This document shows, one piece after another, positions 1-64,000 of a stretch of DNA of 64,000 nucleotides. A program made the translations under genes and the position numbers. The notes under the pieces were generated by a model. It did no database searches. It was not told where the DNA came from and saw nothing but the letters and a program-made list of their open reading frames with translations. The first letter of the stretch is position 1; each line of letters opens with the position of its first letter. The stretch lies in assembly GCF_007860075.1 (NCBI RefSeq), contig NZ_SJPP01000006.1:1-64000 (forward strand). Direction: 5' to 3'. The stretch comes from Symmachiella macrocystis. GTDB lineage: Bacteria > Planctomycetota > Planctomycetia > Planctomycetales > Planctomycetaceae.

Positions 1-64
1 GGGGGCTATGGGCTTCCCGGAGCTTGGTAATAATCTGTTCTGACGTATGACGCTTCCTCGGCAT
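1..64 (-). CDS. IS3-family transposase OrfA, N-terminus only
   Basis: Only 21 codons are visible, starting at ATG 64 with a GGAGG ribosome site 6 bases upstream. The residues MPRKRHTSEQIITKL match the conserved opening of OrfA proteins of the IS3 family, which contain a HTH followed by a leucine zipper. The gene runs off the left window edge. Confidence 0.75.
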   Translation of the reverse strand, partial: MPRKRHTSEQIITKLREAHSP

Positions 65-139
65 GATTGCCTCCTTCTTCTGGAACCAGAAGCCCAAATC
101 CTATATCAAGCTCTGGTTTCGGTTAAAGGGGGCAGGTCA
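1..139 (-). mobile_element. IS3-family element, 5' end (continues beyond window)
   Basis: The minus strand carries an ATG at 64 preceded by GGAGG and reads MPRKRHTSEQIITKLREA up to the window edge. This is the characteristic N-terminus of IS3-family OrfA, the helix-turn-helix protein that binds the element ends. Outside the gene, the sequence at 128-139 read on the minus strand is TGACCTGCCCCC, which fits the 5'-TG terminus of IS3 elements. I therefore place the element boundary at about 139. The rest of OrfA and OrfB lie outside the window, so intactness cannot be judged. An OrfB C-terminus of the same family is also found as debris at 25152-25208. Confidence 0.75.
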
Positions 140-141
140 CT

Positions 142-280
142 CTCTTTGTCGCGCATGCTGTTAACCAGTAGGTGAAAAGTTTTGGCACTCTCCCCCGGTT
201 AACGCAAAGAGACAGATTTCTGTTAACCAGAAATCGCGTGTGAGACATTCGGATTTGTCGCCCGAAGGCGATTTAGCGTC
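142..280. repeat. Dispersed CTCTTTG/GTTAAC intergenic repeat, copy 1
   Basis: The stretch starts CTCTTTGTCGCGCATGCTGT and carries the GTTAAC motif three times plus CAAAGAG in inverted orientation. A second copy starts at 5409 with the same 20 bases and stays recognisable for about 110 bp, including TTTTGGCACT and CCGGTTAACNCAAAGAG. The two copies flank the IS5/caspase block. No reading frame is convincing. It looks like a family of intergenic repeats with internal palindromes. Confidence 0.7.
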
Positions 281-315
281 CCCTTGCCCCTTGCCCCTGC
301 CCTTGCCCCTGCCCC

Positions 316-392
316 GTACCGTTCTCGCCGTACCGTTCTCGCCGTACCGTTCTCGCCGTACCGTTCTCGCCGTACCGTTCTCGCCGTACCGT
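316..392. repeat. Tandem 14-bp repeat, five and a half units
   Basis: The unit GTACCGTTCTCGCC is repeated five times without a change from 316 to 385, followed by a partial unit GTACCGT. It is preceded at 281-315 by irregular repeats of TTGCCCC and CTGCCC. The 14-bp unit is not a multiple of three, so it is not a coding repeat. Such perfect short arrays expand and contract by slippage. Confidence 0.9.
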
Positions 393-654
393 GCGCTCAC
401 TTTATGTCTTATGGAGGTTAACAGCTCCAATATTTCCTTTCACAAAGAGAATGTTCGTGTTTTGCGGTCATCAATAATCGTTGCGGCTGAGAAAAACGTG
501 AAAATGTCGCGTACGTTTCTGTATGGTTGTACGTCTAGCTAAATAGGCACTGTTAGACGGAGTAGTTGCCTACAGCCAGTTGCGAAACCGCTATCTTACT
601 GAACAATTTGGCATAAGTCTTGCTCTCTGATCGGGGTGAAAGGAGACCCTGATT

Positions 655-1481
655 ATGAGATTGACGTTCGTGTTCTGGCCGTCGGTTCGACGGCACAAGC
701 ACGGCGTCCAGGACGGAGCCAAGACACAACTTACGGATGAGCAATGGGATCGGATCAAAGACCTCTTTCCGTGGGAACCGCCCACGCGATACGGCGGACG
801 CCCTCGCAAAGCCCCGCGCGATTGCCTGGAAGGCATCCTGTGGGTGCTTCGCAGCGGGGCGCGTTGGAAAGATTTACCAAATTCGTTTCCCTCTTTTTCA
901 ACTTGCTGGCGACGATTTCGAGATTGGACCGAATCGGGCGTGTTCAAGATCGCTTGGGCGCGGCTGCTCGACGACTTGGGCGAAATCAACTGGGAGGAAG
1001 CGATGGCCGATGGCACGTTTTCCCCAGCAAAAAAAGGGGCGCCGAGGTCGGTAAGACCAAGCGCGGCAAGGGGACGAAGATCATGTTGCTCATCAACGGC
1101 GAGGGTTTGCCGTTGGGAGTCGACACCGAATCGGCCAGCGCCTCTGAAGTGAATTTGATCGAGCGGTTGGTGGATCGTCGCACGACGCAGCGGCCACCGG
1201 CGCGATTGATTTACGACAAAGCCGGCGACAGCGATCCGTTGCGTGAACGTTTGGCGGCGCGGGGCATCGATTTGATTTGTCCGCATCGCCGCAATCGCAA
1301 GCGGCCTGCGACTCAGGACGGTCGCAAGGTTCGGCGGTATCGGCGACGGTATGAAGTCGAACGCACAATTGCCTGGCTGCAATATTTCCGGCGTCTGGTG
1401 ACGCGTTACGAATACCACGCTCACCTCTTCCAGGGCTTCGCCCAACTTGCGTGTTTGTTCACTGTGTTACAGACGTTTTGA
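655..1481 (+). CDS. IS5-family DDE transposase, two frames joined by a -1 slip
   Basis: The first frame starts at ATG 655 behind AAAGGAGA and gives the N-terminal domain (DEQWDRIKDLFP, GRPRKAPRDCLEGILWVLRSG, WRRFRDW) and the first catalytic Asp in MADGTFSPAKKG. The rest (VGKTKRGKGTK, then LIYDKAGDSDPLR with the second Asp, then YEVERTIAWLQYFRRL with the catalytic Glu) lies in the -1 frame and ends at 1481. The frames join at an A7 run at 1029-1035, the usual site of programmed -1 frameshifting in this IS group. Joined, the protein is about 275 aa, the normal size for the IS427-like branch of IS5. The inverted-repeat ends could not be fixed by eye. The alternative is a simple frameshift mutation. 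Confidence 0.85.
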
Positions 1482-1587
1482 AACTGGTTGTAATTGTTTC
1501 CCTTCTTTTTTCAGCTAGATGGCGGCGGTTCCAAGAATTGACCAAGTCGGGCGTCACCCATTTGTTATATTCGCTAACTGTCTTGCA

Positions 1588-1599
1588 GGGGGGGGGGGG
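1588..1599. repeat. Homopolymeric G12 tract upstream of caspase gene
   Basis: Twelve consecutive G residues lie between the IS5 transposase and the first caspase-like gene, 73 bp upstream of its ATG. Homopolymers of this length mutate by slippage. The position is compatible with altering promoter spacing, but no promoter was identified. Confidence 0.8.
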
Positions 1600-1661
1600 A
1601 GACTGATTATTGTGTCAATGTTAATGCAGCCGGTCCTCGTTCCTGCGACCTTCCTATAAGG

Positions 1662-2541
1662 GGTCTATCTCATGTCATTTTCGATGTCGCTTCACATTGG
1701 TGTCAACGAAGTTGATCCGGACACGTACGGTGAAGTGCCTAGGCTCCGTAGCGCCGTGAAGGACGCGGAGGCGATGGAACAAATTGCAACAGACCTGGAG
1801 TATCAGGACACGTTTCATCTTCATAATGAAGATGCGACTGTCTCCGCAGTGCTAACGCGAATTGGTGAGATGGCTCTGCAGATTGAGCCTGGCGGCGTGG
1901 CGATGGTAACCTATGCGGGGCATGGATCGGAAGTTCCGGACGACACGGGCGACGAACAGAGCGGTCGTGATCAAACTTGGGTTTTATACGACAAGATGTT
2001 GATCGACGATCAGCTTCGCGCGATGTGGGGCAGATTTGCACCGGGTGTTCGTGTTTTCTTTGTATCGGATAGTTGCCACAGCGGAAGCATGGCACGCACA
2101 TTCAAGGAAGCAATCAACAAGTTGAAGGATAACACACCACAGTTCTTGCTGGGAACTCGTGACTTCATCGGACCAGACATTCCGAAAGAACGCATCCTTC
2201 CTCCTGATGCCGCACTGCAAGCCTTCTCAAAATATGAGAGTGAAATCGTTTCGACTCAGTGGACTTGTGGGAATCGAGGGCTGGGCGTTATTGGGGCAAC
2301 CGTAATTTCGCTGGCAGCGTGTCAAGATGATGAAGTTGCTGGTGACGGCGCGAATAATGGGGTCTTCACGGCCGCCCTTTTGCAGGTATGGAACAATGGG
2401 CAGTTCTCTGGAAGTAGTCAGCAATTCCTGGATGCGATTGCCAGAAAAACCCGTATGTACCAACGCCCGCGTTTCGAGGCGTTCGGTGCATCCAATCCTG
2501 GGATGATGGAACAGTTACCGTTTGGGGTTGCGTTGTCTGGT
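1662..2541. repeat. 880-bp direct duplication, left copy
   Basis: The sequence from GGTCTATCTCATG before the first caspase start to TCTGGT at 2541 recurs at 3015-3894, an offset of 1353 bp. By eye only one base differs (TTACCG versus ATACCG). The identity begins just upstream of the start codon, so the 5' untranslated end was copied with the gene. Such identity implies a recent duplication or gene conversion. Confidence 0.9.
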
Positions 2542-2967
2542 TTTCGTGGCTTGCCAGCTGATACGTTCCAGGTGCCACCCGATAAGTGGAGTCTGGATTG
2601 GTGTCGAAAGCTTGGACTTGTATTCGATCAACCGGTCTTGGGTGAGTCTGGGAAATATGGTCTTGGGCGCGGGATTGGGAATGGTGGCGAGTTGACAACT
2701 TTTGACGAGCCGGCTTTTCGATGCGCACTTGAATTCAATCCAGCCGCCAGCAAAATGATTACTCCTGAACTGTTCGAAACGGCTGTCAAGCAACAGCTTG
2801 CAGATGCGTTGTCTGCCGCATTTCTACAAGTACATGGCGGACTAGTTGCGCGCGGAGCAATCCATACGAATTATGCACCACGAGACGTTCATGGGGAGAT
2901 CTCTGGAAAGGTGTCGTGCGACAAAGATGGATGTAAGGGTGAAGTCGGCGGTTCAATTCGCTTCTAA
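1672..2967 (+). CDS. Caspase-like (metacaspase, peptidase C14) protein, copy 1
   Basis: The 431-aa product starts at ATG 1672 behind AAGGGG. Residues 1 to about 280 form a caspase-like fold: an N-terminal strand (SLHIGVNEVD), the catalytic His84 in TYAGHGSE and the catalytic Cys135 in VSDSCHSGS, the His/Cys dyad of prokaryotic metacaspases. There is no signal peptide or membrane segment, so a cytoplasmic protease is expected. The C-terminal 150 residues (after ALSGF) match nothing I recognise. The family cuts after basic or acidic residues and often acts in cell-death or defence circuits; that role is inferred. The gene is almost identical to the next gene over 880 bp and lies between an IS5 transposase and IS debris. 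Confidence 0.85.
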   Translation: MSFSMSLHIGVNEVDPDTYGEVPRLRSAVKDAEAMEQIATDLEYQDTFHLHNEDATVSAVLTRIGEMALQIEPGGVAMVTYAGHGSEVPDDTGDEQSGRDQTWVLYDKMLIDDQLRAMWGRFAPGVRVFFVSDSCHSGSMARTFKEAINKLKDNTPQFLLGTRDFIGPDIPKERILPPDAALQAFSKYESEIVSTQWTCGNRGLGVIGATVISLAACQDDEVAGDGANNGVFTAALLQVWNNGQFSGSSQQFLDAIARKTRMYQRPRFEAFGASNPGMMEQLPFGVALSGFRGLPADTFQVPPDKWSLDWCRKLGLVFDQPVLGESGKYGLGRGIGNGGELTTFDEPAFRCALEFNPAASKMITPELFETAVKQQLADALSAAFLQVHGGLVARGAIHTNYAPRDVHGEISGKVSCDKDGCKGEVGGSIRF

Positions 2968-3014
2968 CATTTCGATGAGTTCAAGAACATCTATGTGTTT
3001 GTCTGCCTATTGAA

Positions 3015-3894
3015 GGTCTATCTCATGTCATTTTCGATGTCGCTTCACATTGGTGTCAACGAAGTTGATCCGGACACGTACGGTGAAGTGCCTAGGCTCC
3101 GTAGCGCCGTGAAGGACGCGGAGGCGATGGAACAAATTGCAACAGACCTGGAGTATCAGGACACGTTTCATCTTCATAATGAAGATGCGACTGTCTCCGC
3201 AGTGCTAACGCGAATTGGTGAGATGGCTCTGCAGATTGAGCCTGGCGGCGTGGCGATGGTAACCTATGCGGGGCATGGATCGGAAGTTCCGGACGACACG
3301 GGCGACGAACAGAGCGGTCGTGATCAAACTTGGGTTTTATACGACAAGATGTTGATCGACGATCAGCTTCGCGCGATGTGGGGCAGATTTGCACCGGGTG
3401 TTCGTGTTTTCTTTGTATCGGATAGTTGCCACAGCGGAAGCATGGCACGCACATTCAAGGAAGCAATCAACAAGTTGAAGGATAACACACCACAGTTCTT
3501 GCTGGGAACTCGTGACTTCATCGGACCAGACATTCCGAAAGAACGCATCCTTCCTCCTGATGCCGCACTGCAAGCCTTCTCAAAATATGAGAGTGAAATC
3601 GTTTCGACTCAGTGGACTTGTGGGAATCGAGGGCTGGGCGTTATTGGGGCAACCGTAATTTCGCTGGCAGCGTGTCAAGATGATGAAGTTGCTGGTGACG
3701 GCGCGAATAATGGGGTCTTCACGGCCGCCCTTTTGCAGGTATGGAACAATGGGCAGTTCTCTGGAAGTAGTCAGCAATTCCTGGATGCGATTGCCAGAAA
3801 AACCCGTATGTACCAACGCCCGCGTTTCGAGGCGTTCGGTGCATCCAATCCTGGGATGATGGAACAGATACCGTTTGGGGTTGCGTTGTCTGGT
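3015..3894. repeat. 880-bp direct duplication, right copy
   Basis: Partner of 1662-2541. The downstream border is sharp: after TCTGGT the two genes share no sequence except the 78-bp block at 3906-3983, which matches 1941-2018 with one change. Confidence 0.9.
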
Positions 3895-4347
3895 GTTTCT
3901 CCAAACGACACGGGCGACGAACAGAGCGGTCGTGATGAAACTTGGGTTTTATACGACAAGATGTTGATCGACGATCAGCTTCGGGCCGCAATAGTTCGTT
4001 CTCCACGAGTCCAAAGGGCAAAAGATTTATTGGCGGCGAATGGAGTGTATCAACAAGGGTGTAGCGCTTTCATTATACATGTTCTCCAGGTTCCATGGGA
4101 AAATGCGAATGCGTTAATGGGAAATAATCCAATATCCGCTGGTACATGGCCGAATTACACGGGACTGAGCCCCGGCAATATCGTCGGGTGGAAGTCCACT
4201 TCCGGAAGCGGTCATGTTGCCATTTATATTGGCGAGGCGGATACGAAATTCATCGATGTCCGAGAGCCAGGTGCCGAATCACGGCCAAGGGCTATTGTGA
4301 ACGGTTATGGCAGAAGTCAAGAGTTATTCAAGTCGTCAAGGTTCTGA
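3025..4347 (+). CDS. Mosaic caspase-like protein with C-terminal NlpC/P60-like domain, copy 2
   Basis: The start at ATG 3025 is chosen because it corresponds exactly to the start of copy 1; an ATG-type start 10 codons earlier is also open. Residues 1-290 equal copy 1 apart from one Leu/Ile change, so the His84/Cys135 dyad is kept. At ALSG the sequence switches to a second copy of the caspase segment around DTGDEQSGRD-TWVLYDKML (78 bp, in frame). A new domain of about 115 aa follows, with QQGCSAFIIHVL and SGHVAIYIGE, which resembles the Cys and His motifs of NlpC/P60 or CHAP amidases. The result is a 440-aa hybrid with two candidate cysteine-hydrolase centres. The NlpC/P60 assignment is by motif pattern only. 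Confidence 0.75.
   Translation: MSFSMSLHIGVNEVDPDTYGEVPRLRSAVKDAEAMEQIATDLEYQDTFHLHNEDATVSAVLTRIGEMALQIEPGGVAMVTYAGHGSEVPDDTGDEQSGRDQTWVLYDKMLIDDQLRAMWGRFAPGVRVFFVSDSCHSGSMARTFKEAINKLKDNTPQFLLGTRDFIGPDIPKERILPPDAALQAFSKYESEIVSTQWTCGNRGLGVIGATVISLAACQDDEVAGDGANNGVFTAALLQVWNNGQFSGSSQQFLDAIARKTRMYQRPRFEAFGASNPGMMEQIPFGVALSGVSPNDTGDEQSGRDETWVLYDKMLIDDQLRAAIVRSPRVQRAKDLLAANGVYQQGCSAFIIHVLQVPWENANALMGNNPISAGTWPNYTGLSPGNIVGWKSTSGSGHVAIYIGEADTKFIDVREPGAESRPRAIVNGYGRSQELFKSSRF
3906..3983. repeat. 78-bp in-frame re-use of caspase domain segment
   Basis: The block repeats 1941-2018 (and therefore 3294-3371) with one base change that turns Gln into Glu. It encodes DTGDEQSGRDETWVLYDKML and the following IDDQLRA. 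It sits exactly between the caspase half and the NlpC/P60-like half of copy 2. Confidence 0.85.
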
Positions 4348-4443
4348 GAACTCCAACAGGGTAGTATGAATGTTAATGGTCCGTCTGAGTCAGGTGGTCT
4401 GACTCTTGATCTTGTAACAGTCGAGTTAAATAAAGGTTCATAA

Positions 4444-5115
4444 ATGTCACTTTCTAGACCTGGTGATGAAGAAAACCTGATTATGGTATCACATTTGAGA
4501 GTAACCGCATCTTGGGACGGTTTTACTGCGGAAAGGGTGTCTAACAAGGCGACCGTTACAGTTCCGGCGGGATGGTCGGTCAAAGCGTATCGTACAATAA
4601 CTCACTCCAACTCAAATGGGTCGTCCTCGGTTGACATACTCGATGAAGGAACAGACCTCAATTTTATTGACGAGATTGATGAATCGTACGATGACTCAAT
4701 TGAAGCGGCGATCAAGGAAGGTAAAACCGACATTGCCGCAAAGATCAAAAGCCTACAGAAGAAACATAGAAGAATTTTACAAACTTACTCAACAAATCGG
4801 ACCACAATTAGAGCAAAGATAAGTGCGAAACCCCACGGAAGTTTTGTAGACCGAAAGCGAGGCTGGATAGATATATCCGTAAAATGCCGACTAGTATATC
4901 TCGGGGTAGGCTCAAGTGACGTTGACGATATTATTGAAGATGAAACTGGCTTCACAGTGAGCTTAACGAGAGGTGCGCCGGTCGCGTTTCAGAACCAGTT
5001 GCGGGGGATAATCGATAACATTCCTCACGAATCACGGGACGTCGGAGAAGTGATTGAAAGCACATCAAACATTCCACAGGATGAAGGCCGGTGGATAAGC
5101 GTACAAACAGAGTGA
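4444..5115 (+). CDS. Protein of unknown function downstream of mosaic caspase
   Basis: This 223-aa protein starts at ATG 4444, 96 bp after the caspase hybrid, in the same direction. I do not recognise it. It begins like a small beta-rich domain (LRVTASWDGFTAERV, ATVTVPAGWSVKAYRT), has an acidic stretch (FIDEIDESYDDSIEAA), a basic helix (KIKSLQKKHRRIL), and a second beta-rich half with VKCRLVYLG and FTVSLTRGAPVAFQNQLRGII. There is no signal peptide or membrane helix. Its position after a hydrolase hybrid would fit an inhibitor, adaptor or substrate of the caspase, but nothing in the sequence proves this. Confidence 0.6.
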   Translation: MSLSRPGDEENLIMVSHLRVTASWDGFTAERVSNKATVTVPAGWSVKAYRTITHSNSNGSSSVDILDEGTDLNFIDEIDESYDDSIEAAIKEGKTDIAAKIKSLQKKHRRILQTYSTNRTTIRAKISAKPHGSFVDRKRGWIDISVKCRLVYLGVGSSDVDDIIEDETGFTVSLTRGAPVAFQNQLRGIIDNIPHESRDVGEVIESTSNIPQDEGRWISVQTE

Positions 5116-5400
5116 GAGTTCTGCGGACCGCGCGGGATAAGAACAATGGGCAACGGAAGTTGAACAACAAAAGAGGTTCATCTTAAAAACTTCCGGAAGG
5201 ACTGTCGGAGGAGATAATGTTAGCCTGCTGAAAATAGGATTCCAAATCGGACGTTTTATAGGCCCTGCGCGCACAGGGAGCGCTCGTACCAAAAGGAGGA
5301 GTGATTGCGGAATCACGCAGCACGTTCGTAACATTGGATCGATCCGCTAAACCGTTCGCGGCAAACGATCTGATCGTGTTGTTCTTAGTCGGCGGGTCGC
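5116..5400 (-). repeat. IS transposase C-terminus debris, copy A
   Basis: The minus strand at about 5325-5380 reads IVCRERFSGSIQCYERAA followed by a stop, a worn version of the IVRRERLGGLIQWYERAA ending seen at 34824-34890 and resembling the C-terminus of the DDE integrase at 34969. About 200 bp of shared 3' sequence follows (CAACGGAAGTTGAACAACAAA at 5151-5171). No intact gene is present. Confidence 0.65.
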
Positions 5401-5408
5401 TCCCCAAA

Positions 5409-5520
5409 TATCTCTTTGTCGCGCATGCTGTTAACACATGGGGCAAAGGTTTTGGCACTTTCCTCCGGTTAACACAAAGAGAGACATTTCCGTTAACCAT
5501 AATTCGCGCGCGAGATGGCC
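5409..5520. repeat. Dispersed CTCTTTG/GTTAAC intergenic repeat, copy 2
   Basis: This is the second copy of the repeat at 142-280, sharing CTCTTTGTCGCGCATGCTGT, TTTTGGCACT and CCGGTTAAC. The following 5521-5737 holds further worn CTCTTTG/CAAAGAG palindromes (for example CTCTTTGCACAAAGAG near 5618) and no gene. Confidence 0.7.
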
Positions 5521-5737
5521 GATTTCATCGCGAAGGTGCGAATTGCCGTGCCCTATTCTGCACGCCCAATTCCGTAACGTGCGCTAGCTACACCCCTTAG
5601 GTTGCCGCGACTCTCAAAACTCTCTTTGCACAAAGAGATATTAGTTCGAGGAGGGTTTTGAACGGGGAGCTTGTTTCTTTTCTGCGGAAAGAAACTACAC
5701 ACCAGTTAACGCCCTGCACCGAGAAATCGGTTGCGGG

Positions 5738-5952
5738 GCGTTTCGCGTTTCTAGCCTTTATTTGCAGTGGTTTGTGGCGATTCGGTAGTTGGCGAAAAAG
5801 TCTCTTTTTTACCAGAGACCAACTGGGGTCCGAGAGGAACCCACCAGGTCCCTTCCGCACCCCGGAATTTCGGGCCAAAACTCTCGGACTCTCGAATTAA
5901 CAGAGGGCTTGGAGTTAACAACCCGTTCCCTTTCGGGGGCTGGTTTTTAGGT
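5738..5952. repeat. Approximately 215-bp dispersed repeat, copy 1
   Basis: The block starts GGGGCGTTTCGCGTTTCTA and ends TTTCGGGGGCTGGTTTT. A second copy lies at 61491-61700 in the same orientation. Shared signposts in order are CAACTGGGGTCCGA, AGGAACCC, GCACCCCGGA, TTTCGGGCCAAAACTCTCGG, ACTCTCGAATTAACAG and GGCTTGGAGTTAACAACC. Both copies keep an open frame on the minus strand, but its product resembles no known protein and the block sits in debris, so I treat it as a repeat. Confidence 0.8.
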
Positions 5953-6195
5953 TCGAACTGGCGTGGACAACGGGCTTCATTTTTTCGGTGGTTTTTTACG
6001 CACGCAAAAAAAACGATTGAGTAGATGGGAGCGCGCCTTCTTGGGGGCTTCTCCCTTCTTGCCGTCCATTTCAAAAGTCTGGGCAGATCGCTGTTGGCTA
6101 AACCTGGCATCGAGGAGTAGACCGACTCATCGGTGGAATTTGGAACGCCGTTCCATTCATCAACGCCCTGGTCGGTCGGAATACGTCCCTCGGTG
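5953..6195. other. Intergenic stretch without a supported gene
   Basis: Open frames on both strands here have no recognisable domain or ribosome site. The stretch separates the 215-bp repeat from the phosphopantetheinyl transferase fragment. Confidence 0.5.
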
Positions 6196-6197
6196 CG

Positions 6198-6265
6198 GCG
6201 AAGCAGCACAACTGTCCGTTCCATCGATCGCTTGGACGCTGAATCGCTCTGGACCGCCGTTCTCA
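6198..6265 (-). pseudogene. Fragment of phosphopantetheinyl transferase 3' end
   Basis: The minus strand reads NGGPERFSVQAIDGTDSCAA, nearly the same as HGGPERFSAYAIVGTDSCAA at the end of the intact transferase gene (7154-7217). The nucleotide match covers about 60 bp. The fragment starts right at the stop codon of the TraX-like gene, so the operon seems once to have had another copy of the transferase end here, or the segment was copied by recombination. Confidence 0.7.
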
Positions 6266-7102
6266 GGGAGCGAGTTCGGGCAGCAGCTTGACGATAATTT
6301 CGGAGCCGGCAAGCTGTATGGCGTAAATCTCCAGAGTGTGCCGGCCAATGAATCGCAGGACGTAGGCTATGGATTCTGGCGGCTGGATGCGGCTCGGGCC
6401 GCGCAGGAACAGACACAGGCTGAAGGACAAAACGCCGAGGCCGAGAATGAAGGCGGCGAAATGGATCTGAGAAAACGAGAATTCCCTTTGTTCCTGCCAG
6501 ACGTAGACCACCGAGGCGATAAAACAGGCCAGCAGGCGCATTAGGCCCACGTTCTTTATCGACGCGTGCGCGGGCGCTGCTGAGCTTTGGGCTGTGCCGT
6601 CCTCGTCGGTAGCTGATCTGCCATCGACAACCATGCGTTGGCATAAGCCGAACAGAGCCCACAGCCATCCCTCCGCGCCGTAATCGACAATCTTCGCCGC
6701 TATCGTTAGCACCGCCAAAAGTGCGGAGGCGAGGAGGACGAAGGCGGCCCAGCCGCGATGTTGCATAAAGATCCGCACATAGGGACGTGCAACGCGAATG
6801 ATTGCGAGGCTCAAGAGAATGTTCGGTGTCACCCAGGTCCAGCCTTCGTTCCAGCTCTCAAGCAGGGTAAGAATGACACCGAGCCAGATCCAGCGGACCG
6901 GGACGGTCCGGGTCTGCGCGTAGCCCAATAGGAAGAAGAACACCGGAGCCGCCAAGCGTCCGAAGACGCTCCACCAGTCAGCGTTTTCAATGAAGAAATA
7001 ACCGAAGTGGTCAACCGCGACTAGGACGATTGCGGCAGTTTTCAGCCAGTCGGTGTTGTCAACGGCGTGGGGTATTCGCGTTGAACGCGTGGCGTCGTGC
7101 AT
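6263..7102 (-). CDS. TraX-like polytopic membrane protein
   Basis: I chose ATG 7102 (MHDATRSTRIPHAVDN), 9 bases after the stop of the upstream transferase; a longer frame opens at 7159. The 279-aa protein starts with NTDWLKTAAIVLVAVDHFGYFF, the signature of the TraX family (related to acyltransferase-3 membrane proteins). About eight hydrophobic segments follow. TraX acetylates pilin in F plasmids; homologues in biosynthetic clusters may N-acylate or export products. As the last gene of the operon it may modify or move the NRPS product; this is inference. Confidence 0.7.
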   Translation of the reverse strand: MHDATRSTRIPHAVDNTDWLKTAAIVLVAVDHFGYFFIENADWWSVFGRLAAPVFFFLLGYAQTRTVPVRWIWLGVILTLLESWNEGWTWVTPNILLSLAIIRVARPYVRIFMQHRGWAAFVLLASALLAVLTIAAKIVDYGAEGWLWALFGLCQRMVVDGRSATDEDGTAQSSAAPAHASIKNVGLMRLLACFIASVVYVWQEQREFSFSQIHFAAFILGLGVLSFSLCLFLRGPSRIQPPESIAYVLRFIGRHTLEIYAIQLAGSEIIVKLLPELAP

Positions 7103-7110
7103 TTCTGGGC

Positions 7111-7851
7111 TCACTTGGGCTGAACATTCTGAGGCGTACGGATGACAAGCGCAGCGCAACTGTCCGTTCCCACGATCGCGTAGGCGCTGAATCGCTCCGG
7201 TCCGCCGTGGTCAGGGGGAGCATGGACGACATGCAGCCTTGGGGCTAGCTCGAACTCGAAGGCCTCGAGGCCGTATGGCAAACCCTCTCCGATGGACTTC
7301 AGCGCTGCTTCCTTGAGGCTCCAGAACTGATAGAAGGTCCGCAGGCACTGCTGACCGCTGACCGCCTCGACAGCCTCGGCCTCGGCGACCGAAAAGTACT
7401 GCCGAGCGAGCTCTCTTGCTTCCAGGTCCCTCGTTTGATCTTCAAGGTCGACGCCGATCGCATGCGTCGACGACCAGGCGCCGAGAAGACCGGACTGGCA
7501 GGAGGAGAAGCTGAACCAAAGATCCGGCGACTCGGAAAGGTAGGGTCTCCCATTCTCAGTCTCCTCGAAGACAATCTCCGATAAGGGCTGCGACAATCCG
7601 AGCGCGGTGGCACCGCAGAAGCGACGAAACGCACGGCGCTGTTCGAACCGGGCCTTGTCGCATTCGGCGTCAAGGCGGTCCCTTCTCTGCAGTTCGGCAT
7701 CGGACAGGACCGACGCGCAATGCCTCGACACCTCAGCGTCGCGCGAGATCGGCGCGTACAGTACGCGAGCCGCATGACGCGCAGGTGCGGGTGTCACATC
7801 GCGCGAGCCCACGGTGAAAAGCTCGCTGATCCGTTCGCTCGAGTCGCTCAT
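7111..7851 (-). CDS. Sfp-type 4'-phosphopantetheinyl transferase
   Basis: This 246-aa protein contains GVDLE at 133-137 and FWSLKEAALKSIGEG around 176-190, the magnesium- and CoA-binding motifs of Sfp-type transferases. These enzymes attach phosphopantetheine from CoA to the serine of carrier domains. Its ATG overlaps the NRPS stop codon in an ATGA arrangement, so translation is probably coupled. The obvious substrate is Ser636 of the adjacent NRPS. The length is normal for the Sfp group. Confidence 0.9.
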   Translation of the reverse strand: MSDSSERISELFTVGSRDVTPAPARHAARVLYAPISRDAEVSRHCASVLSDAELQRRDRLDAECDKARFEQRRAFRRFCGATALGLSQPLSEIVFEETENGRPYLSESPDLWFSFSSCQSGLLGAWSSTHAIGVDLEDQTRDLEARELARQYFSVAEAEAVEAVSGQQCLRTFYQFWSLKEAALKSIGEGLPYGLEAFEFELAPRLHVVHAPPDHGGPERFSAYAIVGTDSCAALVIRTPQNVQPK

Positions 7852-10800
7852 TGGATATCGTGAGCCTCATTAGTGTCACCCGGCGTTTCAAAACCGCCTG
7901 GTCGTGGCTGAGTGAGAAGGGGAGGTGAGTGTTGAACTCCACTGACGGGGTCCGTGGGGCTGCCCTCGTAAGCTGCTGTGGGCAGGTGCATCTCCTTCAG
8001 GACCATGCTCAATGGTAGGAGCGTTGTATCGGGCTCGATGACCACACCGCCCATGACCGTGGCGCCGAAGCTGACCGAACTGCCGTCCTGGATCTCTGTC
8101 CGCTTCACCTTCAGCATCATGTTCTCGAAGGTGTGGAGCTGCAGCAAGCCGTCGATGATGCAATCGTCGCCGAAGCTCACTGCGTTCCAGTCAAAAGCCT
8201 GCAGGGGATCTTCGATGATTGTCCGTCGCCCTATTCGACACCCCATCCGCCGCAGGGCGAAATTCGCGAGCACTGTCCCGGCAAGGGTTCTCATGGGCCT
8301 CCGGTACCAGGCAAAGAAGCAGTCCTGAACGAAGAAGTAACTGAAGTGTCGCAAGGACCAGAACAGAGTCGAGTGCGCGGTACCCCACTGGTTGCCGACG
8401 ATGACCCTCTTGAGCAGGGCACAGCACTCAACCAGAACAACTTCACCCAGAATCAATGCGAGGCACGCGCTCACGACCGCGTGCCCGCCCAGCCTCAGCA
8501 GAACCGTGTAAAGAATCGCGAAGACGAGCACTTCGGCGATGGGCAGCATACCAACACTGAACACGTCATGCAGGGAGACACGTGCCAGGAAGAGGGGGAA
8601 GCTCGGCAGTGCTCGAGCTTCGTTCTCCGCCTCGAAGTCCGCACTGCCGAACTTTACCGGCGGGTTTCCAGCCACCGTGATGGACTTGCCGTCTCGCGAC
8701 CGCATCTGGCGTCTGAACCGGATGTCAGTCGCCGGCGTGGAGACACCGAGGAGGAAGTTGGTCGGGAAGTTCCCGTACTCCGCGACGCAGTTGTTGCTGA
8801 AGAAGGAGTTCGCTGGCATATCGATCGGTCGGAGCGTCAGGTGTTCGGCCCCCTGGTCGAGCATATTCGTGAAGCCCCCGTGAGCCCAAAAAACTTGTGA
8901 GTCAGCCTGGGTGAGCTCCGGGACGAGGTTGAGCATCACGTCACACTCAGAGGCGCCGGAGCGCGCAAAACGCACACCAGCGAGAGTACGCAGATACTGT
9001 CCGATGATGCTCCAGGTCCACAGACGCTGGATCTGATCCATCAGCTTCACCCGGTACAAAAGGAGATGGCCCTTAAGCCCGTACGAGGGATACAGCCCCG
9101 GCGAGGCAGGCGTGTAACGAAGGAACACACAGCCCACCATTGAAACCAAGACGATCGTCACCCAGGTGGTGACGAAGGTGTAGAGGCTCATCTGCCAGAC
9201 GATCTCGTGCAGGGGTGTGATCTGGAAGTAGTCACTGTTACTAGCGATCTCACTGGCGGGAAGAAGGACGGCGGCGAACCAGGCGACCGAGGCCGTGGGC
9301 ACGACAAGAAGCAACAAGTCCAGGAAGATCTGCATCAGGATGCCGAGCGTCCCCAGGAGCCAGAACGGCAACCCGTACCGGCAGTGGTTAGCTGTGCGTT
9401 TCACCGCCGCGCAACGACCGGCGAAGTGGGCGGGGGCGCCCTCCCACATTTCGTCGGCACCCACGTCGGCAAGGATCGGCGTCAGTGGAGTTATCCAGCT
9501 GCCGCGGCCCACCGTCACATCGTTGGCGATGCCAGACCGCATGCCGATCTTGCAGCCACTCTTGAGGTGAACGGGGCCAATGTGCAGCTCCTGCCCGACC
9601 CACCTCGACATGGACAGGTACGCTCCCGTTTGGATGGAGACATCGTCCTCGATGGAGAGGAGGTCCAGCGGCCCGGAGAACACCACGGCGTGCGCGCAGT
9701 GAACGTTCTTGCCCACGGTCGCTCCCAGCCCGCGCAGCACCCATGCCATGAGCGGTGCGCTTCGGAACATCGCATTCAGCGGTCGGAGGACCCATTGTTG
9801 CAGCCGCCCGATATACCAGGTTCGCAGATGCATTCGGCTCCACTTGGGGTACACACCCGGCGCCACCCAGTTGTTGCGGATGTGACCGCCCATGCAGAGC
9901 TTGATCAGCATAACCCAGAGCAGGCCTGCGAACGGCAGCGTAAGAGCAAGCAAGTACGTCAAGACGCCGACGACGATGAACTCCTCGAGGTGAGCGGTCA
10001 CGAAAAACTCGCCGATCTCTGCGAAGGCGACGAGCCCGATGAAACCCAGGATGGGTGGGGAGTAAAGCAGCAGCAGAAACAGGATCTGCAGGGTGGTGAA
10101 GTAGCCGACCGAGAGCACCTCTGCGGATGCCTCATCGCGCTCGCTGCGGTTGCCGTTGAATCGCGCGGCGGACGTGTGGTGGGCTCCGGAGGTCTGCGGT
10201 CGCTCCCGTGAGCGGTGGTGGGCCACCTTCCTGGCCGTGTTGCAGTCGGTTAGCAGCGACAGGACGGAGACCACCCTGCCCGCCGCCCGCAAACGGTTCG
10301 CCAGTCGCGCGATGACGATCGAGTGCCCGCCATGGTCGGCGAAGGCATCATCCCATCCAAGCGCGCGGTCAAACACGTCCCTGCAGATCGCCAGCACTTC
10401 CGCGGCGCCCTGGGCCACCTCTGAATCGGCTTCGGGGGGTTGGATGTCGTCGGCCTCTTCGTCCTGCGTCCTGGTTCGGGCGCCACGAGACGTCCCCTCC
10501 GCTGCCGGCGCCTCGTTCGGCAGCAAGCGAGAGAGGTCGGGCAGGCGCTCCCGGTCGATCTTCCCGGACACGGGCTTCATGACGAACCCATCGACCAGGA
10601 AAATCCTCGTCGGGACCGACGGCGCCGGAAGCTGTGCACTCAGCCTCTTGGTGACGCGGGCGGCCCACTCCGCCGGTGCCGGAGCGACGAGTGGGCTTTC
10701 ACCTTCGGCGACCAACGGCGCGGCGACGAAGGCGACCAGCTCCTCGTTCTGGTAGTCCAGCACAGCCACTTCGATCTCCTGGAACTCCGTCTGGAGGATG

Positions 10801-12227
10801 TCCTCGACAGGCTGGGTCTCGACGCGGTGCCCCCGTACTTTGAGCTGAGCGTCGATTCGACCCAGGAAGTGCACACGCTGCGTCCGGACGTCGATTCTGC
10901 ATTTGTCTCCGGTGCGGTATAGACGCTCGAACCGAGGGTGCGTGATGAACTTCTGCGCGGTTTGCTCTGGCAAGTTGCGGTAGCCGCGCGCAACGTGAAC
11001 TCCACCAATGCAAAGCTCTCCGACCTCCCCGTGGGGCAGCGGGTCGAGCTTGCCGACTTCGAGGATGACGTAGGTGACGTTGGCCAGCGGAGGGCCGATG
11101 GTCACCGGCTCCCCCGGTCTCAAGCTCTGGCGGCTCGTGTCGGTGCTCGCCTCCGTCGGGCCATAGGTGTTGATGATCTGCCGTCGACCTCGCGTCCACG
11201 GCTCCACGAGCGCGGCGGGGAAGGCTTCCCCCGCCGGAACGACGTAGCGGCACAGCGGGTACGGGAGATCCAGCTCGGGCGACGGTGTGAGCGTGGTCAG
11301 CAGCGCTGGCGGACAGAATAGTACCGTGACCTCTGCTTCACGGAGGACGGGGACGAGATCCGGACCGGACCGGATCTGCTCCTTAGTCAGCAGGACCACG
11401 GCGCAACCCGAGACCCAAGCGCTGTACATCTCGGAGATGCTTCCGTCATATCCCAGTGACGACGTGAGCGAGGTCGCATCCATGCCCGGGTTGAGATCGA
11501 AGTAGTCCGCGTAGCTGAGGGCCAGGTTCACATAGCCCGCGTGCGGGCACTCCACTCCCTTGGGCATCCCGGTGGTTCCGCTCGTGTAGAAGATGGTCGC
11601 GAGGCGCTGCGTAGGGTCGTCTAGCCATGGTGGCGGCGCGCTGCGCGTCATCGTCTCGGGTAAAGCCAGGACATCGAGCGTCGGCAATCCACGGAAGCTG
11701 TCTTGCCCGCGCGTGAGGACGGCCACGGGCTGTGCATCCTCAAGCATGTGGGTGATCAGGGCTTCCGGCAACGTGGTGTCGAGGAACATGACCGTGCCGC
11801 CAGCCTTGAGAATGCCGACATGAGAGGCCACGATCTGCCAGTTGTCCTGCGACATGACCACGACCACGACTTGGTCTGGGCCCGTGAGGAAGGGAGACAG
11901 GGCCGCGGCCACAGCTTCGGCTCGCGCGTCGAGATCAGCAAACGTCAGCGACTCTCCGGTGTGTGGAATCTGCAAGGCCGGGTGATCCGGGAACCGCCTG
12001 GCGGAGCGGCTGAATATCTCCGTCAACCACCGCACTCCTTCCTGATGCGGAATGTTCACGAGGTGCCGGTCGCCAAAGACATCCGTCAAGCTGTAGGGGC
12101 AGGTGTCCTTCTGCACGTGTTGCGTTTTCTCGGCCACCCAAAGGTATCGCCGCCACGCCACAAACGTCAAGCCGAAGAATACTACGAACACGGCTGCCAG
12201 AATCGAACCTGCCATGGAATTTCTCAC
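7848..12227 (-). CDS. Membrane-anchored single-module NRPS resembling poly-amino-acid synthetases
   Basis: The frame opens at GTG 12227; ATG 12215 is an equally good start, and neither has a strong ribosome site. In order the 1459-aa protein has an N-terminal membrane helix (about 6-25); an adenylation domain with FYTSGTTGMPKG (213-224), NTYGPTEAS (353-361), YRTGDK (437-442) and KPVSGKIDRE (551-560); a carrier domain with DHGGHS (Ser636); then, from about 705, a long region of membrane helices alternating with left-handed beta-helix segments (LGATVGKNV, GCKIGMRSGIANDVTVG, RMGCRIGRRTIIEDP). There is no condensation or thioesterase domain. This order matches epsilon-poly-L-lysine synthetase and related enzymes that make homopolymers or isopeptides at the membrane. 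The substrate is probably diaminopropionate or its amidinated form, inferred from neighbours. Confidence 0.85.
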   Translation of the reverse strand: MRNSMAGSILAAVFVVFFGLTFVAWRRYLWVAEKTQHVQKDTCPYSLTDVFGDRHLVNIPHQEGVRWLTEIFSRSARRFPDHPALQIPHTGESLTFADLDARAEAVAAALSPFLTGPDQVVVVVMSQDNWQIVASHVGILKAGGTVMFLDTTLPEALITHMLEDAQPVAVLTRGQDSFRGLPTLDVLALPETMTRSAPPPWLDDPTQRLATIFYTSGTTGMPKGVECPHAGYVNLALSYADYFDLNPGMDATSLTSSLGYDGSISEMYSAWVSGCAVVLLTKEQIRSGPDLVPVLREAEVTVLFCPPALLTTLTPSPELDLPYPLCRYVVPAGEAFPAALVEPWTRGRRQIINTYGPTEASTDTSRQSLRPGEPVTIGPPLANVTYVILEVGKLDPLPHGEVGELCIGGVHVARGYRNLPEQTAQKFITHPRFERLYRTGDKCRIDVRTQRVHFLGRIDAQLKVRGHRVETQPVEDILQTEFQEIEVAVLDYQNEELVAFVAAPLVAEGESPLVAPAPAEWAARVTKRLSAQLPAPSVPTRIFLVDGFVMKPVSGKIDRERLPDLSRLLPNEAPAAEGTSRGARTRTQDEEADDIQPPEADSEVAQGAAEVLAICRDVFDRALGWDDAFADHGGHSIVIARLANRLRAAGRVVSVLSLLTDCNTARKVAHHRSRERPQTSGAHHTSAARFNGNRSERDEASAEVLSVGYFTTLQILFLLLLYSPPILGFIGLVAFAEIGEFFVTAHLEEFIVVGVLTYLLALTLPFAGLLWVMLIKLCMGGHIRNNWVAPGVYPKWSRMHLRTWYIGRLQQWVLRPLNAMFRSAPLMAWVLRGLGATVGKNVHCAHAVVFSGPLDLLSIEDDVSIQTGAYLSMSRWVGQELHIGPVHLKSGCKIGMRSGIANDVTVGRGSWITPLTPILADVGADEMWEGAPAHFAGRCAAVKRTANHCRYGLPFWLLGTLGILMQIFLDLLLLVVPTASVAWFAAVLLPASEIASNSDYFQITPLHEIVWQMSLYTFVTTWVTIVLVSMVGCVFLRYTPASPGLYPSYGLKGHLLLYRVKLMDQIQRLWTWSIIGQYLRTLAGVRFARSGASECDVMLNLVPELTQADSQVFWAHGGFTNMLDQGAEHLTLRPIDMPANSFFSNNCVAEYGNFPTNFLLGVSTPATDIRFRRQMRSRDGKSITVAGNPPVKFGSADFEAENEARALPSFPLFLARVSLHDVFSVGMLPIAEVLVFAILYTVLLRLGGHAVVSACLALILGEVVLVECCALLKRVIVGNQWGTAHSTLFWSLRHFSYFFVQDCFFAWYRRPMRTLAGTVLANFALRRMGCRIGRRTIIEDPLQAFDWNAVSFGDDCIIDGLLQLHTFENMMLKVKRTEIQDGSSVSFGATVMGGVVIEPDTTLLPLSMVLKEMHLPTAAYEGSPTDPVSGVQHSPPLLTQPRPGGFETPGDTNEAHDIQ

Positions 12228-12248
12228 ACAGTCGTGAAGTCAGGACGT

Positions 12249-13307
12249 TCAATCGAAGTACCGCTGGAGCGTTCCTTCCCGGCGGATGTCCAGGGTCACG
12301 CAATGGAACCCACCACCCAACATCTTTGAGTGGCGTAGCTTGAGGGGGGCGACATCGAGGCCATGTTTTTCCAGGAGCTTGATCAGAGCCTTCTGGTCTC
12401 GATCGACTGCGACTAGGTCCGGACTGACGCTGAAGAGATTCATGTCGATCCACTCGCTGCCGATGCTTTTGGACAGATAATCGGCATCGTGCTTGTTGGT
12501 GCTTTCCATGGGTGGGCTGTAAATAATGTCCCACTGCTTTAGGATCGCGGGCAGCGTATCGTCATTGACTCGGGTTGGGTTGCACAGCATCAGACCTGGA
12601 CGCAGGGCCACAAATGTTGAGTCGATGTGGCTGCCATAGTAGACATCCTCGAGGAAGTGAACCCGAAAAGTGTCTCCGAGAATCGTCTGCAGCCATTGCC
12701 CTCCCAATCGGTTCCCCGTTCCACTGACCAAATAGATCAGGTCCCGGCCGAGGCGCAGGATGTTTGCCGCATCAAAGGCTGGTTCATCGTTGCACGGCGT
12801 GGGCTTGTTCAGATCGACGTCAAAGAGCGAGTCCAGAAGCATGGGTTTGGGCGCGCTGTACCACTTTGCACCTGATTTCAGGTAGTCCACCATCATGGTG
12901 CGATAGCTGAACGCTTCCTGGGCGCGGCTGCGAATGACATTGGGTGTTTCGATGATGTGATTGCCAATGACAAGCATGACATCGCGAGGGCAATAGTTGT
13001 AGAACCCCTTGGATTCCCATTCGATCGTCGAGAATGTGGCCTCGTGTGGCCATGTCTCCGGGCGTTTGACGGTAACGCCCTCTCTTTCCAGGACTGCAAT
13101 GAATTCTCTCAGATCCTCTTCCGTCTCTTCAATGATCCACTGCGGAAAGGGTCCCTGCGGGATCTCCTCGAGAGACCGATCGGGAAACTCTGCGACCTGG
13201 GTGCTCGGATCTGCCGTAGGAAATCGCGCGCCCAGCGGATTTCCCACGATGACCTCCTTGAGCGGATCCCATTCATTGCAGCTCCAAACGATTGGGGTTG
13301 GATTCAC
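12249..13307 (-). CDS. Glycine-amidinotransferase-type enzyme (AGAT family)
   Basis: I chose GTG 13307, 5 bases after the stop of the upstream gene and behind GGGGAGAG; the frame is open further upstream but would overlap that gene by 100 bp. The 352-aa protein shows NEWDPLKEVIVG near the start, YYGSHIDSTF with the catalytic His, and GGGFHCVTLDIRR with the nucleophilic Cys336, all typical of arginine:X amidinotransferases such as GATM, StrB1 and CyrA. These move the amidino group from arginine to an amine via an amidino-cysteine. The acceptor here could be L-diaminopropionate or the finished peptide; that is inference. It is the third gene of the operon. Confidence 0.9.
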   Translation of the reverse strand: MNPTPIVWSCNEWDPLKEVIVGNPLGARFPTADPSTQVAEFPDRSLEEIPQGPFPQWIIEETEEDLREFIAVLEREGVTVKRPETWPHEATFSTIEWESKGFYNYCPRDVMLVIGNHIIETPNVIRSRAQEAFSYRTMMVDYLKSGAKWYSAPKPMLLDSLFDVDLNKPTPCNDEPAFDAANILRLGRDLIYLVSGTGNRLGGQWLQTILGDTFRVHFLEDVYYGSHIDSTFVALRPGLMLCNPTRVNDDTLPAILKQWDIIYSPPMESTNKHDADYLSKSIGSEWIDMNLFSVSPDLVAVDRDQKALIKLLEKHGLDVAPLKLRHSKMLGGGFHCVTLDIRREGTLQRYFD

Positions 13308-13311
13308 CAGC

Positions 13312-14328
13312 TTACTCTCCCCGTCCGGGTAGGAACCCACTAACACGCATGCCAACGCCCGCCGCGTCGGCGAGGTTCCGCACCAGCCGACCGACGGCGA
13401 GGTCAAGAACACCGAGACCGAAGGGGCTGAAGACCGTCACGCCTTCAGCGCCGTGCCTGGGCGGAGCTGTGCCGAGGAGGACATCGGCCAGGGTGCAGCG
13501 AATGAATGCCCGGCTGCCGGACTGCTGCTCGGCCAGATGTACAGAGGTCTCCGCGCGACAGACGTGATTGACGTCGTCCACGATGTTGTCTGCCGCCAGG
13601 ATCACCTCGGGCTTCAGATCGCGCAGGGAGACATGCAGGATCGTACTGCCCGGCTGGAACTGAATCTCGGGGCCCACGTAGGGGGCCAGCGCGGTGGTGG
13701 CAAAGGAGACCAATCGACACTCGGCGGTGATTTCCTCCAGGCGGCCGGCGAGCACGCCTTCGACTCCAGGGCACAGAGAATCGCACTCTTTTAGGAACGA
13801 CGCGGCACGGGGCGGGTCGGTGTCGAATACGAGCAGCCTCCGAGGAGGTCCCGACATTGCCATGAGGAAGCGCAGGATCTCCCGATTGATCACACCACAG
13901 CCGACCATACCGATCGATTCTGTCTCTTCCGGGTAAGCCAGGTGTCTCGCCGCCAGCGCCGCACTCGCAGCTGTCCGCCGGGCGCTAATCAGCGAACCCT
14001 CCAGCAGCACGTCCGGCCGGCCGGTATCGACGGAGTTGAGGACCATGACGGCGGAGGCCCGTTCCATTCCCTGCTCCACGTTCTCGGGGAAGGAGGCAAT
14101 CCACTTGATACCGGCGACAGGCTCGCTGCCCCCCAAGAAAGCGGGCAAAGCAATGATCCTGTCACGCGGCTTGTCCGGGAAGTGGAGAAAGTTCGACTGG
14201 GGAAGGCTGCTCTGACCAATGGCATGTGTTTCGTAGGCCAGGCGCACAGAATCGATGACCTCTCGCTCTCTGCCCTCAAGCAGCGCCTTCACGTCCTCGG
14301 CGGTGAGGACCAACAGACTGTCTGACAT
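13312..14328 (-). CDS. sbnB: SbnB-like dehydrogenase (ornithine cyclodeaminase family)
   Basis: ATG 14328 is preceded by AGGGAGA and lies 10 bases after the previous stop. The 338-aa protein has the OCD/mu-crystallin fold pattern: [36 protein letters not shown], and an NAD-binding [13 protein letters not shown]. In staphyloferrin B and zwittermicin-type pathways SbnB oxidises N-(2-amino-2-carboxyethyl)-L-glutamate to release L-2,3-diaminopropionate and 2-oxoglutarate. The pairing with an SbnA-like gene immediately upstream supports this rather than true ornithine cyclodeaminase activity. Confidence 0.85.
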
Positions 14329-14338
14329 GGTCGTCTCC

Positions 14339-15343
14339 CTAGCCACGGATCTCGCTCACGGGACCCAAGTGCCGACGACCGATCTGCAGCCCGTTCTGCG
14401 CGAGCCACGAGTCGCTGAAGATAGTGGAGGCGTAGTGCTCTCCGCGGTCCGCGCAAATGCAGACCGCCCGTTCGATGTTGTCGTGTGTCTGTAGATACCG
14501 GGCACAGGCTGCCAGGCCGGCCCCGCTCGACCCGCCGATCTTCAATCCGGTAGCGGCATCCAAGGCCCGGCAGAACGCAAACGCCTCACAATCGCCAACG
14601 TAAATAATTTCGTCGTAGAGTCCGGGGGTCACGAACTCGGATCGCCGACTGGAGCCGATGCCGGTCACCTTCCGCACGCCGAGAGATCCGCCTAGAGCCA
14701 CCGAACCTCTGGCGTCGACCGCGATAATCCGAGTGTCCGGGCTAGCGTCGCGGAAGAATCGCCCGATGCCCGCCAGCGTGCCGCCCGTGGAGACAGCGAC
14801 GAAAACGGCATCAACCCTGCCCTCCATCTGCCGGTATATCTCGGGCGCTGTTCCCGAATAGTGGGCTTCAGGGTTTGCAGCGTTAGAGTATTGGTTCGTC
14901 CACGCCAGTCCAGGATCTTCAGCCAACATTTCCCGGACGCGTGCCAGCCTGCTTAGGAGATACCCGCCAGTTTCGTCTGGCGATTCGACGATCCTTGTCT
15001 CGGCCCCCAGGGCGTGGAGCCGACGCATGTTCTCCGCAGTCATGGTGGGGTCGACCACTGCGGTGAACTGATAGCCTCGATCGCGAGCGAGCATCGCAAG
15101 GCTGATGGCCAGATTGCCTGAAGACGATTCGAGTAGGCGCCCTCCCGCACACAGCTGTCCGGTTGCCTCGAGGCTTTGAAGCAAGCCAAACGCTGTACGG
15201 TCTTTGACGGATCCCCCCGGGTTGTGACCTTCGAGCTTCAGATAGGCATTCCGACTCTTCCCGTTAATCAGCAACCGAATACGCCCAATGGGTGTGTTGC
15301 CCAGCTTTGTTTCTTTGACGACGATTGACTGTGTCAAACTCAT
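14339..15343 (-). CDS. sbnA: SbnA-like PLP enzyme (cysteine synthase family)
   Basis: The first gene of the operon starts at ATG 15343. The 334-aa protein has the PLP lysine in [10 protein letters not shown] (Lys47), the substrate loop [11 protein letters not shown] and the phosphate-binding [10 protein letters not shown]. It belongs to the O-acetylserine sulfhydrylase fold. SbnA condenses O-phospho-L-serine with L-glutamate to give the SbnB substrate. Its being followed at once by SbnB makes that reaction the best assignment. Plain cysteine synthase remains possible if considered alone. Confidence 0.85.
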
Positions 15344-15580
15344 TCATTGAAACCCTATATTTATGCCCGAAGAAAAATTTTGCGACAGGCGTGGTCGTTC
15401 TGTGACGAGTGGCCAGAATTTAGCCGCCCCCCACACCTGCTCCTCGGCGAAAAGGCCCAGACTCGACTGGCAAATGGAGCGAAGCAGAGATTGTATTGGG
15501 CAAGGGCAGCACGATCAGTGAGCCTGCACGCAGGGCAAACGACTGTTAGGAGGCAGAATGCCCTGCGTTTGTACCAGGTT
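15344..15580. promoter_or_regulatory. Presumed promoter region of the biosynthetic operon
   Basis: This 237-bp gap precedes the SbnA start (minus strand) and follows the 3' end of the next minus-strand gene. No clear -10/-35 pair or operator was recognised. It is the only non-coding space in front of the six-gene operon, so its promoter should be here. Confidence 0.4.
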
Positions 15581-16336
15581 CTATTTCGTTGTTCCCACCT
15601 TGATGGATTCCCACAGGGCGCTGTTCGGAGCAATAATGAAGTCTCGGTTCGCCTTGTCAAGCTTGGCCACTTCGGAACCTTTGTAGCCATCCCAGAAAGT
15701 CCCCCACTCCTTGAAGGTTGGGGCCTGTACCACGAAAATCAAGTCGTGCTCACCGTTGGCGTTGACGGCAACTGGGAAGTGCACGGAGGCTTGTAAGTTG
15801 GCGCAACCGTCCATTTTCCGCGCGGCTGCAAGCCACTTCTGAGCAGCCTCCACCACCTGCTCTTCGGTGGCGTCATCGTCCAATTCGCATCTCCACATCT
15901 GGGTGGCCTTCATGTCAGAGGTAGGAGCGGCCGACCCGGCTGGCAGCTTTACTTTGATGGATTCCCACAGGGCGCTGTTCGGAGCAACAATGAAATCACG
16001 GTGCGCCTTGTCGAGCTTCGCGGCTGGAGAATCCTTGTAGCCATCCCAGAAAGTCCCCCACTCCTCGAAGGTTGGGGCGCTGACTACGAAGAGCAAGTCG
16101 GTATGGGGGAGGTTGTTGACGGCAACCGGGAAATAGATGGAAGCCTCAAGGTTCTTACCGCCTTTCATCGTCTTTGCGGCCGCAAGCCACTCATGAGCAG
16201 CCTCCACCACTTGCTCCTCGGTGGCGTCATCGTCCAATTCGCATCTCCACATTTGCGTGGCCTTCCCGCCCGCAAAGGCCGGAGCGACTGCAATCAGCAT
16301 CACTGCAACGAACATCCATGGTAGGTTTCGGTTCAT
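15581..16336 (-). CDS. Secreted protein with two tandem domains
   Basis: ATG 16336 follows AAAAGGAGA at the right distance. The 251-aa protein opens with a signal peptide (MNRNLPWMFVAVMLIAVAPAFAGG). It then has two near-identical domains of about 100 aa, each running from KATQMWRCELDDDATEEQVVEAA through the conserved APTFEEWGTFWDGY to NSALWESIKV. The pattern (short alpha-beta unit, TFxEWGxFWDGY) suggests a dimeric alpha-beta barrel type fold, but no family is certain. A truncated LysR gene diverges from it, in the same arrangement as the intact LysR and the DUF1254 gene at 21 kb. Confidence 0.75.
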   Translation of the reverse strand: MNRNLPWMFVAVMLIAVAPAFAGGKATQMWRCELDDDATEEQVVEAAHEWLAAAKTMKGGKNLEASIYFPVAVNNLPHTDLLFVVSAPTFEEWGTFWDGYKDSPAAKLDKAHRDFIVAPNSALWESIKVKLPAGSAAPTSDMKATQMWRCELDDDATEEQVVEAAQKWLAAARKMDGCANLQASVHFPVAVNANGEHDLIFVVQAPTFKEWGTFWDGYKGSEVAKLDKANRDFIIAPNSALWESIKVGTTK

Positions 16337-16473
16337 AACGCGTCTCCTTTTCTGTGTGTTTGCTAAGTTTAAAACGAAAGTCGCGCGGTCCAAAACTGGT
16401 CGCGTCACTCGCTCAAATTTGCCATCATTTCTTATTTTTACTCGCATTAATATCCCAAAGCAACTCACGTACC

Positions 16474-16490
16474 CTCATGGAGTATATGAG
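16474..16490. promoter_or_regulatory. Inverted repeat CTCAT-N7-ATGAG at LysR start, copy 1
   Basis: The sequence CTCATGGAGTATATGAG overlaps the start of the truncated LysR gene. The same spaced inverted repeat (CTCATAGAATACATGAG) occurs at the start of the intact LysR gene (21195-21211). Conservation at both loci while the centre changes suggests an autoregulatory operator, or simply inheritance from a common copy. Confidence 0.5.
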
Positions 16491-16770
16491 CAATATCGAT
16501 CATTTGAATTTGGGTGGGAATACGCTGACGACATTTTTGACTGTCCTTGAAGAGACGTCTGTTTCCAGGGCAGCAGAAAGACTGGGTGTTACGCAGTCAG
16601 CGGTCAGCCATACACTCGAGAAGTTACGAGGAATATTTGACGACCCGTTGTTCGTTCGCGTAGGACTGGGAATCGAATCAACGGCCAGGGCACGCGCACT
16701 GCAAGGCTCGGTGGAATCCATGGGGGCAGGTCAGGCAGGCACGGAGGAAACCTGCTGCGTTTGGCGTTAA
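16486..16770 (+). pseudogene. Truncated LysR-family regulator, N-terminal domain only
   Basis: Residues from MSNIDHLNLGGNTLTTFLTV through ALQGSVES are about 95 percent identical to the intact regulator at 21207 and cover the winged helix-turn-helix. After SVES the sequence changes to unrelated codons and stops at 16770. The effector-binding domain is missing. It diverges from the secreted double-domain gene. A free DNA-binding domain could still act as a competitor at the shared operator, but loss of function is more likely. Confidence 0.85.
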
Positions 16771-16907
16771 TCGGACGTCCGCCAAGTGACGCCGATGAGT
16801 ATTCCGGCTATCAATGCCGCGACGAGAATCGTCGCCTTTCGAACGCTCGGATTTTGCGTTGCAGTCGGCGTTGTTTGGCTTTTACGTCTCGCCTTTTTCT
16901 TACCCAT
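16767..16907 (-). CDS. Small membrane protein, 46 aa (possible)
   Basis: ATG 16907 opens a frame with a lysine/arginine-rich head (MGKKKARRKSQTT) and one membrane helix (ATILVAALIAGILIGV), ending WRTSD. It lies just past the sulfatase terminator. No clear ribosome site is visible, and it overlaps the end of the LysR fragment. It could be the truncated start of a longer membrane protein. Confidence 0.4.
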   Translation of the reverse strand: MGKKKARRKSQTTPTATQNPSVRKATILVAALIAGILIGVTWRTSD

Positions 16908-16929
16908 ACAGCGTGCGATCGAAAGAATA

Positions 16930-16965
16930 AATAAAAAGTCGAGTGCCCACTTCCGGGCACTCGAC
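16930..16965 (-). terminator. Rho-independent terminator of the sulfatase gene
   Basis: On the minus strand an 11-bp perfect stem GTCGAGTGCCC / GGGCACTCGAC with a 6-base loop is followed by TTTTTATTTATT. It lies 15 bp after the sulfatase stop codon. Confidence 0.85.
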
Positions 16966-16980
16966 GATGGCAGGCAAATC

Positions 16981-19359
16981 CTACTTCACCTCCGCCACTT
17001 CAACGGTGATCTTGTCGATCTTGCCGGTGAAGCGAGTCTCCTCGCGCCCAATTCCGATGCCTTCGACAACAGGTGTCTGATTGTCGAGCCCCACATCGGC
17101 GGTCTCGTCGGCGGAGAACATCAAGGGCTGTGTTTTCTTGATGCGACCTTCCGCAACGACCTCGCCATTAACCGAAATCGTAGCCTTACCTCCCTTGCCC
17201 GCGCCACCGCCATCGTATTTGAAGTCGAGTTTCACCTCGGCCGGGCCGGCGGGAATCTTGTCTTTGGCCGCAATGGTGTCTTGCGAGAGCCCCAAGAAGT
17301 TATAGGTGTAGGCAGGCTTGCCGTCCTTCATGTAGAGTGACCAGCCGCCAAAACGCCCACCCTGCGCCAGTATCACACCGCTGGCACCGTCTTTCGGAAT
17401 TTCGAGTTTTGCCGTGATCGTTTTTGACTGGTTCTTCACGTTGATAAACGTGTTTTCCAGCATGCCGTTCATTCCATCGTAGAGTGTGAGTGACGTACGA
17501 CCAGCCATGACGTCTGGCCGTCCTGCGAGGGCCGGATTGACGCGTTCGATGACGCGATCGTCAATCGGTAATACGTGGTACTTCTCCGCTTCCTTCATGA
17601 ACAGAGCTTGCAGTTCTTTCAGCTTTTTTGGGTTCTTTTTAGCCAAATTGTTGACGAGGCTGAAATCCTCCCTAACGTCGTAAAGATCCCAGACGTCAGA
17701 TTTGAGTGGCTTTTGTTTCAGTGCTTGCCATGGGGCCCGATGAAGCGTGCGGGCCAGCCAACCATCGTGATAGATGGCGCGGTTTCCGAACATCTCAAAA
17801 TATTGAGTCGTGTGCCGCTCTTTGGCCTTTGCATCGTTGAGAGAGTAGAGCAGGCTGACCCCTTCAATTGGCGTCTGCGGGGTTCCGTTGACGGAATTTG
17901 GTTCTGGCAAACTGGCGGCTTCCAGGATCGTGGGCGCAATATCGATGACGTGTCCGAACTGGCTGCGAATTCCGCCTTTTTCCTTGATCCCGTTCGGCCA
18001 GTGAACGACCATCCCGTTCCGTGTGCCGCCAAAGTCTGAGGCGACTTGCTTTGTCCATGAGAATGGAGAATCAAACGCGACTGCCCAACCGGCCGCCATG
18101 TGAGGAAATGTCTCCGGCCCCCCCCATTTATCGATGAGCGGGAGAAGGTCTTCTACTTTCTCTGTCACGTTGTTGAAATACGTCATCTCGTTGTACATTC
18201 CAACGAATCCACCTTCCGCACTGGTGCCGTTGTCACCAGCGATGTAGATGAATAGTGTGTTGTCCATCTCGCCGATCTCCTCGACGGCTTTTACCAATCG
18301 GCCGATCTCGTGGTCCGTTTGCTCAAGAAATCCCGCAAAGACTTCGGCCTGTCGCGCGAAGAGTTTATGTTCGTCGGAGCTCAACGCGTCCCAATCCTTG
18401 ATGTCATCCGGCTTCTTGCCGAGCTTGGTCTCTGCTGGGATGATTCCCATTTTCTTCTGCCGAGCGATCGATTCCGCCCGAATCTTGTCCCAGCCCTTGT
18501 CGAATTTCCCCTTGTATTTGTCAATCCATTTTTGGGGAACGTGATGCGGTGCGTGAACGGCACCAGTCGCGTAATACGCAAAGAATGGCTTGTCCGGCGT
18601 CATCGACTGCTGCGCTTTGATCCAACCGATTGCCTGGTTGGTCATGTCGGTCGTGAAGTGGTAGTTTTCCATCTTCGTAGGTGCAACACGGGTCACGCCG
18701 TCGTAGACTAACGGATACCACTGATCCGTCTCGCCCCCGATAAACCCAAAGAACTTGTCAAAACCTTGGTGGGTCGGCCAACGATCGTAGGGGCCCGACA
18801 CACTCGTTTCCCAGGCAGCGGTTTCATGCCATTTGCCGAACGCTCCGGTACTGTATCCGTTGAGCCGCAACATCTCGGCCAACGGCGCGACGCTGTTGGG
18901 AATCTGCCCGGTGTTGCCAGGAAATGCCGTCGCGGTTTCCATGATGGAACCCGCATTCGCTGTGTGATGGTTTCGGCCGCACTTGAGCGCGACCCTGGTC
19001 GGTGAGCAGAGAGCCGTCGTATGAAAGTTGTTGTATCGCAGGCCTGACCGAGCAAGGCGATCAAGCGTCGGCGTTTGGATCGGACCGCCGAATGTGCTCG
19101 GTCCGCCAAAGCCGATGTCGTCGATCAGGACGATCACGACGTTCGGTGCGCCTTTGGGAGCTTTGACCTCAAACCGTGGCGGCGCTTTCACGTTGCGTGC
19201 ATCCAGCTCACTGTAAGTCGGTCGCTTGGGTTCCTGAATTGGGAGTACGGATCTATCTATTTCGTAGTCATCGCCCCGTTGTTGCGCCAAAGCGCTGCCG
19301 CTAGCGAGCACGCCTGTTGCCACAAAACAAACAACGACCATATTCGTCTTCATATTCAT
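16981..19359 (-). CDS. Secreted arylsulfatase
   Basis: ATG 19359 has GGAGA 11 bases upstream; a longer frame opens at 19389. The 792-aa protein has a signal peptide ending near GSALAQ. The sulfatase domain starts at NVVIVLIDDIGFGGPSTFGG (metal-binding Asp pair) and has CSPTR (Cys118, converted to formylglycine), GRNHHTANAG, FGKWHE and IYIAGDNGTSAEGG. A C-terminal beta-sandwich of about 150 aa (TAKLEIPKDGASGVI to the end) follows. This is the large periplasmic arylsulfatase type common in planctomycetes, cleaving sulfate esters of unknown substrate. The Cys formylation needs a maturase not in the window. Confidence 0.92.
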   Translation of the reverse strand: MNMKTNMVVVCFVATGVLASGSALAQQRGDDYEIDRSVLPIQEPKRPTYSELDARNVKAPPRFEVKAPKGAPNVVIVLIDDIGFGGPSTFGGPIQTPTLDRLARSGLRYNNFHTTALCSPTRVALKCGRNHHTANAGSIMETATAFPGNTGQIPNSVAPLAEMLRLNGYSTGAFGKWHETAAWETSVSGPYDRWPTHQGFDKFFGFIGGETDQWYPLVYDGVTRVAPTKMENYHFTTDMTNQAIGWIKAQQSMTPDKPFFAYYATGAVHAPHHVPQKWIDKYKGKFDKGWDKIRAESIARQKKMGIIPAETKLGKKPDDIKDWDALSSDEHKLFARQAEVFAGFLEQTDHEIGRLVKAVEEIGEMDNTLFIYIAGDNGTSAEGGFVGMYNEMTYFNNVTEKVEDLLPLIDKWGGPETFPHMAAGWAVAFDSPFSWTKQVASDFGGTRNGMVVHWPNGIKEKGGIRSQFGHVIDIAPTILEAASLPEPNSVNGTPQTPIEGVSLLYSLNDAKAKERHTTQYFEMFGNRAIYHDGWLARTLHRAPWQALKQKPLKSDVWDLYDVREDFSLVNNLAKKNPKKLKELQALFMKEAEKYHVLPIDDRVIERVNPALAGRPDVMAGRTSLTLYDGMNGMLENTFINVKNQSKTITAKLEIPKDGASGVILAQGGRFGGWSLYMKDGKPAYTYNFLGLSQDTIAAKDKIPAGPAEVKLDFKYDGGGAGKGGKATISVNGEVVAEGRIKKTQPLMFSADETADVGLDNQTPVVEGIGIGREETRFTGKIDKITVEVAEVK

Positions 19360-19500
19360 GACTGATGAATCTCCAATTGCGTTTTCCAACGTATTTCAGT
19401 ATTCGATGCTTCAGCACGGTTGCCATCGCCTTTTTCGACTCATTTCTCCATGTCGTGATTCAAGTGTCAGTGAAGATTCTGGACCTGGAACACTGACACC

Positions 19501-21051
19501 TCAGCGCTTCTTTCCCTCTTCGACCAACTCGATCTCTCCTGGTCGCCAGGTCTTATCGTACCATGGCTCAAGTGGGCCATAGAGGCGGAAGATCGTATTC
19601 CAGCCTTTGCCGGGAACTGTCTGAACCCAGTTGTTCTCCTGACCCTCAGGAGCCTTCGGACCAAAATAAACATCGTAGGAACCGTCAGAATTCTTGATCA
19701 TGCCAGGCTTGTTATTGTCGATACCTGGAAACCGTTCGTCCGTCTGCAGCATCGAGCGAGTCTGGTTATCGTAGAGCGTGAATGACCAAAAGTCTTTGGC
19801 TGGCACGTTGGGTGGCAGGTGGACCTTGTAGGTCTTGCCACCGTCCAGCGGGTTACCGTCGGTATCAAGGTAGGTGTAGGCGTACTTCGAGCCCTTGCCG
19901 ATGATCTTTTTTGCCATGGCGGGGGTAATACCAGTGGCATAGAAGTGAAAGCCCGCTCGTGCATCCAACAGTGTTGCGCCGTCGAGGACCCAGGTGTACT
20001 CTCCTCCCGGGAATGGATTCATCCAATTGCTCTCTCCCGGGTAGAAGTAGAACATTTCGTCGCGCGGCTTGGCCCAAATGGTCTTCACGGACATCCCGCC
20101 GGCGGCGGCTGCGGCGCGGAGGATCCTTTTCATTCGCGCATCCGGCTTGAAGGGCTGCCCTTTCTTGATTCCGATAGCGGCCATGTGGCCGAGGACTTCC
20201 GGGCTCTCTCCCATGCTGGGCTCCGCCTGAACTACTTCGTTGATCTCTTCGAAGATGTGCTCGTCCATGCGGTGAATCGTGTTAAAGGATTTACCGGAGA
20301 CGTTGACGAAGTTCATCTCCGGTGGGTTATCCTTCTTGGACAACGGGTAAATGCGGTAGCTCTTCTTGGTCGCGTCCACCGCTGTTTTCGTCGAGCCGTC
20401 CACCTGGAAACCGCGCCAGATCACCCAGTTGCCATACGTGTTGGTGCGGGCAACGAAATACCCTTCTGGCACTTCTCCTTCATATCCTGGGGGAAGGATC
20501 AAGAACTTGCCGCCCTTACCTTCGTCCGGTCCGAGACGCCCGAAGTCCGTGACGTACTTGAACCAGTGATCGTTTACGAACCCCAATACATCGGGTGGGG
20601 TTTCGATGACCATCGGCTCATTCTCCATATTGAGCCAGGCCATCATGTAGACGCTGGTGGTGTTCGCGGTCAGAAACAGCGCCTTGGAATCCATCAAGTC
20701 CTCGAAGAGCACGGCCGTCGTGTTGGCCGGCCCCGACTCGAGGAGCCCTTTCCGAATCGCATCCATCGAGGCAATCTTGGTCCCATCCATATAAGCCTGG
20801 ACTGCGTGTTGGAAGTCCAGGAAGTTGTAAGCCTTCTGAACGGTCTCGTCGTTCGGCACGCCGTCGAAGAAGCTCAGGTCGCCGAGGCGGGTTTCGATAT
20901 CGTCGGGTGTAACGATCCCCGGTGGAATCTCGGTGGTCATCTTCATCCTGGTCGGCTTAGCAGCGGAGGTGTCTTGAGCTATCGAGGCTTCGGCCAACAA
21001 GGCAATCAATGCGACGGCAACAACCGAGTGGTACAAGTTTCTGCTCACCAT
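19501..21051 (-). CDS. DUF1254/DUF1214 secreted protein
   Basis: ATG 21051 is preceded by CTGGAGA; the open frame extends 22 codons upstream without a better site. The 516-aa protein has a signal peptide (MVSRNLYHSVVAVALIALLAEASIAQ). The DUF1254 part covers about residues 40-200 (YNFLDFQHAVQAYMDG, NTTSVYMMAWLNMENEPMVIETP). The DUF1214 part is at the end (AYTYLDTDGNPLDGGKTYKVHLPPNVPAKDFWSFTLYD, NWVQTVPGKGWNTIFRLYGPLEPWYD). Function is unknown for the family. A LysR regulator diverges from it and probably controls it. The same LysR type was duplicated beside 16336. Confidence 0.9.
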   Translation of the reverse strand: MVSRNLYHSVVAVALIALLAEASIAQDTSAAKPTRMKMTTEIPPGIVTPDDIETRLGDLSFFDGVPNDETVQKAYNFLDFQHAVQAYMDGTKIASMDAIRKGLLESGPANTTAVLFEDLMDSKALFLTANTTSVYMMAWLNMENEPMVIETPPDVLGFVNDHWFKYVTDFGRLGPDEGKGGKFLILPPGYEGEVPEGYFVARTNTYGNWVIWRGFQVDGSTKTAVDATKKSYRIYPLSKKDNPPEMNFVNVSGKSFNTIHRMDEHIFEEINEVVQAEPSMGESPEVLGHMAAIGIKKGQPFKPDARMKRILRAAAAAGGMSVKTIWAKPRDEMFYFYPGESNWMNPFPGGEYTWVLDGATLLDARAGFHFYATGITPAMAKKIIGKGSKYAYTYLDTDGNPLDGGKTYKVHLPPNVPAKDFWSFTLYDNQTRSMLQTDERFPGIDNNKPGMIKNSDGSYDVYFGPKAPEGQENNWVQTVPGKGWNTIFRLYGPLEPWYDKTWRPGEIELVEEGKKR

Positions 21052-21194
21052 TGGGGAGTCTCCAGTGCGTAAAACAAGAAAATTGCGACCTGACGATTTC
21101 GAACTCAAGTCGTTCATTTGTCGCGTTGCTCATCCGCGTCTTCGATGTACCCGAATATATATCCATGTTGACAACCCGAATCAACTCACTTATC

Positions 21195-21211
21195 CTCATA
21201 GAATACATGAG
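21195..21211. promoter_or_regulatory. Inverted repeat CTCAT-N7-ATGAG at LysR start, copy 2
   Basis: This site overlaps the start codon of the intact LysR gene in the divergent promoter region with the DUF1254 gene. The arms are identical to the site at 16474-16490. Confidence 0.5.
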
Positions 21212-22112
21212 CAATATCGATCATTTGAATCTGGATGGGAATACTCTGACGACGTTCTTGACCGTCCTTGAAGAGACGTCTGTTTCCAGAGCAGCAGAAA
21301 GACTGGGCGTCACACAGTCAGCGGTCAGCCACACACTCGATAAGCTGCGAGTCATATTCGACGACCCGTTGTTCATTCGCGTGGGACGAGGTATCGAATC
21401 AACGGCCAGGGCACGCGCGCTGCAAGGCTCGGTTGAATCCGTTTTGGGCGACCTCAAATCGCTTACCGACCACCGGGAATTCGACCCGCTGGTCGAGCAA
21501 ATGGAATTCACTATCGCAGCGAACGATTTTCCGATTCACTTCATCTTTCCGAATTTACTCAAGGAATTGTCTGAGGATGGCATCCATCCCCGGATACGCT
21601 TTATTCCTTCAGGGATCCCGAGCGTCAGTGTCCTGCGAGCATCACGTTACCGAATGCTCATAACCCCCACACCACCGAACGATCCGGAGTTAAAGAAGGA
21701 AAGCCTCATACGATCGAAAATGGAGATATTCTTTGATGCCTCGGTCAGAAAGCCGCCAAGAACAAGGAAGCAGTTTTCCGAAAGTCGCTACGTGGAAGTC
21801 AGATTCAGCGATACCGAAGCGTCACTGATGGCTTTGCCTGGCTTCGATGTATCGAGAATGAATCCCCCCATGATCTCCGTACCCAATTTCGGTTTGCTGG
21901 CTCCAATGATTAAAGGGACCGATCGCATTACGACGCAGATTGCTGCGATGAAAATGGGGCTGCTGAAAGAGCTTGATACGAGTCCTCTGCCATTTAAAAC
22001 AGACCCATTGGATCTCTTTCTTATCTGGCATCGTCGTGAACATGATGACCCCGCCCACCGATGGCTTAGGCAGAGAATAATCGAGACAGTCACTTCTTTG
22101 ACGGAGGGCTAA
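21207..22112 (+). CDS. LysR-family transcriptional regulator
   Basis: The start ATG 21207 is chosen by comparison with the truncated paralogue; codons upstream are open but not conserved. The 301-aa protein has an N-terminal winged HTH (LTTFLTVLEETSVSRAAERLGVTQSAVSHTLDKL) and a periplasmic-binding-protein-like effector domain from about residue 95 to the end. Length is normal. It is divergently arranged with the DUF1254 gene, 155 bp apart, and probably regulates it and itself. Confidence 0.9.
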   Translation: MSNIDHLNLDGNTLTTFLTVLEETSVSRAAERLGVTQSAVSHTLDKLRVIFDDPLFIRVGRGIESTARARALQGSVESVLGDLKSLTDHREFDPLVEQMEFTIAANDFPIHFIFPNLLKELSEDGIHPRIRFIPSGIPSVSVLRASRYRMLITPTPPNDPELKKESLIRSKMEIFFDASVRKPPRTRKQFSESRYVEVRFSDTEASLMALPGFDVSRMNPPMISVPNFGLLAPMIKGTDRITTQIAAMKMGLLKELDTSPLPFKTDPLDLFLIWHRREHDDPAHRWLRQRIIETVTSLTEG

Positions 22113-22333
22113 CGATTTAAAAAACGTTCCATTGATGCCTCGCCAATTCGGTCTGATTCGTCCGCGATCTCAATTCCTGTGTCGGTTTGCTCGGCACGAT
22201 GTTGGGATGTTGATGCATCTCGGTTCGTCACCTCCATCCTCCACCGGGTAGTTCTCCAAGTAGAGCCCGTTAATCGGGCTGTCGCGGTTTGAGATTTCTC
22301 TCGCGGCCCTTCTACACATTCCACGGAGAGACT
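22113..22333. other. Gap without a supported gene
   Basis: The stretch between the LysR stop and the first prophage-remnant gene has no convincing frame. It probably contains the left edge of the remnant. Confidence 0.4.
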
Positions 22334-22519
22334 ATGCCCGGACCCAACGATGCTGAAGCCATTTCGACAGACGTGTGTTCTGACCTCGCACGCATATTCG
22401 CCGCCGCCCTTCTCAGGCTCAGCAGCCGTGCGGCACTCTCTGGCAACAATTCAAAAACCAATCCCCCGACATGCCTTGAGGTTCCTCCAAAAACCGTGCT
22501 CAGTGACCACCACGGTTAA
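22334..22519 (+). CDS. Small prophage-type protein, 61 aa
   Basis: ATG 22334 follows GGAGAG. The product has a helix ICSDLARIFAAALLRLSSR-like pattern (SDLARIFAAALLRLSSRAAL) and a polar tail. Small proteins of this pattern commonly precede DUF2924 genes in planctomycete integrated elements, as here (33 bp upstream of a DUF2924 start). Function unknown. Confidence 0.55.
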   Translation: MPGPNDAEAISTDVCSDLARIFAAALLRLSSRAALSGNNSKTNPPTCLEVPPKTVLSDHHG

Positions 22520-22552
22520 CGGTTTTTGAGAACCCTCAACAAGGAGAAACGC

Positions 22553-22672
22553 ATGTCGTTGAGTATTGGTAAAGAAGTAGCCGCTCTGAAAAAGATGACC
22601 GTCAAGGAACTCCGTGACAAATACGCGGAACTCTTCGATGACGAAACCCGCACAGGGAACAAGCGCGAGTGA
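22553..22672 (+). pseudogene. DUF2924 protein, N-terminal fragment
   Basis: ATG 22553 follows AAGGAG. The 39 residues MSLSIGKEVAALKKMTVKEL...YAELFDDETRTGNK are the conserved opening of phage-associated DUF2924 proteins, normally 130-170 aa. After GNK the next codons (RE, stop) do not belong, and the following sequence is unrelated, so most of the gene was deleted. Confidence 0.7.
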
Positions 22673-22783
22673 GCGGGCAAATAGGTACTTCGAAAAAATG
22701 CTCTTTTTTCCTGATGCCAGCGGGAACAGCCGCGCTACTAAGCAGAGTTTCTTTTTTTGTACTGATCTTTTTTGGGTGGGCCA

Positions 22784-23047
22784 ATGCCCTTCAAACGCGT
22801 GCTCCGCATCAGCCACCTTCGCGAAATCCTCGGTTTCGCGTACAAGGTCGTCGTCGAAACCGATGAGCCGATCATCGTCCAGCGGTATTCGCGGCAGGAC
22901 GTTGCCCTTGTGCCGCTGTGGGAATGGCGGTTCCTGAAAGAGCTCGAGGAGCGGGTGAAAGCCGGTGATTTTTTAGGGCGCGAAGTTTTGGGCGACGGCG
23001 CAGATTTCGAGGCCACATGGCTGGATGACGGCCGGGAATCGAGGTAA
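22784..23047 (+). CDS. Phd/YefM-like antitoxin, orphan (tentative)
   Basis: The 87-aa product from ATG 22784 has the pattern of a Phd/YefM N-terminal DNA-binding domain: ISHLREILGFAYKVVVETDEPIIVQRYSRQDVALVPLWEWRFLKELEE. No toxin gene follows; the next open frame is a basic protein fragment. Phage-associated relatives may act as plain repressors. The assignment rests on one motif. Confidence 0.45.
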   Translation: MPFKRVLRISHLREILGFAYKVVVETDEPIIVQRYSRQDVALVPLWEWRFLKELEERVKAGDFLGREVLGDGADFEATWLDDGRESR

Positions 23048-23117
23048 CTGTCCTGTCCTGACGAGCGGCGACCGTCGCCGCGAACCGAAACCAGGGACAC
23101 CAGAAAGGACATTTATC

Positions 23118-23273
23118 ATGGCCGCGAAGAAAACAACCCGCAAAACGACCACCGCCAAGAAGGCCAAGCTCAGTCAGATCCAGGCCGCGATCCGCAGACG
23201 GACGAGTCGGCGCGTTCACTTTCACAGTGTGCGAACCGGGAAAGCGTGCTGGCGGGTGCTGTGTTGGGCTTGA
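23118..23273 (+). pseudogene. Basic H1-like protein, N-terminal fragment
   Basis: ATG 23118 opens MAAKKTTRKTTTAKKAKLSQIQAA, the basic tail seen in the H1-like genes at 44846 and 41945 of this window. After about 25 residues the frame runs into the terminase sequence out of phase and stops at 23273. A deletion joined the two genes. Confidence 0.65.
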
Positions 23274-24598
23274 GCGGACCGGGACAGAAAATCTCCGGCA
23301 TCATGCCCTGCACGGTCATCCGGCCCGGCGACATGGCGGACAATATACTGGACCGCAACAAACACCCCGAGTGGAATGGTGAACGAACCAAGATGGTGTA
23401 TTCCTTCCCCACCGACGAAAAACTGTGGGCCGAGTATGCGCGCATACGGGCTGAAGGGATGCGGGGGGGTGACGGCGGCTGGGCGGCGACCGAGTTCTAT
23501 CGCGAACACCGCGAGGCGATGGATTCCGGCGCACGCGTCGCCTGGGAACAGCGCTACAACCATGACGAGTTGTCCGCGTTGCAGCATGCGATGAACCTCA
23601 AACTGCGGGATGAAGCCGCCTTCTTCGCTGAGTACCAGAACGAACCCTTATTGGAAGAGACCGTCGGCGATGACTTACTGACCGCCGATCAAATCGCCGC
23701 GAAGACCAATGGGATGCCGCGTCGTGAACTTCCCGTGGCGTGTAACCATCTGACGCTGTTCATCGATGTGCAGCAAAACCTGCTGTACTACCTCGTGGCC
23801 GCTTGGGAGGATGATTTCACGGGCTACGTCGTGGGCTACGGCAGCTATCCGGATCAAAAGCGACCGTACTTCACGTTGCGGGATGCGCGACAGACGTTGG
23901 CGACGGTCGCCCAGGGAATTGGCCTAGAAGGTTCGATCTATGCCGGACTGGATGCGCTCACACGCGACCTGCTGGCGCGGGAATGGCACCGGGACGACGG
24001 GGCGGCGATGCGGATCGGTCGTTGCCTGATCGACGCCAACTGGGGCCATTCCACCGATGTCGTGTATCAATTCTGTCGGCAAAGCGTGCACAGCGGCCTG
24101 TTGATTCCCAGCCATGGGCGATTTGTCGGCGCGTCGAGCGTTCCGTTTGCCGAATACAAACGCAAACCAGGTGATCGCGTCGGTCACAATTGGCGAATTC
24201 CGAATGTGCGCGGCAAACGCGCCGTCCGACATGTCGTCTACGACACGAATTATTGGAAGTCCTTCGTTCAGGCGCGGCTGGCCGTAGCGCTCGGTGATCG
24301 TGGCTGTTTGTCGTTGTACGGCGATGAAGCGGACCGGCATCGATTGTTGGCCGAACATCTTACCGCTGAATATCGCATTAAGACGCAGGGCCGGGGACGC
24401 ACCGTCGACGAATGGAAACACCGGCCAGACAAGTTCGACAATCACTGGCTGGATTGCCTGGTGGGTTGCGCCGTGGCTGCGTCGATGCAGGGAACGTCGC
24501 TGCTAACGACGGAGAAACCGGCACGGAAACAGCCCGCGCTCAAGTTGTCGGAACTGCGGCGATTGAAACGAGATCAACAAGGAAGAATGCAGTGGTGA
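23240..24598 (+). pseudogene. Phage terminase large subunit, C-terminal nuclease part
   Basis: About 450 residues are open and similar to the C-terminal half of phage terminase large subunits of the GpA-like type: GPGQKISGIMPCTVIRPGDMADNILDR, TKMVYSFPTDEKLWAEYA, NHLTLFIDVQQNLLYYLV (nuclease Asp), and a conserved DNHWLDCLVGCAVAAS end. The N-terminal ATPase with its Walker motifs is missing and the front is fused out of frame to a basic-protein fragment. It cannot package DNA by itself. Confidence 0.75.
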
Positions 24599-24635
24599 GA
24601 GGCCATCTGTTTTGTTAGTGGAAGAGGAGCCTGAG

Positions 24636-24911
24636 ATGAACAATGCGTGGCATGAACGTGATAGTCGTGGCATCGTTTGCCCGCGTTGTAACGACCGTTG
24701 TTTCATAACTCCCAATTCCAAACCACTGCTGCGTTGGACGGCCAGTAACGTCTCCAACGAGACCGATGCCGCCGATAACTGGAAGCCGTCGAAGAAAAAG
24801 AGCGTCGAGCGGATCGATGGCATTGTCGCACAAATCATGGCGTTGGACCGGGCGAGCACGCAGGAACAGTTTACCAGCGTGTACGAGAAGCATGGGTTGC
24901 GGTCACTTTAG
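24636..24911 (+). pseudogene. Chimeric ORF: zinc-ribbon start fused to terminase end
   Basis: ATG 24636 follows GAGGAG. The first 30 residues (IVCPRCNDRCFIT) look like the start of the phage zinc-ribbon proteins, as at 39915. From about residue 33 the sequence LRWTASNVSNETDAADNWKPSKKK to YEKHGLRSL is the C-terminus of the large terminase, almost the same as the last 63 residues of the gene ending at 50128. An in-frame deletion between the two genes would give this. The intact order at 39915-50128 agrees. Confidence 0.75.
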
Positions 24912-25151
24912 CGTGCATGTAAGCGCAACCATCAACGCGGAAGGCGGAGGCTCGGGGAGACTCGAAAAAGGTTTGCGTCAGGTTTGGAGACGCTGGAACT
25001 CGGCGGCGGGCTATCGCCGTTGTTGATAGCTGAATTCGGTGCTGAGCACATAGCAGTTGGCTGCTGGCAAAGTGGGGCGATTTCGATAGGACGTTTCTGC
25101 AGTTACTGGGGGCGCGTCCGCGACGGTTGGGGAAATGATCGCCGGCGACTT

Positions 25152-25208
25152 GACTGCAACTACCATCGACCGCATAGTGCATTGGAGTATCAGCCCCCCG
25201 CCGCCTAA
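25152..25208 (+). pseudogene. IS3-family OrfB C-terminus fragment
   Basis: The frame ends DCNYHRPHSALEYQPPAA followed by TAA at 25206, the conserved end of IS3 OrfB (catalytic-domain tail YNxxRPHSALGYxTP). Nothing upstream continues the integrase domain. Confidence 0.75.
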
Positions 25209-25210
25209 GC

Positions 25211-25627
25211 GGCCGGCTGCATTCTTCCGGGCTTAGCTACGCTACGTCCGCCAGAATCCAGCCGAACTATTGAACCCCGATTCTCTCACTGAGGCTGGAA
25301 TAAACATCGAGGCAAGGTCAATAGAATCGATGAATACCTTAAAAAACCAACTGATCTACCCCCAATTCGCCGGTTTGAAAGCCGGCATGATTTCTTCGTT
25401 CCGTATTTCTACTTCGTACCGGCTACCATGCCAACCGCATCGGGCTAGGGCGTTATCTAGGTTGCGAGGTCCAGTGGATTCGGCATTCGGGCAGGACCAT
25501 CTGTAGTTGGTTTACTCCTACTTCTGTGACTTGAGTGTCGTTGAGCCCAATACGACAGCAGCGCTTACAGCCTCGAAGATGTTTTAGTCCCTTATCGTTA
25601 TCGTCCGTGGAGGCAGGTCAGAGCACA
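25211..25627. other. Intergenic stretch without a supported gene
   Basis: About 415 bp between the IS3 debris and the lipoprotein gene. It should hold the promoter of the gene at 25628; no motif was recognised. Confidence 0.4.
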
Positions 25628-28021
25628 ATGAGAAATTCCTTGATATTTGCCTTAGCGGGTTTCGTAGCGATCACCGGCTGTTCGACAGTCGCCCAGGGTG
25701 CTACTCTCGATCTTTCTCGCGCAGTGATCGTTGGAGCGGGCGACGTGCTTCCTGCCAAGACCGTCATCATGCTTCAGGAAGAAATCGAGAAACGGTCCGG
25801 AATTCGTCTTCGATCGACGGCATCGATCCCGACGACATCACAGCCGTTGATACTCATCGGCACACGGACAACTTTTCCCGAAGATAGGGCAATGCCTCCG
25901 GGGACCCTCAAAGTTCCGCTCACCGATGACGGGTACGCAATATGGGTCGATACAAAGCGACTCGATGCGCCCACCATATATCTTGTCGGCAGTGATGGCC
26001 GGGGAGCCTTATTTGCTGTGGGGTGGTTGCTGCGCAAATTGATGTTGGCACCTGGGAAAGTTGAATTGTCGTCGACGGTTGCGCTCGCACGTAGCCCTCA
26101 ATACCCCATCCGTGGGCACCAGATCGGGTATCGCCATACCGCCAATACCTATGACGCATGGGACGTTCCGACCTACGAACAATATCTCCGTGACATGATC
26201 CTCTTTGGGACGAACAGCGTTGAGTTAATTCTTGAGGGGGGGCGAGGATATCGGGATGGACCAGTTTTGCAAGAAGACCAGTGGGAGATGAATGTGAAGC
26301 TCACACGGATGATTAAGGACTATGGGATCGACATCTGGTTGTGGGAACCGCTGAAAGTCGACATTGCGGATCACGCAGTCGCGGAGAAAGCAATGCGTCG
26401 CCGAGCCGAGTTCTACGCGGAGTGTGCGCGAATTGACCACGTGATGGTTCCAGGCGGCGATCCAGGTCATACCGACCCGAAATTACTGATGCCGTGGCTG
26501 CGCCGGCAGGCTGACGTCCTTCATAAAATTTTTCCTGAGGCGGGACTGTGGGTGTCCCATCAGAAGTTCAACCCACAGCAACTCGACTACTTTTTCGACT
26601 ACTTGGATAAGAATGAGCCGGAATGGCTAGCGGGCGTGGTCTTCGGGCCGGGCACGGGTATTTCGCTTGAGGAAACGCGTCGACGAACTCCTGCTAGGTA
26701 TCCAATCCGGCGCTATCCCGACATCACGCACAACATTCGTTGTCAGTATCCCATTCCAGAACTCGACGGCATTCTGGCTCAGACACTGGGACGCGAGGGA
26801 ATCAATCCCCGCCCCGTAGCGATGAGCCATATCCACAATCTCCAGGCGAAGTATTCGGATGGTTTCGTCTCGTATTCCGATGGCGCTCACGACGATCTCA
26901 ACAAGATGGTCTGGAGCGAACTTGGTTGGGAAGGCGACGTTGATCTGGATGAGATTCTGCTTGACTACGGTCGAGTGTTCTTCGGTGAGGACCTCGGCGC
27001 TGACTCCGCTCGCGGTTTGAAAATGCTTGAACAAAATTTGAAAGGGCCGGTGCGAGACAACGAGGGCATCGATGCGACTCTGCGCCACTGGCGGAAACTT
27101 GAACGACAAGGCGGCGCGAAACTCAACAACAACTGGCGATTCCAGATGTACCTATTTCGAGCAACGTTCGATGCGTACATCCGCGCTCGCCACCTTGTGG
27201 AACACGGCTATGAGCAGCAGGCGATGCAGGCGCTCACTCAAGCGGGCGAAGTGGGGGTCGCACAGGCCGTCGAGAACGCTCGCGCGGCACTCGCTCAGCC
27301 CGACCGTACGCGAGCGTTTCTCGACCAACGCGTACTTCTCGAAGAGATGGGCGTGAAGTTGTTGCGACTGATTGGGTTTCAGATGAGCATCGACGAACCG
27401 TTTCTCGCTCGGAATCCGGAACGCGGCGCCCTGCTTGACAAACTCGATCGTCCGCTCAACGACCGCCTGTGGCTCGAAGGAGAATTTAGAAGGATTTTAT
27501 CCACTGAAAATCCCGTCACACAATTGGCAATGATTGAACGCATCGTGCACTGGGAAGATCCCGGTCCCGGAGGCTTCTACGATGATTTGGGAAATGCGAC
27601 CAAGCAACCACATCTCGTACAAACGTCGACTTGGCGGGACGACCCCGGCTTTGTTCGCGGTCCTCAGGAAGCACATTTTCGTTCTCTTGACAATTACAGC
27701 CGAGGCCGCATCTCCCCGCTGAAGTGGTCGTGGCTCGACTATGCCCAAGGGACGCCGTTGACAATGCGCTACAAGGACCTGCCAGCGGATGCAAAGTATC
27801 GCTTGCGCGTTACCTATCACGGACGCTTCGCGCCTGTCATGACGCTGACGGCAAACAACGATCATCAGATTCATGGCGCGCTGCCCATGCCGGTGCCCGT
27901 CTGGCCCGTGGAGTTTGACATTCCGCAGGCGCTGACTCGTGGTGGCACGCTCGAGTTACGCTGGGACCTTGTCGATCGCCGCGGCTGTCAGGTGGCGGAA
28001 GTGTGGCTGATGCGGCGGTAA
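25628..28021 (+). CDS. Lipoprotein resembling alpha-glucuronidase-type glycoside hydrolases
   Basis: ATG 25628 begins a lipoprotein signal (NSLIFALAGFVAITGC with ITGC lipobox, Cys at 17); the frame is open further upstream. The 797-aa protein has an N-terminal domain like those of GH67/GH20-type enzymes (TVIMLQEEIEKRSGIRL, DDGYAIWVD, YLVGSDGRGALFAVGWLLRKL), then a barrel-like region (RGHQIGYRHTANTYDAWDV, YGIDIWLWEPLKVD, HVMVPGGDPGHTDPKLLMPWLRRQ), and a C-terminal beta domain. It probably acts on plant or algal polysaccharide at the cell envelope. The exact GH family is not certain. Confidence 0.75.
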   Translation: MRNSLIFALAGFVAITGCSTVAQGATLDLSRAVIVGAGDVLPAKTVIMLQEEIEKRSGIRLRSTASIPTTSQPLILIGTRTTFPEDRAMPPGTLKVPLTDDGYAIWVDTKRLDAPTIYLVGSDGRGALFAVGWLLRKLMLAPGKVELSSTVALARSPQYPIRGHQIGYRHTANTYDAWDVPTYEQYLRDMILFGTNSVELILEGGRGYRDGPVLQEDQWEMNVKLTRMIKDYGIDIWLWEPLKVDIADHAVAEKAMRRRAEFYAECARIDHVMVPGGDPGHTDPKLLMPWLRRQADVLHKIFPEAGLWVSHQKFNPQQLDYFFDYLDKNEPEWLAGVVFGPGTGISLEETRRRTPARYPIRRYPDITHNIRCQYPIPELDGILAQTLGREGINPRPVAMSHIHNLQAKYSDGFVSYSDGAHDDLNKMVWSELGWEGDVDLDEILLDYGRVFFGEDLGADSARGLKMLEQNLKGPVRDNEGIDATLRHWRKLERQGGAKLNNNWRFQMYLFRATFDAYIRARHLVEHGYEQQAMQALTQAGEVGVAQAVENARAALAQPDRTRAFLDQRVLLEEMGVKLLRLIGFQMSIDEPFLARNPERGALLDKLDRPLNDRLWLEGEFRRILSTENPVTQLAMIERIVHWEDPGPGGFYDDLGNATKQPHLVQTSTWRDDPGFVRGPQEAHFRSLDNYSRGRISPLKWSWLDYAQGTPLTMRYKDLPADAKYRLRVTYHGRFAPVMTLTANNDHQIHGALPMPVPVWPVEFDIPQALTRGGTLELRWDLVDRRGCQVAEVWLMRR

Positions 28022-28090
28022 TCGCACGTCCCGTTGATCATTTATCTACAGTGTCTCCGATCAATCTCTGATTCGGTAAGATGACAAGAT

Positions 28091-30505
28091 TCACTCCGCC
28101 GCGCGTGAAGGTTCAAAAAACACCTTAACCACCGTTTGCGAGACTGCCGGGAATTTGCCTTGTTGTAATGCCGTTCCGCGAATGCTGAACGTACGCATCC
28201 CACGCAATCTCGCATCCGACTTTGAGAACACTTCGAACACCGTGTGGTTTTTACCGGCTGGGACCTCCAGCGGTTCAGCGCGTAGGGCTCCGTTTAAACC
28301 CTTTGAAACAATCAATTCGAGACGAACAGCTTCGGGTAGCTTGACGGATCGCAGAATCTCAATTGGAATTTCAATGCGGTCGCCCGGTTTGGCCAAAATC
28401 TCACGTCCTGGGTTTGTAACCTTCAATAATGCGCCTTCGAGCGAGAGTGAAATCGCATCGTCCTTGTAATTCACCAATTGCCGAATATTTCCCTGTGGAT
28501 CTGGCACCTCGGTGATAGATATCATCCGCATCCGCGACGTGCGGTTTGTTTCCAGCCATTCCGGCAAAAAACAGGGGAAGATAATCCGGTCGGCGCCCAC
28601 CGGAACGGTCACGTCTGCTGCGTTCATGCCCTGTCGGTGTCGCTGTTGGTAGGCCGACATCCGCACAATCACCGGCCCGTCAAAGTTCTCCTTCCGAGTG
28701 ACGAAGATTTCGGCCGGATATGTCGTCCCTCGATGAGCCGTGCGGCTCACGCCGGAATGGGCGGGAACAACTTCGGCACGAGGTTGCATCGTTACCGCCA
28801 GAAGCATTGCCGAAACCTCGTTTTCGCTCGCCACACGTGCGACCGGATTGCCGGCCGCAACCGCCGTCGCGGTGCGTATGACGCGACGTTCACCTATCGT
28901 TGAAGTGCCGGCGACAGTAATCAGTGACGCGTGAACAGCGGAGGTCATGTCAGATGTAAGCAGAATCTTGCCTTCGTTCTTGTTAGGGGCGACCACAATG
29001 TTCTCCGGCGCGGAGACGCCAGCTGGTAATCCTGCCACAGTCAATGTGATGGCACCATCGAATCCACCGATGCGTTTTACGTTCACCGGCAGATTGTATT
29101 CTCCGCCCAACGGAATGCTTGCAGTTTGGGGAATGGTGAGTGCAAAGGTCGCGGCAGGCTGCTCAATGGACAACCGGTAAATTGAGCTCGGCTTGCCTTG
29201 GGCACTTGATGTGTCCGTGACAACCACGGTGTAGATTCCGTCAGCGGGCGGCGTGAATTCAAGTCCCGCATCTGTTGTACCGGGCAGGTCGTCGTTCTCC
29301 GCCGCTTCTTTGCCGGTAGAATCGACGACGGCAATCGACAAATCCAACTTTGATCCAAATCGCCAAGATTCGGCTGCAATCCTCAACGGTTCGTCTGATC
29401 GACCTCTGAACTGATAACGGTGTTGATCGCGTTTATCGGAAAAACGAGCGGTGACGCCGCATGGCAATGTTAGTTCGTGGTTCTGGTCGCCGTTAGCCCC
29501 ACGAACCGTTTCAGAATTCTCGCTGACGGGAATCGAATACTCTATGACCTGCCCGTGGCTCCCTGAAACGGTTGCGAGAAACACATTGCCCTGCATAGTC
29601 GCCGGGATTTCGACGGATGTATTAATCGATTCCCATTTCGCCTCCCTCGATCGTAGGCCCATTCCAATCAACTCGACTTCCGAAGTCTTTCCGCGTTGAA
29701 CACAAGCGGGAATCGTCGCAACAATTCGCGGCCCGGTGGTGGCATTTAGTCGATAAACATACGACCGATTGCCTCGAAAATCGATATCGTGAAGACTGAG
29801 TTGGTAACGCTCTCCGGCTTCTGCCAAAAAAGTAACGCAGGTGTCTACCCCTTCGCTGTCGACCGCATCGGCAACCGTCATACCTTTAGCATTACGTATT
29901 TCCAAGACACCATGTAGCGGAGACCCGAGCCGTCGGGCGGTCAATTCGAACGTGACCCAAGTTGATTCCGGAAGTGTAAACCAATATTGATCCCGTTCTT
30001 CGATTCGCTGGATGCAGCCGTTTACAAGCACAGGAAACTCGGGTAATCGCTGCGGCTCCAAACGGTGTTGATCTTCGAGAATTTCCGCGCCGTGACCAAC
30101 CATCAAGACACCGGTTTTGGTCGCACCGTTGGCATTGGCCGCCTGCCAAAAAATTAGTCCCGGTGGAGTCCCAGTGGGAATCGCAAATGTGGCTGGGAAT
30201 TCGCGCGGAATCAAAAATGCTTTGGAACTGTTCGCCTTGGGGCCGAACCAATAGGGAGGTTGCGGAACCAGCATTTTGCTTCCCGGGCCGCTGATCGTCA
30301 GCGTAACGGGCGAATCGATGACAAATGGCTCCATGTCGGACGTCCAGTCATACCCCCCCAGCTTCACCTGAATCGTACTTCCGGCGGGGCCACCAGGTGG
30401 AAATACATAACCGACTTCCGGTGCCTTTTGTGCGAAGGCCACCTGAGTCGCGGTGGACAATATCAATCGGCTCGCAATTACCCAAAAGGCATGGCGGTAT
30501 TGCAT
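28091..30505 (-). CDS. Large secreted Ig-like/PPC-domain protein of planctomycete type
   Basis: ATG 30505 starts an 804-aa protein with a signal peptide (MQYRHAFWVIASRLILSTATQVAFA). It contains Ig-like beta domains (YVFPPGGPAGSTIQVKLGG), PPC-like pre-peptidase modules (DQYWFTLPESTWVTFELTA; DQHRYQFRGRSDEPLRI...DAGLEFTPPADGIYTVVVTD) and further beta sandwiches (LPAGVSAPENIVV). No catalytic triad is seen. Such proteins are regularly encoded beside DUF1501 and DUF1549/DUF1553 genes in planctomycetes, as here, and probably work with them outside the cytoplasm. It is the last gene of the minus-strand cluster. Confidence 0.8.
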   Translation of the reverse strand: MQYRHAFWVIASRLILSTATQVAFAQKAPEVGYVFPPGGPAGSTIQVKLGGYDWTSDMEPFVIDSPVTLTISGPGSKMLVPQPPYWFGPKANSSKAFLIPREFPATFAIPTGTPPGLIFWQAANANGATKTGVLMVGHGAEILEDQHRLEPQRLPEFPVLVNGCIQRIEERDQYWFTLPESTWVTFELTARRLGSPLHGVLEIRNAKGMTVADAVDSEGVDTCVTFLAEAGERYQLSLHDIDFRGNRSYVYRLNATTGPRIVATIPACVQRGKTSEVELIGMGLRSREAKWESINTSVEIPATMQGNVFLATVSGSHGQVIEYSIPVSENSETVRGANGDQNHELTLPCGVTARFSDKRDQHRYQFRGRSDEPLRIAAESWRFGSKLDLSIAVVDSTGKEAAENDDLPGTTDAGLEFTPPADGIYTVVVTDTSSAQGKPSSIYRLSIEQPAATFALTIPQTASIPLGGEYNLPVNVKRIGGFDGAITLTVAGLPAGVSAPENIVVAPNKNEGKILLTSDMTSAVHASLITVAGTSTIGERRVIRTATAVAAGNPVARVASENEVSAMLLAVTMQPRAEVVPAHSGVSRTAHRGTTYPAEIFVTRKENFDGPVIVRMSAYQQRHRQGMNAADVTVPVGADRIIFPCFLPEWLETNRTSRMRMISITEVPDPQGNIRQLVNYKDDAISLSLEGALLKVTNPGREILAKPGDRIEIPIEILRSVKLPEAVRLELIVSKGLNGALRAEPLEVPAGKNHTVFEVFSKSDARLRGMRTFSIRGTALQQGKFPAVSQTVVKVFFEPSRAAE

Positions 30506-30616
30506 ATGTTGAGATCCGCGGTGGAGAGCTTGCGATTATGAAGTCGCCATGGCCGTATTTACTTACCAACCGAACGAGTCGCTAGCCGGACGGCTCGGCA
30601 AAATGATCCCCGTCGG

Positions 30617-31975
30617 CTATGCGAATAGGTCAGTAATGACGCGACCGCCGTTGGCCATGGGGATTGGCCGACCCAACGGTGTCTCATAGACCTTGCCCGT
30701 CTGCACCCCCAGCGCGTGGAGGACCGTCGTCAGGACATCTTGCACACCATACGGTTCGGTAACCGGGTACGCCGCATGCTTGTCGGTCCCGCCGACTACG
30801 GCGCCAGGCTTGGTCCCGCCGCCTGCCAAGATAATGCTCTGCGCCATCGGCCAATGACCGCGACCAGCATTGGGCCCAATTCGCGGTGTGCGGCCCATTT
30901 CGCCCATAACAACGACGAGGGTTTCGTCGAGCATCCCGCGCTCGTCTAGGTCTGTAACCAAAGCACTTAATGCTTTATCCAGATCGGGTATCAGATCTTC
31001 TTTGTGTGTCCGGAAATTGAAAGTATGCGTGTCCCAACTGCCATGGTCAACTCCGATGAATCGGCCGCCTGCTTCGGCGATTCGACGTGCGAGTAGGGCA
31101 GACTGCCCCAAGGAAGTGTGCCCGTAGGCAGCCCGGAGACTTTCGGATTCAGATCGCAAATCGAAAGCCGCTTTTGCCTGAGGCGAGGTGATGAGGTCGT
31201 AGGCTTTATCGTAATAAGTCGACATCGTGCCCACGCGCGTTTTGTTTGATTGCCTTATTTGAAGTCCCTCGACGCCAGCCAACAACTTTTGTCGCAAACT
31301 CATTCGATCACCACCAATTGATAACGGTGGTACTAAATCTTTGACTTCAAAATCGGGTTGAGCAGGATCATTCTCAATCACGAACGAGGCGTGTCGAGCG
31401 CCCAAAAACCCAGGCCCCCCAGCAGTAAAAGGATTGGGCATTGTAATGTAGGGAGGCACAGCACCACGTGAGCCGAGTTCTTTGCTAATAATCGAACCTA
31501 GCGACGGGTAGAGGACATTCGTCGGAATCCGTGTTGTTTGGCCCTCAGCAAAAGCCGCCTCATAACCGGTCATCACATAGTGAAAACCGGTCGTATGCCC
31601 GTTGATCTTGTGGCTGTGGCTACGGAGGATGGAGATTTTGTCCGAGATCTTCGCGCATTCGGGCAAATGCTCGCCGATGAATGTCCCCGGCACGGCAGTC
31701 GAAATCTGTTGGAATGGGCCGCGTATTTCCGCTGGCGCCTGTGGTTTCAAGTCCCACATATCGATCGTGCTGGGACCACCGGCTAAAAACAGGAAGATTA
31801 CAGACTTTGCTTTCGCTGGCAGTTCATCCGCCGCATTTGCCTGCATTTCCAGCAGTTTTGGCAACGTCAATCCGCCCAGCAGAGACGTGCTCCCCAAACG
31901 CAACGCTTGCCGGCGCGATATGCCGTCGCAAAAATTCGATTTTACCGGCCGGTTTTCCAGAAAAATTTTGAGCAT
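30617..31975 (-). CDS. DUF1501 protein (sulfatase-fold, Tat-type)
   Basis: ATG 31975 has GAGGTGG just upstream. The 452-aa protein starts with a twin-arginine-type signal (GISRRQALRLGSTSLLGGLTLP) and continues with AKSVIFLFLAGGPSTIDMWDLKP, RSHSHKINGHTTGFHYVMTGYE, GQSALLARRIAEAGGRFIGVDHGSWDTH and VVVMGEMGRTPRIG, hallmark stretches of DUF1501, which has an alkaline-phosphatase-like fold. Its partner is the DUF1549/DUF1553 protein encoded immediately upstream; the gap is about 60 bp. Function is not established. Confidence 0.92.
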   Translation of the reverse strand: MLKIFLENRPVKSNFCDGISRRQALRLGSTSLLGGLTLPKLLEMQANAADELPAKAKSVIFLFLAGGPSTIDMWDLKPQAPAEIRGPFQQISTAVPGTFIGEHLPECAKISDKISILRSHSHKINGHTTGFHYVMTGYEAAFAEGQTTRIPTNVLYPSLGSIISKELGSRGAVPPYITMPNPFTAGGPGFLGARHASFVIENDPAQPDFEVKDLVPPLSIGGDRMSLRQKLLAGVEGLQIRQSNKTRVGTMSTYYDKAYDLITSPQAKAAFDLRSESESLRAAYGHTSLGQSALLARRIAEAGGRFIGVDHGSWDTHTFNFRTHKEDLIPDLDKALSALVTDLDERGMLDETLVVVMGEMGRTPRIGPNAGRGHWPMAQSIILAGGGTKPGAVVGGTDKHAAYPVTEPYGVQDVLTTVLHALGVQTGKVYETPLGRPIPMANGGRVITDLFA

Positions 31976-32038
31976 GCTCACCACCTCAATTTCGACTCAT
32001 TCGCTCATTTGAAGCTCTGGCCGTTTGGAACGAACATA

Positions 32039-34468
32039 TCAATGATTGTACATGAATTCCTTCGTATTCAGCAAGGTCCATAACACATCTTCGACCGCCG
32101 TTTGGGTATCGCTTACGGAGTTCTTAAACGCTTCGGACATAACCTGCTGCTCGCCAACTGTCGGAAAACGCGACAAGGCAGCAAGATAAAGGGTTTCAAC
32201 CATCTCGACATGCGACATTTCCGAATTTGCGATCTGACGTGCCCGACCGGTAGGATTTCGTATTTTTTCGGCAAATTCGCGGGAATTCATGAGATGCAGT
32301 GCCTGAGAAATACTCGGATCATCGCCCCGGTCGCATTGGCAAACGCTGGTTCGAAGCGGTCGTCCAAAAATGCGGAAAAAATATGACGGCAGCCTATTAT
32401 CCCACACTTGAATCGCGCGATATCCGGTGGGCCATCCGACGAACTTTTCGTTTGTTCCGGCCACTTGATTCACGGCATCGAGTAGCACTTCTGCCTTGAT
32501 AGGTTTGAATAATGCGTGCGAAAAGTTTTGAAAATCGTCGACGTTGCCATCGTTGGACTCGGAACTCAATTGGTAAAGTCGCGAATTGAGTAATGTCTTA
32601 GTAAACGCACGCAAGTCAAAGTTCACTTCGCGTAAATGCGCTATTAGCGCTTCCATCAATGGTTCATTCGAAGGCGGATTTGTAGCTCGAATGTCGTCGA
32701 TCGGTTCGATCAGCCCCCGTCCCAAATAGTGTGCCCAAATGCGATTGACAATCATCTTCGCAAAAAAAGGATTGTCGTCGCTCGTTAACCAATCTGCCAG
32801 TACTTCGCGGCGATCACGCCGACCCGTGAAATCGGCCGGCCCTGCACCCAGCGCTGCTGTGGCTACCGAAACGCCGCTGAGCGGGTGTATTGTGTCCGTC
32901 CCGGGAACCGGCATAATTGAAATCGCCCCGGTCGGCAATGGCTTATGTTTGATCCCCGTGAAGAAACCAGCAAAGGCAAAATAGTCGTCTTGCCCCCACC
33001 GCTCCGACGGATGGTGATGGCATTGCGCGCATTCAATGCGAACACCGAGAAACAACTGGCTGATTGAGCGGCTCAATTCGTCGGGATCTTTGACAGCACG
33101 GAAAAACGCGGCGGGACCTTCGGCATAGATATTGCCGCGAGCTGTCAATATGTCGTACACAAACTCATCGTAAGGCCGATTTTGAGCGATTTGTTTCCGC
33201 AACCATCGCGTCATCGCCACAGCGCCTTGAGGCTGCACGACCCCTTGGTCGACGCGTAAGATGTCAGCCCACAAAAGCGCCCAATAATCGGCGTATGCGG
33301 GCCGGCGAAACAGGTTGTCAATCAATTGCGCTCGTTTGGCCGGATTGTCACTGCTAAGAAATGCTCGGGCCTCTTCGGTCGTGGGGAGCGTGCCGATGAC
33401 ATCAAGATAAACACGTCTCAAGAACATGGCGTCGCTTGCCGGACGACTCGGCTGAATCCCCAATTGCTTCAGTTTGTCCCATGCGTGTTTGTCGACAAAG
33501 TTGGTTTCTGGAGGCCTCGCAAAATCCACACCTTCGCGCGGCAGCGTTACGCGACAAACATCGACCTGTCCCATGAAACTTACCACCATGGCCGCCTCAC
33601 CGGGTATGTCGCCTGCGGTTATCCAACCTCGTCCGTCAATCGTGGCAATCGTGTCTGCATTCGAATTGTAAGCGCCTTCGGTCGTAACGCAAAATCTATT
33701 GCCGTCTGCATCGGTGGCCGTCACTCTCAATTGTTGATGTCCGTGTGGGCTCAGCGAGATTTGTTTGGGTTGCACTTCGATGCGAACGAGCGCCGCACGT
33801 CGGCCCAAATCTCGATGCGCTCCCTCATCGATCCAACGACGCAACAATCGGTAGCGGTGACTGTTTGGCTTAAGTTTCCGACCCCCTCCGTGGGGCACCT
33901 GAGCGCTGCCTTTGAGCAACAACAAACTTTGATCCGAAGACGCGGGAAACACGCGGCGTCCGCGCCCACCTTTCGTCAGCGAATCATAGTCGATGTCGGC
34001 GTCGTACCCGAACACGCTGAGTTTGAACCCGTTTTGCCCGTCGGCTTTCCCGTGGCAACCCCCGGAATTACAACCCGACTTGGTCAGAATCGGCATGATT
34101 TCATGCCGAAATGAGACGGGCTGCGGATGGTCGACTCCACGCACGGTAATTGGGACACGAACCGTGTCATCAACATAACGTACAATTAATTCCGTTTTGC
34201 CGTCGTGCCGAGGTCGGATTAAGCCGTCGGGATTGACGATCGCAATGTTCGTGTCGACAACTTCGTATCTGGCCGATCGTGTCCTGTCAAGCTGTCCTCC
34301 GGTTGAAGGTTGCTCGGTAACAAGCACCTGATACGTCACTTCTGGGCTGCCGAGTTCAACCACCGGCGGGTTCACAACAATTCCGGCGTTTGCAACACCG
34401 GCATACACAACCAGCAATAACGGCGCCAGATATCGGCAGTCCAATTGTAATTTCTTGTGCATTGCCAT
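32039..34468 (-). CDS. PSCyt/DUF1549/DUF1553 protein with Ig-like domain
   Basis: ATG 34468 (or 34462, two codons on) starts an 809-aa protein; the frame is open upstream but a signal peptide (CRYLAPLLLVVYAGVANA) follows this start. Next come a BIG2-type domain (RYEVVDTNIAIVNPDGLIRPRHDGKTELIV), a PSCyt1 cytochrome-like motif (SGCNSGGCHGKADGQ), a second Ig-like domain, DUF1549 (FLRRVYLDVIGTLPT, AQCHHHP haem-type CxxCH) and DUF1553 (MIVNRIWAHYLGRGLIEPIDDIRATNPPSNE to the end). This planctomycete-specific pair with DUF1501 is thought to be extracytoplasmic; its reaction is unknown. Confidence 0.92.
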   Translation of the reverse strand: MAMHKKLQLDCRYLAPLLLVVYAGVANAGIVVNPPVVELGSPEVTYQVLVTEQPSTGGQLDRTRSARYEVVDTNIAIVNPDGLIRPRHDGKTELIVRYVDDTVRVPITVRGVDHPQPVSFRHEIMPILTKSGCNSGGCHGKADGQNGFKLSVFGYDADIDYDSLTKGGRGRRVFPASSDQSLLLLKGSAQVPHGGGRKLKPNSHRYRLLRRWIDEGAHRDLGRRAALVRIEVQPKQISLSPHGHQQLRVTATDADGNRFCVTTEGAYNSNADTIATIDGRGWITAGDIPGEAAMVVSFMGQVDVCRVTLPREGVDFARPPETNFVDKHAWDKLKQLGIQPSRPASDAMFLRRVYLDVIGTLPTTEEARAFLSSDNPAKRAQLIDNLFRRPAYADYWALLWADILRVDQGVVQPQGAVAMTRWLRKQIAQNRPYDEFVYDILTARGNIYAEGPAAFFRAVKDPDELSRSISQLFLGVRIECAQCHHHPSERWGQDDYFAFAGFFTGIKHKPLPTGAISIMPVPGTDTIHPLSGVSVATAALGAGPADFTGRRDRREVLADWLTSDDNPFFAKMIVNRIWAHYLGRGLIEPIDDIRATNPPSNEPLMEALIAHLREVNFDLRAFTKTLLNSRLYQLSSESNDGNVDDFQNFSHALFKPIKAEVLLDAVNQVAGTNEKFVGWPTGYRAIQVWDNRLPSYFFRIFGRPLRTSVCQCDRGDDPSISQALHLMNSREFAEKIRNPTGRARQIANSEMSHVEMVETLYLAALSRFPTVGEQQVMSEAFKNSVSDTQTAVEDVLWTLLNTKEFMYNH

Positions 34469-34823
34469 TCTTCTATTCGCTGGCCTTACTTGGTTCAAAG
34501 ACCGCGTTTTACTGGGGCGAGGGACTTCGCAATTCGAGGATGTCCGATAAAGTATGCCTGCTATTGGTCGCGGAGATGTACTCTTGGCATTATACCCGAT
34601 ACAACAGATCGAACGGAATAGGAGCCGACTGATCTGCCACGCGCGGTCCAAAAACAGTGAGCAACGGAAGTTGTACGACGAAACGAGTTTCGCGCGAAAA
34701 ATAATTGGTAGAAATGTCGGCGGAAATCATGGTATCCAGCCACAGTTGCTATTGCAAATTGGGAGTTTGTCACGGTAAGAGCGCAAGGCGAGCGCAGCCA
34801 CGAAGACGTGGGCGATGATGCAA

Positions 34824-34890
34824 TCACGCAGCCCGTTCGTACCACTGAATCAGCCCGCCGAGTCGCTCGCGGCGAACGATCTGAATAAGT
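34824..34890 (-). pseudogene. IS transposase C-terminus debris, copy B
   Basis: The minus strand reads LIQIVRRERLGGLIQWYERAA followed by TGA at 34824. It resembles the CRTRLGVVLRHYETRAA end of the integrase at 34969. Related remnants lie at about 5325 and 61015. It is the best-preserved of the three. Confidence 0.7.
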
Positions 34891-34968
34891 ACGAATTTGT
34901 TGTTTCTGACGGTGAGGAGAGGTATAAGTGTGGAAGGTTATCGCAGCATTGAATATTGCGTTCAGGTG

Positions 34969-36027
34969 TCAAGCTGCTCGCGTTTCGTAATGCCGCAACA
35001 CTACACCAAGCCGCGTCCGACAAACCACAGCATCGAATTTAGTACCCTGACCCTCGCAGAAATCACCTGCCAACGGCACATTCCCCAACGCCTGATGCGG
35101 CCGCTCCGTATGGTAATGCTCGACGTATTCCGAGATCAGGTACTCGAAATGTTGGGGACCAAAGGCGATGAAATAGTCCAGCGCCTCTTGCTGCAGGCTC
35201 TGGATAAACCGCTCGATGTGCGCCTGCAGATTCGGCGCCCGCACGCTGTTTTTCTTCACCTTGATACCGGCATCTCGTAGGACCTTGTCAAATTCCCGAC
35301 GGTAAAGGCTGTCCCGGTCGCGCAATATCAACGTGGCTTCTTGGCCAGTGGATTTCACGTGTTCCACAAATCGCTGCGCCTGCTCGATCATCCATTCCGT
35401 CGTCGGCTTCCGCGTGCACTTCGTCACGAACACCTTTCGACTGTCCAGGTGCAGAAACACCAGCACGAAATACTGCCGTGGGCCGAACTTGGTCCAGACT
35501 CGCTTGGAAAAGAAATCGCACTGATAGAGTGTCTCCGCATGCCGTTTGAGGAACTCGTGCCAACTGTCCGGACCACGGGTCGGACCGGGATCGAGGTCGT
35601 GTGCCTTCATGATCCGCTTGACCGTGTTGCGAGACGGTGGTTTAAGGCCGAGCTTCTTAAGCTCTCCCATAATGCGGGTATAGCTCCAGCCAGTTTCCGA
35701 GCCGATCTTCACGATCACCTTGCGGATCGATTCAGCGGTTCGCGGACGTCCCATTTTCTTGGGCTTATGACCGCCCCGCTCATTTCGCAGCCAACTCAGA
35801 AATGTGTTGTACGACACGATCGTGATCAGATGCTTGAGGTCGGACCCAATCCCCTGCCCTAGTTTCATCAGCCGCGCTTTCTCCTCCGGTTCGAGGAAGA
35901 TCCGTTTCTTGTCGATGCGTTTGCGGAGCATTTCGTTTTCCGCTTTGAGCCATTCGACCTGCCGGATCATTTCGTTTCGACTGCATCGCGCAAGCAGAAA
36001 TAGCAGCGGCTGGAAAACCCGTCCCAT
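34969..36027 (-). CDS. Integrase-core (rve) DDE transposase
   Basis: The 352-aa protein starts MGRVFQPLLFLLARCSRNEMIRQVEWLKAEN, with a helical region that may dimerise (ENEMLRKRIDKKR). A HTH-like part follows (GWSYTRIMGELKKLGLKPPSRNTVKRIM), then the rve domain with catalytic Asp in ETLYQCDFFSK, Asp in ILRDRDSLYRREF and Glu in QAHIERFIQSLQQE. All three acidic residues are present, so it may be active. The C-terminal ending RLGVVLRHYETRAA is shared with debris elsewhere in the window. An internally deleted relative lies at 60815-61490. Confidence 0.9.
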   Translation of the reverse strand: MGRVFQPLLFLLARCSRNEMIRQVEWLKAENEMLRKRIDKKRIFLEPEEKARLMKLGQGIGSDLKHLITIVSYNTFLSWLRNERGGHKPKKMGRPRTAESIRKVIVKIGSETGWSYTRIMGELKKLGLKPPSRNTVKRIMKAHDLDPGPTRGPDSWHEFLKRHAETLYQCDFFSKRVWTKFGPRQYFVLVFLHLDSRKVFVTKCTRKPTTEWMIEQAQRFVEHVKSTGQEATLILRDRDSLYRREFDKVLRDAGIKVKKNSVRAPNLQAHIERFIQSLQQEALDYFIAFGPQHFEYLISEYVEHYHTERPHQALGNVPLAGDFCEGQGTKFDAVVCRTRLGVVLRHYETRAA

Positions 36028-36356
36028 CGTGGTAGAATCCCTTCAAATTCAGCGGTTTCCTGGGGGTGTTCAAAACTATTGATACACCGCTGAGACGCTC
36101 GCCGCACCCGGTTGAAGAGCCCAAATGAGCCCTCCCGACGCATTGACCATCGCTGGTCCGCAAAGCCTGCCCAGATTGCCGCCGCAAAATGTCGCGCGGG
36201 CTGTTAACCAACTTCAAAAAAGTTCGAAGAGGGTTGGTTACGTTTCGAGCCACCGTGACGGACTCGAACTTTTGTAAACCCTTGCTACTACTGGGTTTCA
36301 AAAAACAGGTCCAAAGAGCATGGTTACGAAGAGGGTTTGGCACGGGGAGGGGCGAG
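36028..36356. repeat. Long repeat upstream of integrase, copy 1
   Basis: This block matches 61168-61490 nearly base for base, including GGTAGAATCCCTTCA, TTCCTGGGGGTGTTCAAAAC, AAAAAAGTTCGAAGAGGG, TACTACTGGGTTTC and GAGGGTTTGGCACGGGGAGG. It is part of the IS or an adjoining repeat and contains no gene. Confidence 0.8.
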
Positions 36357-36688
36357 GCATTTTGGAGACCGGTTGCGAGGTGGTGGTCCTTAGTAACGAG
36401 GAGTGTGGCCTACCGCTTTCCGATACCGGGGTCGAAATCCTCAATGACTCAAGTGTGGCCATATTGAACGCCTTTCGAGAATTAACGGCGGTAAACCCAA
36501 ATATATCCATATTAGGAAAAACCGCCGTTAGCACCTCACAGCTTGCCACCACGGTCAATATGAAGCCGCGCCGGGTTCGCGAGTACCTCAACGGTCTCGA
36601 ACGCCGTGGTCTAGTGCAAAAGGTGGGTGAACGATCGGGTTGGCACCTAATTGCTACTTTCGCTGAGGAGGTCGCGCCATGCCCGTGA
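36320..36688 (+). CDS. Winged-helix protein at head of phage module
   Basis: The frame opens within the upstream repeat, so the first dozen residues (MVTKRVWHGEGRG) may not be the natural start; GTG or ATG codons further in are possible. The C-terminal half has a winged HTH: VSTSQLATTVNMKPRRVREYLNGLERRGLVQKV, of the kind found in DprA tails and small regulators. Its stop overlaps the next gene by 10 bp behind GAGGAGG, so the two are coupled. It may be the regulator of the module. Confidence 0.6.
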   Translation: MVTKRVWHGEGRGILETGCEVVVLSNEECGLPLSDTGVEILNDSSVAILNAFRELTAVNPNISILGKTAVSTSQLATTVNMKPRRVREYLNGLERRGLVQKVGERSGWHLIATFAEEVAPCP

Positions 36689-38247
36689 GGATGTCCTCAA
36701 CCAGCCGGCAACGGAAGTCAGACCGTGTCCGGGATGCGCTCATCGAGCACTGGCGATTATTGAGTGATCGCGAAATCGCCCTCGCGGTCGGCGTCAGCAA
36801 CCGGACCGTCTCGAACCATCGCAAGCGGCTTGAAGAGGAAGGTCGCATTCTCCTTCGTCCTCAAAGTACACAGTCCGTCGAGGCATGCCTGCACGTAGTG
36901 TGTACTTTGGCGATCTCGCCTGCTCCACTTAACGACCAACTCTACGATCCGGTTGACGAAGCTGAACCATCCTTTCTGGCGTTGGTCGAGGACGTCCGCA
37001 AAAATGGCATTCTGGAGCCCATTGTCGTCAGTGGTGACGGTTACATTCTTTCGGGTCATCGTCGTCATGCGGCAGCACAGTGGCTGGGGCTCGAACGTCT
37101 CCCAGTTCGTATTCGACACGACGTCTCCTATAACGGAGACCAAGACGAATTCCTGCGACTACTGGCTAGTTTCAACCGGCAACGCATCAAAACCACTGCT
37201 GAGCAACTCCGCGAGGAGGTGGCATTGATGTCGGACGTCTCCTGTATTCAGGTTCGCCGGTTCCGACGTGACGCTGCCGCTGTTGAAGGAAACGCGACGG
37301 TGCCACTACGCAAGCGCAAACGCCGCTCAGCGATTCGGGACAAACTGGAACTGCGGGAAGCAATCGTTTCCGTTGTAAACGCCGAGAGACACAACTGGCC
37401 GTTGAGTGATCGATCTGTATTCTACCGCCTACTCAATATCCCTGGATTGGTCCGTAACGACCGCACACGCGTACCCTTTGCCAATACTCCACCCGTCTAC
37501 GACGACGTCACCAATATGCTAACCCGGCTCCGCTTGGACGGTTCGGTGCCATTTGACGCCATCTCCGATGAGACGCGGCCTGTAGTGGTGTGGGACACGC
37601 ATCGCGGTGTGGGGGACTTCGTCCGCCGGGAATGCGATCAATTCTTGACTGGTTATTGGCGTGATCTATTGCAGAGCCAGCCGAATTGGATCGAGTTGCT
37701 CGTTGAGAAAAACACGGTCGCCAGCCAACTCCGTAGCGTCGCTGGCAAATACACGCTCCCCATGACCAGCGGGCGCGGTTACTCGTCGTTGCCGCCCCGC
37801 AAAGAGATGGTCGATCGCTTCAACAAGAGCAGTCGCGAAAAACTTGTGGTTATCGTGGTCAGCGACTTTGACCCAGAAGGCGAAGACATCCCGGCTAGCT
37901 TCGGCATCTCGCTTCGTGACGAATTCGACGTTCCTGCCGACCGACTGCGGATCGTGAAGGCCGCGCTCACTGCCGAACAAGTTCGATCGATGGATCTGCA
38001 CGAAGGTCAGCTCTCGAAGGAGACCTCGTCGCGCTATCGACGGTTTGTAGAAGCCCACGGCGACCGGGCCTGGGAACTGGAATCTCTTACATCCGAGCAA
38101 CTCCGAGAGATCACAGAGGCAGCAATTCGAGGAGTACTTGATCTGGGCGCATTCGAGGCGGAGGTAAACCGCGAACAACGAGAGCAGAGCGAACTGACTG
38201 AGAAGCGACGGCAACTGCGGGAAACGCTGATCGATGACCTCGATTGA
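36679..38247 (+). CDS. HTH-ParB-TOPRIM (Topo VI A/Spo11-like) fusion protein
   Basis: ATG 36679 has GAGGAGG 8 bases upstream. The 522-aa protein has three parts: an N-terminal HTH (LLSDREIALAVGVSNRTVSNHRKRLEEEG, about 28-57), a ParB N-terminal domain (LVEDVRKNGILEPIVVSGDGYILSGHRRHAAAQWLGLERLPVRI), and a C-terminal half with a Spo11/Topo VI A-like look (PLSDRSVFYRLLNIPGL, TSGRGYSSLPPRKEM, and the TOPRIM-type VVIVVSDFDPEGEDI with its DxD pair). The Topo VI A 5Y-CAP tyrosine is not evident. It sits in a coupled phage operon; a role in phage DNA replication or plasmid-like partition is possible. Confidence 0.75.
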   Translation: MPVRMSSTSRQRKSDRVRDALIEHWRLLSDREIALAVGVSNRTVSNHRKRLEEEGRILLRPQSTQSVEACLHVVCTLAISPAPLNDQLYDPVDEAEPSFLALVEDVRKNGILEPIVVSGDGYILSGHRRHAAAQWLGLERLPVRIRHDVSYNGDQDEFLRLLASFNRQRIKTTAEQLREEVALMSDVSCIQVRRFRRDAAAVEGNATVPLRKRKRRSAIRDKLELREAIVSVVNAERHNWPLSDRSVFYRLLNIPGLVRNDRTRVPFANTPPVYDDVTNMLTRLRLDGSVPFDAISDETRPVVVWDTHRGVGDFVRRECDQFLTGYWRDLLQSQPNWIELLVEKNTVASQLRSVAGKYTLPMTSGRGYSSLPPRKEMVDRFNKSSREKLVVIVVSDFDPEGEDIPASFGISLRDEFDVPADRLRIVKAALTAEQVRSMDLHEGQLSKETSSRYRRFVEAHGDRAWELESLTSEQLREITEAAIRGVLDLGAFEAEVNREQREQSELTEKRRQLRETLIDDLD

Positions 38248-38284
38248 GGTTATGTGAACTATTCAATTCTAGGAGACGTTCGTA

Positions 38285-39511
38285 ATGAGAATCTCGCAAC
38301 GAAAATTGACGGAGATCAAACCGTACCAGCAGAACCCACGCGTCAATGATGGCGCGGTGGATGCTGTGGCGGCATCGCTTCGCGAATATGGGTTTCGCCA
38401 GCCGGTCGTGGTGGATGAGGAAGGGATCATTATCTGTGGGCACACCCGTTGGAAGGCGGCGCAGAAATTGGGACTCGAAAAAGTGCCCGTTCACGTCGCT
38501 AAGGACTTGTCGCCCGAGCAGATCAGAGGCTATCGGCTTGCCGATAACCAGACGGCCACATTGGCTGAATGGGACGCGGATCTCCTTTCGCTAGAATTGG
38601 CCGACCTGCAAGCGATGGGGTTCGACCTTGAACTGACCGGTTTCAGCGAGGACGAGTTGGCCAAATGGTCTGGTGGTGAGGTGAAAGAAGGCCTCACCGA
38701 TCCGGATGATGTACCGGAGGTGCCGGACGAGCCAATTACAAAACCCGGCGACCTGTGGCTTTTGGGCAGCCACAGACTTTTTTGCGGTGACTCCACATCA
38801 ATCGAAGATACTTTGCGCGTGATGGACGGTGAGAAAGCCGCGCTTGTCGCGACTGATCCTCCGTATCTCGTTGATTACACCGGTGATCGGCCCAATGAGT
38901 CCGGGAAAGATTGGTCAGATACCTACCGGGAGATCGACATCTCCGATGCGGATGCTTTCTTTACGCAGCTATTCACTTGCGTTCTCGGAGTGGTCGCACC
39001 CAAGGCGGCGATCTACTGTTGGCACGCGCACAAACGGTGCGGTGTGATTCAACGGACCTGGGATCAACTAGGCATTCTAGACAACCAGCAAATTATTTGG
39101 GTTAAGCCGACGCCGGTCTTTGGCCGCGTCTATTGGCACTTCCGGCACGAGCCCTGCATGCTGGGTTGGGTCCGTGGCAGCCAGCCGGATCACGACGGCC
39201 GGCACGAGGTCGATTCAGTCTGGAATGTCGACTGGGAAGGTAAGGCCCGCGTTGTGGGAAATAAACACCCGACCCAGAAACCGGTCGAGCTTTTCGCACG
39301 CCCGATGCGGAAGCACACACGCGCCGGCGATGTCTGTTTCGAGCCGTTCAGTGGCTCCGGTTCACAAATATTGGCAGCGGAACAACTGGGCCGCCGCTGT
39401 TTCGCCATGGAGATCGCACCGACATTTGTGGATGTTGCCGTCGAGCGCTGGGAGCAATTTACGGGCCAGAAGGCGGAGCGAATTCCTGCCACCAAGGAGG
39501 TGAAGGCGTGA
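38285..39511 (+). CDS. ParB-domain DNA methyltransferase, phage type
   Basis: The 408-aa protein starts with a ParB N-terminal domain (LTEIKPYQQNPRVNDGAVDAVAASLREYGFRQPVVVDEEGIIICGHTRW). An adenine/cytosine-N4 methyltransferase follows with the catalytic DPPY (ATDPPYLVDYTGD) and SAM-binding FEPFSGSGSQILAAEQLGRRCFAMEI near the end, i.e. the beta class order. Such fusions are common in prophages, where they modify phage DNA. ATG 38285 is 37 bp after the previous stop; its own stop overlaps the next start (GTGA). Confidence 0.92.
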   Translation: MRISQRKLTEIKPYQQNPRVNDGAVDAVAASLREYGFRQPVVVDEEGIIICGHTRWKAAQKLGLEKVPVHVAKDLSPEQIRGYRLADNQTATLAEWDADLLSLELADLQAMGFDLELTGFSEDELAKWSGGEVKEGLTDPDDVPEVPDEPITKPGDLWLLGSHRLFCGDSTSIEDTLRVMDGEKAALVATDPPYLVDYTGDRPNESGKDWSDTYREIDISDADAFFTQLFTCVLGVVAPKAAIYCWHAHKRCGVIQRTWDQLGILDNQQIIWVKPTPVFGRVYWHFRHEPCMLGWVRGSQPDHDGRHEVDSVWNVDWEGKARVVGNKHPTQKPVELFARPMRKHTRAGDVCFEPFSGSGSQILAAEQLGRRCFAMEIAPTFVDVAVERWEQFTGQKAERIPATKEVKA

Positions 39512-39918
39512 TCTATTTGGCATCACCTTACTCGCATCCGGACGCTATCATTCGCGAGCGCCGGTTTCGTGCAGCGTGCCGTGTGGCGGCGCGGTTGATT
39601 CGTTCCGGTGAAGTGGTGTTTTCGCCGGTAGCGCATGGCCATGCGATTTCGCTGTACGGCGTGCCGACGGATTGGTCGTTTTGGGAAGCACACGACCGCC
39701 GGTTCTTGGAACTGTGTGATGAGGTGGTCGTGCTCATGCTGGCTGGCTGGCTGGCGAGTGTGGGCGTTGCGGCGGAAATCGAGACCGCGAAGGAGCAGAA
39801 CAAACCCGTGCGCTACCTCGATGCGGGGTCGCTAGCCAACGTCGGGCATGGCGGGATCAGCCGGAGCGACCGGATGGGGCAGATTCACCAACGTGGCGAT
39901 GGAGAACGAGCAGGATGA
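39508..39918 (+). CDS. DUF1937 family protein
   Basis: GTG 39508 overlaps the methyltransferase stop by 4 bases and follows AAGGAGGTGA. The 136-aa product begins MIYLASPYSHPDAIIRERRFRAACRVAARLIRSG with FSPVAHGHAISLYG and WSFWEAHDRRFLELCDEVVVLML, the conserved core of DUF1937, which has a nucleoside-deoxyribosyltransferase-like fold. It is typical phage cargo; the substrate is unknown. The last 25 residues (after YLDAG) look unconserved. Confidence 0.85.
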   Translation: MIYLASPYSHPDAIIRERRFRAACRVAARLIRSGEVVFSPVAHGHAISLYGVPTDWSFWEAHDRRFLELCDEVVVLMLAGWLASVGVAAEIETAKEQNKPVRYLDAGSLANVGHGGISRSDRMGQIHQRGDGERAG

Positions 39919-40106
39919 AAAAGCGAGAAGATAAAATTGCGACATCGGATCTGCAGCGTGGCCTGCAGTGCGGTGCCTGCGGCCATCGGCGTTTACGTGT
40001 GATCTACACGCGAGCCGCAAAAGGCGAAAGGTTGGTGCGGCGACGGGAATGCCGGAATTGTGGCGAGCGTGTTACGACTTGGGAGCGGGTAGCAGGAAGT
40101 GGTTAA
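39915..40106 (+). CDS. Small zinc-ribbon protein, phage type
   Basis: ATG 39915 overlaps the DUF1937 stop (ATGA). The 63-aa protein has CGACGHRRLRVIYTRAAKG and RRRECRNCGERVTTWERV, a CxxC/CxxC zinc ribbon like the N-terminal half of NrdR. It closes the coupled operon. A truncated relative forms the start of the chimera at 24636. Confidence 0.8.
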   Translation: MKKREDKIATSDLQRGLQCGACGHRRLRVIYTRAAKGERLVRRRECRNCGERVTTWERVAGSG

Positions 40107-40820
40107 TCCTGTCAGGTAGCACTTCGGATAGAGGTCATTGTACCCGAGCCGAAATCGTCATTTTTCGCGCTGTTGATTTTTGTGGAGGCATTCGAAGGTA
40201 GCGTTTAGCCCGCTCAGGACACGCCCTCATTCGTCACAAAGCTGGTGGTTGAATTGGGGATTCGAGGCGATTGCCAAGTTGTCGTCGATGTAGTGGCGGA
40301 ACTGCAGAAGTCTCCTTCACCGCCTGCAGTTGGACAAAACACTAAGCTGGGCAGGTTTGTCCAATTTCTGTCAGTTTGAGACACCGCGATTTGCGTTCGG
40401 TGGATGTGTCCGACGTACGTTATGGATTCAGTGTCACCGCCTATTAAAGCCAGAACACGGTCGACTATTGACCTTCCCAATTGATGTATGAGTTGGCGGA
40501 GCGAGTTTTTCAGCACCTGGTGTAATTCTGAATGTTGCCTGTGGCTGAACGACAGAATGTAACAGGTCGCCACCCATCGCCAGGTAGCCTGCGTCTGGGG
40601 GGCGAGCGTTCCAGAACGGCTTGCTTCAAATCTTCGTCATTGAGAAAAGCGTCAGCAGGCTTAGAGCTGCCGCACGGGAGAAAAATAATTCACCTGTTCT
40701 AAGAAACCAAGACCCGATTTTGGCATTGAGTACCTCGCGATCAGACAATCGGAATAACTCTGGCTTCTTCGCACGATGCAGCATGAAGGAAATGATACTT
40801 CGTCCGAGAATTTCAGACCT
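40107..40820. other. 713-bp stretch without a supported gene
   Basis: A minus-strand frame at 40214-40573 would encode 119 aa, but it has no recognisable domain or ribosome site. Another short frame at 40661-40870 is equally unsupported. The stretch separates the phage module from the host-like block and may contain the module's right boundary. Confidence 0.45.
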
Positions 40821-41309
40821 TTAGATTTGCAGTCCAGGTAGCGGCACAGGCTGGTCCGACGGAGCGACATGATCGACGGGAGGTGATTCGGTAATTCGTT
40901 TCGCTGATTCGCGGGCAGCTTTCAGATTGCAGTCTTCGAACAGGACCGAATTTGAACCCGGACGCAGCAGTTCGGCCGCTCGTGATGCATGACGGATCGC
41001 GCCGGTGGAATTGCCCTCGCGACATTTGACGGCACTGGCTGCGAGCTTGATCATCCCTTTCATTGTAAGTGCTTCTTCCGAGGTTCGCCCGAGTTCCAGC
41101 CATAAGTGTTCCCAGGCTTCGTGGGATTCCCAGTAATAGCCGTGTTCGAACAACCGCCTCCCCCACTGCAGATGATCCTGCTGAGACCACGTCTCGGGTA
41201 GGCTGATCTGCTGCATGTGTCCATCCGGATCAGAGACCGGGTGAGGCGCGTAGCCTGGCACGTAAGTGTACGGCGGGAGATCAGGGAAATTAGTCTGAAG
41301 TTCACGCAT
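40821..41309 (-). CDS. DUF309 family protein
   Basis: This 162-aa protein contains LFEHGYYWESHEAWEHLWLELGR followed by a hydrophobic helix (MKGMIKLAASAVKCREGN) and ARRAAEL-like helix (AIRHASRAAELL), the core of DUF309, a small all-helical family of unknown function. The first 40 residues (TNFPDLPPYTYVPGYAPHPVSDPDG) form a proline-rich lead. It stands alone on the minus strand. Confidence 0.85.
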   Translation of the reverse strand: MRELQTNFPDLPPYTYVPGYAPHPVSDPDGHMQQISLPETWSQQDHLQWGRRLFEHGYYWESHEAWEHLWLELGRTSEEALTMKGMIKLAASAVKCREGNSTGAIRHASRAAELLRPGSNSVLFEDCNLKAARESAKRITESPPVDHVAPSDQPVPLPGLQI

Positions 41310-41571
41310 GGCTCAGAGAGTTAAGGTGACGCACCGGCGTGTCGGCAGTCGACGAGTTGCTGCAGCCACGCGTACACTTCATCACGGTGAGACCAGAAAT
41401 CAGATGACGTATTTCGTCGAGTGTTTCCTTTGTGTGACGCGAAGTTATCGGAATGACCCAGTCGTGTCTACCGTGAACCGCAGGACTTCGCCTCCAGTGG
41501 AGTGCTCCAGAAATCGCGACAATATTGGGCCGAGTGGCCAAGTAAAGGGACGTTGCCCAAGCCTACGCCTA
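41310..41571. other. Intergenic stretch without a supported gene
   Basis: Short frames on both strands lack motifs. Its left end should hold the DUF309 promoter. Confidence 0.4.
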
Positions 41572-41612
41572 ACAACAAAACGCCCCGCCGTGGCGAATGT
41601 AGGGCGTCTGTG
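41572..41612 (-). terminator. Likely terminator after the H1-like pseudogene
   Basis: On the minus strand a GC-rich hairpin (GCCCTACATTCGCCACGGCGGGGC) runs into GTTTTGTTGTT. The equivalent hairpin follows the intact paralogue at 44411-44446. Confidence 0.5.
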
Positions 41613-41637
41613 GCGATCTGGGTAGGGATCGGGGCTA

Positions 41638-41945
41638 TTAGTTGATCGCGAAGTGGCCGCGGTCAGTTTTCGTGAACCGGTCTTCCTTTCCCTTGGTTTG
41701 AATCTCGCGGAGGATAGCGGCGTAAAGTGTGGCGTGCGACGTCTTGCCGCTGGGGCTGGTCCAATAGCCCTTCGCCGCCGCATCGAGAGCGCTCATTTTC
41801 TCTTCGTCCGTTTTGCGGGGGATTTCTTGGTGGCGTTTATTTTGGTCTTCGTTGGTTTGGGAGCCGCATTCTTCACCGTTGCCTGTTTCCGCGTTGTGGC
41901 CTTCTTGGTCGTTGCCTTCTTCGCCGTGGTTTTCTTCGTGGCCAG
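41638..41945 (-). pseudogene. Decayed H1-like/HARE-HTH basic protein
   Basis: The frame matches the paralogue at 44475-44846 but the start ATG is CTG (41945). The basic tail ends in a stop (KRTKRK) and the conserved part resumes in another frame ([11 protein letters not shown]). About 24 codons of the domain (VLGETKEPLNARGMIERMAAK) are deleted, joining AAAK directly to GYW. The domain end ([33 protein letters not shown]) is still readable. Start loss, frameshift and deletion together argue for a pseudogene. Confidence 0.8.
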
Positions 41946-42077
41946 CGTGTCGTCCCTTTCGAGTTTCGGGGTTCGTGTCAAGTCGTATTTATTCGGTCCG
42001 TCAAGTCCGGTACAATTTCTTCCTGAGCGGAGCGTTTGCGATCGTTGAGTTTTGGCCGTGTATGCGGAGGATGCAAG

Positions 42078-43013
42078 GTGAGTGTGTTCAAAGAAGGAAC
42101 CAATGTTTGGACGCAGCCGGGCCCGGCGAAGGCATACTATGACCGTGTCTGTCAGCTGCCTCAACTGCGCGACGTACTGATTGCCAAAATACGCGACTCG
42201 TGGGGAAACCCTGCGCACTCAGGATTGGAACTCTTCCCAGAGGTTTCACGCGAAGAGACCACCCTGCGCGGCTTGGACGGCAACGATGTGTCGGTCACAC
42301 GTTTTACGCCGCCAAATGTTGGGACCGGCACATGGGTTTATCTGCACGGCGGTGCCTGGATTTCGCCTATCTCGGGAAAGCATCTGGCCTGGGCAAAGCG
42401 AATGGCTGCCTTAACTCGGTGGACGGTAATTGCAGTGAACTATCGCCTGGGGCCAGAGGACCCATTCCCCGCCGCACTGCACGACGTGATTGGTGTTGTA
42501 CAACACTGTCAGAAGAATGGCAGTGGACCGGTTGTCGTGGGTGGCGATTCCGCTGGCGGCAACCTTGGACCCGCAGCAGCGTTTTACGCGGCGGATCATG
42601 ATCTACAGGCGCCTGAGGCCGTGCTCGCCCTGTGCCCTGCGACGAACATGGTCTATGAAGAAGTGCCCGGTTTTGTCGAGTCCGCCTGGAATCACCCAAT
42701 TCAGGATTTGACGCTTTTCGGTTTCGGGCGGTCGTGCTACGTGCCGCGCATTGAGGATTGGCGCCACCCCTATGTAAGCCCTGTCTATGGCGACCTGTCT
42801 CGTTTGCCACCGCTGATGGTCGTGATTGGCGAGCAAGATGCGATGTGTGAAGACAATCGGATCTTTGTCGACCGTGCCCGTGCCGCAGGCGCCCACGTCG
42901 AGGATCACGTCTATGCCGCCATGCCGCACAGTTTCTTTATGCAGGACGAACTGATCCCAGAGGCGTCCGCCCAAGCCAACGCTGACATTGCGGCGTTTCT
43001 GGCCCGGCTATAA
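42078..43013 (+). CDS. Alpha/beta hydrolase of hormone-sensitive-lipase type
   Basis: GTG 42078 follows GCGGAGGATGCAAG with good spacing; the frame is open 14 codons further up. The 311-aa protein has the oxyanion motif YLHGGAW, the nucleophile VVGGDSAGGNLG, the acid in IGEQDAMCEDN and the His in MPHSFFM, the full triad of HSL-family esterases (PF07859). It is cytoplasmic with unknown ester substrate. Its 3' end overlaps the convergent kinase-like gene by 6 bp. Confidence 0.92.
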   Translation: MSVFKEGTNVWTQPGPAKAYYDRVCQLPQLRDVLIAKIRDSWGNPAHSGLELFPEVSREETTLRGLDGNDVSVTRFTPPNVGTGTWVYLHGGAWISPISGKHLAWAKRMAALTRWTVIAVNYRLGPEDPFPAALHDVIGVVQHCQKNGSGPVVVGGDSAGGNLGPAAAFYAADHDLQAPEAVLALCPATNMVYEEVPGFVESAWNHPIQDLTLFGFGRSCYVPRIEDWRHPYVSPVYGDLSRLPPLMVVIGEQDAMCEDNRIFVDRARAAGAHVEDHVYAAMPHSFFMQDELIPEASAQANADIAAFLARL

Positions 43014-44039
43014 CTGGCTAAGGTCGACTTGCAGTTTGTGGCCGTCAAGCCAGAGTTGCTCGATCCACGTTAGGCTTTCTGTTACGGGCGGTTGTGGATC
43101 GCCCATCGCGATCTGCCAATGTTCCACGGCTGGCACCATGATGATGTAGTTGAGAATTGTACGTAGTAAGATCATGTCTCCAACCGTGTCTAACTGTTCG
43201 CGGTCGAAAGTGTATTCGTCGCGGTAGCCCTGTACCATCATTGCCAGGACATGTCCGGCCAACTCGGAGCTAGTGTGCGGGACTCGGAGACTTGGATAGT
43301 AGTAGTGCGAAAAGAGCAGGACGGCGAAGTCCATCGTCCGCCAGCCGTAACAGCCAAGGTCGAAATCGATGATCTGTATCTCGCCATCCTCGACAAGAAA
43401 ATTCCCCGAGTGAAGGTCTCGATGGACCAGTCCATAGTGACGAGACGGTGTCGGTCGCCCGCGCAATTCATCTATGAAAGCTTGCATTGCGTCGGCAACT
43501 TGCGGGTTGAAGGCTGAGGGAAGAGGATCAGGAAACTGCCCGAGTTTGCTCTCGTACCAATGCCAGCGATTACGGTCGGCAGGTAATTGCAACTCGTCCG
43601 AAACTCGATGGATGCGGCCGGTCTCGCGGCCAAGTTTTAGAAAGAGTTCGTCGTTCCACTGTGCATCGTTCGCCGGGTCGAGTTGCTGCCCCCTGAAACG
43701 CTTGAAGCAACAGACGTGCATTGTGCCCACGTCCAGTTCGATTGTCTCAAGCAGTTCTCCGCCGCGTGAAGGAATCGGTGTCGTGACCGTGCAGCCATGG
43801 TGGATCAAGTGATCGAGCCAGAGCAATTCTCCCAACACCTCGCCTCGACTGCGCAGGGCACCGTCGCTGATGCGGATAATCACCGGGTCACCGTTCACGA
43901 ACTCCGTGGCAAACACATGATTGACACCGTCGCGGACTAACTCCGTCTTACCGGGAACCAGTCCCCAGTGATCAACACATTGTGCAAGGGCATCGTGATA
44001 GGGCGAAGTGTCTCCTACTGGTAAGTGATTGGGGTCCAC
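43008..44039 (-). CDS. APH-type kinase (SrkA/YihE-like)
   Basis: This 343-aa protein carries the phosphotransferase catalytic loop YGLVHRDLHSGNFLVEDGEIQIIDFDLGCYGWRTMDFAVLLFSHYY, typical of the aminoglycoside-phosphotransferase superfamily. The N-terminal lobe has FVNGDPVIIRISDG and ELLWLDHLIHHGCTVTTPI. Related proteins include stress-response kinase SrkA and fructosamine/homoserine kinases. The substrate is unknown; antibiotic resistance is not implied. Confidence 0.85.
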   Translation of the reverse strand: MDPNHLPVGDTSPYHDALAQCVDHWGLVPGKTELVRDGVNHVFATEFVNGDPVIIRISDGALRSRGEVLGELLWLDHLIHHGCTVTTPIPSRGGELLETIELDVGTMHVCCFKRFRGQQLDPANDAQWNDELFLKLGRETGRIHRVSDELQLPADRNRWHWYESKLGQFPDPLPSAFNPQVADAMQAFIDELRGRPTPSRHYGLVHRDLHSGNFLVEDGEIQIIDFDLGCYGWRTMDFAVLLFSHYYYPSLRVPHTSSELAGHVLAMMVQGYRDEYTFDREQLDTVGDMILLRTILNYIIMVPAVEHWQIAMGDPQPPVTESLTWIEQLWLDGHKLQVDLSQL

Positions 44040-44410
44040 GATTTGCTACCCGAATGCCTCTGTTGGAATGTTTCTTGTTCTGATACCGATCATAAATTGA
44101 AGCAGCCGGTTTTGGAAGATCGCATCGATACTCTTTGTCGTTACAACTCTTCGCCCGTCGGTGAAATCTTCCGACCCCGGTTAGTAGGATGCAATTTGGT
44201 GTTTCGGTCGCCCTGACCTGTGATAGGGGCATCGACCAGTCTAGATGCCTAGGAATAAGCGTTACTGGTCGGCAACGCGAGTTGCTGGGATGACCACGTT
44301 GATCGCGACCGAACCTCGCCGGAGATTGCCCTTCGTGCAGTCTGCGTTCCAAAAGACTACAACGTTGGTTCGTACGCCGACTGATGCGGAGGTTTGGCGA
44401 AAACTACCAC
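44040..44410. other. 370-bp stretch without a supported gene
   Basis: No open frame here has a recognisable motif. It lies between the kinase-like gene start and the terminator of the H1-like gene. Confidence 0.4.
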
Positions 44411-44446
44411 AAACAACAAAAAGCCCCGACGTGGTGAACGTGGGGC
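44411..44446 (-). terminator. Rho-independent terminator of H1-like gene
   Basis: Read on the minus strand, GCCCC-ACGTTCACCACGT-CGGGGC forms a hairpin followed by TTTTTGTTGTTTG, about 30 bp after the stop codon at 44475. Confidence 0.7.
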
Positions 44447-44474
44447 GTGCGAGGCGATCTGAGCCGGGATCGGG

Positions 44475-44846
44475 CTATTTAATGAGCGCGAAGTGCCCGC
44501 GATCAGTCTTGGCGAAACGGGCCTCCTTCCCCTTGGTCTGGATCTCGCGGAGGATAGCCGCGTAGAGCGTAGCGTGTGGCGTCTTGCCACCCGGGCTGAT
44601 CCAATAGCCCTTCGCCGCCATCCGTTCGATCATCCCCCTGGCATTGAGCGGTTCCTTCGTTTCGCCGAGGACCTTCGCCGCCGCGTCCAGGGCGCTCAGT
44701 TTCTTGACGCCCGTTTTGGCAGCGACCTTCTTGGCGGCGGGTTTCTTCGTCGCTGCCTTGGCGGGAGCCTTCTTCGCCGTAGCCTGTTTCCGCGTCGCGG
44801 TCTTCTTTGTCGTCGCCTTCTTCGCCGTGGTTTTCTTCGTGGCCAT
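44475..44846 (-). CDS. Histone H1-like basic protein with HARE-HTH domain
   Basis: The 123-aa protein has a basic Lys/Ala/Thr-rich tail of about 48 residues ([20 protein letters not shown]...) followed by a winged-helix domain ([56 protein letters not shown]), the HARE-HTH pattern. It probably binds DNA as a nucleoid protein. Upstream GGGACG serves as ribosome site. A decayed paralogue lies at 41638-41945, with the same upstream and terminator sequences, and fragments of a relative lie at 23118. The pair brackets the hydrolase and kinase genes. Confidence 0.88.
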   Translation of the reverse strand: MATKKTTAKKATTKKTATRKQATAKKAPAKAATKKPAAKKVAAKTGVKKLSALDAAAKVLGETKEPLNARGMIERMAAKGYWISPGGKTPHATLYAAILREIQTKGKEARFAKTDRGHFALIK

Positions 44847-45232
44847 CGTGTCGTCCCTTTCGAGTTATGGGGTTTGTGTCTGTCCGGCAGCCAACACGGC
44901 CACCGACAGGACAGTCAGTTACCTCGATCTGGAACGAACATCCAGCGACATCTGGTAGTATTCCACAGGATTCCGCTGAAAAGAATTTGGGGCGAACACA
45001 GGCCCCACGGCGCTACCAAACGCGGAGGATTGAGCAATGGCCAACGGTACCAACGACAACGCCCCACGTGACCCCGGTGCGGTAGAGGGCATTTCTTTAC
45101 GACCAATACCGAACCACTTGACTACAAAATAATCCGTGAGAGTGCTTCAGTTGTATCTGCCGACCGTAACCACTTAGACTAAGCTTTGTTTCAGCAATCT
45201 GAAGACTATCGAAAATCGACAAGGAGCGATTA
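44847..45232. other. Intergenic stretch, promoter region of FKBP gene
   Basis: 385 bp with no supported gene. A 31-codon frame at 45037 lacks any motif. Both the H1-like gene (minus) and the FKBP gene (plus) diverge from here, so their promoters should lie in it. Confidence 0.4.
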
Positions 45233-45607
45233 ATGAGTGATATAGGCCCCGTTGATGATGATGCGCCGGAAGAATTCACAGAAACCGAATCGGGACTCAA
45301 GTATCGTATTCTGCGAAAATCAGACGGAGAAAAAGCGAACCCCAACAATTCAGTGACTGTCAATTACCGAGGTTGGCTCGATGATGAAACGGAATTCGAC
45401 AGTTCCTACAAACGGGGTGAACCGATTTCGTTCCCGCTGGGGGGAGTTATCCCTGGCTGGACCGAAGGGATGCAGTTGGTCGGTGTTGGCGGAATGATTG
45501 AACTGACTATTCCTCCTGGGTTGGGATACGGACAACGGGGGGCCGGTGCCGCCGTTCCACCGAATGCAACGCTGCATTTCATCGTCGAGTTGATCAGCAT
45601 TAACTGA
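45233..45607 (+). CDS. FKBP-type peptidyl-prolyl isomerase
   Basis: ATG 45233 follows AAGGAGC. The 124-aa protein is a single FKBP domain: SVTVNYRGWLDDETEFDSSYKRGEP, PLGGVIPGWTEGMQLVGVGG, LTIPPGLGYGQRGAGAAVPPNATLHFIVELISI. Active-site residues (Tyr, Phe/Asp, Val-Ile-Pro-Gly-Trp, Tyr of GYG) are present. No signal peptide, so it is cytoplasmic and probably assists folding. Confidence 0.93.
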   Translation: MSDIGPVDDDAPEEFTETESGLKYRILRKSDGEKANPNNSVTVNYRGWLDDETEFDSSYKRGEPISFPLGGVIPGWTEGMQLVGVGGMIELTIPPGLGYGQRGAGAAVPPNATLHFIVELISIN

Positions 45608-45885
45608 TCGCGGAGTCGACGTGTCCACATGAGTTGTATCCAGAAGCCGCCGCGCTGACTCGCATGTGGGACAAACCAATTAACGCCCTTTTTTGATTTA
45701 CGCCGAGCAGTGTCTTTGAGCGATTGTTCTAGACCGCCTTACTTTTTCGAATCAGTATGAACGCATCAGAAACTCATGCGTTTGATGGGAATGGTACTTC
45801 ATGGGGAGATTCACGCTTCGATAACTCCCGACCGTGTCTCGAAAACTCAAGGATTTTTGGATTCAGAATGATCTGAAAAACAAAC

Positions 45886-47190
45886 ATGGCTACTCACGTG
45901 TTAATCATTGGGGGCGGAATCGCCGGCTTGAATGCTGCCAAGTCCTTGGGTGACGCAGCAGGGATAACGGTGACGATTGTTGATCGTCAGAATCACCATC
46001 TCTTTCAGCCACTGCTGTACCAAGTCGCCATGGCGGGGCTCAGCCCAGCCGATATTGCGGCACCGATTCGTAGCATCCTTTCGGGATTCAGCAATATTCA
46101 TGTGCTGCAAGGGGAAGCACGATCGATCAAACTAGATTGTGCCTGCGTCGAATTCGATTTCGGCGTACTCCACTATGACTATTTGGTCATTGCTTGCGGG
46201 GCGACACACAGCTATTTCGGGCACGCTGAATGGGAAGAGTTCGCTCCTGGGTTAAAGACCGTCGCCCAAGCGACTGAAATCCGTCGTCGGGTTTTGGCAG
46301 CATTCGAGCAAGCTGAACGTATCGAAGAGCCTGATGAACAGAAGAAGTATTTGACTTTTGTCATCGTTGGTGGAGGCCCAACCGGTGTGGAGTTGGCTGG
46401 CGCAATTGGAGAAATGAGCCGTTATACATTGGCCAGAGATTTTCGACGTATCAATCCACGGCTGACACGCGTGATACTTGTCGAAGCTGGTCCTCGGATC
46501 TTGCCGATGTTCTCCGAAGAACAGGCAGGGCGTGCTGCGCGGGATCTGGAAAAACTGGGCGTACAGATCTGGACCTCCTCAATCGTTACCAACGTCGATG
46601 CGAATGGAGTCGAGATGGGTGACGAAAGAATTCAGACAGCGACAGCCTTATGGGCTGCGGGAACTGAAGCTTCTGAGATTGGTCGTTCCAACGGAATGCC
46701 AGTCGATGGCCGCGGCCGAGTCATCGTCGAACCAGACCTCAGCATCGCGGATCACTCGAATGTTTTCGTTGCGGGAGACCAGGCGTGCTTTACACACCAA
46801 ACGGACAGACCGTTACAGGGAACCGCGCCAGTTGCACTGCAACAGGGACGCTTCATTGGAAAGACAATTGTCCAAGAGCTGAGTGGCAAACCGCGAACGC
46901 AATTTCAGTTTTTCGATAAAGGTCAAATGGCAACGATTGGAAGAAGCCGCGCGATCGTGGAGATTGGTCGATTCAAATTCGCGGGCTGGTTTGCTTGGGT
47001 CACATGGTTGATCGTGCATATCTACTATCTGACTGGTTTCAAAAACCGCTTCTTTGTCGTACTTCAATGGGCTTGGTCATATATGACGTTCCGCCGAGGC
47101 GCACGTCTGATTGTCGAGAAAGAATGGAGGATGAACCAATTGGAGTCGGAAGAAATGCTAGTCGATACGACCGATGACATGCCCCGTTAA
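45886..47190 (+). CDS. ndh: Type II NADH dehydrogenase (NDH-2)
   Basis: The 434-aa protein has an FAD-binding GGGIAGLNAAKSLG near the N-terminus, HHLFQPLLYQVAMAGLSPADIAAPIR, the NADH-binding IVGGGPTGVELAGAIGEM, and the quinone-side end VFVAGDQACF...GTAPVALQQGRFIGKTI. A C-terminal hydrophobic segment (FAWVTWLIVHIYYLTGFKNRF) anchors it to the membrane. It oxidises NADH and reduces quinone without proton pumping. It stands alone and is complete. Confidence 0.94.
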   Translation: MATHVLIIGGGIAGLNAAKSLGDAAGITVTIVDRQNHHLFQPLLYQVAMAGLSPADIAAPIRSILSGFSNIHVLQGEARSIKLDCACVEFDFGVLHYDYLVIACGATHSYFGHAEWEEFAPGLKTVAQATEIRRRVLAAFEQAERIEEPDEQKKYLTFVIVGGGPTGVELAGAIGEMSRYTLARDFRRINPRLTRVILVEAGPRILPMFSEEQAGRAARDLEKLGVQIWTSSIVTNVDANGVEMGDERIQTATALWAAGTEASEIGRSNGMPVDGRGRVIVEPDLSIADHSNVFVAGDQACFTHQTDRPLQGTAPVALQQGRFIGKTIVQELSGKPRTQFQFFDKGQMATIGRSRAIVEIGRFKFAGWFAWVTWLIVHIYYLTGFKNRFFVVLQWAWSYMTFRRGARLIVEKEWRMNQLESEEMLVDTTDDMPR

Positions 47191-47481
47191 ACTACTTCCG
47201 CGCCGACACAATCATTCGATGGCCCAATTGGGTACTAAGAAACGATTGACTAAAGCCGTGAAGCCGGGTGGTACCCAAGGGGCAGATACGTCGCCGCAAT
47301 CGTTGCCGTAGTTGCGGGTGGGAAATCGTCACGTACGAGTTGGAAAGCGAAAGATTTTCTACAGCCGAACGCTAGATGCGTAATGATTTTCTGCGTTGGC
47401 TGTGATTGGCAGCGATTCAGTCTTTCACCGCGTAGCTCGCCGGGTAGAATACCTGCAATGGTTTCCACGGAGGACGTTCGC

Positions 47482-47919
47482 ATGCCCGCCAAGCTTAAGA
47501 CCCGCTGCAGCCATCCCGGATGTCCCAACACGACGCGGGACCGGTTCTGCGATGATCACAACCGCGAGGCATCGCACCGTTGGTCGGACGAGCGACGTGG
47601 CACCCCGGCACAGCGCGGGTACGACGAACGTTGGCGGAAGGTGCGGCGCATCCACATCAAACGGCATCCCTATTGCGAGGACTGCCTGGACGACGGTGTA
47701 GTCAATACGCGGAACTTAGAAGTCGATCACGTCATCCCCATCGACGTACGCCCGGACCTGCGGCTCGACCTCGACAACCTGCGGACGCGTTGCCGTCGGC
47801 ATCACAAGCTGAAAACGGATGAGGACAAACGGAAGTATACGACCGGAGCCACCGCGCCGAATGCTGACCGGGTCGCTGCCGGTGGAAAGATGACCGGGTC
47901 CCTAAGGGGGGTACCTTAG
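47482..47919 (+). CDS. HNH endonuclease, phage packaging type
   Basis: ATG 47482 is preceded by CGGAGG; the frame is open about 30 codons upstream. The 145-aa protein has a Cys-rich start (TRCSHPGCPNTTRDRFCDDH), RGYDERWRKVRRIHIKRHPYCEDCLDDG, and the HNH core LEVDHVIPIDVRPDLRLDLDNLRTRCRRHHKLK. HNH proteins of this kind sit directly before the terminase genes in cos phages and are needed for genome cutting. Here TerS and TerL follow in order. Confidence 0.9.
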   Translation: MPAKLKTRCSHPGCPNTTRDRFCDDHNREASHRWSDERRGTPAQRGYDERWRKVRRIHIKRHPYCEDCLDDGVVNTRNLEVDHVIPIDVRPDLRLDLDNLRTRCRRHHKLKTDEDKRKYTTGATAPNADRVAAGGKMTGSLRGVP

Positions 47920-48047
47920 ATCCCTAAGGACTCAACCCCCAATACCACATCGCCAACGATGCGTGTTTTTCCGCGAAATTGGAGACCGGGGGGTGTGAAG
48001 TTGGGTAAAGCATCATTTCGCATCAATTTGATGCTGGAAAGCATGTC

Positions 48048-48512
48048 ATGCGAGGTCGCAAACCAAAGCCAACAGCATTGAAAACATTGGAGGGAAATCC
48101 GGGTAAACGACCGCTCAATGCTCGCGAACCGCATGCTAAGCCTGAAGTCCCGGACTGCCCCGAGCATCTTGACGACATCGCTCGCGCTGAATGGTTCCGC
48201 ACGGCGAAAGTGCTCATAGACATGGGCCTGCTGACGTTGGCCGATCGCTCGGCCCTGGCAGCTTACTGCGTGGCGTATTCGCGGTGGGTGCATGCCGAAG
48301 AGCAGGTCAAGAAGTATGGCACGATCGTGAAATCGCCGGCGAAGGGCTTCCCCATGAAAAGCCCTTACCTGACCGTCGCGGATCAGGCGATGGAGGCGAT
48401 GCGGAAGTTGATGGTTGAGTTTGGACTCACGCCCAGCAGCCGCAGCCGGATCTAATTGCCCGAAGGTGCCGGCGCCGTGGATGAGTTTGACCTGTTTCTG
48501 GAGGCGGGCTAA
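48048..48512 (+). pseudogene. terS: Phage terminase small subunit (P27-type) with premature stop
   Basis: ATG 48048 opens MRGRKPKPTALKTLEGNPGKRPLN, the conserved start of P27-type TerS. A TAA at 48453 interrupts the frame after SSRSRI, but the same frame continues LPEGAGAVDEFDLFLEAG to a TAA at 48510 that overlaps the TerL ATG (TAATG). This coupling shows that the original end was 48512 and that 48453 is a later nonsense change (AAA-type Lys to TAA is one base). The 135-aa truncated product lacks only 19 residues and may still work. Confidence 0.8.
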
Positions 48513-50128
48513 TGTCGCGCGAGGTCGAATCGCTGACTTCGGATTGGATACGCACGTCCGCCGACGAGCGGGCGGTTGCTGATGGTTGCTGGTTCGACCT
48601 CCACGCTGCCGAACGGGTCCGCTTGTTTTTCCGCAAGTTCCTGCGGCACTCCAAAGGCCAATGGGCCGGTCAGCCGTTTGACCTACTCGATTGGTAGTGG
48701 CAAGAGGTGGTGGCTCCGCTCTTTGGCTGGAAACGTCCCGATGGCACGCGGCGGTTCCGGCGAGGCTATATTGAGGTCCCCAAGAAGAACGGCAAGAGCA
48801 CGCTCTTCTCCGGGCTGAATCTGTACTTGCTAGTCGGCGATAACGAACCGGGAGCGGAAATCTACAGCGCCGCCGTCGACCGTGACCAAGCTTTAATTGT
48901 GTATGGTGAAGCGGCGCACATGGTTGACGAATCGCCCGATCTCACCCGGCGGTTGAAGGTCGTCCGTTCGACGAAACGGATCGTGTATCACCGCACGCGG
49001 TCGTTCTACAAGGCGCTGTCCGCCGACGTCCCAGCCAAGGAAGGTCTCAACGCACATGCGGTGCTGATTGACGAACTGCACGCTCAGCGGACCCGTGATC
49101 TGTGGGACACGTTACGCTACGCGGGGGCCTCGCGAAGGCAACCACTGCAATTGGCGATCACCACCGCCGGCTACGACCGGCACTCAATCTGTTGGGAACA
49201 ACACGACTACGCACTCAAGGTGCTCGACGGCACGATTGAGGATACGTCGTTCTTTCCCTTTGTCGCTGCGGCCAGTGACGAGGCGGATTGGACCGATCCC
49301 AACGTCTGGAAAACAGCCAACCCCAGTTTCGGGATCACGATCAACGCGGACCAATTCGCCGAGGACTGTACCGAAGCCCAGGAGTCGCCAGCGAAAGAAA
49401 ACTCGTTCCGCCGCTATCGCTTGAATCAATGGACTGAACAGGATGTGCGTTGGCTGAGCATGGACAAATGGGATGCCTGTAACACACCGCTGGAGGATCT
49501 GCGCGGGCGAGATTGCTTCGGCGGGTTGGATCTCTCTTCCACGACAGATGTCTCGGCACTGGTGCTGGTCTTTCCCGACGAGGACGAGGGGCGGGCCGAC
49601 GTGCTACCGCTGTTCTGGGTTCCCGAAGAAGGCGCCCGCAAACGGGAACGTCGCGACCGTGTGCCGTACGTGCAATGGATTCGGGACGACCACATGGAGG
49701 CGACCTCCGGTGAGGTGGTCGACTACGACGTCATCCGCCGCCGGATCAATGAACTCAACGAGCAGTTCGAGATTCGCGAAATCGCCATCGACCGCTGGAA
49801 CGCCACGCAGTTGGCGACGCAACTGGAGGGCGACGGCTTCGAGATGGTCGCCTTCGGCCAGGGCTATGCCAGCATGAGCGCGCCGACGAAGAAGCTCGAA
49901 GAGTTGGTATTGAGCCGCAAACTGGCCCATGCCGGACACCCGGTGCTGCGTTGGATGGCCGGCAACGTCTCGATCGAAACCGCCGCCGCCGACAATTGGA
50001 AACCGTCGAAGAAAAAGAGCGTGGAACGGATCGACGGCATCGTGGCGTTGATCATGGGGCTCGATCGGGCGAGCACGCAGGACCAGTACACCAGTGTGTA
50101 CGAGAAGCACGGGCTACGGTCGCTTTGA
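48512..50128 (+). pseudogene. terL: Phage terminase large subunit with in-frame amber codon
   Basis: ATG 48512 follows GGAGG and overlaps the old TerS stop. After 61 codons (…GQPFDLLDW) there is a TAG at 48695, then the same frame continues WQEVVAPLFGWKRPDGTRRF through the ATPase (EVPKKNGKSTLFSGL, Walker A; HAVLIDELHA, Walker B) and the nuclease part (GLDLSSTTDVSALVLVF) to YEKHGLRSL at 50128. Read through, it is 538 aa, normal for Terminase_1 proteins. Without suppression only an N-terminally truncated protein from an internal start could be made. The last 63 residues recur in the chimera at 24636. Confidence 0.85.
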
Positions 50129-50362
50129 CGCAGGTATGTGAGCGCAAACATGGATTTGGCGGGCTGAGAATCGGGGAGATTCAAAAAGGTTTGTGCCAGA
50201 CTTGCTGGCTCAGGAGGTTGGTGCCGGGCATCCGTGTTGGCGTTTCATATGTTTGCGCTTGACAGACCAGGCAGTGTGGCAATAGATTAGCATGTGTGAA
50301 TTAATTGCCACATCCGCGAACCGTCACGACGCCCCTGTCGTCGACGACAAAGAGCTCACCCC
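50129..50362. other. Gap after terminase; no portal gene
   Basis: The first 100 bp resemble the sequence after the other terminase end (24912-25010; AAAAAGGTTTG), so the prophage sequence extends a little and then stops. A portal gene would be expected and is absent. The right half precedes the BlaI-like gene and should hold its promoter. Confidence 0.5.
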
Positions 50363-50755
50363 ATGGCACGAAAAAAATCGGACCACGACCTCGGCCGGCG
50401 CGAACGGCAGATCATGCACGTGATCTACGAATTGGAAGAGGCCTCGGTGGGGGACGTCCTCCAGCGACTGCCCGATCCGCCCAGCTATTCGTCGGTGCGC
50501 ACGATGATTCGACTGCTGGAAAGCAAAGGATTCTTGCGGCACCGCCGTGAAGGAACCAAGTATGTATATCGGCCGACGCAATCGCGGCACCACGCCAGCC
50601 AGTCCGCACTGAAACAGTTGCTAACCACCTTCTTCTCCGGTTCGCCAACCGACGCGGTCGCTGCCATTCTTGACGTCTCATCCGTCGACTTGACCGACGA
50701 CGACTTGAACCAACTTGAACAACTGATCGCCCAGGCGCGAAAGGATGGTCAATAA
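50363..50755 (+). CDS. BlaI/MecI-family repressor, pair 1
   Basis: The 130-aa protein has the winged helix of this family (LGRRERQIMHVIYELEEASVGDVLQRLPDPPSYSSVRTMIRLLESKGFLRHRREGTKYVYRP) followed by a dimerisation tail (LLTTFFSGSPTDAVAAIL). It is followed at once by an M56 peptidase gene, the standard BlaI/BlaR1 pairing, where cleavage of the repressor by the sensor induces the operon. No beta-lactamase is nearby, so the signal is unknown. Confidence 0.9.
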   Translation: MARKKSDHDLGRRERQIMHVIYELEEASVGDVLQRLPDPPSYSSVRTMIRLLESKGFLRHRREGTKYVYRPTQSRHHASQSALKQLLTTFFSGSPTDAVAAILDVSSVDLTDDDLNQLEQLIAQARKDGQ

Positions 50756-50756
50756 G

Positions 50757-53186
50757 ATGAATTTGACGAACCTTGATCCGATTGCGCTGTTGCAGCATCC
50801 GTTCGTTGCGGATGTTCTGATCGAGGCGGGCATCAAAACCACCCTCGTATTGGCGATGACGGCACTAGCCACGGCCGGTTTGCGGCAGGCGTCGGCAGCG
50901 CTGCGGCACCGAGTGTGGTGTCTGGGATTGATCGCCGCCTGCATGATCCCGTGCGGCGCGTTGCTGCCTCCGCAGTGGCGACTTCCCGTCTTGCCCGCCG
51001 CATCGACCATTGTCGTCTCCGTCGCACCTCCGGCGTCCACTCCCACCAATCGGCCAACTGGCGTTCAAACAGACGGAGCCAAGTCGTCACAACAAGTCGA
51101 TCAAACGGCGGTACCACTCATGCTGTCCGCTGCCCCGACCAAAACGCGTGCGGATGAGACATCGGATCAGGTGGCGCTCATTCGCCCGGCGATGGCGTCC
51201 GCCTCATCCGCCACCGCGCGCAACCTACTCGCCAGTGCCTGGATGACAGGGACGCTTCTATTTCTAACTCCGTTGTTCCTGGGATTGGCGGCCAGTGTCC
51301 GGCAGGCGCGACGCTCGCAGCGTATGACGGACCCGGTCTGGACGAATCTGTGCGCGGAAGCGGCGGCGCGGCTGGGACTGTCACGGTCTGTCACGTTGCG
51401 GCAAACGGAAGATGGCGTGGTGCCAATGACGTCCGGCGTCTTCTTTCCGGTTGTCTATCTGCCTCGCGATTCCCAACACTGGACGGCGGCGCGGCGACGG
51501 TTGGTCTTGTTGCATGAGTTGGCGCACGTGAAACGGTGGGATGTACTGTTTCAAGCCCTAGCGCGACTGGCCTGCGCCATCTATTGGTTTCATCCATTGG
51601 CCTGGTATGCACTGCGTAACGTGCGGATTGAGAGCGAATCGGCGTGCGACGATTGCGTCGTGGGCACCGGCGAACGAGTCACGGACTATGCGGCGCAACT
51701 GATTGACATTGCGCGAGCCTATCGCCGACCGCGGCTCGTCTCTGGGGTCGCGATCACGCGTTCCACACAACTGGAAGGTCGCATCGTCTCACTTCTCGAC
51801 CGTGCCCGATCACACCAGCCAGTCGGCAAACGCGTTGCCCGGGGACTGCTAGCCGGGGCGTTGATCACCGTATTGGGATTGTCGGTGATCGGTGTCGGCG
51901 ATCGCGCCCGCGTGTCCGCTTTTGAAAGAGGCGACACACCGCGACGGGATAACGACGCGGTGGCCGCGCCGCCGGAAGATATTGATCGGGAAGCGTTCGC
52001 CAAGCAGCGCGCCGCCCAGGTTGCCGCATTACTCCCCCCAACCACCAATGAGATGGCGGATCGTACAGCAGAGGAAGTTCGGGAGATCGTCACCAAGTAC
52101 GCTCCAGAACAGATCACGCCAGAATTTCGCGAGGCGCTCACCCGCGCGATTGCCACTTTCTGGGAATCGAGCTATCCCGACAAGGCGAATCAATTGTCAT
52201 CCGCGCAGCGCGACGAGATTTACCTGAATCTGCCAATGAAAGTACGCACGTTTCAGTGGAAATTGTTCATGGCGCTCCGCCGTCGCCCGTTAGATGGCAA
52301 GGAGCAATCGCGACTCGATGCACAACAAGCCTGGCTACTGCAACACATCCGCTCACTGCCTGCCCTCGATCCGCCCTTTGATAAACGAAACTTGCACGCC
52401 GACAAAGTGGCCGAATTGAAAGCCAAGTTCGCCAACCCGCTCGTCCCGGTGTTTCACGAACCGCTCACCAGCAAACAATTCGCCGCATTCCAAAAGGAGA
52501 TGAAGAGCTACGATGGCGGTAACAAGGAGTTGTTGTTCGTCGTGCCGCACGCGGTGTGGGCTGATTTGAATGCGCGCTTCCCAGCACCACAGGACGTTCC
52601 TATTCCCGAACTCACAACATGGACCGAACGTCCTCAAGGGTATGGACAAGGCAATGGCGTGATTCGCATTTCGTTCCCGTCAGCAGAACGGGTTTTGGGA
52701 AACCGAAACGTGATTGGCGGATACCGCAAACATCAGCATGTGATCGATCTCAAAGACGTGCCCCCCGGTCTGCGCGGGGTTGGTGATGGTCCGCGCAAGC
52801 CCTGGACGTTCGACGATGTGCAAAACTGGTTTGCCAAACCGGGCCGCGGTCAGATCGTCTTCGACGCCCAAGCCCTCCGCCTCATCGGCATGCGAGGCAC
52901 CCGGCTGATGCCGCTTGAGACCAAGACATGGATCGATGCCGACAGCATTCCCACCGAAAAACTCATCGCAAAGATCGAAAAAGAGGGAGCACGCGAATGG
53001 TCCCTGCCCCAACCGATCGTACGTGACGCAATCGGCGGAACCAAATACGACGCCATGGCAGCAGCCCTGACAAGCGATGGCGAGCTCTATGTCTTCAAAG
53101 CCTTGGAACATGACGCCGGGGGCCTGAGCTATCACGTCCGCCGCCACCAATTTCCCCACCCCGCCGACACGAGCCAACCGCATTAA
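50757..53186 (+). CDS. BlaR1/MecR1-like M56 peptidase with large C-terminal extension
   Basis: I chose ATG 50757 (an ATG at 50745 overlaps the repressor end). The 809-aa membrane protein has helices near 30 and 55, a long Pro/Ser linker, helices near 160-185, then the M56 zinc motif LLHELAHVKRWD (253-257) and SESACDDCV. A further helix is at about 370. From about 400 to the end is a roughly 400-aa domain I do not recognise (TAEEVREIVTKYAPEQITPEFREAL, PVFHEPLTSKQFAAFQKEM). The penicillin-binding sensor domain of BlaR1 is absent; the extension may be the sensor. Confidence 0.85.
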   Translation: MNLTNLDPIALLQHPFVADVLIEAGIKTTLVLAMTALATAGLRQASAALRHRVWCLGLIAACMIPCGALLPPQWRLPVLPAASTIVVSVAPPASTPTNRPTGVQTDGAKSSQQVDQTAVPLMLSAAPTKTRADETSDQVALIRPAMASASSATARNLLASAWMTGTLLFLTPLFLGLAASVRQARRSQRMTDPVWTNLCAEAAARLGLSRSVTLRQTEDGVVPMTSGVFFPVVYLPRDSQHWTAARRRLVLLHELAHVKRWDVLFQALARLACAIYWFHPLAWYALRNVRIESESACDDCVVGTGERVTDYAAQLIDIARAYRRPRLVSGVAITRSTQLEGRIVSLLDRARSHQPVGKRVARGLLAGALITVLGLSVIGVGDRARVSAFERGDTPRRDNDAVAAPPEDIDREAFAKQRAAQVAALLPPTTNEMADRTAEEVREIVTKYAPEQITPEFREALTRAIATFWESSYPDKANQLSSAQRDEIYLNLPMKVRTFQWKLFMALRRRPLDGKEQSRLDAQQAWLLQHIRSLPALDPPFDKRNLHADKVAELKAKFANPLVPVFHEPLTSKQFAAFQKEMKSYDGGNKELLFVVPHAVWADLNARFPAPQDVPIPELTTWTERPQGYGQGNGVIRISFPSAERVLGNRNVIGGYRKHQHVIDLKDVPPGLRGVGDGPRKPWTFDDVQNWFAKPGRGQIVFDAQALRLIGMRGTRLMPLETKTWIDADSIPTEKLIAKIEKEGAREWSLPQPIVRDAIGGTKYDAMAAALTSDGELYVFKALEHDAGGLSYHVRRHQFPHPADTSQPH

Positions 53187-53259
53187 CGACCAAGGCAGCA
53201 CTCACAACTGCCGGCGTGTCTGAGAACTGGATCGTCTCGGCCGCACAACGAGGGGGGCG

Positions 53260-53532
53260 ATTGACACGACCTGTACCTCCGGAGAACTTATCTTCAATAT
53301 CTTCTCCGCGCTGGCTCAGTTTGAGCGGCGGCTGATTCAGGAGCGAACCAAGGCCGGACTGGCCGCCGCGCGAGCCCGTGGCCGCACCGGAGGACGACCG
53401 AAAATCTCCACCGGAAAAGCCAAGGTCTTGCTCGCCAAGAAGCTGTACGCGGACAAGAGTCTGGAAATCGATGCTATCTGTAAGACACTGCGGATATCGC
53501 GATCGACGTTCTACCGGTACGTGCGGCTGTGA
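53260..53532 (+). pseudogene. Serine recombinase (resolvase/invertase) C-terminal fragment
   Basis: From IDTTCTSGELIFNIFSALAQFERRLIQERTKAGLAAARARGRTGGRPK to the HTH SLEIDAICKTLRISRSTFYRYVRL, the frame matches the last 90 residues of Hin/PinR-type serine recombinases. The catalytic N-terminal domain with the nucleophilic Ser is missing. It lies 75 bp after the M56 gene, in a different frame. Confidence 0.85.
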
Positions 53533-53797
53533 TGAGAGGCGTCATTTCCCGGTCGTTATCTCGGACAACGACATCGTTGACTCGCATTGATCGTATGCCG
53601 ACGGAATGCCGGTTTTCGGACGATGCATTTGTCCATGCGAGATGAGAGCCGGGCCTCGTTGGAAGTCGACGCTTGCATTATCTCAAAATGGACTTCGTTT
53701 CAGTCCGAATTGGAATCCCATTCGTCGGCGTCTATAATAACAGTGAGTTTTTCGTCATTCCTTGAATTGAATCCCTTCAGACCGTGAGAATACAACA

Positions 53798-54925
53798 ATG
53801 AAGAATCATCCAAATTCAGTCGATCGACGAGAGTTTCTGAAATATTCTGCCGGTGCCGTCGCAGCGACTACTGTCTCATTAAGCAGTGGAAGTCAGGCAG
53901 CCGACGCAAAGGAGAAGAGAGCCGTGTCCGAACGCAATCCGATCATGGTGAATCACGAATGGGGCACGCTCAAGGAAGTCGTTTGTGGTATCCCCAACGT
54001 CCGTATTCCCAGCAAACTTCCCGATGCAGTCTACAATTACGCCCCTTCCGAGGGAATCAAGTTCTTCGAGGCAAACCTCGGAAAGACTTTAAAAGAAGCG
54101 GATCCAAAAACGTATGGAAAGGTCGTCAAACAGATGGACGCCACCATCGCGATTTTGGAGAAACGCGGTGTCAAGGTGCATCGACCGGAGGCAGCGACCG
54201 AAGATGAAAGTGCTTACCTTTCCGAGATCTTCCCACCAAGTGTGATTCAATTCTACCCGCGTGATCCGATGGTTGTGATTGGGAACAAGTTTATTGAAAC
54301 GGAGTTGTTCTTCCCACTACGGCGTCGCGAGCGTTTTGGACAGCGGCGTGCACTTGCCGGTCGTCTCGCCAACAGCAACGCCCAGATGGTGTCGATGCCT
54401 CCCGCCGTGCCCACATCTGAACAGAAGGATGGCAGCTGGGGCCCAGGACCATTCCTTGAAGGAGGCGATGTTTTCCTTCTCGGTAAAGACATCTATGTCG
54501 GCGTTTCGGGTAACGCAAGTAACGCTGCCGGAGTTCAGTGGCTCGCCCAATTTCTGGGTAGCGACTACAACGTGCACGAGGTCAAGCTCGCCAAGAAGTT
54601 TCTGCATTTGGACTGTTGTCTGGCTACACCTCGTGAAGGCCTGGCGATCATTTGCAAAGAAGCGTTTGTTGGCGGCTTACCCGATTTCCTCAAGGATTGG
54701 GAGTTGATCGAGTTGCCCTATGTCGAAGCGAAAGAAATGCTCGGTTGCAACGGCTTGGTCTTGGATAGCAAGACGATTATCATCCATACCGATCTTCCTC
54801 ACCTCGGCAAAGCGTTACGAAAGGCTGGCCAGGAAGTGATCGAAACTCCCTTCGACGCCGTCTACCAATACGCCGGTGCGTTCCGTTGCTGGCATCATCC
54901 CTTGGTGAGAGAGAGTACGCTGTAA
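53798..54925 (+). CDS. Tat-exported amidinotransferase-superfamily protein
   Basis: ATG 53798 begins with a twin-arginine signal (DRREFLKYSAGAVAATTVSLSSG). The 375-aa protein then shows NHEWGTLKEVVCGIPN, PRDPMVVIGNKFIE, PGPFLEGGDVFLLGKDIYVG, FLHLDCCL and a C-terminal AFRCWHHPLV with a candidate nucleophile Cys364. This is the pentein fold of glycine amidinotransferase, arginine deiminase and DDAH. Export by Tat is unusual for AGAT-type enzymes and suggests a periplasmic substrate. It is unlinked to the operon at 12-15 kb. Confidence 0.85.
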   Translation: MKNHPNSVDRREFLKYSAGAVAATTVSLSSGSQAADAKEKRAVSERNPIMVNHEWGTLKEVVCGIPNVRIPSKLPDAVYNYAPSEGIKFFEANLGKTLKEADPKTYGKVVKQMDATIAILEKRGVKVHRPEAATEDESAYLSEIFPPSVIQFYPRDPMVVIGNKFIETELFFPLRRRERFGQRRALAGRLANSNAQMVSMPPAVPTSEQKDGSWGPGPFLEGGDVFLLGKDIYVGVSGNASNAAGVQWLAQFLGSDYNVHEVKLAKKFLHLDCCLATPREGLAIICKEAFVGGLPDFLKDWELIELPYVEAKEMLGCNGLVLDSKTIIIHTDLPHLGKALRKAGQEVIETPFDAVYQYAGAFRCWHHPLVRESTL

Positions 54926-55062
54926 ATACAAGCGAATTATTTCGGTTGTTATTCGTTTGCAACACATGTGCGGTTAATCGTCAACGTAAGTCTTTGATCG
55001 TCTGCAATCATGTCGAATAGGATTGGATTCGCCTTTCCATTCCATTGGCTGCTACTCGATTT

Positions 55063-56493
55063 TCAGAAGTAGAATCGAAACGACATAAGATACTCCATCG
55101 CACTACTATCGGAACTAGGAGCGATATAATTCGTCTTCTGCCGTGCCACTTCAAACCGTGATTCCCAATGTTCGCTGATTTTCCAAATGGCATTGGTCCA
55201 ATAGGTTTCGTTGCGAGACCGTTGATTTTGTCCCAGGTGAGTATTACGAGGATCGTCTACTCCATAACCAACAGATACAGTCAGCGACGGTGTCGTATGG
55301 TAAAAGAACTCACCGAATCCCCCTACCGTATAGATAGGCTCGTCTGTCAAGGGATTGAGGCTTTGGCCAATTCCTGCGTTGTAAGTGCCGATGGCATTTC
55401 CGACAAATGCCTCTCCCTGAAATCCGAAATCACCGAGTTCGAGGTGTAGCTCCGGGATAACAGCCCAACTGGTAGAGACATTCGATTCAGCATTCCGCAT
55501 AAAGTCGACGGCCCGTGTTTCGCCAATGACTCCGCCGATAGCTAGCATGACCGGTCGATTGCCTTCACTTTCCGGTCCTAATGACAATTCCCAACGGGTT
55601 TCCACATTGGGCCAACCGTTATCTGATCCAGCGACTTGAGGTAATGCAATGAAGTCAAGCACGACTTGTTGCGTCAAACCAAAATAAATAGAGGTCCGGG
55701 CAAATTCACTAAACGAATCGTATCGTTCCAGACGGAAGCCGGGTCGGACTTGTCCCATGTTTCCCGACATCTTGTGCGACGTCCAAGCAGGTGAATTCGT
55801 ATTTTGCCGCCCAACCGCATCCGCATCTTGCCCGGCCCAGATTCGCCAATCATCGTTTTCGAGTTCAGCATAACCAAAAATGAGAAAGGCTCCTGGGTTA
55901 TTTTGAATAGGGCGATCACCAAAAAAATTGAAAGCAACTGTTGCGCTACTCTTTAAATCTCCCAGGTCCGGTCCGGTGATCAATGCTCCCAAAGTCGTCT
56001 GCTGACCGGTGATTGTGAATCTGGAATCGGGAGTTTCCGACGGGACGGCAGGCAGCAGAAAAAGCGGACCTCCCAATAGCGTGTACGCTTTTTGGCTGAA
56101 GATCATGTCCGCTGCCACGTATCCGAACGGCACGACGCGAATCGGCCCCTTGTTCCATGAAAGCCGGTCTTTGCAAGCTGACGAGATTTGATCAACCCAG
56201 CTGCAGTTTGCATCCTCACCACAACTGCAAACAGCGTCGCCACAAGAGTCACAATAGCCGGCTTGGCTAACGACCGTGATCGTTGCGTCGTTTGGCGGAA
56301 TGGCCTCGTTCCTCAGCAGTTGGTTTTCGGCTTCAAGCGTTTCCAACCGTTCGGAAAGATCGCGAAACTCATCCCATCCTGGAGCAGAAGAATCTTTCGC
56401 CTGCTGATGGAGACGAACAACCTGAGCATGCGCGACCCCGGTGAACAAGATGACGGTTAGCGCCATCATCATTAGGCTTTTGAGCCGATCCAT
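55063..56493 (-). CDS. Outer-membrane porin-like beta-barrel protein
   Basis: The 476-aa protein has a signal peptide (LKSLMMMALTVILFTGVAHAQ), a short coiled-coil (FRDLSERLETLEAENQLLRNEA), a Cys-rich stretch (YCDSCGDAVCSCGEDANCSW), then a region of alternating short amphipathic strands to a terminal Phe (SFRFYF), the mark of barrel insertion. The coiled coil plus barrel resembles DcaP-like porins; planctomycetes encode many such proteins. The substrate is unknown. Confidence 0.75.
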   Translation of the reverse strand: MDRLKSLMMMALTVILFTGVAHAQVVRLHQQAKDSSAPGWDEFRDLSERLETLEAENQLLRNEAIPPNDATITVVSQAGYCDSCGDAVCSCGEDANCSWVDQISSACKDRLSWNKGPIRVVPFGYVAADMIFSQKAYTLLGGPLFLLPAVPSETPDSRFTITGQQTTLGALITGPDLGDLKSSATVAFNFFGDRPIQNNPGAFLIFGYAELENDDWRIWAGQDADAVGRQNTNSPAWTSHKMSGNMGQVRPGFRLERYDSFSEFARTSIYFGLTQQVVLDFIALPQVAGSDNGWPNVETRWELSLGPESEGNRPVMLAIGGVIGETRAVDFMRNAESNVSTSWAVIPELHLELGDFGFQGEAFVGNAIGTYNAGIGQSLNPLTDEPIYTVGGFGEFFYHTTPSLTVSVGYGVDDPRNTHLGQNQRSRNETYWTNAIWKISEHWESRFEVARQKTNYIAPSSDSSAMEYLMSFRFYF

Positions 56494-57509
56494 GATTCAG
56501 TTGCCATATCTGGTGCGACTATATGCTTGCGCACAACATCCCCTTGAATCATGGATCGACATTTCTATTGTCAAACATTACCGATTATTCCAATTTCATA
56601 GACTGGGCAGGAATTGCCGAATAACATTGGGAATTCGGCACAGCTCGTTGCCGACAGGATCAGTGCCCGCTTCGGCGGTCACGCGTGTGTATTCCGCCAT
56701 CTGCGAATTCAAAATGCCATCAGCCCGTCGCGCCGGTGGTAGATGGTATTGTTCGCGAACGCGGGTCTGAGTAACTTGTTTGTTCCGGTAGAGCGGACCC
56801 AACCAACACATTTCGGACCGATTGAGCGGAACCAACACCCGTTAACCCAAACAAAGAGAGTCTCTGCTCAAACCGAGAGCTTTGGGGTTTGGGGGTGCCA
56901 AAACCAGCATCGCCGGGCGTCTGGGAAGTCTCTTTGCGAAAGACGCACGCCGATGGGGAGACTCCACCCGTGACGCAACACGTTGCGGAGGCTGGCGATA
57001 TTGCGACGAAATCGCCATTGTCTCTCGACAAGCGCAAGAGAAAACCCCGGGGTCGCGAATTTCGCTACTCCGGGGTTCAAGTGGCGGGGGCCAGATTCGG
57101 ATCTGTGACTGCCGGGTTATGGGGCTTAAGGTTTACCTCCTTAGTCTCATACGGTCTTGGAGGTGGGCGAGGATTACGTGGTGGGCGGGACATTGCCGGT
57201 GTGAAGGATGTCGTTGTGCCTGTGCACTCGCTGAAGTCGGTAGAAAAGGTGCGGGTGAAAGTGGAGTTAGATTCCGAAATTACGCCAATGTCACATCGCA
57301 ACAGATTTTGCGGCTAGCTCACTCACTCTCGACAGCAAATGTAAAACTGGGCGTGATCACGTCCCTCCGCAGAAGCTTGATGGAATGATACTCGTCGAAT
57401 TCCAGAAAGGAAGCAGTGCATCTATTCAATGGCCTGGTTTGTGGCGGTAAGATATTGATCAGGCAATAAGGGTTTTTCACTCAATCTTTTTCGAGATTCA
57501 TTTTCGACC
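56494..57509. other. 1-kb intergenic stretch with repeat debris
   Basis: Contains AACCAACACCCGTTAACCCA and CAAAGAGAG near 56830-56865, motifs of the CTCTTTG/GTTAAC repeats. Two overlapping plus-strand frames (56882-57388 and 56889-57317) are open but I recognise no family in either, and no ribosome site stands out. A hairpin AACCCCGG/CCGGGGTT lies at 57043-57077 and would act as a terminator only on the minus strand (TTTTC follows). Overall non-coding or unresolved. Confidence 0.45.
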
Positions 57510-57950
57510 ATGAACGAAATCCGCCATCGTGTAGGCATAAAGGCACGCATTGAAGACATTTACGAGGCCACTTACAAACCTCAAAAGCTGCAATCATGGT
57601 GGGCGACATCTGCCAGCGGCTCGGATTCTGTTGGTTCATTGATCAAATTGATGTTTCCGGGATACCTGGACCATGAATGGGAGATAGTTGAGCTAGCGGA
57701 GAACGAGCGTGTTCACCTCAGATTGCACTCTGGACCCGATCCATGGCTTGGTTCGGAGCTTCGATTCGAGTTCCTCGCAACCACCGATCAAGTATTTGTC
57801 ACTCTCACACACATTACCGTCGCTGAGACACCCGCCGAAGCATATCAGTATTTCTGCACGAAGTGGCCCACCTTTCTTGTCAGCCTCAAACAATATCTGG
57901 AATCAGGTCAAGGCATGCCGTTTCCAAACGACATCAAGATTCAGCACTGA
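57510..57950 (+). CDS. SRPBCC/AHSA1-like protein
   Basis: The 146-aa protein starts RHRVGIKARIEDIYEATYKPQKLQSWWATSASG, with HEWEIVELAENERVHLRLHSGPDPWLGSELRFEFLA, and ends CTKWPTFLVSLKQYLESG, the pattern of Aha1-type START-like (SRPBCC) domains that bind small hydrophobic ligands. There is no partner gene beside it and it is complete. Confidence 0.85.
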   Translation: MNEIRHRVGIKARIEDIYEATYKPQKLQSWWATSASGSDSVGSLIKLMFPGYLDHEWEIVELAENERVHLRLHSGPDPWLGSELRFEFLATTDQVFVTLTHITVAETPAEAYQYFCTKWPTFLVSLKQYLESGQGMPFPNDIKIQH

Positions 57951-58233
57951 CTACCAAGTGGCGCTTCCTGATACTAATTCAGCAGCCTGAAGACGGTGTT
58001 GTGGTTTCTCACGGCTGAACGAATTTTGTACACAGCCGCATCGACAGCGAGGCGACTTCGAACAGTGCATTTGGTTGATGAGGCTTGCCCATGGGAAATA
58101 CAGATAGCGCGCTGCGGCGAACAATTCAAGAGTTGTTTTCAACAAAGCAAATGTGTAACTATCAAACCTTGCCCTTGGCGTGGACGCCGAAGTGTGATAT
58201 TGCCACACATTGCCCCTTCAAGGAGAAGAATAA
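57951..58233. other. Gap upstream of second BlaI-like gene
   Basis: 283 bp with no supported gene. It should hold the promoter/operator of the second BlaI/M56 operon. Confidence 0.4.
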
Positions 58234-58617
58234 GTGCCCCAACTCAAGGAAAGCGAACTGGAAGTCCTACGAATTCTCTGGGAACAGGGGCCGCAAAAGC
58301 CAGCGGAGATTCAAGAACAGTTCGCATGGATCATCGAAAACGGGACATTGCGATCAGTGCTAAGAGGGCTGGTCGAGAGTGGCCATGCCACGCGGGAAAA
58401 ACAAGGCAAGGCCTACTTCTACCGCGCCTCGGCATCGAAGCGAAATATGCTTTCAAAAATGTTTCGCCGGATGGCCGACGTTTTCACTGGCGGTTCTCCG
58501 GCCGAACTGATCACGCAACTCGTCCAAGCCGAAAAGCTCTCTCCGGACGAAATTGAACAACTCCGGCAAATCGCGCAGGATGAACCCAAGAGGCCCAAGA
58601 AAAAGCAGAGAAAGTAA
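58234..58617 (+). CDS. BlaI/MecI-family repressor, pair 2
   Basis: GTG 58234 follows AAGGAGAAG. The 127-aa protein has the winged helix (LKESELEVLRILWEQGPQKPAEIQEQFAWIIENGTLRSVLRGLVESGHATREKQGKAYFYRA), a short tail and a basic end (KRPKKKQRK). It is 2 bp from the next gene, an M56 peptidase. The length and layout match BlaI. Confidence 0.9.
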   Translation: MPQLKESELEVLRILWEQGPQKPAEIQEQFAWIIENGTLRSVLRGLVESGHATREKQGKAYFYRASASKRNMLSKMFRRMADVFTGGSPAELITQLVQAEKLSPDEIEQLRQIAQDEPKRPKKKQRK

Positions 58618-58619
58618 TC

Positions 58620-60782
58620 ATGACGGCATGGATCGAGGCTTTCGCAGAACTGCCAATGATAATTTATGTGCTTGGGAAACTGACGGTGTTGCTCGGCGCC
58701 GTCTGGGTGATTCACTTTGCACTTGTGCGTCGGAATCCCCGCTGGCGCGTTCTGCTTTGGCGGGGCCTAATGCTGGGCATGATTCTGTTGCCCGTGGTGG
58801 AGCTACTCTCACCAAGCTGGAACCTCTCGATAACGTCAACATCAGCGCCGACTCCCACAAGAATTGAGTCAACGGTAAGGCCCGAAACGTCCCAGCAGCC
58901 TTTCCCAGAACCAACAATGCCCAACGTCGCCGATGTCGACATCTCGGCGATCACCAAGTCGGGCCCGCCGTCCCAGTCCTTCGATAGGCTCAATTGGTTC
59001 ACCTCCCAATTGATGACTTGTTTCATCGGATTCTGGGCAATCGTCACATTCATCCTTTCGGTACGACGCGTAGTCGGCAGCATCCTGGTCCGACGCACGA
59101 TCGCCCGCGCGAATCCCATACCTGTGACGGTCCGATCGCTCTTTAATCGACTGGCCATCGATCTTGCTGGGCTTCAAAAAGTTGAAGTCAAGATTGCACC
59201 GGACGATTGCTCGCCCTATTTGGCTGGAGTCCTGCGGCCGGTTATCGTGATTCCGCGGAGGATGGCCGAATCATCCAGGCGTGATGAATTGCGGGCGGCG
59301 GCAGCGCACGAATTGGCACACCTTTTCCATCGTGATCATCTGTGGAGTCAGATGGCGGGCTGGCTGTCGATCCCGCTCTGGTTTCATCCGCTCGTGTGGA
59401 AGTTGGCGGCGGCACATGCGAACGCCTGCGAAACCGTCGCCGATGCCGTGGCCGCCGGTCACAGCGGCGGTCGCCAAGCCTATTCCCATACGCTCGCCCG
59501 CATCGCGCTGACGCACTTTGGATACGCGGCAAATCCGCAATACGTCCCCATGTTTCGCACGTCCAAGATTACGCGTCGATTGCGCAGTCTTCACTCAGGC
59601 TTGAACGCTGGCCAGTTAACACGCTTTCGGATCAGATCGACGATTGTCATCGGTATCTTAGTTTTATGGGGATTGGGAAGCATGCGGGTAGTTGTCGGCG
59701 AGCCTCCGAATCCGAAACCCAATGACGACGTCAAGCGCGACGTCGGCTCACCAGCGACTCCGCCTAAGCCGCAAGTGATCAAGTTGCACGATTTAATTCA
59801 TGAGAACGAACGGGCTGAGGCGATTGCATTTAATCCGACGGGCGAATTATTGGTTACCGGTGGATGGGAATCGAAGGAACCCGAAGATTTCGACGATTGG
59901 GAAAACGGATTGACACCCGGATGCATGAGGCTTTGGGATGTGAAGACCGGTCGAGAATTAGGGCGTTACGATGGCGATTTTGGCGCGATTTTAGGCGTGG
60001 CCTTTTCGCCGAATGGCCGATTGATCGCCACGGCCGGTCGCATGGCGGATAAACCGAAGATCGGGTCGGTGAAATTGTGGGATGTGAATACGAAGCGGAT
60101 AAAGGCGTCCCTGCTGGGACATGCCAATTGGGTGTTGTCGACCGCCTTTTCACCCGACGGCACGTTATTGGCTAGTGGTGGATTTGGTGGCGATGTCAAG
60201 ATTTGGGACGTCGCTGCAGAAAAACTAATCCAGACGCTGCCGAGATTCGCTGGCACAGCCGAAGCGGTGACATTCAGTCCCGATGGAAAACTCTTAGCAA
60301 TTGGGCTTCGTAACGGCATCGTCAATCTATGCAATGTCGGGTCGTGGGAAGTGGTGGCTACGCTTGATGGATCGACTCCAATTGAAGACGAATATGACTC
60401 GTATTATCTCAGAGATACCCAATTTTCGCCTGACGGTCGAGCGATCGTCACTGCTGGTCACTTGTACAATAAGGGCAAGGGTCGCAACGACCGGCCGGGA
60501 CGTGTCCGTATTTGGGACGTTGCAAAGCGAGACCTCACAATGGAGCTGTCAACAGGACGACTGCAGAGTTCTGCCGCGTTTTCGCATCGCGGTCAGTATG
60601 TGGCGGTTGGCAGCATGTCGCGGCTGGACGTCTGGAACGCACAATCTGGCAAGCAGTTTTACGGTGAAAATCAGCAAACTGGTTCATCCTCAACGGCGAT
60701 GAGCTTTTCACCCGTTGATTCCATTTTCGCCTATGCAGACGGTGTGCGGAGGGTCCGTATATTTCGTGTCATCGAGGAATGA
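58620..60782 (+). CDS. M56 peptidase fused to WD40 repeats
   Basis: The 720-aa protein begins with a BlaR1-like part: helices near 15-35 and 45-62, a Ser/Pro linker, helices near 130-150, the zinc motif AAAHELAHLFHRDH (HELAH at 230-234), and a further helix near 340-360. From about residue 395 it carries WD40 repeats: AIAFNPTGELLVTGG, LWDVKTGRELG, VAFSPNGRLIATAG, LWDVNTKRI, AFSPDGTLLASGG, IWDVAAEK, TFSPDGKLLAIG, IWDVAKRD and VWNAQSGKQ. The propeller replaces the usual sensor domain, so it may sense or bind a protein partner on the outer face of the membrane. It pairs with the repressor just upstream. Confidence 0.88.
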   Translation: MTAWIEAFAELPMIIYVLGKLTVLLGAVWVIHFALVRRNPRWRVLLWRGLMLGMILLPVVELLSPSWNLSITSTSAPTPTRIESTVRPETSQQPFPEPTMPNVADVDISAITKSGPPSQSFDRLNWFTSQLMTCFIGFWAIVTFILSVRRVVGSILVRRTIARANPIPVTVRSLFNRLAIDLAGLQKVEVKIAPDDCSPYLAGVLRPVIVIPRRMAESSRRDELRAAAAHELAHLFHRDHLWSQMAGWLSIPLWFHPLVWKLAAAHANACETVADAVAAGHSGGRQAYSHTLARIALTHFGYAANPQYVPMFRTSKITRRLRSLHSGLNAGQLTRFRIRSTIVIGILVLWGLGSMRVVVGEPPNPKPNDDVKRDVGSPATPPKPQVIKLHDLIHENERAEAIAFNPTGELLVTGGWESKEPEDFDDWENGLTPGCMRLWDVKTGRELGRYDGDFGAILGVAFSPNGRLIATAGRMADKPKIGSVKLWDVNTKRIKASLLGHANWVLSTAFSPDGTLLASGGFGGDVKIWDVAAEKLIQTLPRFAGTAEAVTFSPDGKLLAIGLRNGIVNLCNVGSWEVVATLDGSTPIEDEYDSYYLRDTQFSPDGRAIVTAGHLYNKGKGRNDRPGRVRIWDVAKRDLTMELSTGRLQSSAAFSHRGQYVAVGSMSRLDVWNAQSGKQFYGENQQTGSSSTAMSFSPVDSIFAYADGVRRVRIFRVIEE

Positions 60783-60814
60783 TCGAGTCGCAGTCGTTGA
60801 AGTGACAAAGGACG

Positions 60815-61490
60815 CGTGGTCCCAAAATAATGACGGACGAAAGTTGAACGACGAAATGAAGTTCGGCGAAAAAACGTTGGGAAGAACTGTTGCCGGAAGT
60901 GACCGTTACCAGGAGGCAAAATCACTTCAATCCGCCTGTTTTTCCGGACGCTGAGCGCATGCATCACATGCAAGGTCGATTAGAAGATTCACGCTCTGCG
61001 CGTTCGTACCATTGAATCAACCCGCCGAGTCGTTCGCGGCGAACGATGTCATCGAGTACGGTCGTATTCTTCTCGGGTGGCGAAGCAGTGCACAAGTGAA
61101 CTGCCGGATCAGTTCGTTACGGGTGCATCGTGTGAGCAGAAAGAGCAGCGGCTGGAAAACGCGTCCCATCCTGGTAGAATCCCTTCAGATTCAGCGGTTT
61201 CCTGGGGGTGTTCAAAACTATTGATACACCGCTGAGACGCTCGCCGCACGCGGTTGACGGGCCAAAATTGACCCTCCCGACGCATTGACCATCGCTGGTC
61301 CGCAGATTCCGCCCAGATTGCCGCCGTGAATTTGCGCGCGGGCTGTTAACCCGCTGCAAAAAAGTTCGAAGAGGGTTGGTTACGTTTCGAGCCACCGTGA
61401 CGGACTCGATCTTTTGTAAACCCTTGCTACTACTGGGTTTCAAAAAACAGACCCAAAGAGCATGGTTACGAAGAGGGTTTGGCACGGGGA
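60815..61490 (-). mobile_element. Internally deleted copy of the integrase IS
   Basis: At 61010-61080 the minus strand holds the transposase end (DIVRRERLGGLIQWYERA). At 61104-61170 it holds the start (MGRVFQPLLFLLTRCTRNELIRQ, ATG at 61170). The roughly 300 codons between are missing and the two parts are out of frame. The outer flanks match the intact element at 34640-36360. It is a non-autonomous derivative that keeps both ends. Confidence 0.75.
61168..61490. repeat. Long repeat upstream of integrase, copy 2
   Basis: Nearly identical to 36028-36356. The match ends at GGCACGGGGAGG; then this copy runs directly into the 215-bp repeat, while the other runs into the winged-helix gene. Confidence 0.8.
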
Positions 61491-61700
61491 GGCGTTTCGC
61501 GTTTCTAACCTTTGTTTGCAGAGGTTTGCCACGCTATTGTTGCCCAGAGAAAACTCTCTGTTCCTAACGAGAGCAACTGGGGTCCGAAAGGAACCCGTAA
61601 GGTTCCTCCCGCACCCCGGATTTTCGGGCCAAAACTCTCGGACTCTCGAATTAACAGGGGCTTGGAGTTAACAACCTGGTCCCTTTCGGGGGCTGGTTTT
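61491..61700. repeat. Approximately 215-bp dispersed repeat, copy 2
   Basis: Second copy of 5738-5952, same orientation. Differences are spread along the whole length and include a changed middle part (TTGCCCAGAGAAAACTCTCT instead of the corresponding copy 1 bases). Confidence 0.8.
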
Positions 61701-62115
61701 GTCACTGCGAACCGACATAGGATATGTGTGACTTTGGCAATGGTGGTCATTTCTCGGTCGTTAAATCGCACGATTCTGCGTGGGAATCCGTGTTTCCGCA
61801 CATCGCAGTGAAAAATCACATCGGTTGGTGGCGGGGCGCGTTTGATTGGCTGACAACCGACAGTGGCTATTAAGTGGAAATGGGTTCGTAAGTGGAAATG
61901 GGTTCGGGGCATCTTTGCCATGCCAGATCCAGGGCGCATTGTCGGGCGGGTTCCGAGATCATGGTGTCCCCCTTGAGCATCTCGCCCACGTTTTTTAGTG
62001 CCAAGTCTCGGGAAAACAGCGACTTGATCAATTCGGCAGCGGCGAGCTCAGTTCGCAGGTCGGTCGTTCGTGGACGCGCACCGCAAACCGAATCTAGGCA
62101 AGGATACCTGTGTCT
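61701..62115. other. Debris region with a worn coding fragment
   Basis: An 18-bp tandem repeat (AAGTGGAAATGGGTTCGT) lies at 61872-61907. On the minus strand about 61900-62030 reads LALKNVGEMLKGDTMISEP and RQCALDLAWQRC, which looks like the tail of a long repeat-containing or kinase-associated protein. No start or continuation is present, so I treat it as a relic. Confidence 0.4.
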
Positions 62116-63120
62116 TTATTCAATCTCCTGATCACTTCGGAATTCCGAAGGTGTATAGCCGGACATCCGTTTGAAGGCACGGACAAAGTTTGCTGGGGCT
62201 GAATAGCCGAGTTCGACGGAAATCTCACTGACGGATGTGCAGGAACCCAACAGCATTTCAGATGCTCGATCAAATCGAATGCGGTCAAGAAGTTCTCGGT
62301 AGGTGGTCCCACCGTCAAACAGGCGCCGCTTAAGCGTCCTGACATTTACTCCGGTGATTTCCGAGGCCAATTCGAGCGAAGGCGGATGTGAGTATCCAAA
62401 TCGCGACTCGATGAGCCGGTGGAGCGATCTAACGAAGCTCGTCGACTGATCGACTTCCTCGTGACTCGCCTGCTGTACTTTTGACCGCCACGAGCCAATG
62501 GTTTTGCGGCTGAGAAATTTCGCCGGGAACGCGATGGCGTTTTCAGTGCATTCGAATGCAGCTTGGCAGTCTTCGAAACCCTGCACCTTGTTTAGGGAAC
62601 GAGCCTGCTTGGCTTGCAACCGGATTCGCTGTGGGCGGTATTTTTTGTCGGCAACCGATCGCAGTAGCCCGGCCAAGATCATCACCGACGCGTGCTGGCC
62701 GATAGCGCGACCTTCGCTAGGGACATCGTCAAGAATGCGGTTACACAGCCACGCTTCATTGCCGTTGTGCTCTATCCAGAACTGGTTGCCTTCAAACGCA
62801 CGGGCAGCGAGACGCGAAAAAGTGCCCAGAGCATCGCTCACAGTTCCAGTCGTGCGAATAGCGTGTCCCATGGAACCGAGATCGTCGAGTTGGAAATCCA
62901 TAAAAGCAGCGAAGCCGATTTCATCACATCGCTCCCGGTGAACCACGTCCGCAAGGAAGCTATAAACTTGTCGCTTACTGATCCAGCCACCGGATTCAAT
63001 GACTTCGCCAGGTATATGATTCAGATCCAAATAACGTTCAGTGATCGCACCGTTCTGATCAAGCCAAGAGACAACGGGTTTGAGAATACTTGCGTCAATG
63101 AGTGGAAGGGTTTTCGGCAT
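62116..63120 (-). CDS. AraC-family regulator (OruR-like architecture)
   Basis: ATG 63120 (MPKTLPLIDASILKPVV) is chosen; earlier starts are open but less convincing. The 334-aa protein has an N-terminal arabinose-binding-type domain of the kind seen in OruR and VirS-like regulators (ERYLDLNHIPGEVIESGGWISKRQVYSFLADV). The C-terminal double HTH follows (SLELASEITGVNVRTLKRRLFDGGTTYRELLDRIRFDRASEMLLGSCTSVSEISVELGYSAPANFVRAFKRMSGYTPSEFR). The target is unknown; the MscS-like gene diverges on its other side. Confidence 0.9.
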   Translation of the reverse strand: MPKTLPLIDASILKPVVSWLDQNGAITERYLDLNHIPGEVIESGGWISKRQVYSFLADVVHRERCDEIGFAAFMDFQLDDLGSMGHAIRTTGTVSDALGTFSRLAARAFEGNQFWIEHNGNEAWLCNRILDDVPSEGRAIGQHASVMILAGLLRSVADKKYRPQRIRLQAKQARSLNKVQGFEDCQAAFECTENAIAFPAKFLSRKTIGSWRSKVQQASHEEVDQSTSFVRSLHRLIESRFGYSHPPSLELASEITGVNVRTLKRRLFDGGTTYRELLDRIRFDRASEMLLGSCTSVSEISVELGYSAPANFVRAFKRMSGYTPSEFRSDQEIE

Positions 63121-63449
63121 AAGACGCGACTCGGAAAGTGGCCCCAAATGATAATGGCGAAGTGACTTACTCAAGTGTAACATATTGAGTCGATGTCTCT
63201 CACACCACCCTTGCCGTTCCATCTAAAGACTGAATCAAATCGGGAAACGGTTATGGAACCACTAAAGGGGGTGCTTTGAAATAATATCACGACCACGTTT
63301 GGAATGAAGGAAGACTGGGGAACAATTGATTGACCGCCGTGCTTGGCATACACGGTCGTTTGCTGCGGCGATCCGGTTCGCGTCCATCGAATCTAACGGG
63401 CAGTCGCCAACATTATTCTGCCTGTTCTACGACCTGAGGGGAGATTGAA

Positions 63450-64000
63450 ATGCGAGGTTTTGTGTTCCAGACGTTATTTCGGTTGATCTGCCTAACGATT
63501 GCATTGACGAACTATTCGCCTGCCATCGGGCAAGAAGCGTCTGATTCCCCACCGCAGGCGAGAACCTCTTCCAGCGCGAAAATCCCAGTGGACCATCTCC
63601 AGGTAATCTTGCGTCCTCTGACAAAAGAGGAACTGGAGGTTGAGTTGCAAGGCTGGCTCGGCGTGTTGCGTGCGAAGATCACCGAAGTCGGCGAAACCGA
63701 AATAAAACTCAAGACCTTGGCGGAAAACGAATCGGATGAGCAGTTGGCCGACCAATTGATCACTTTGCGTACCGAAGAGACGGCACTGGCCGAACGCGCT
63801 CGGATTGTACTCGACGCCCTCAAAACAAAAGGAGGTGATGTTCAATCCGAGCAGCAATTCATCATCGCCGTGTCGGACATCAGCGAGACAACCGATGCGA
63901 CCACGTATCGGGCGGCAGTCGTCGCCGAGGTCACCAACTGGATCGGACGAGACGATGGTGGCAAACTTTGGGCAAAGCGAATCTTAGTCGCTATGATCAT
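63450..64000 (+). CDS. MscS-like mechanosensitive channel, N-terminal part (runs off window)
   Basis: ATG 63450 follows GAGGGGAG. The visible 183 residues have a signal peptide (VFQTLFRLICLTIALTNYSPAIG), an extracytoplasmic helical region with a coiled-coil look (LRPLTKEELEVELQGWLGVLRAKITEVGETEIKL, TEETALAERARIVLDAL), and the start of the first membrane segment (WAKRILVAMII). This arrangement is common in large MscS-family channels of planctomycetes. The channel core lies outside the window, so the family call is tentative. Confidence 0.6.
   Translation, partial: MRGFVFQTLFRLICLTIALTNYSPAIGQEASDSPPQARTSSSAKIPVDHLQVILRPLTKEELEVELQGWLGVLRAKITEVGETEIKLKTLAENESDEQLADQLITLRTEETALAERARIVLDALKTKGGDVQSEQQFIIAVSDISETTDATTYRAAVVAEVTNWIGRDDGGKLWAKRILVAMI

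Follow-up and report, generated by a model that had tools for sequence, protein, structure and literature searches.

An operon in a 64,000-nucleotide stretch of Symmachiella macrocystis DNA (the window) raises the question of what product is made when genes related to diaminopropionate synthesis, an amidinotransferase gene and the gene of a membrane nonribosomal peptide synthetase (NRPS) stand side by side. Analysis of the window confirmed the operon, which is listed below together with an adjacent regulator remnant.

6263..7102, minus strand: TraX-type transmembrane acyltransferase, TmAT superfamily (PF05857, 37.8 bits, over the cut-off of 25)
7111..7851, minus strand: Sfp/HetI-type 4'-phosphopantetheinyl transferase, PPTase (PF01648, E 2.1e-14; HetI model, 74 bits, under the cut-off of 370)
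7848..12227, minus strand: membrane NRPS (AMP-binding, PP-binding, then TIGR02353)
12249..13307, minus strand: amidinotransferase (AMT), StrB1-like (PDB matches, active-site residues)
13312..14346, minus strand: SbnB-type dehydrogenase, step 2 to L-2,3-diaminopropionate (TIGR03944, 407 bits, above the cut-off of 326.9)
14339..15343, minus strand: SbnA-type PLP enzyme, step 1 to L-2,3-diaminopropionate (TIGR03945, 343 bits, just below the cut-off of 349.95, yet the best family)
15581..16336, minus strand: secreted acidic protein (16k) with two tandem alpha/beta-barrel domains (tblastn, hydropathy, AF2)
16447..16719, plus strand: truncated copy of a LysR-type regulator gene, 5' portion (88% identical to 21168-21440)

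All six minus-strand ORFs from the TraX to the SbnA gene were located where the preliminary description had placed them, and their families agreed with its assignments (SbnA, SbnB, amidinotransferase, membrane NRPS, Sfp transferase and TraX-like protein). The tight packing of these genes was likewise borne out; with corrected starts, the overlaps are 4 to 8 nt and the gaps 4 to 21 nt, instead of the spacing of 5 to 25 bases given earlier. The AMT probably starts at GTG 13307, 4 nt past the SbnB stop, the listed ORF start at 13412 being probably too far upstream, and the conserved sequence of TraX begins near ATG 7102 rather than at the ORF start given as 7159. The gene at 15581..16336, which the preliminary description had missed, is on the same strand, 237 nt upstream of the SbnA gene, and homologues of it adjoin the operon in other genomes, indicating that the transcription unit probably exceeds six genes. 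The grouping is not due to chance, since the same neighbors recur in dozens of loci retrieved by the AMT alone. Scanning for promoters and terminators returned 3 and 11 sites, respectively, versus 2.7 and 10.0 in shuffled sequences.

The AMT matched StrB1 (1bwd; E 8.5e-109), SxtG, AGAT and HsvA among solved structures and had no match in Pfam or NCBIfam at E 0.001. Residues D144, D214, H262, D264, R281 and C371 (numbering of the listed ORF), which align with Asp, Asp, His, Asp, Arg and Cys of 1bwd, 6u1r, 2jdx and 1jdx and which we take to form the AGAT/StrB1 active site, were kept in 54 of 54 family rows. Family and active site thus support the assignment to an amidinotransferase of the StrB1 type. 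The sequence family and active-site residues are shared with StrB1, AGAT, SxtG and HsvA, but the partner gene here encodes a Pls-type NRPS, often accompanied by SbnA and SbnB. The AMT sequence does not identify the acceptor; among solved structures, its closest relative acts on an inosamine phosphate.

Scanning a genome collection with the AMT retrieved at least 74 loci, and the operon was found in at least six phyla. Among the loci listed, the same membrane NRPS adjoins the AMT in 51 of the 61 that encode a close relative (at least 59% identity) and offer at least 400 bp downstream. Six of the 61 (L020, L031, L033, L036, L060 and L062) show no NRPS in the available flanks, although L020 and L031 contain other operon genes. 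A literature search of open-licence papers (titles and abstract openings) found no product tied to the six-gene set, in line with the earlier remark that no planctomycete pathway of this kind had been described; the planctomycete-specific framing of that remark does not hold, since the operon spans phyla. No close AMT was found in 98 other related genomes searched. Among 140 HTCC2080-family genomes, strong matches comprised the AMT and the NRPS in 29, the AMT only in 1, the NRPS only in 1 and neither in 109, based on cut-offs that we set at about 300 bits for the NRPS, 150 for 16k and 260 for SbnB and on exclusion of an AMT match at 36% (G238). At E 0.001, the counts in these 140 genomes were 37 for 16k, 129 for the NRPS and 58 for SbnB, most of the extra matches being short or weak. 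The S41 match of one locus (L012) was judged by eye to be a CtpA-like gene and was excluded from the S41 set. We tentatively favor horizontal spread of the operon. Spread by plasmids was weakened as a candidate, the best AMT match in PLSDB being 62% identical and belonging to a Robbsia plasmid, the displayed stretch of which contains no NRPS; no NRPS match in PLSDB reached 60% identity (three records undercounted).

The NRPS consists of an N-terminal hydrophobic helix, an adenylation (A) domain (residues ~72-565), a T domain (Ser636) and a Pls/PosA-type terminal domain (~700-1459). It matched profile positions 37 to 694 of the 695 of TIGR02353 (E 4e-45; 154 bits, under the cut-off of 423), and nine of its ten hydropathy peaks are C-terminal to the T domain. 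Together with Pfam Hexapep matches under cut-off, these data predict a terminal domain with a beta-helix and transmembrane segments. Profile searches found no condensation domain in the genome. The order of A and T domains followed by a multi-transmembrane terminal domain is that of the CHPA synthetases (epsilon-poly-lysine synthetase Pls, PosA and the PDAP synthetase), with which the operon NRPS shares homology over nearly all of TIGR02353, the Q-x-H-x-F-E region and the T-domain serine. As controls, we used seven TIGR02353 relatives from related genomes (four over and three under the family cut-off), which are 25-30% identical to the operon NRPS by BLAST and have Ser636 and terminal-domain residues Q1363, H1365 and E1368 in common with it. 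The stretches flanking these seven genes yielded no homologue of the AMT, of TraX or of DUF418.

The specificity code of the A domain is DGSFVATTDK in the window and DGSF(V/I)ATTDK in 43 of 43 full-length homologues, all drawn from ORFs of more than 1300 aa, the Val/Ile position being the only one that varies. Kept even though NRPS identity falls to 41%, this code points to one dedicated substrate. Position 3 is Ser in all 43 operon NRPSs and Glu in all seven controls. Asp at position 1 and Glu at position 3 are reported for all poly-lysine-type synthetases in passages of PMC10522769; in the operon enzymes, the Asp is present but Ser replaces the Glu. Position 9, which corresponds to PosA Ser313, a residue contacting the side-chain amine (same passages), is Asp in the operon NRPSs, and Thr is kept at position 7. 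Arginine codes, as given in part of PMC12283262, combine Glu at position 3 with Asp at position 4, and Asp at position 9 also occurs in them; Glu3 and Asp4 are absent from the operon pocket, which is therefore not a known guanidine code. No characterized synthetase with the same code was found, so that a pocket for a neutral residue, named beforehand as the case against a cationic product, is neither shown nor excluded. By these sequence comparisons, the operon NRPS is related to the poly-lysine-type synthetases but has a different substrate pocket. The likeness to poly-lysine and poly-diaminopropionate synthetases drawn in the preliminary description was thus upheld for the A-T and membrane domains but not for the poly-diaminopropionate pocket.

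Profile matches support the claim that SbnA and SbnB are diaminopropionate genes. TIGR03944 was over its cut-off in 8 of 10 SbnB relatives tested, the remaining two scoring 311 and 324 bits; TIGR03945 was the best family in 10 of 10 SbnA relatives tested and over its cut-off in 4. SbnA sequences are only 29-35% identical between four locus groups, the AMTs of which are 61-83% identical. Four distant SbnA/SbnB lineages thus adjoin the same AMT-NRPS pair, SbnA and SbnB being the closest families by profile in the loci tested. The Luminiphilus-type pairs were also considered as ectoine or hydroxyaspartate enzymes, a candidate that was rejected because SbnA and SbnB were best in the four loci tested (L044, L056, L061 and L070). 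Of the 52 loci with an NRPS, only 26 contain both genes (13 of 22 among those with long flanks). None of 18 genomes chosen for the absence of SbnB beside the AMT, 15 of them NRPS-bearing, contained a TIGR03944 match over cut-off; 12 had weaker matches (best, 152 bits), and 6 had none at E 0.001.

TraX is not an odd neighbor: four loci encode it as a fusion with the NRPS, and DUF418 substitutes for it elsewhere. TraX was found in 11 loci and DUF418 in 29, never together, and a quick tree of the NRPS implies at least four changes of partner. Both partners retain the TMH1 DxxK/DxxR motif (for DUF418, in a count limited to the 22 proteins out of 30 that exceed 350 aa), and the DWLK motif and His51 of TraX are kept in 11 of 11. 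The TmAT superfamily comprises AT3, HGSNAT, DUF418, OpgC and, as a borderline member, TraX, and shares the TMH1 motif with the operon partners; the passages of PMC12423673 consulted describe no member linked to an NRPS. The kinship of TraX and DUF418 rests on that source, since hhalign returned no significant match between them (E 0.16). From family membership, the partner is predicted to transfer an acyl group to an acceptor outside the membrane.

The 16k protein has a signal peptide, recognized by eye and hydropathy, and an internal duplication that gives its two tandem domains. Homologues, mostly single-domain, were detected by tblastn in 39 of 80 loci, and all 35 homologous ORFs compared for charge had a net negative value. 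The AF2 model of domain 1 (pLDDT 92) matched alpha/beta-barrel proteins, the monomer being a ferredoxin-like alpha/beta barrel as in dimeric alpha/beta-barrel proteins. The 29 strong matches in the HTCC2080 family all fell in AMT-positive genomes, with weaker 16k-like matches in 8 further genomes, mostly operon negative.

These observations can be combined into a pathway, which we favor tentatively and at somewhat less than an even chance: 2-amino-3-guanidinopropionate would be made, a divergent synthetase of the Pls type would activate and condense it, and acylation outside the cell would follow, all encoded by a horizontally spread operon. By family, SbnA and SbnB would form L-2,3-diaminopropionate (Dap), and the AMT would amidinate Dap at its side-chain amine, with arginine as the donor, yielding L-2-amino-3-guanidinopropionate and ornithine. 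The A domain would adenylate this amino acid and load it on its own T domain, following priming of the latter by the PPTase. The Pls/PosA-type terminal domain would condense or release the T-domain-bound amino acid. Since the guanidine occupies the side-chain amine, linkage would involve the alpha-amine, giving a short oligo-alpha-guanidinoalanine instead of the isopeptide linkage of poly-lysine. On the outer side, the TmAT-superfamily enzyme, TraX here and DUF418 elsewhere, would acylate the product, which is cationic and which the acidic 16k protein may bind or process further. We infer the product, the AMT acceptor and polymerization from these assignments; the guanidinylated oligomer of the preliminary description is plausible. 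The fullest version of this proposal, in which poly-alpha-(2-amino-3-guanidinopropionic acid) is a natural nonribosomal poly-arginine mimic that is made by a membrane synthetase and acylated outside by its TmAT partner, the system being exchanged between phyla and retained in marine bacteria of the Luminiphilus type, is possible but doubtful.

The product may instead not be a polymer: the guanidinoalanyl thioester could cyclize to an iminotetrahydropyrimidinone, for which TAN-1057-type dihydropyrimidinones provide a precedent, or join a single amine, followed by TmAT acylation. A single module, an invariant pocket and an acyltransferase partner fit a small capped product equally well as an oligomer, and the modeled 16k fold resembles small-molecule cyclases, a likeness that does not show function. 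The terminal domain, however, retains the residues that are invariant in polymer-type relatives, and a Pfam search of the NRPS detects neither a thioesterase nor a reductase domain for release; we consider this outcome unlikely. Guanidinylation could also come last, the NRPS activating Dap to form poly- or oligo-Dap and the AMT modifying the amines left free once the oligomer is complete. Characterized StrB1-like amidinotransferases use small-molecule acceptors, which argues against this order, whereas the Dap genes do adjoin the NRPS. A Dap-specific enzyme of the Pls type, the PDAP synthetase, is indeed known (passages of PMC4668381), but its code carries Phe at position 2, and the third position of CHPA enzymes is Glu (passages of PMC10522769), in place of the Gly2 and Ser3 found in all 43 operon pockets. 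We therefore disfavor a plain poly-Dap synthetase and consider the poly-Dap route rather unlikely.

A further reading makes SbnA and SbnB optional, either because the NRPS activates a different basic amino acid, such as arginine or a guanidino acid not yet known, or because the acceptor of the AMT is other than Dap. It is favored by the 18 genomes in which the lack of a local SbnB is not made good elsewhere by a match over cut-off, by AMT relatives (62-65% identity) located without a recognized NRPS beside genes for ATP-grasp (PGM1-related) ligases, by the modest activity on L-Arg of a Bdellovibrionales CHPA homologue (passages of PMC10522769) and by the Asp9 of some arginine codes. Against it stand the missing Glu3 and Asp4 (PMC12283262, in part), the four distant SbnA/SbnB groups beside AMT-NRPS and the uneven occurrence of SbnB above 260 bits in the HTCC2080 family (18 of 31 genomes with the operon, 1 of the 109 others); we regard this reading as rather unlikely. 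Finally, the AMT might be an inosamine-type enzyme for an aminocyclitol, located beside the NRPS by chance, as the best solved match, StrB1, would allow. This is highly improbable, in view of the NRPS adjoining the AMT in most of the loci listed, of the lack of a recognized aminocyclitol gene among the annotated recurring neighbor groups (annotation being partial) and of the AMT tree, in which a StrB1-like enzyme from Streptomyces is separated from those of the operon, although its long branch leaves its position unsure.

Individual parts of the operon have parallels in known systems. McyK uses lysine as the acceptor and belongs to a multi-module assembly line, unlike the operon. This inosamine-type amidinotransferase of the Fischerella microcystin pathway makes homoarginine for an NRPS (cited in a passage of PMC12283262), and phaseolotoxin AmtA similarly provides a nonprotein guanidino amino acid, its product being homoarginine and the assembly different (PMC4887976, in part). 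In Streptomyces albulus PD-1, cysteine-synthase-like and ornithine-cyclodeaminase-like enzymes supply Dap to a Pls-type NRPS for PDAP biosynthesis; PMC4668381 nowhere contains the word amidinotransferase, and the pocket residues differ (PMC10522769, in part). Our literature search, with the scope given above, found no description of a system that joins guanidino amino acid units into a homo-oligomer. Known cationic homopolymers of this kind are few and antimicrobial (passages of PMC10522769); the proposed pathway, if true, would extend their chemistry to guanidines through an operon that has a distinct pocket code, genes for the precursor and an acyltransferase as partner. The release step of Pls-type terminal domains is still open in the passages of PMC4668381, and the operon offers a new test case for such domains, with the acyltransferase sometimes fused on. 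Carriers such as HTCC2080, HTCC2148 and Zhengella mangrovi X9-2-2, the records of which are not titled MAGs, make the product testable.

The truncated LysR copy at 16447..16719 is divergent from the operon, and HTH_1 is present in the intact copy; the remnant is possibly a former regulator of the operon.

Profile and structure-database matches confirmed the families that the preliminary description had assigned to the six minus-strand ORFs located between positions 6263 and 15343, and the coordinates of these ORFs were recovered as first given. They encode SbnA, SbnB, a StrB1-like amidinotransferase (AMT; better start, GTG at 13307), an NRPS composed of adenylation, carrier, and Pls/PosA-type membrane terminal domains, a PPTase, and TraX (better start, ~7102). 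An additional gene, designated 16k, probably belongs to the operon:

15581-16336, minus strand, upstream of the operon and on the same strand: 16k, coding for a secreted protein with one domain in two copies

AMT matches of any kind were obtained in 4 of the 99 related genomes searched, including the genome of origin, the matched segments of the other genomes being 25-43% identical. Scanning a genome collection (one genome per species, 84,980 species) with AMT revealed at least 74 loci. Among the matches listed, 66 loci encoded an AMT at least 59% identical, 61 of them with at least 400 bp downstream. The NRPS gene directly follows the AMT gene in 51 of these 61 loci and is separated from it by an inserted S41 peptidase gene in L069; in L024, the end of the NRPS gene lies immediately upstream of AMT, together with PPTase and TraX, and L038 and L043 have an NRPS start at the contig end, scoring under the threshold used. 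The NRPS was not seen in the examined DNA of six loci (L020, L031, L033, L036, L060, and L062); the contig end falls inside the gene set in L031, and TraX and S41 adjoin AMT in L020. Among L007 to L070, 53 loci had an NRPS match of >100 bits: Pseudomonadota (39), Acidobacteriota (5), Thermodesulfobacteriota (2), Planctomycetota (2), Verrucomicrobiota (1), Cyanobacteriota (1), and three without rank (NaphS2, HTCC2148, and HTCC2080). NRPS-bearing genomes are mostly MAGs, the bins of which can be wrong; carriers without MAG in their title are Zhengella mangrovi, HTCC2080, HTCC2148, and NaphS2. Over the tree columns, the window NRPS and AMT were closest (81% and 90%, respectively) to those of a Verrucomicrobiota MAG; the other planctomycete of both trees (L032) was not nearest to the window. 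Among 140 genomes of the HTCC2080 family, strong AMT and NRPS matches occurred together in 29, AMT alone in 1, NRPS alone in 1, and neither in 109, and a strong 16k match was found in 29 genomes, all AMT positive; Fisher values for this co-occurrence overstate independence, because the 140 genomes are related.

All 54 AMT rows keep the AGAT/StrB1 active-site residues. AMTs 62-65% identical to that of the window are encoded by Robbsia andropogonis plasmid p3 (L136, 14938-16041) and Streptomyces hygroscopicus (L062, 9917-11041), next to genes for an SDR, an aldehyde dehydrogenase, and an ATP-grasp ligase, the last being PGM1 related by annotation in Robbsia and recognized by eye in L062; no NRPS was recognized beside either. 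Since these relatives have other partners, this AMT type serves more than one pathway, the latter set possibly being a separate guanidino-peptide pathway. The window also encodes a distant amidinotransferase-like protein (53798-54925, plus strand; 26% identity to AMT; Pfam ADI, E = 1.8e-8), possibly exported, as its N terminus resembles a Tat signal by eye (RREFLK).

Pocket columns of the adenylation domain were set from the A4-A5 motifs, at the GrsA positions. The code of the window NRPS is DGSFVATTDK, and DGSF(V/I)ATTDK was found in all 43 full-length members (V in 30, I in 13), despite NRPS identity dropping to 41% among eleven representatives. The same columns in seven TIGR02353 (Pls/PosA-type terminal-domain family) controls from related genomes, four above and three below the family cut-off, gave DAESIGTVIK (n = 3), DGESVSVVNK, DSECHGDVVK (n = 2), and DSESHGDVVK. 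One of these codes matches the Methylomarinum code printed in PMC10522769 at all but one position, supporting the column mapping. According to the same paper, cationic homo-polyamino-acid (CHPA) synthetases conserve Asp and Glu at positions 1 and 3, respectively, the residue at position 2 shrinks from Phe (Dap/Dab; Dap, l-2,3-diaminopropionate) to Met (Orn) and Ala (Lys), and the side-chain amine is contacted by Thr at position 7 and by Ser at position 9. The operon pocket has Gly at 2, Ser at 3, Thr at 7, and Asp at 9. Compared with CHPA pockets, the negative charge has moved, and the position filled by Phe in the poly-Dap enzyme is open. In PMC12283262, position 9 of arginine codes is occupied by Thr or Asp, in combination with Glu at 3 and Asp at 4, both of which are missing from the operon code. 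The pocket is therefore compatible with a short guanidino side chain, although this fit does not prove the substrate.

TIGR02353 spans almost the entire terminal domain, in which all seven controls and at least 95% of the operon NRPS family have Q1363, H1365, and E1368. Searching the genome of origin (rated 96.6% complete) for the Pfam Condensation domain gave no match, leaving the terminal domain as the sole candidate seen for condensation or release. The analysis establishes the gene set, its spread, the invariance of the pocket, the divergence of the Dap gene pairs, and an acyltransferase that alternates or is fused. In the proposed mechanism, AMT would convert Dap into guanidinoalanine, which the NRPS would activate and condense through an alpha linkage, and the product would be acylated outside. 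The operon NRPS resembles CHPA synthetases in its way of working but lacks Glu at position 3, one of their defining features, and is therefore a variant beside that family rather than a member.

SbnA and SbnB were both present in 26 of 52 NRPS-bearing loci (13 of 22 where flanks were long). SbnB and SbnA were the top-scoring families for all 10 relatives tested, with 8 SbnB and 4 SbnA matches above cut-off. The window and ten compared loci fell into four SbnA/SbnB groups (L030 having no SbnA in the identity table), with between-group identities of 29-35% for SbnA and 27-49% for SbnB; in the same loci, AMT and NRPS were 61-83% and 41-71% identical, respectively. From these pairwise identities, we read the groups as probable separate recruitments, although faster change of SbnA may instead account for its divergence. 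Among 18 genomes picked for having no SbnB beside AMT, 15 of them NRPS bearing, none had a TIGR03944 (SbnB) match above cut-off, which counts against Dap as a universal precursor. Six of them, all Halieaceae MAGs and five with Luminiphilus in the title, had no TIGR03944 match whatsoever, and searching with the window's own SbnB gave the same outcome; L059 had an SbnB fragment only. Within the HTCC2080 family, SbnB exceeded 260 bits in 18 of 31 operon-positive genomes versus 1 of 109 others. For genomes without SbnB, the explanation would be another source of Dap, incomplete bins, or a different acceptor.

TraX (11 loci) and DUF418 (29 loci) never occurred together, and a quick NRPS tree requires at least four changes between them, leaving out six rows with neither; the window has TraX, and its sister L007 has DUF418. 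In L011, L028, L034, and L069, a single ORF encodes the NRPS with TraX at its C terminus. As described in PMC12423673, the transmembrane acyltransferase superfamily includes DUF418 and, borderline, TraX, and AT3 members enable acyl-CoA to reach an acceptor outside the cytosol. The TMH1 motif was kept in all TraX (11/11) and DUF418 (22/22) proteins examined. A confident model (pLDDT, 92) predicts a dimeric-type alpha/beta-barrel fold for the 16k domain, and its homologues were acidic in 35 of 35 cases (median charge of -11 over the last 105 residues), as would be expected for the partner of a cationic product, yet acidic secreted proteins are not rare. An S41-type peptidase gene was present in alphaproteobacterial and acidobacterial loci (L017, L020, L021, L022, L023, L028, L030, L031, L034, and L069; Pfam check for L023 only), and 16k was not found in these ten loci. 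Genes for a putative DUF4344 metallopeptidase were located in three operon loci, L016 (10365-11222; the one checked by Pfam), L015 (15329-16381), and L017 (1960-2967).

The G+C content of 6263-16336 is 60.7%, versus 54.5% in the remaining window. The 72,112-base contig carries a broken IS-type transposase, recognized by eye, and the following genes, which may be prophage remnants:

23246-24598, plus strand: phage large-terminase gene, gpA type
48707-50128, plus strand: a different phage large-terminase gene, TerL type
38285-39511: ParB/methylase gene, on the same contig as both terminase genes

A 273-nt direct repeat (88%; 16447-16719 and 21168-21440) corresponds to the 5' part of a LysR-type gene, the operon-side copy being truncated; a sulfatase gene and a DUF1254/DUF1214 gene lie between the copies. 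Two nearly identical caspase-domain (Peptidase_C14) genes are located in tandem on the plus strand (1672-2967 and 2995-4347), the second differing at its C terminus.
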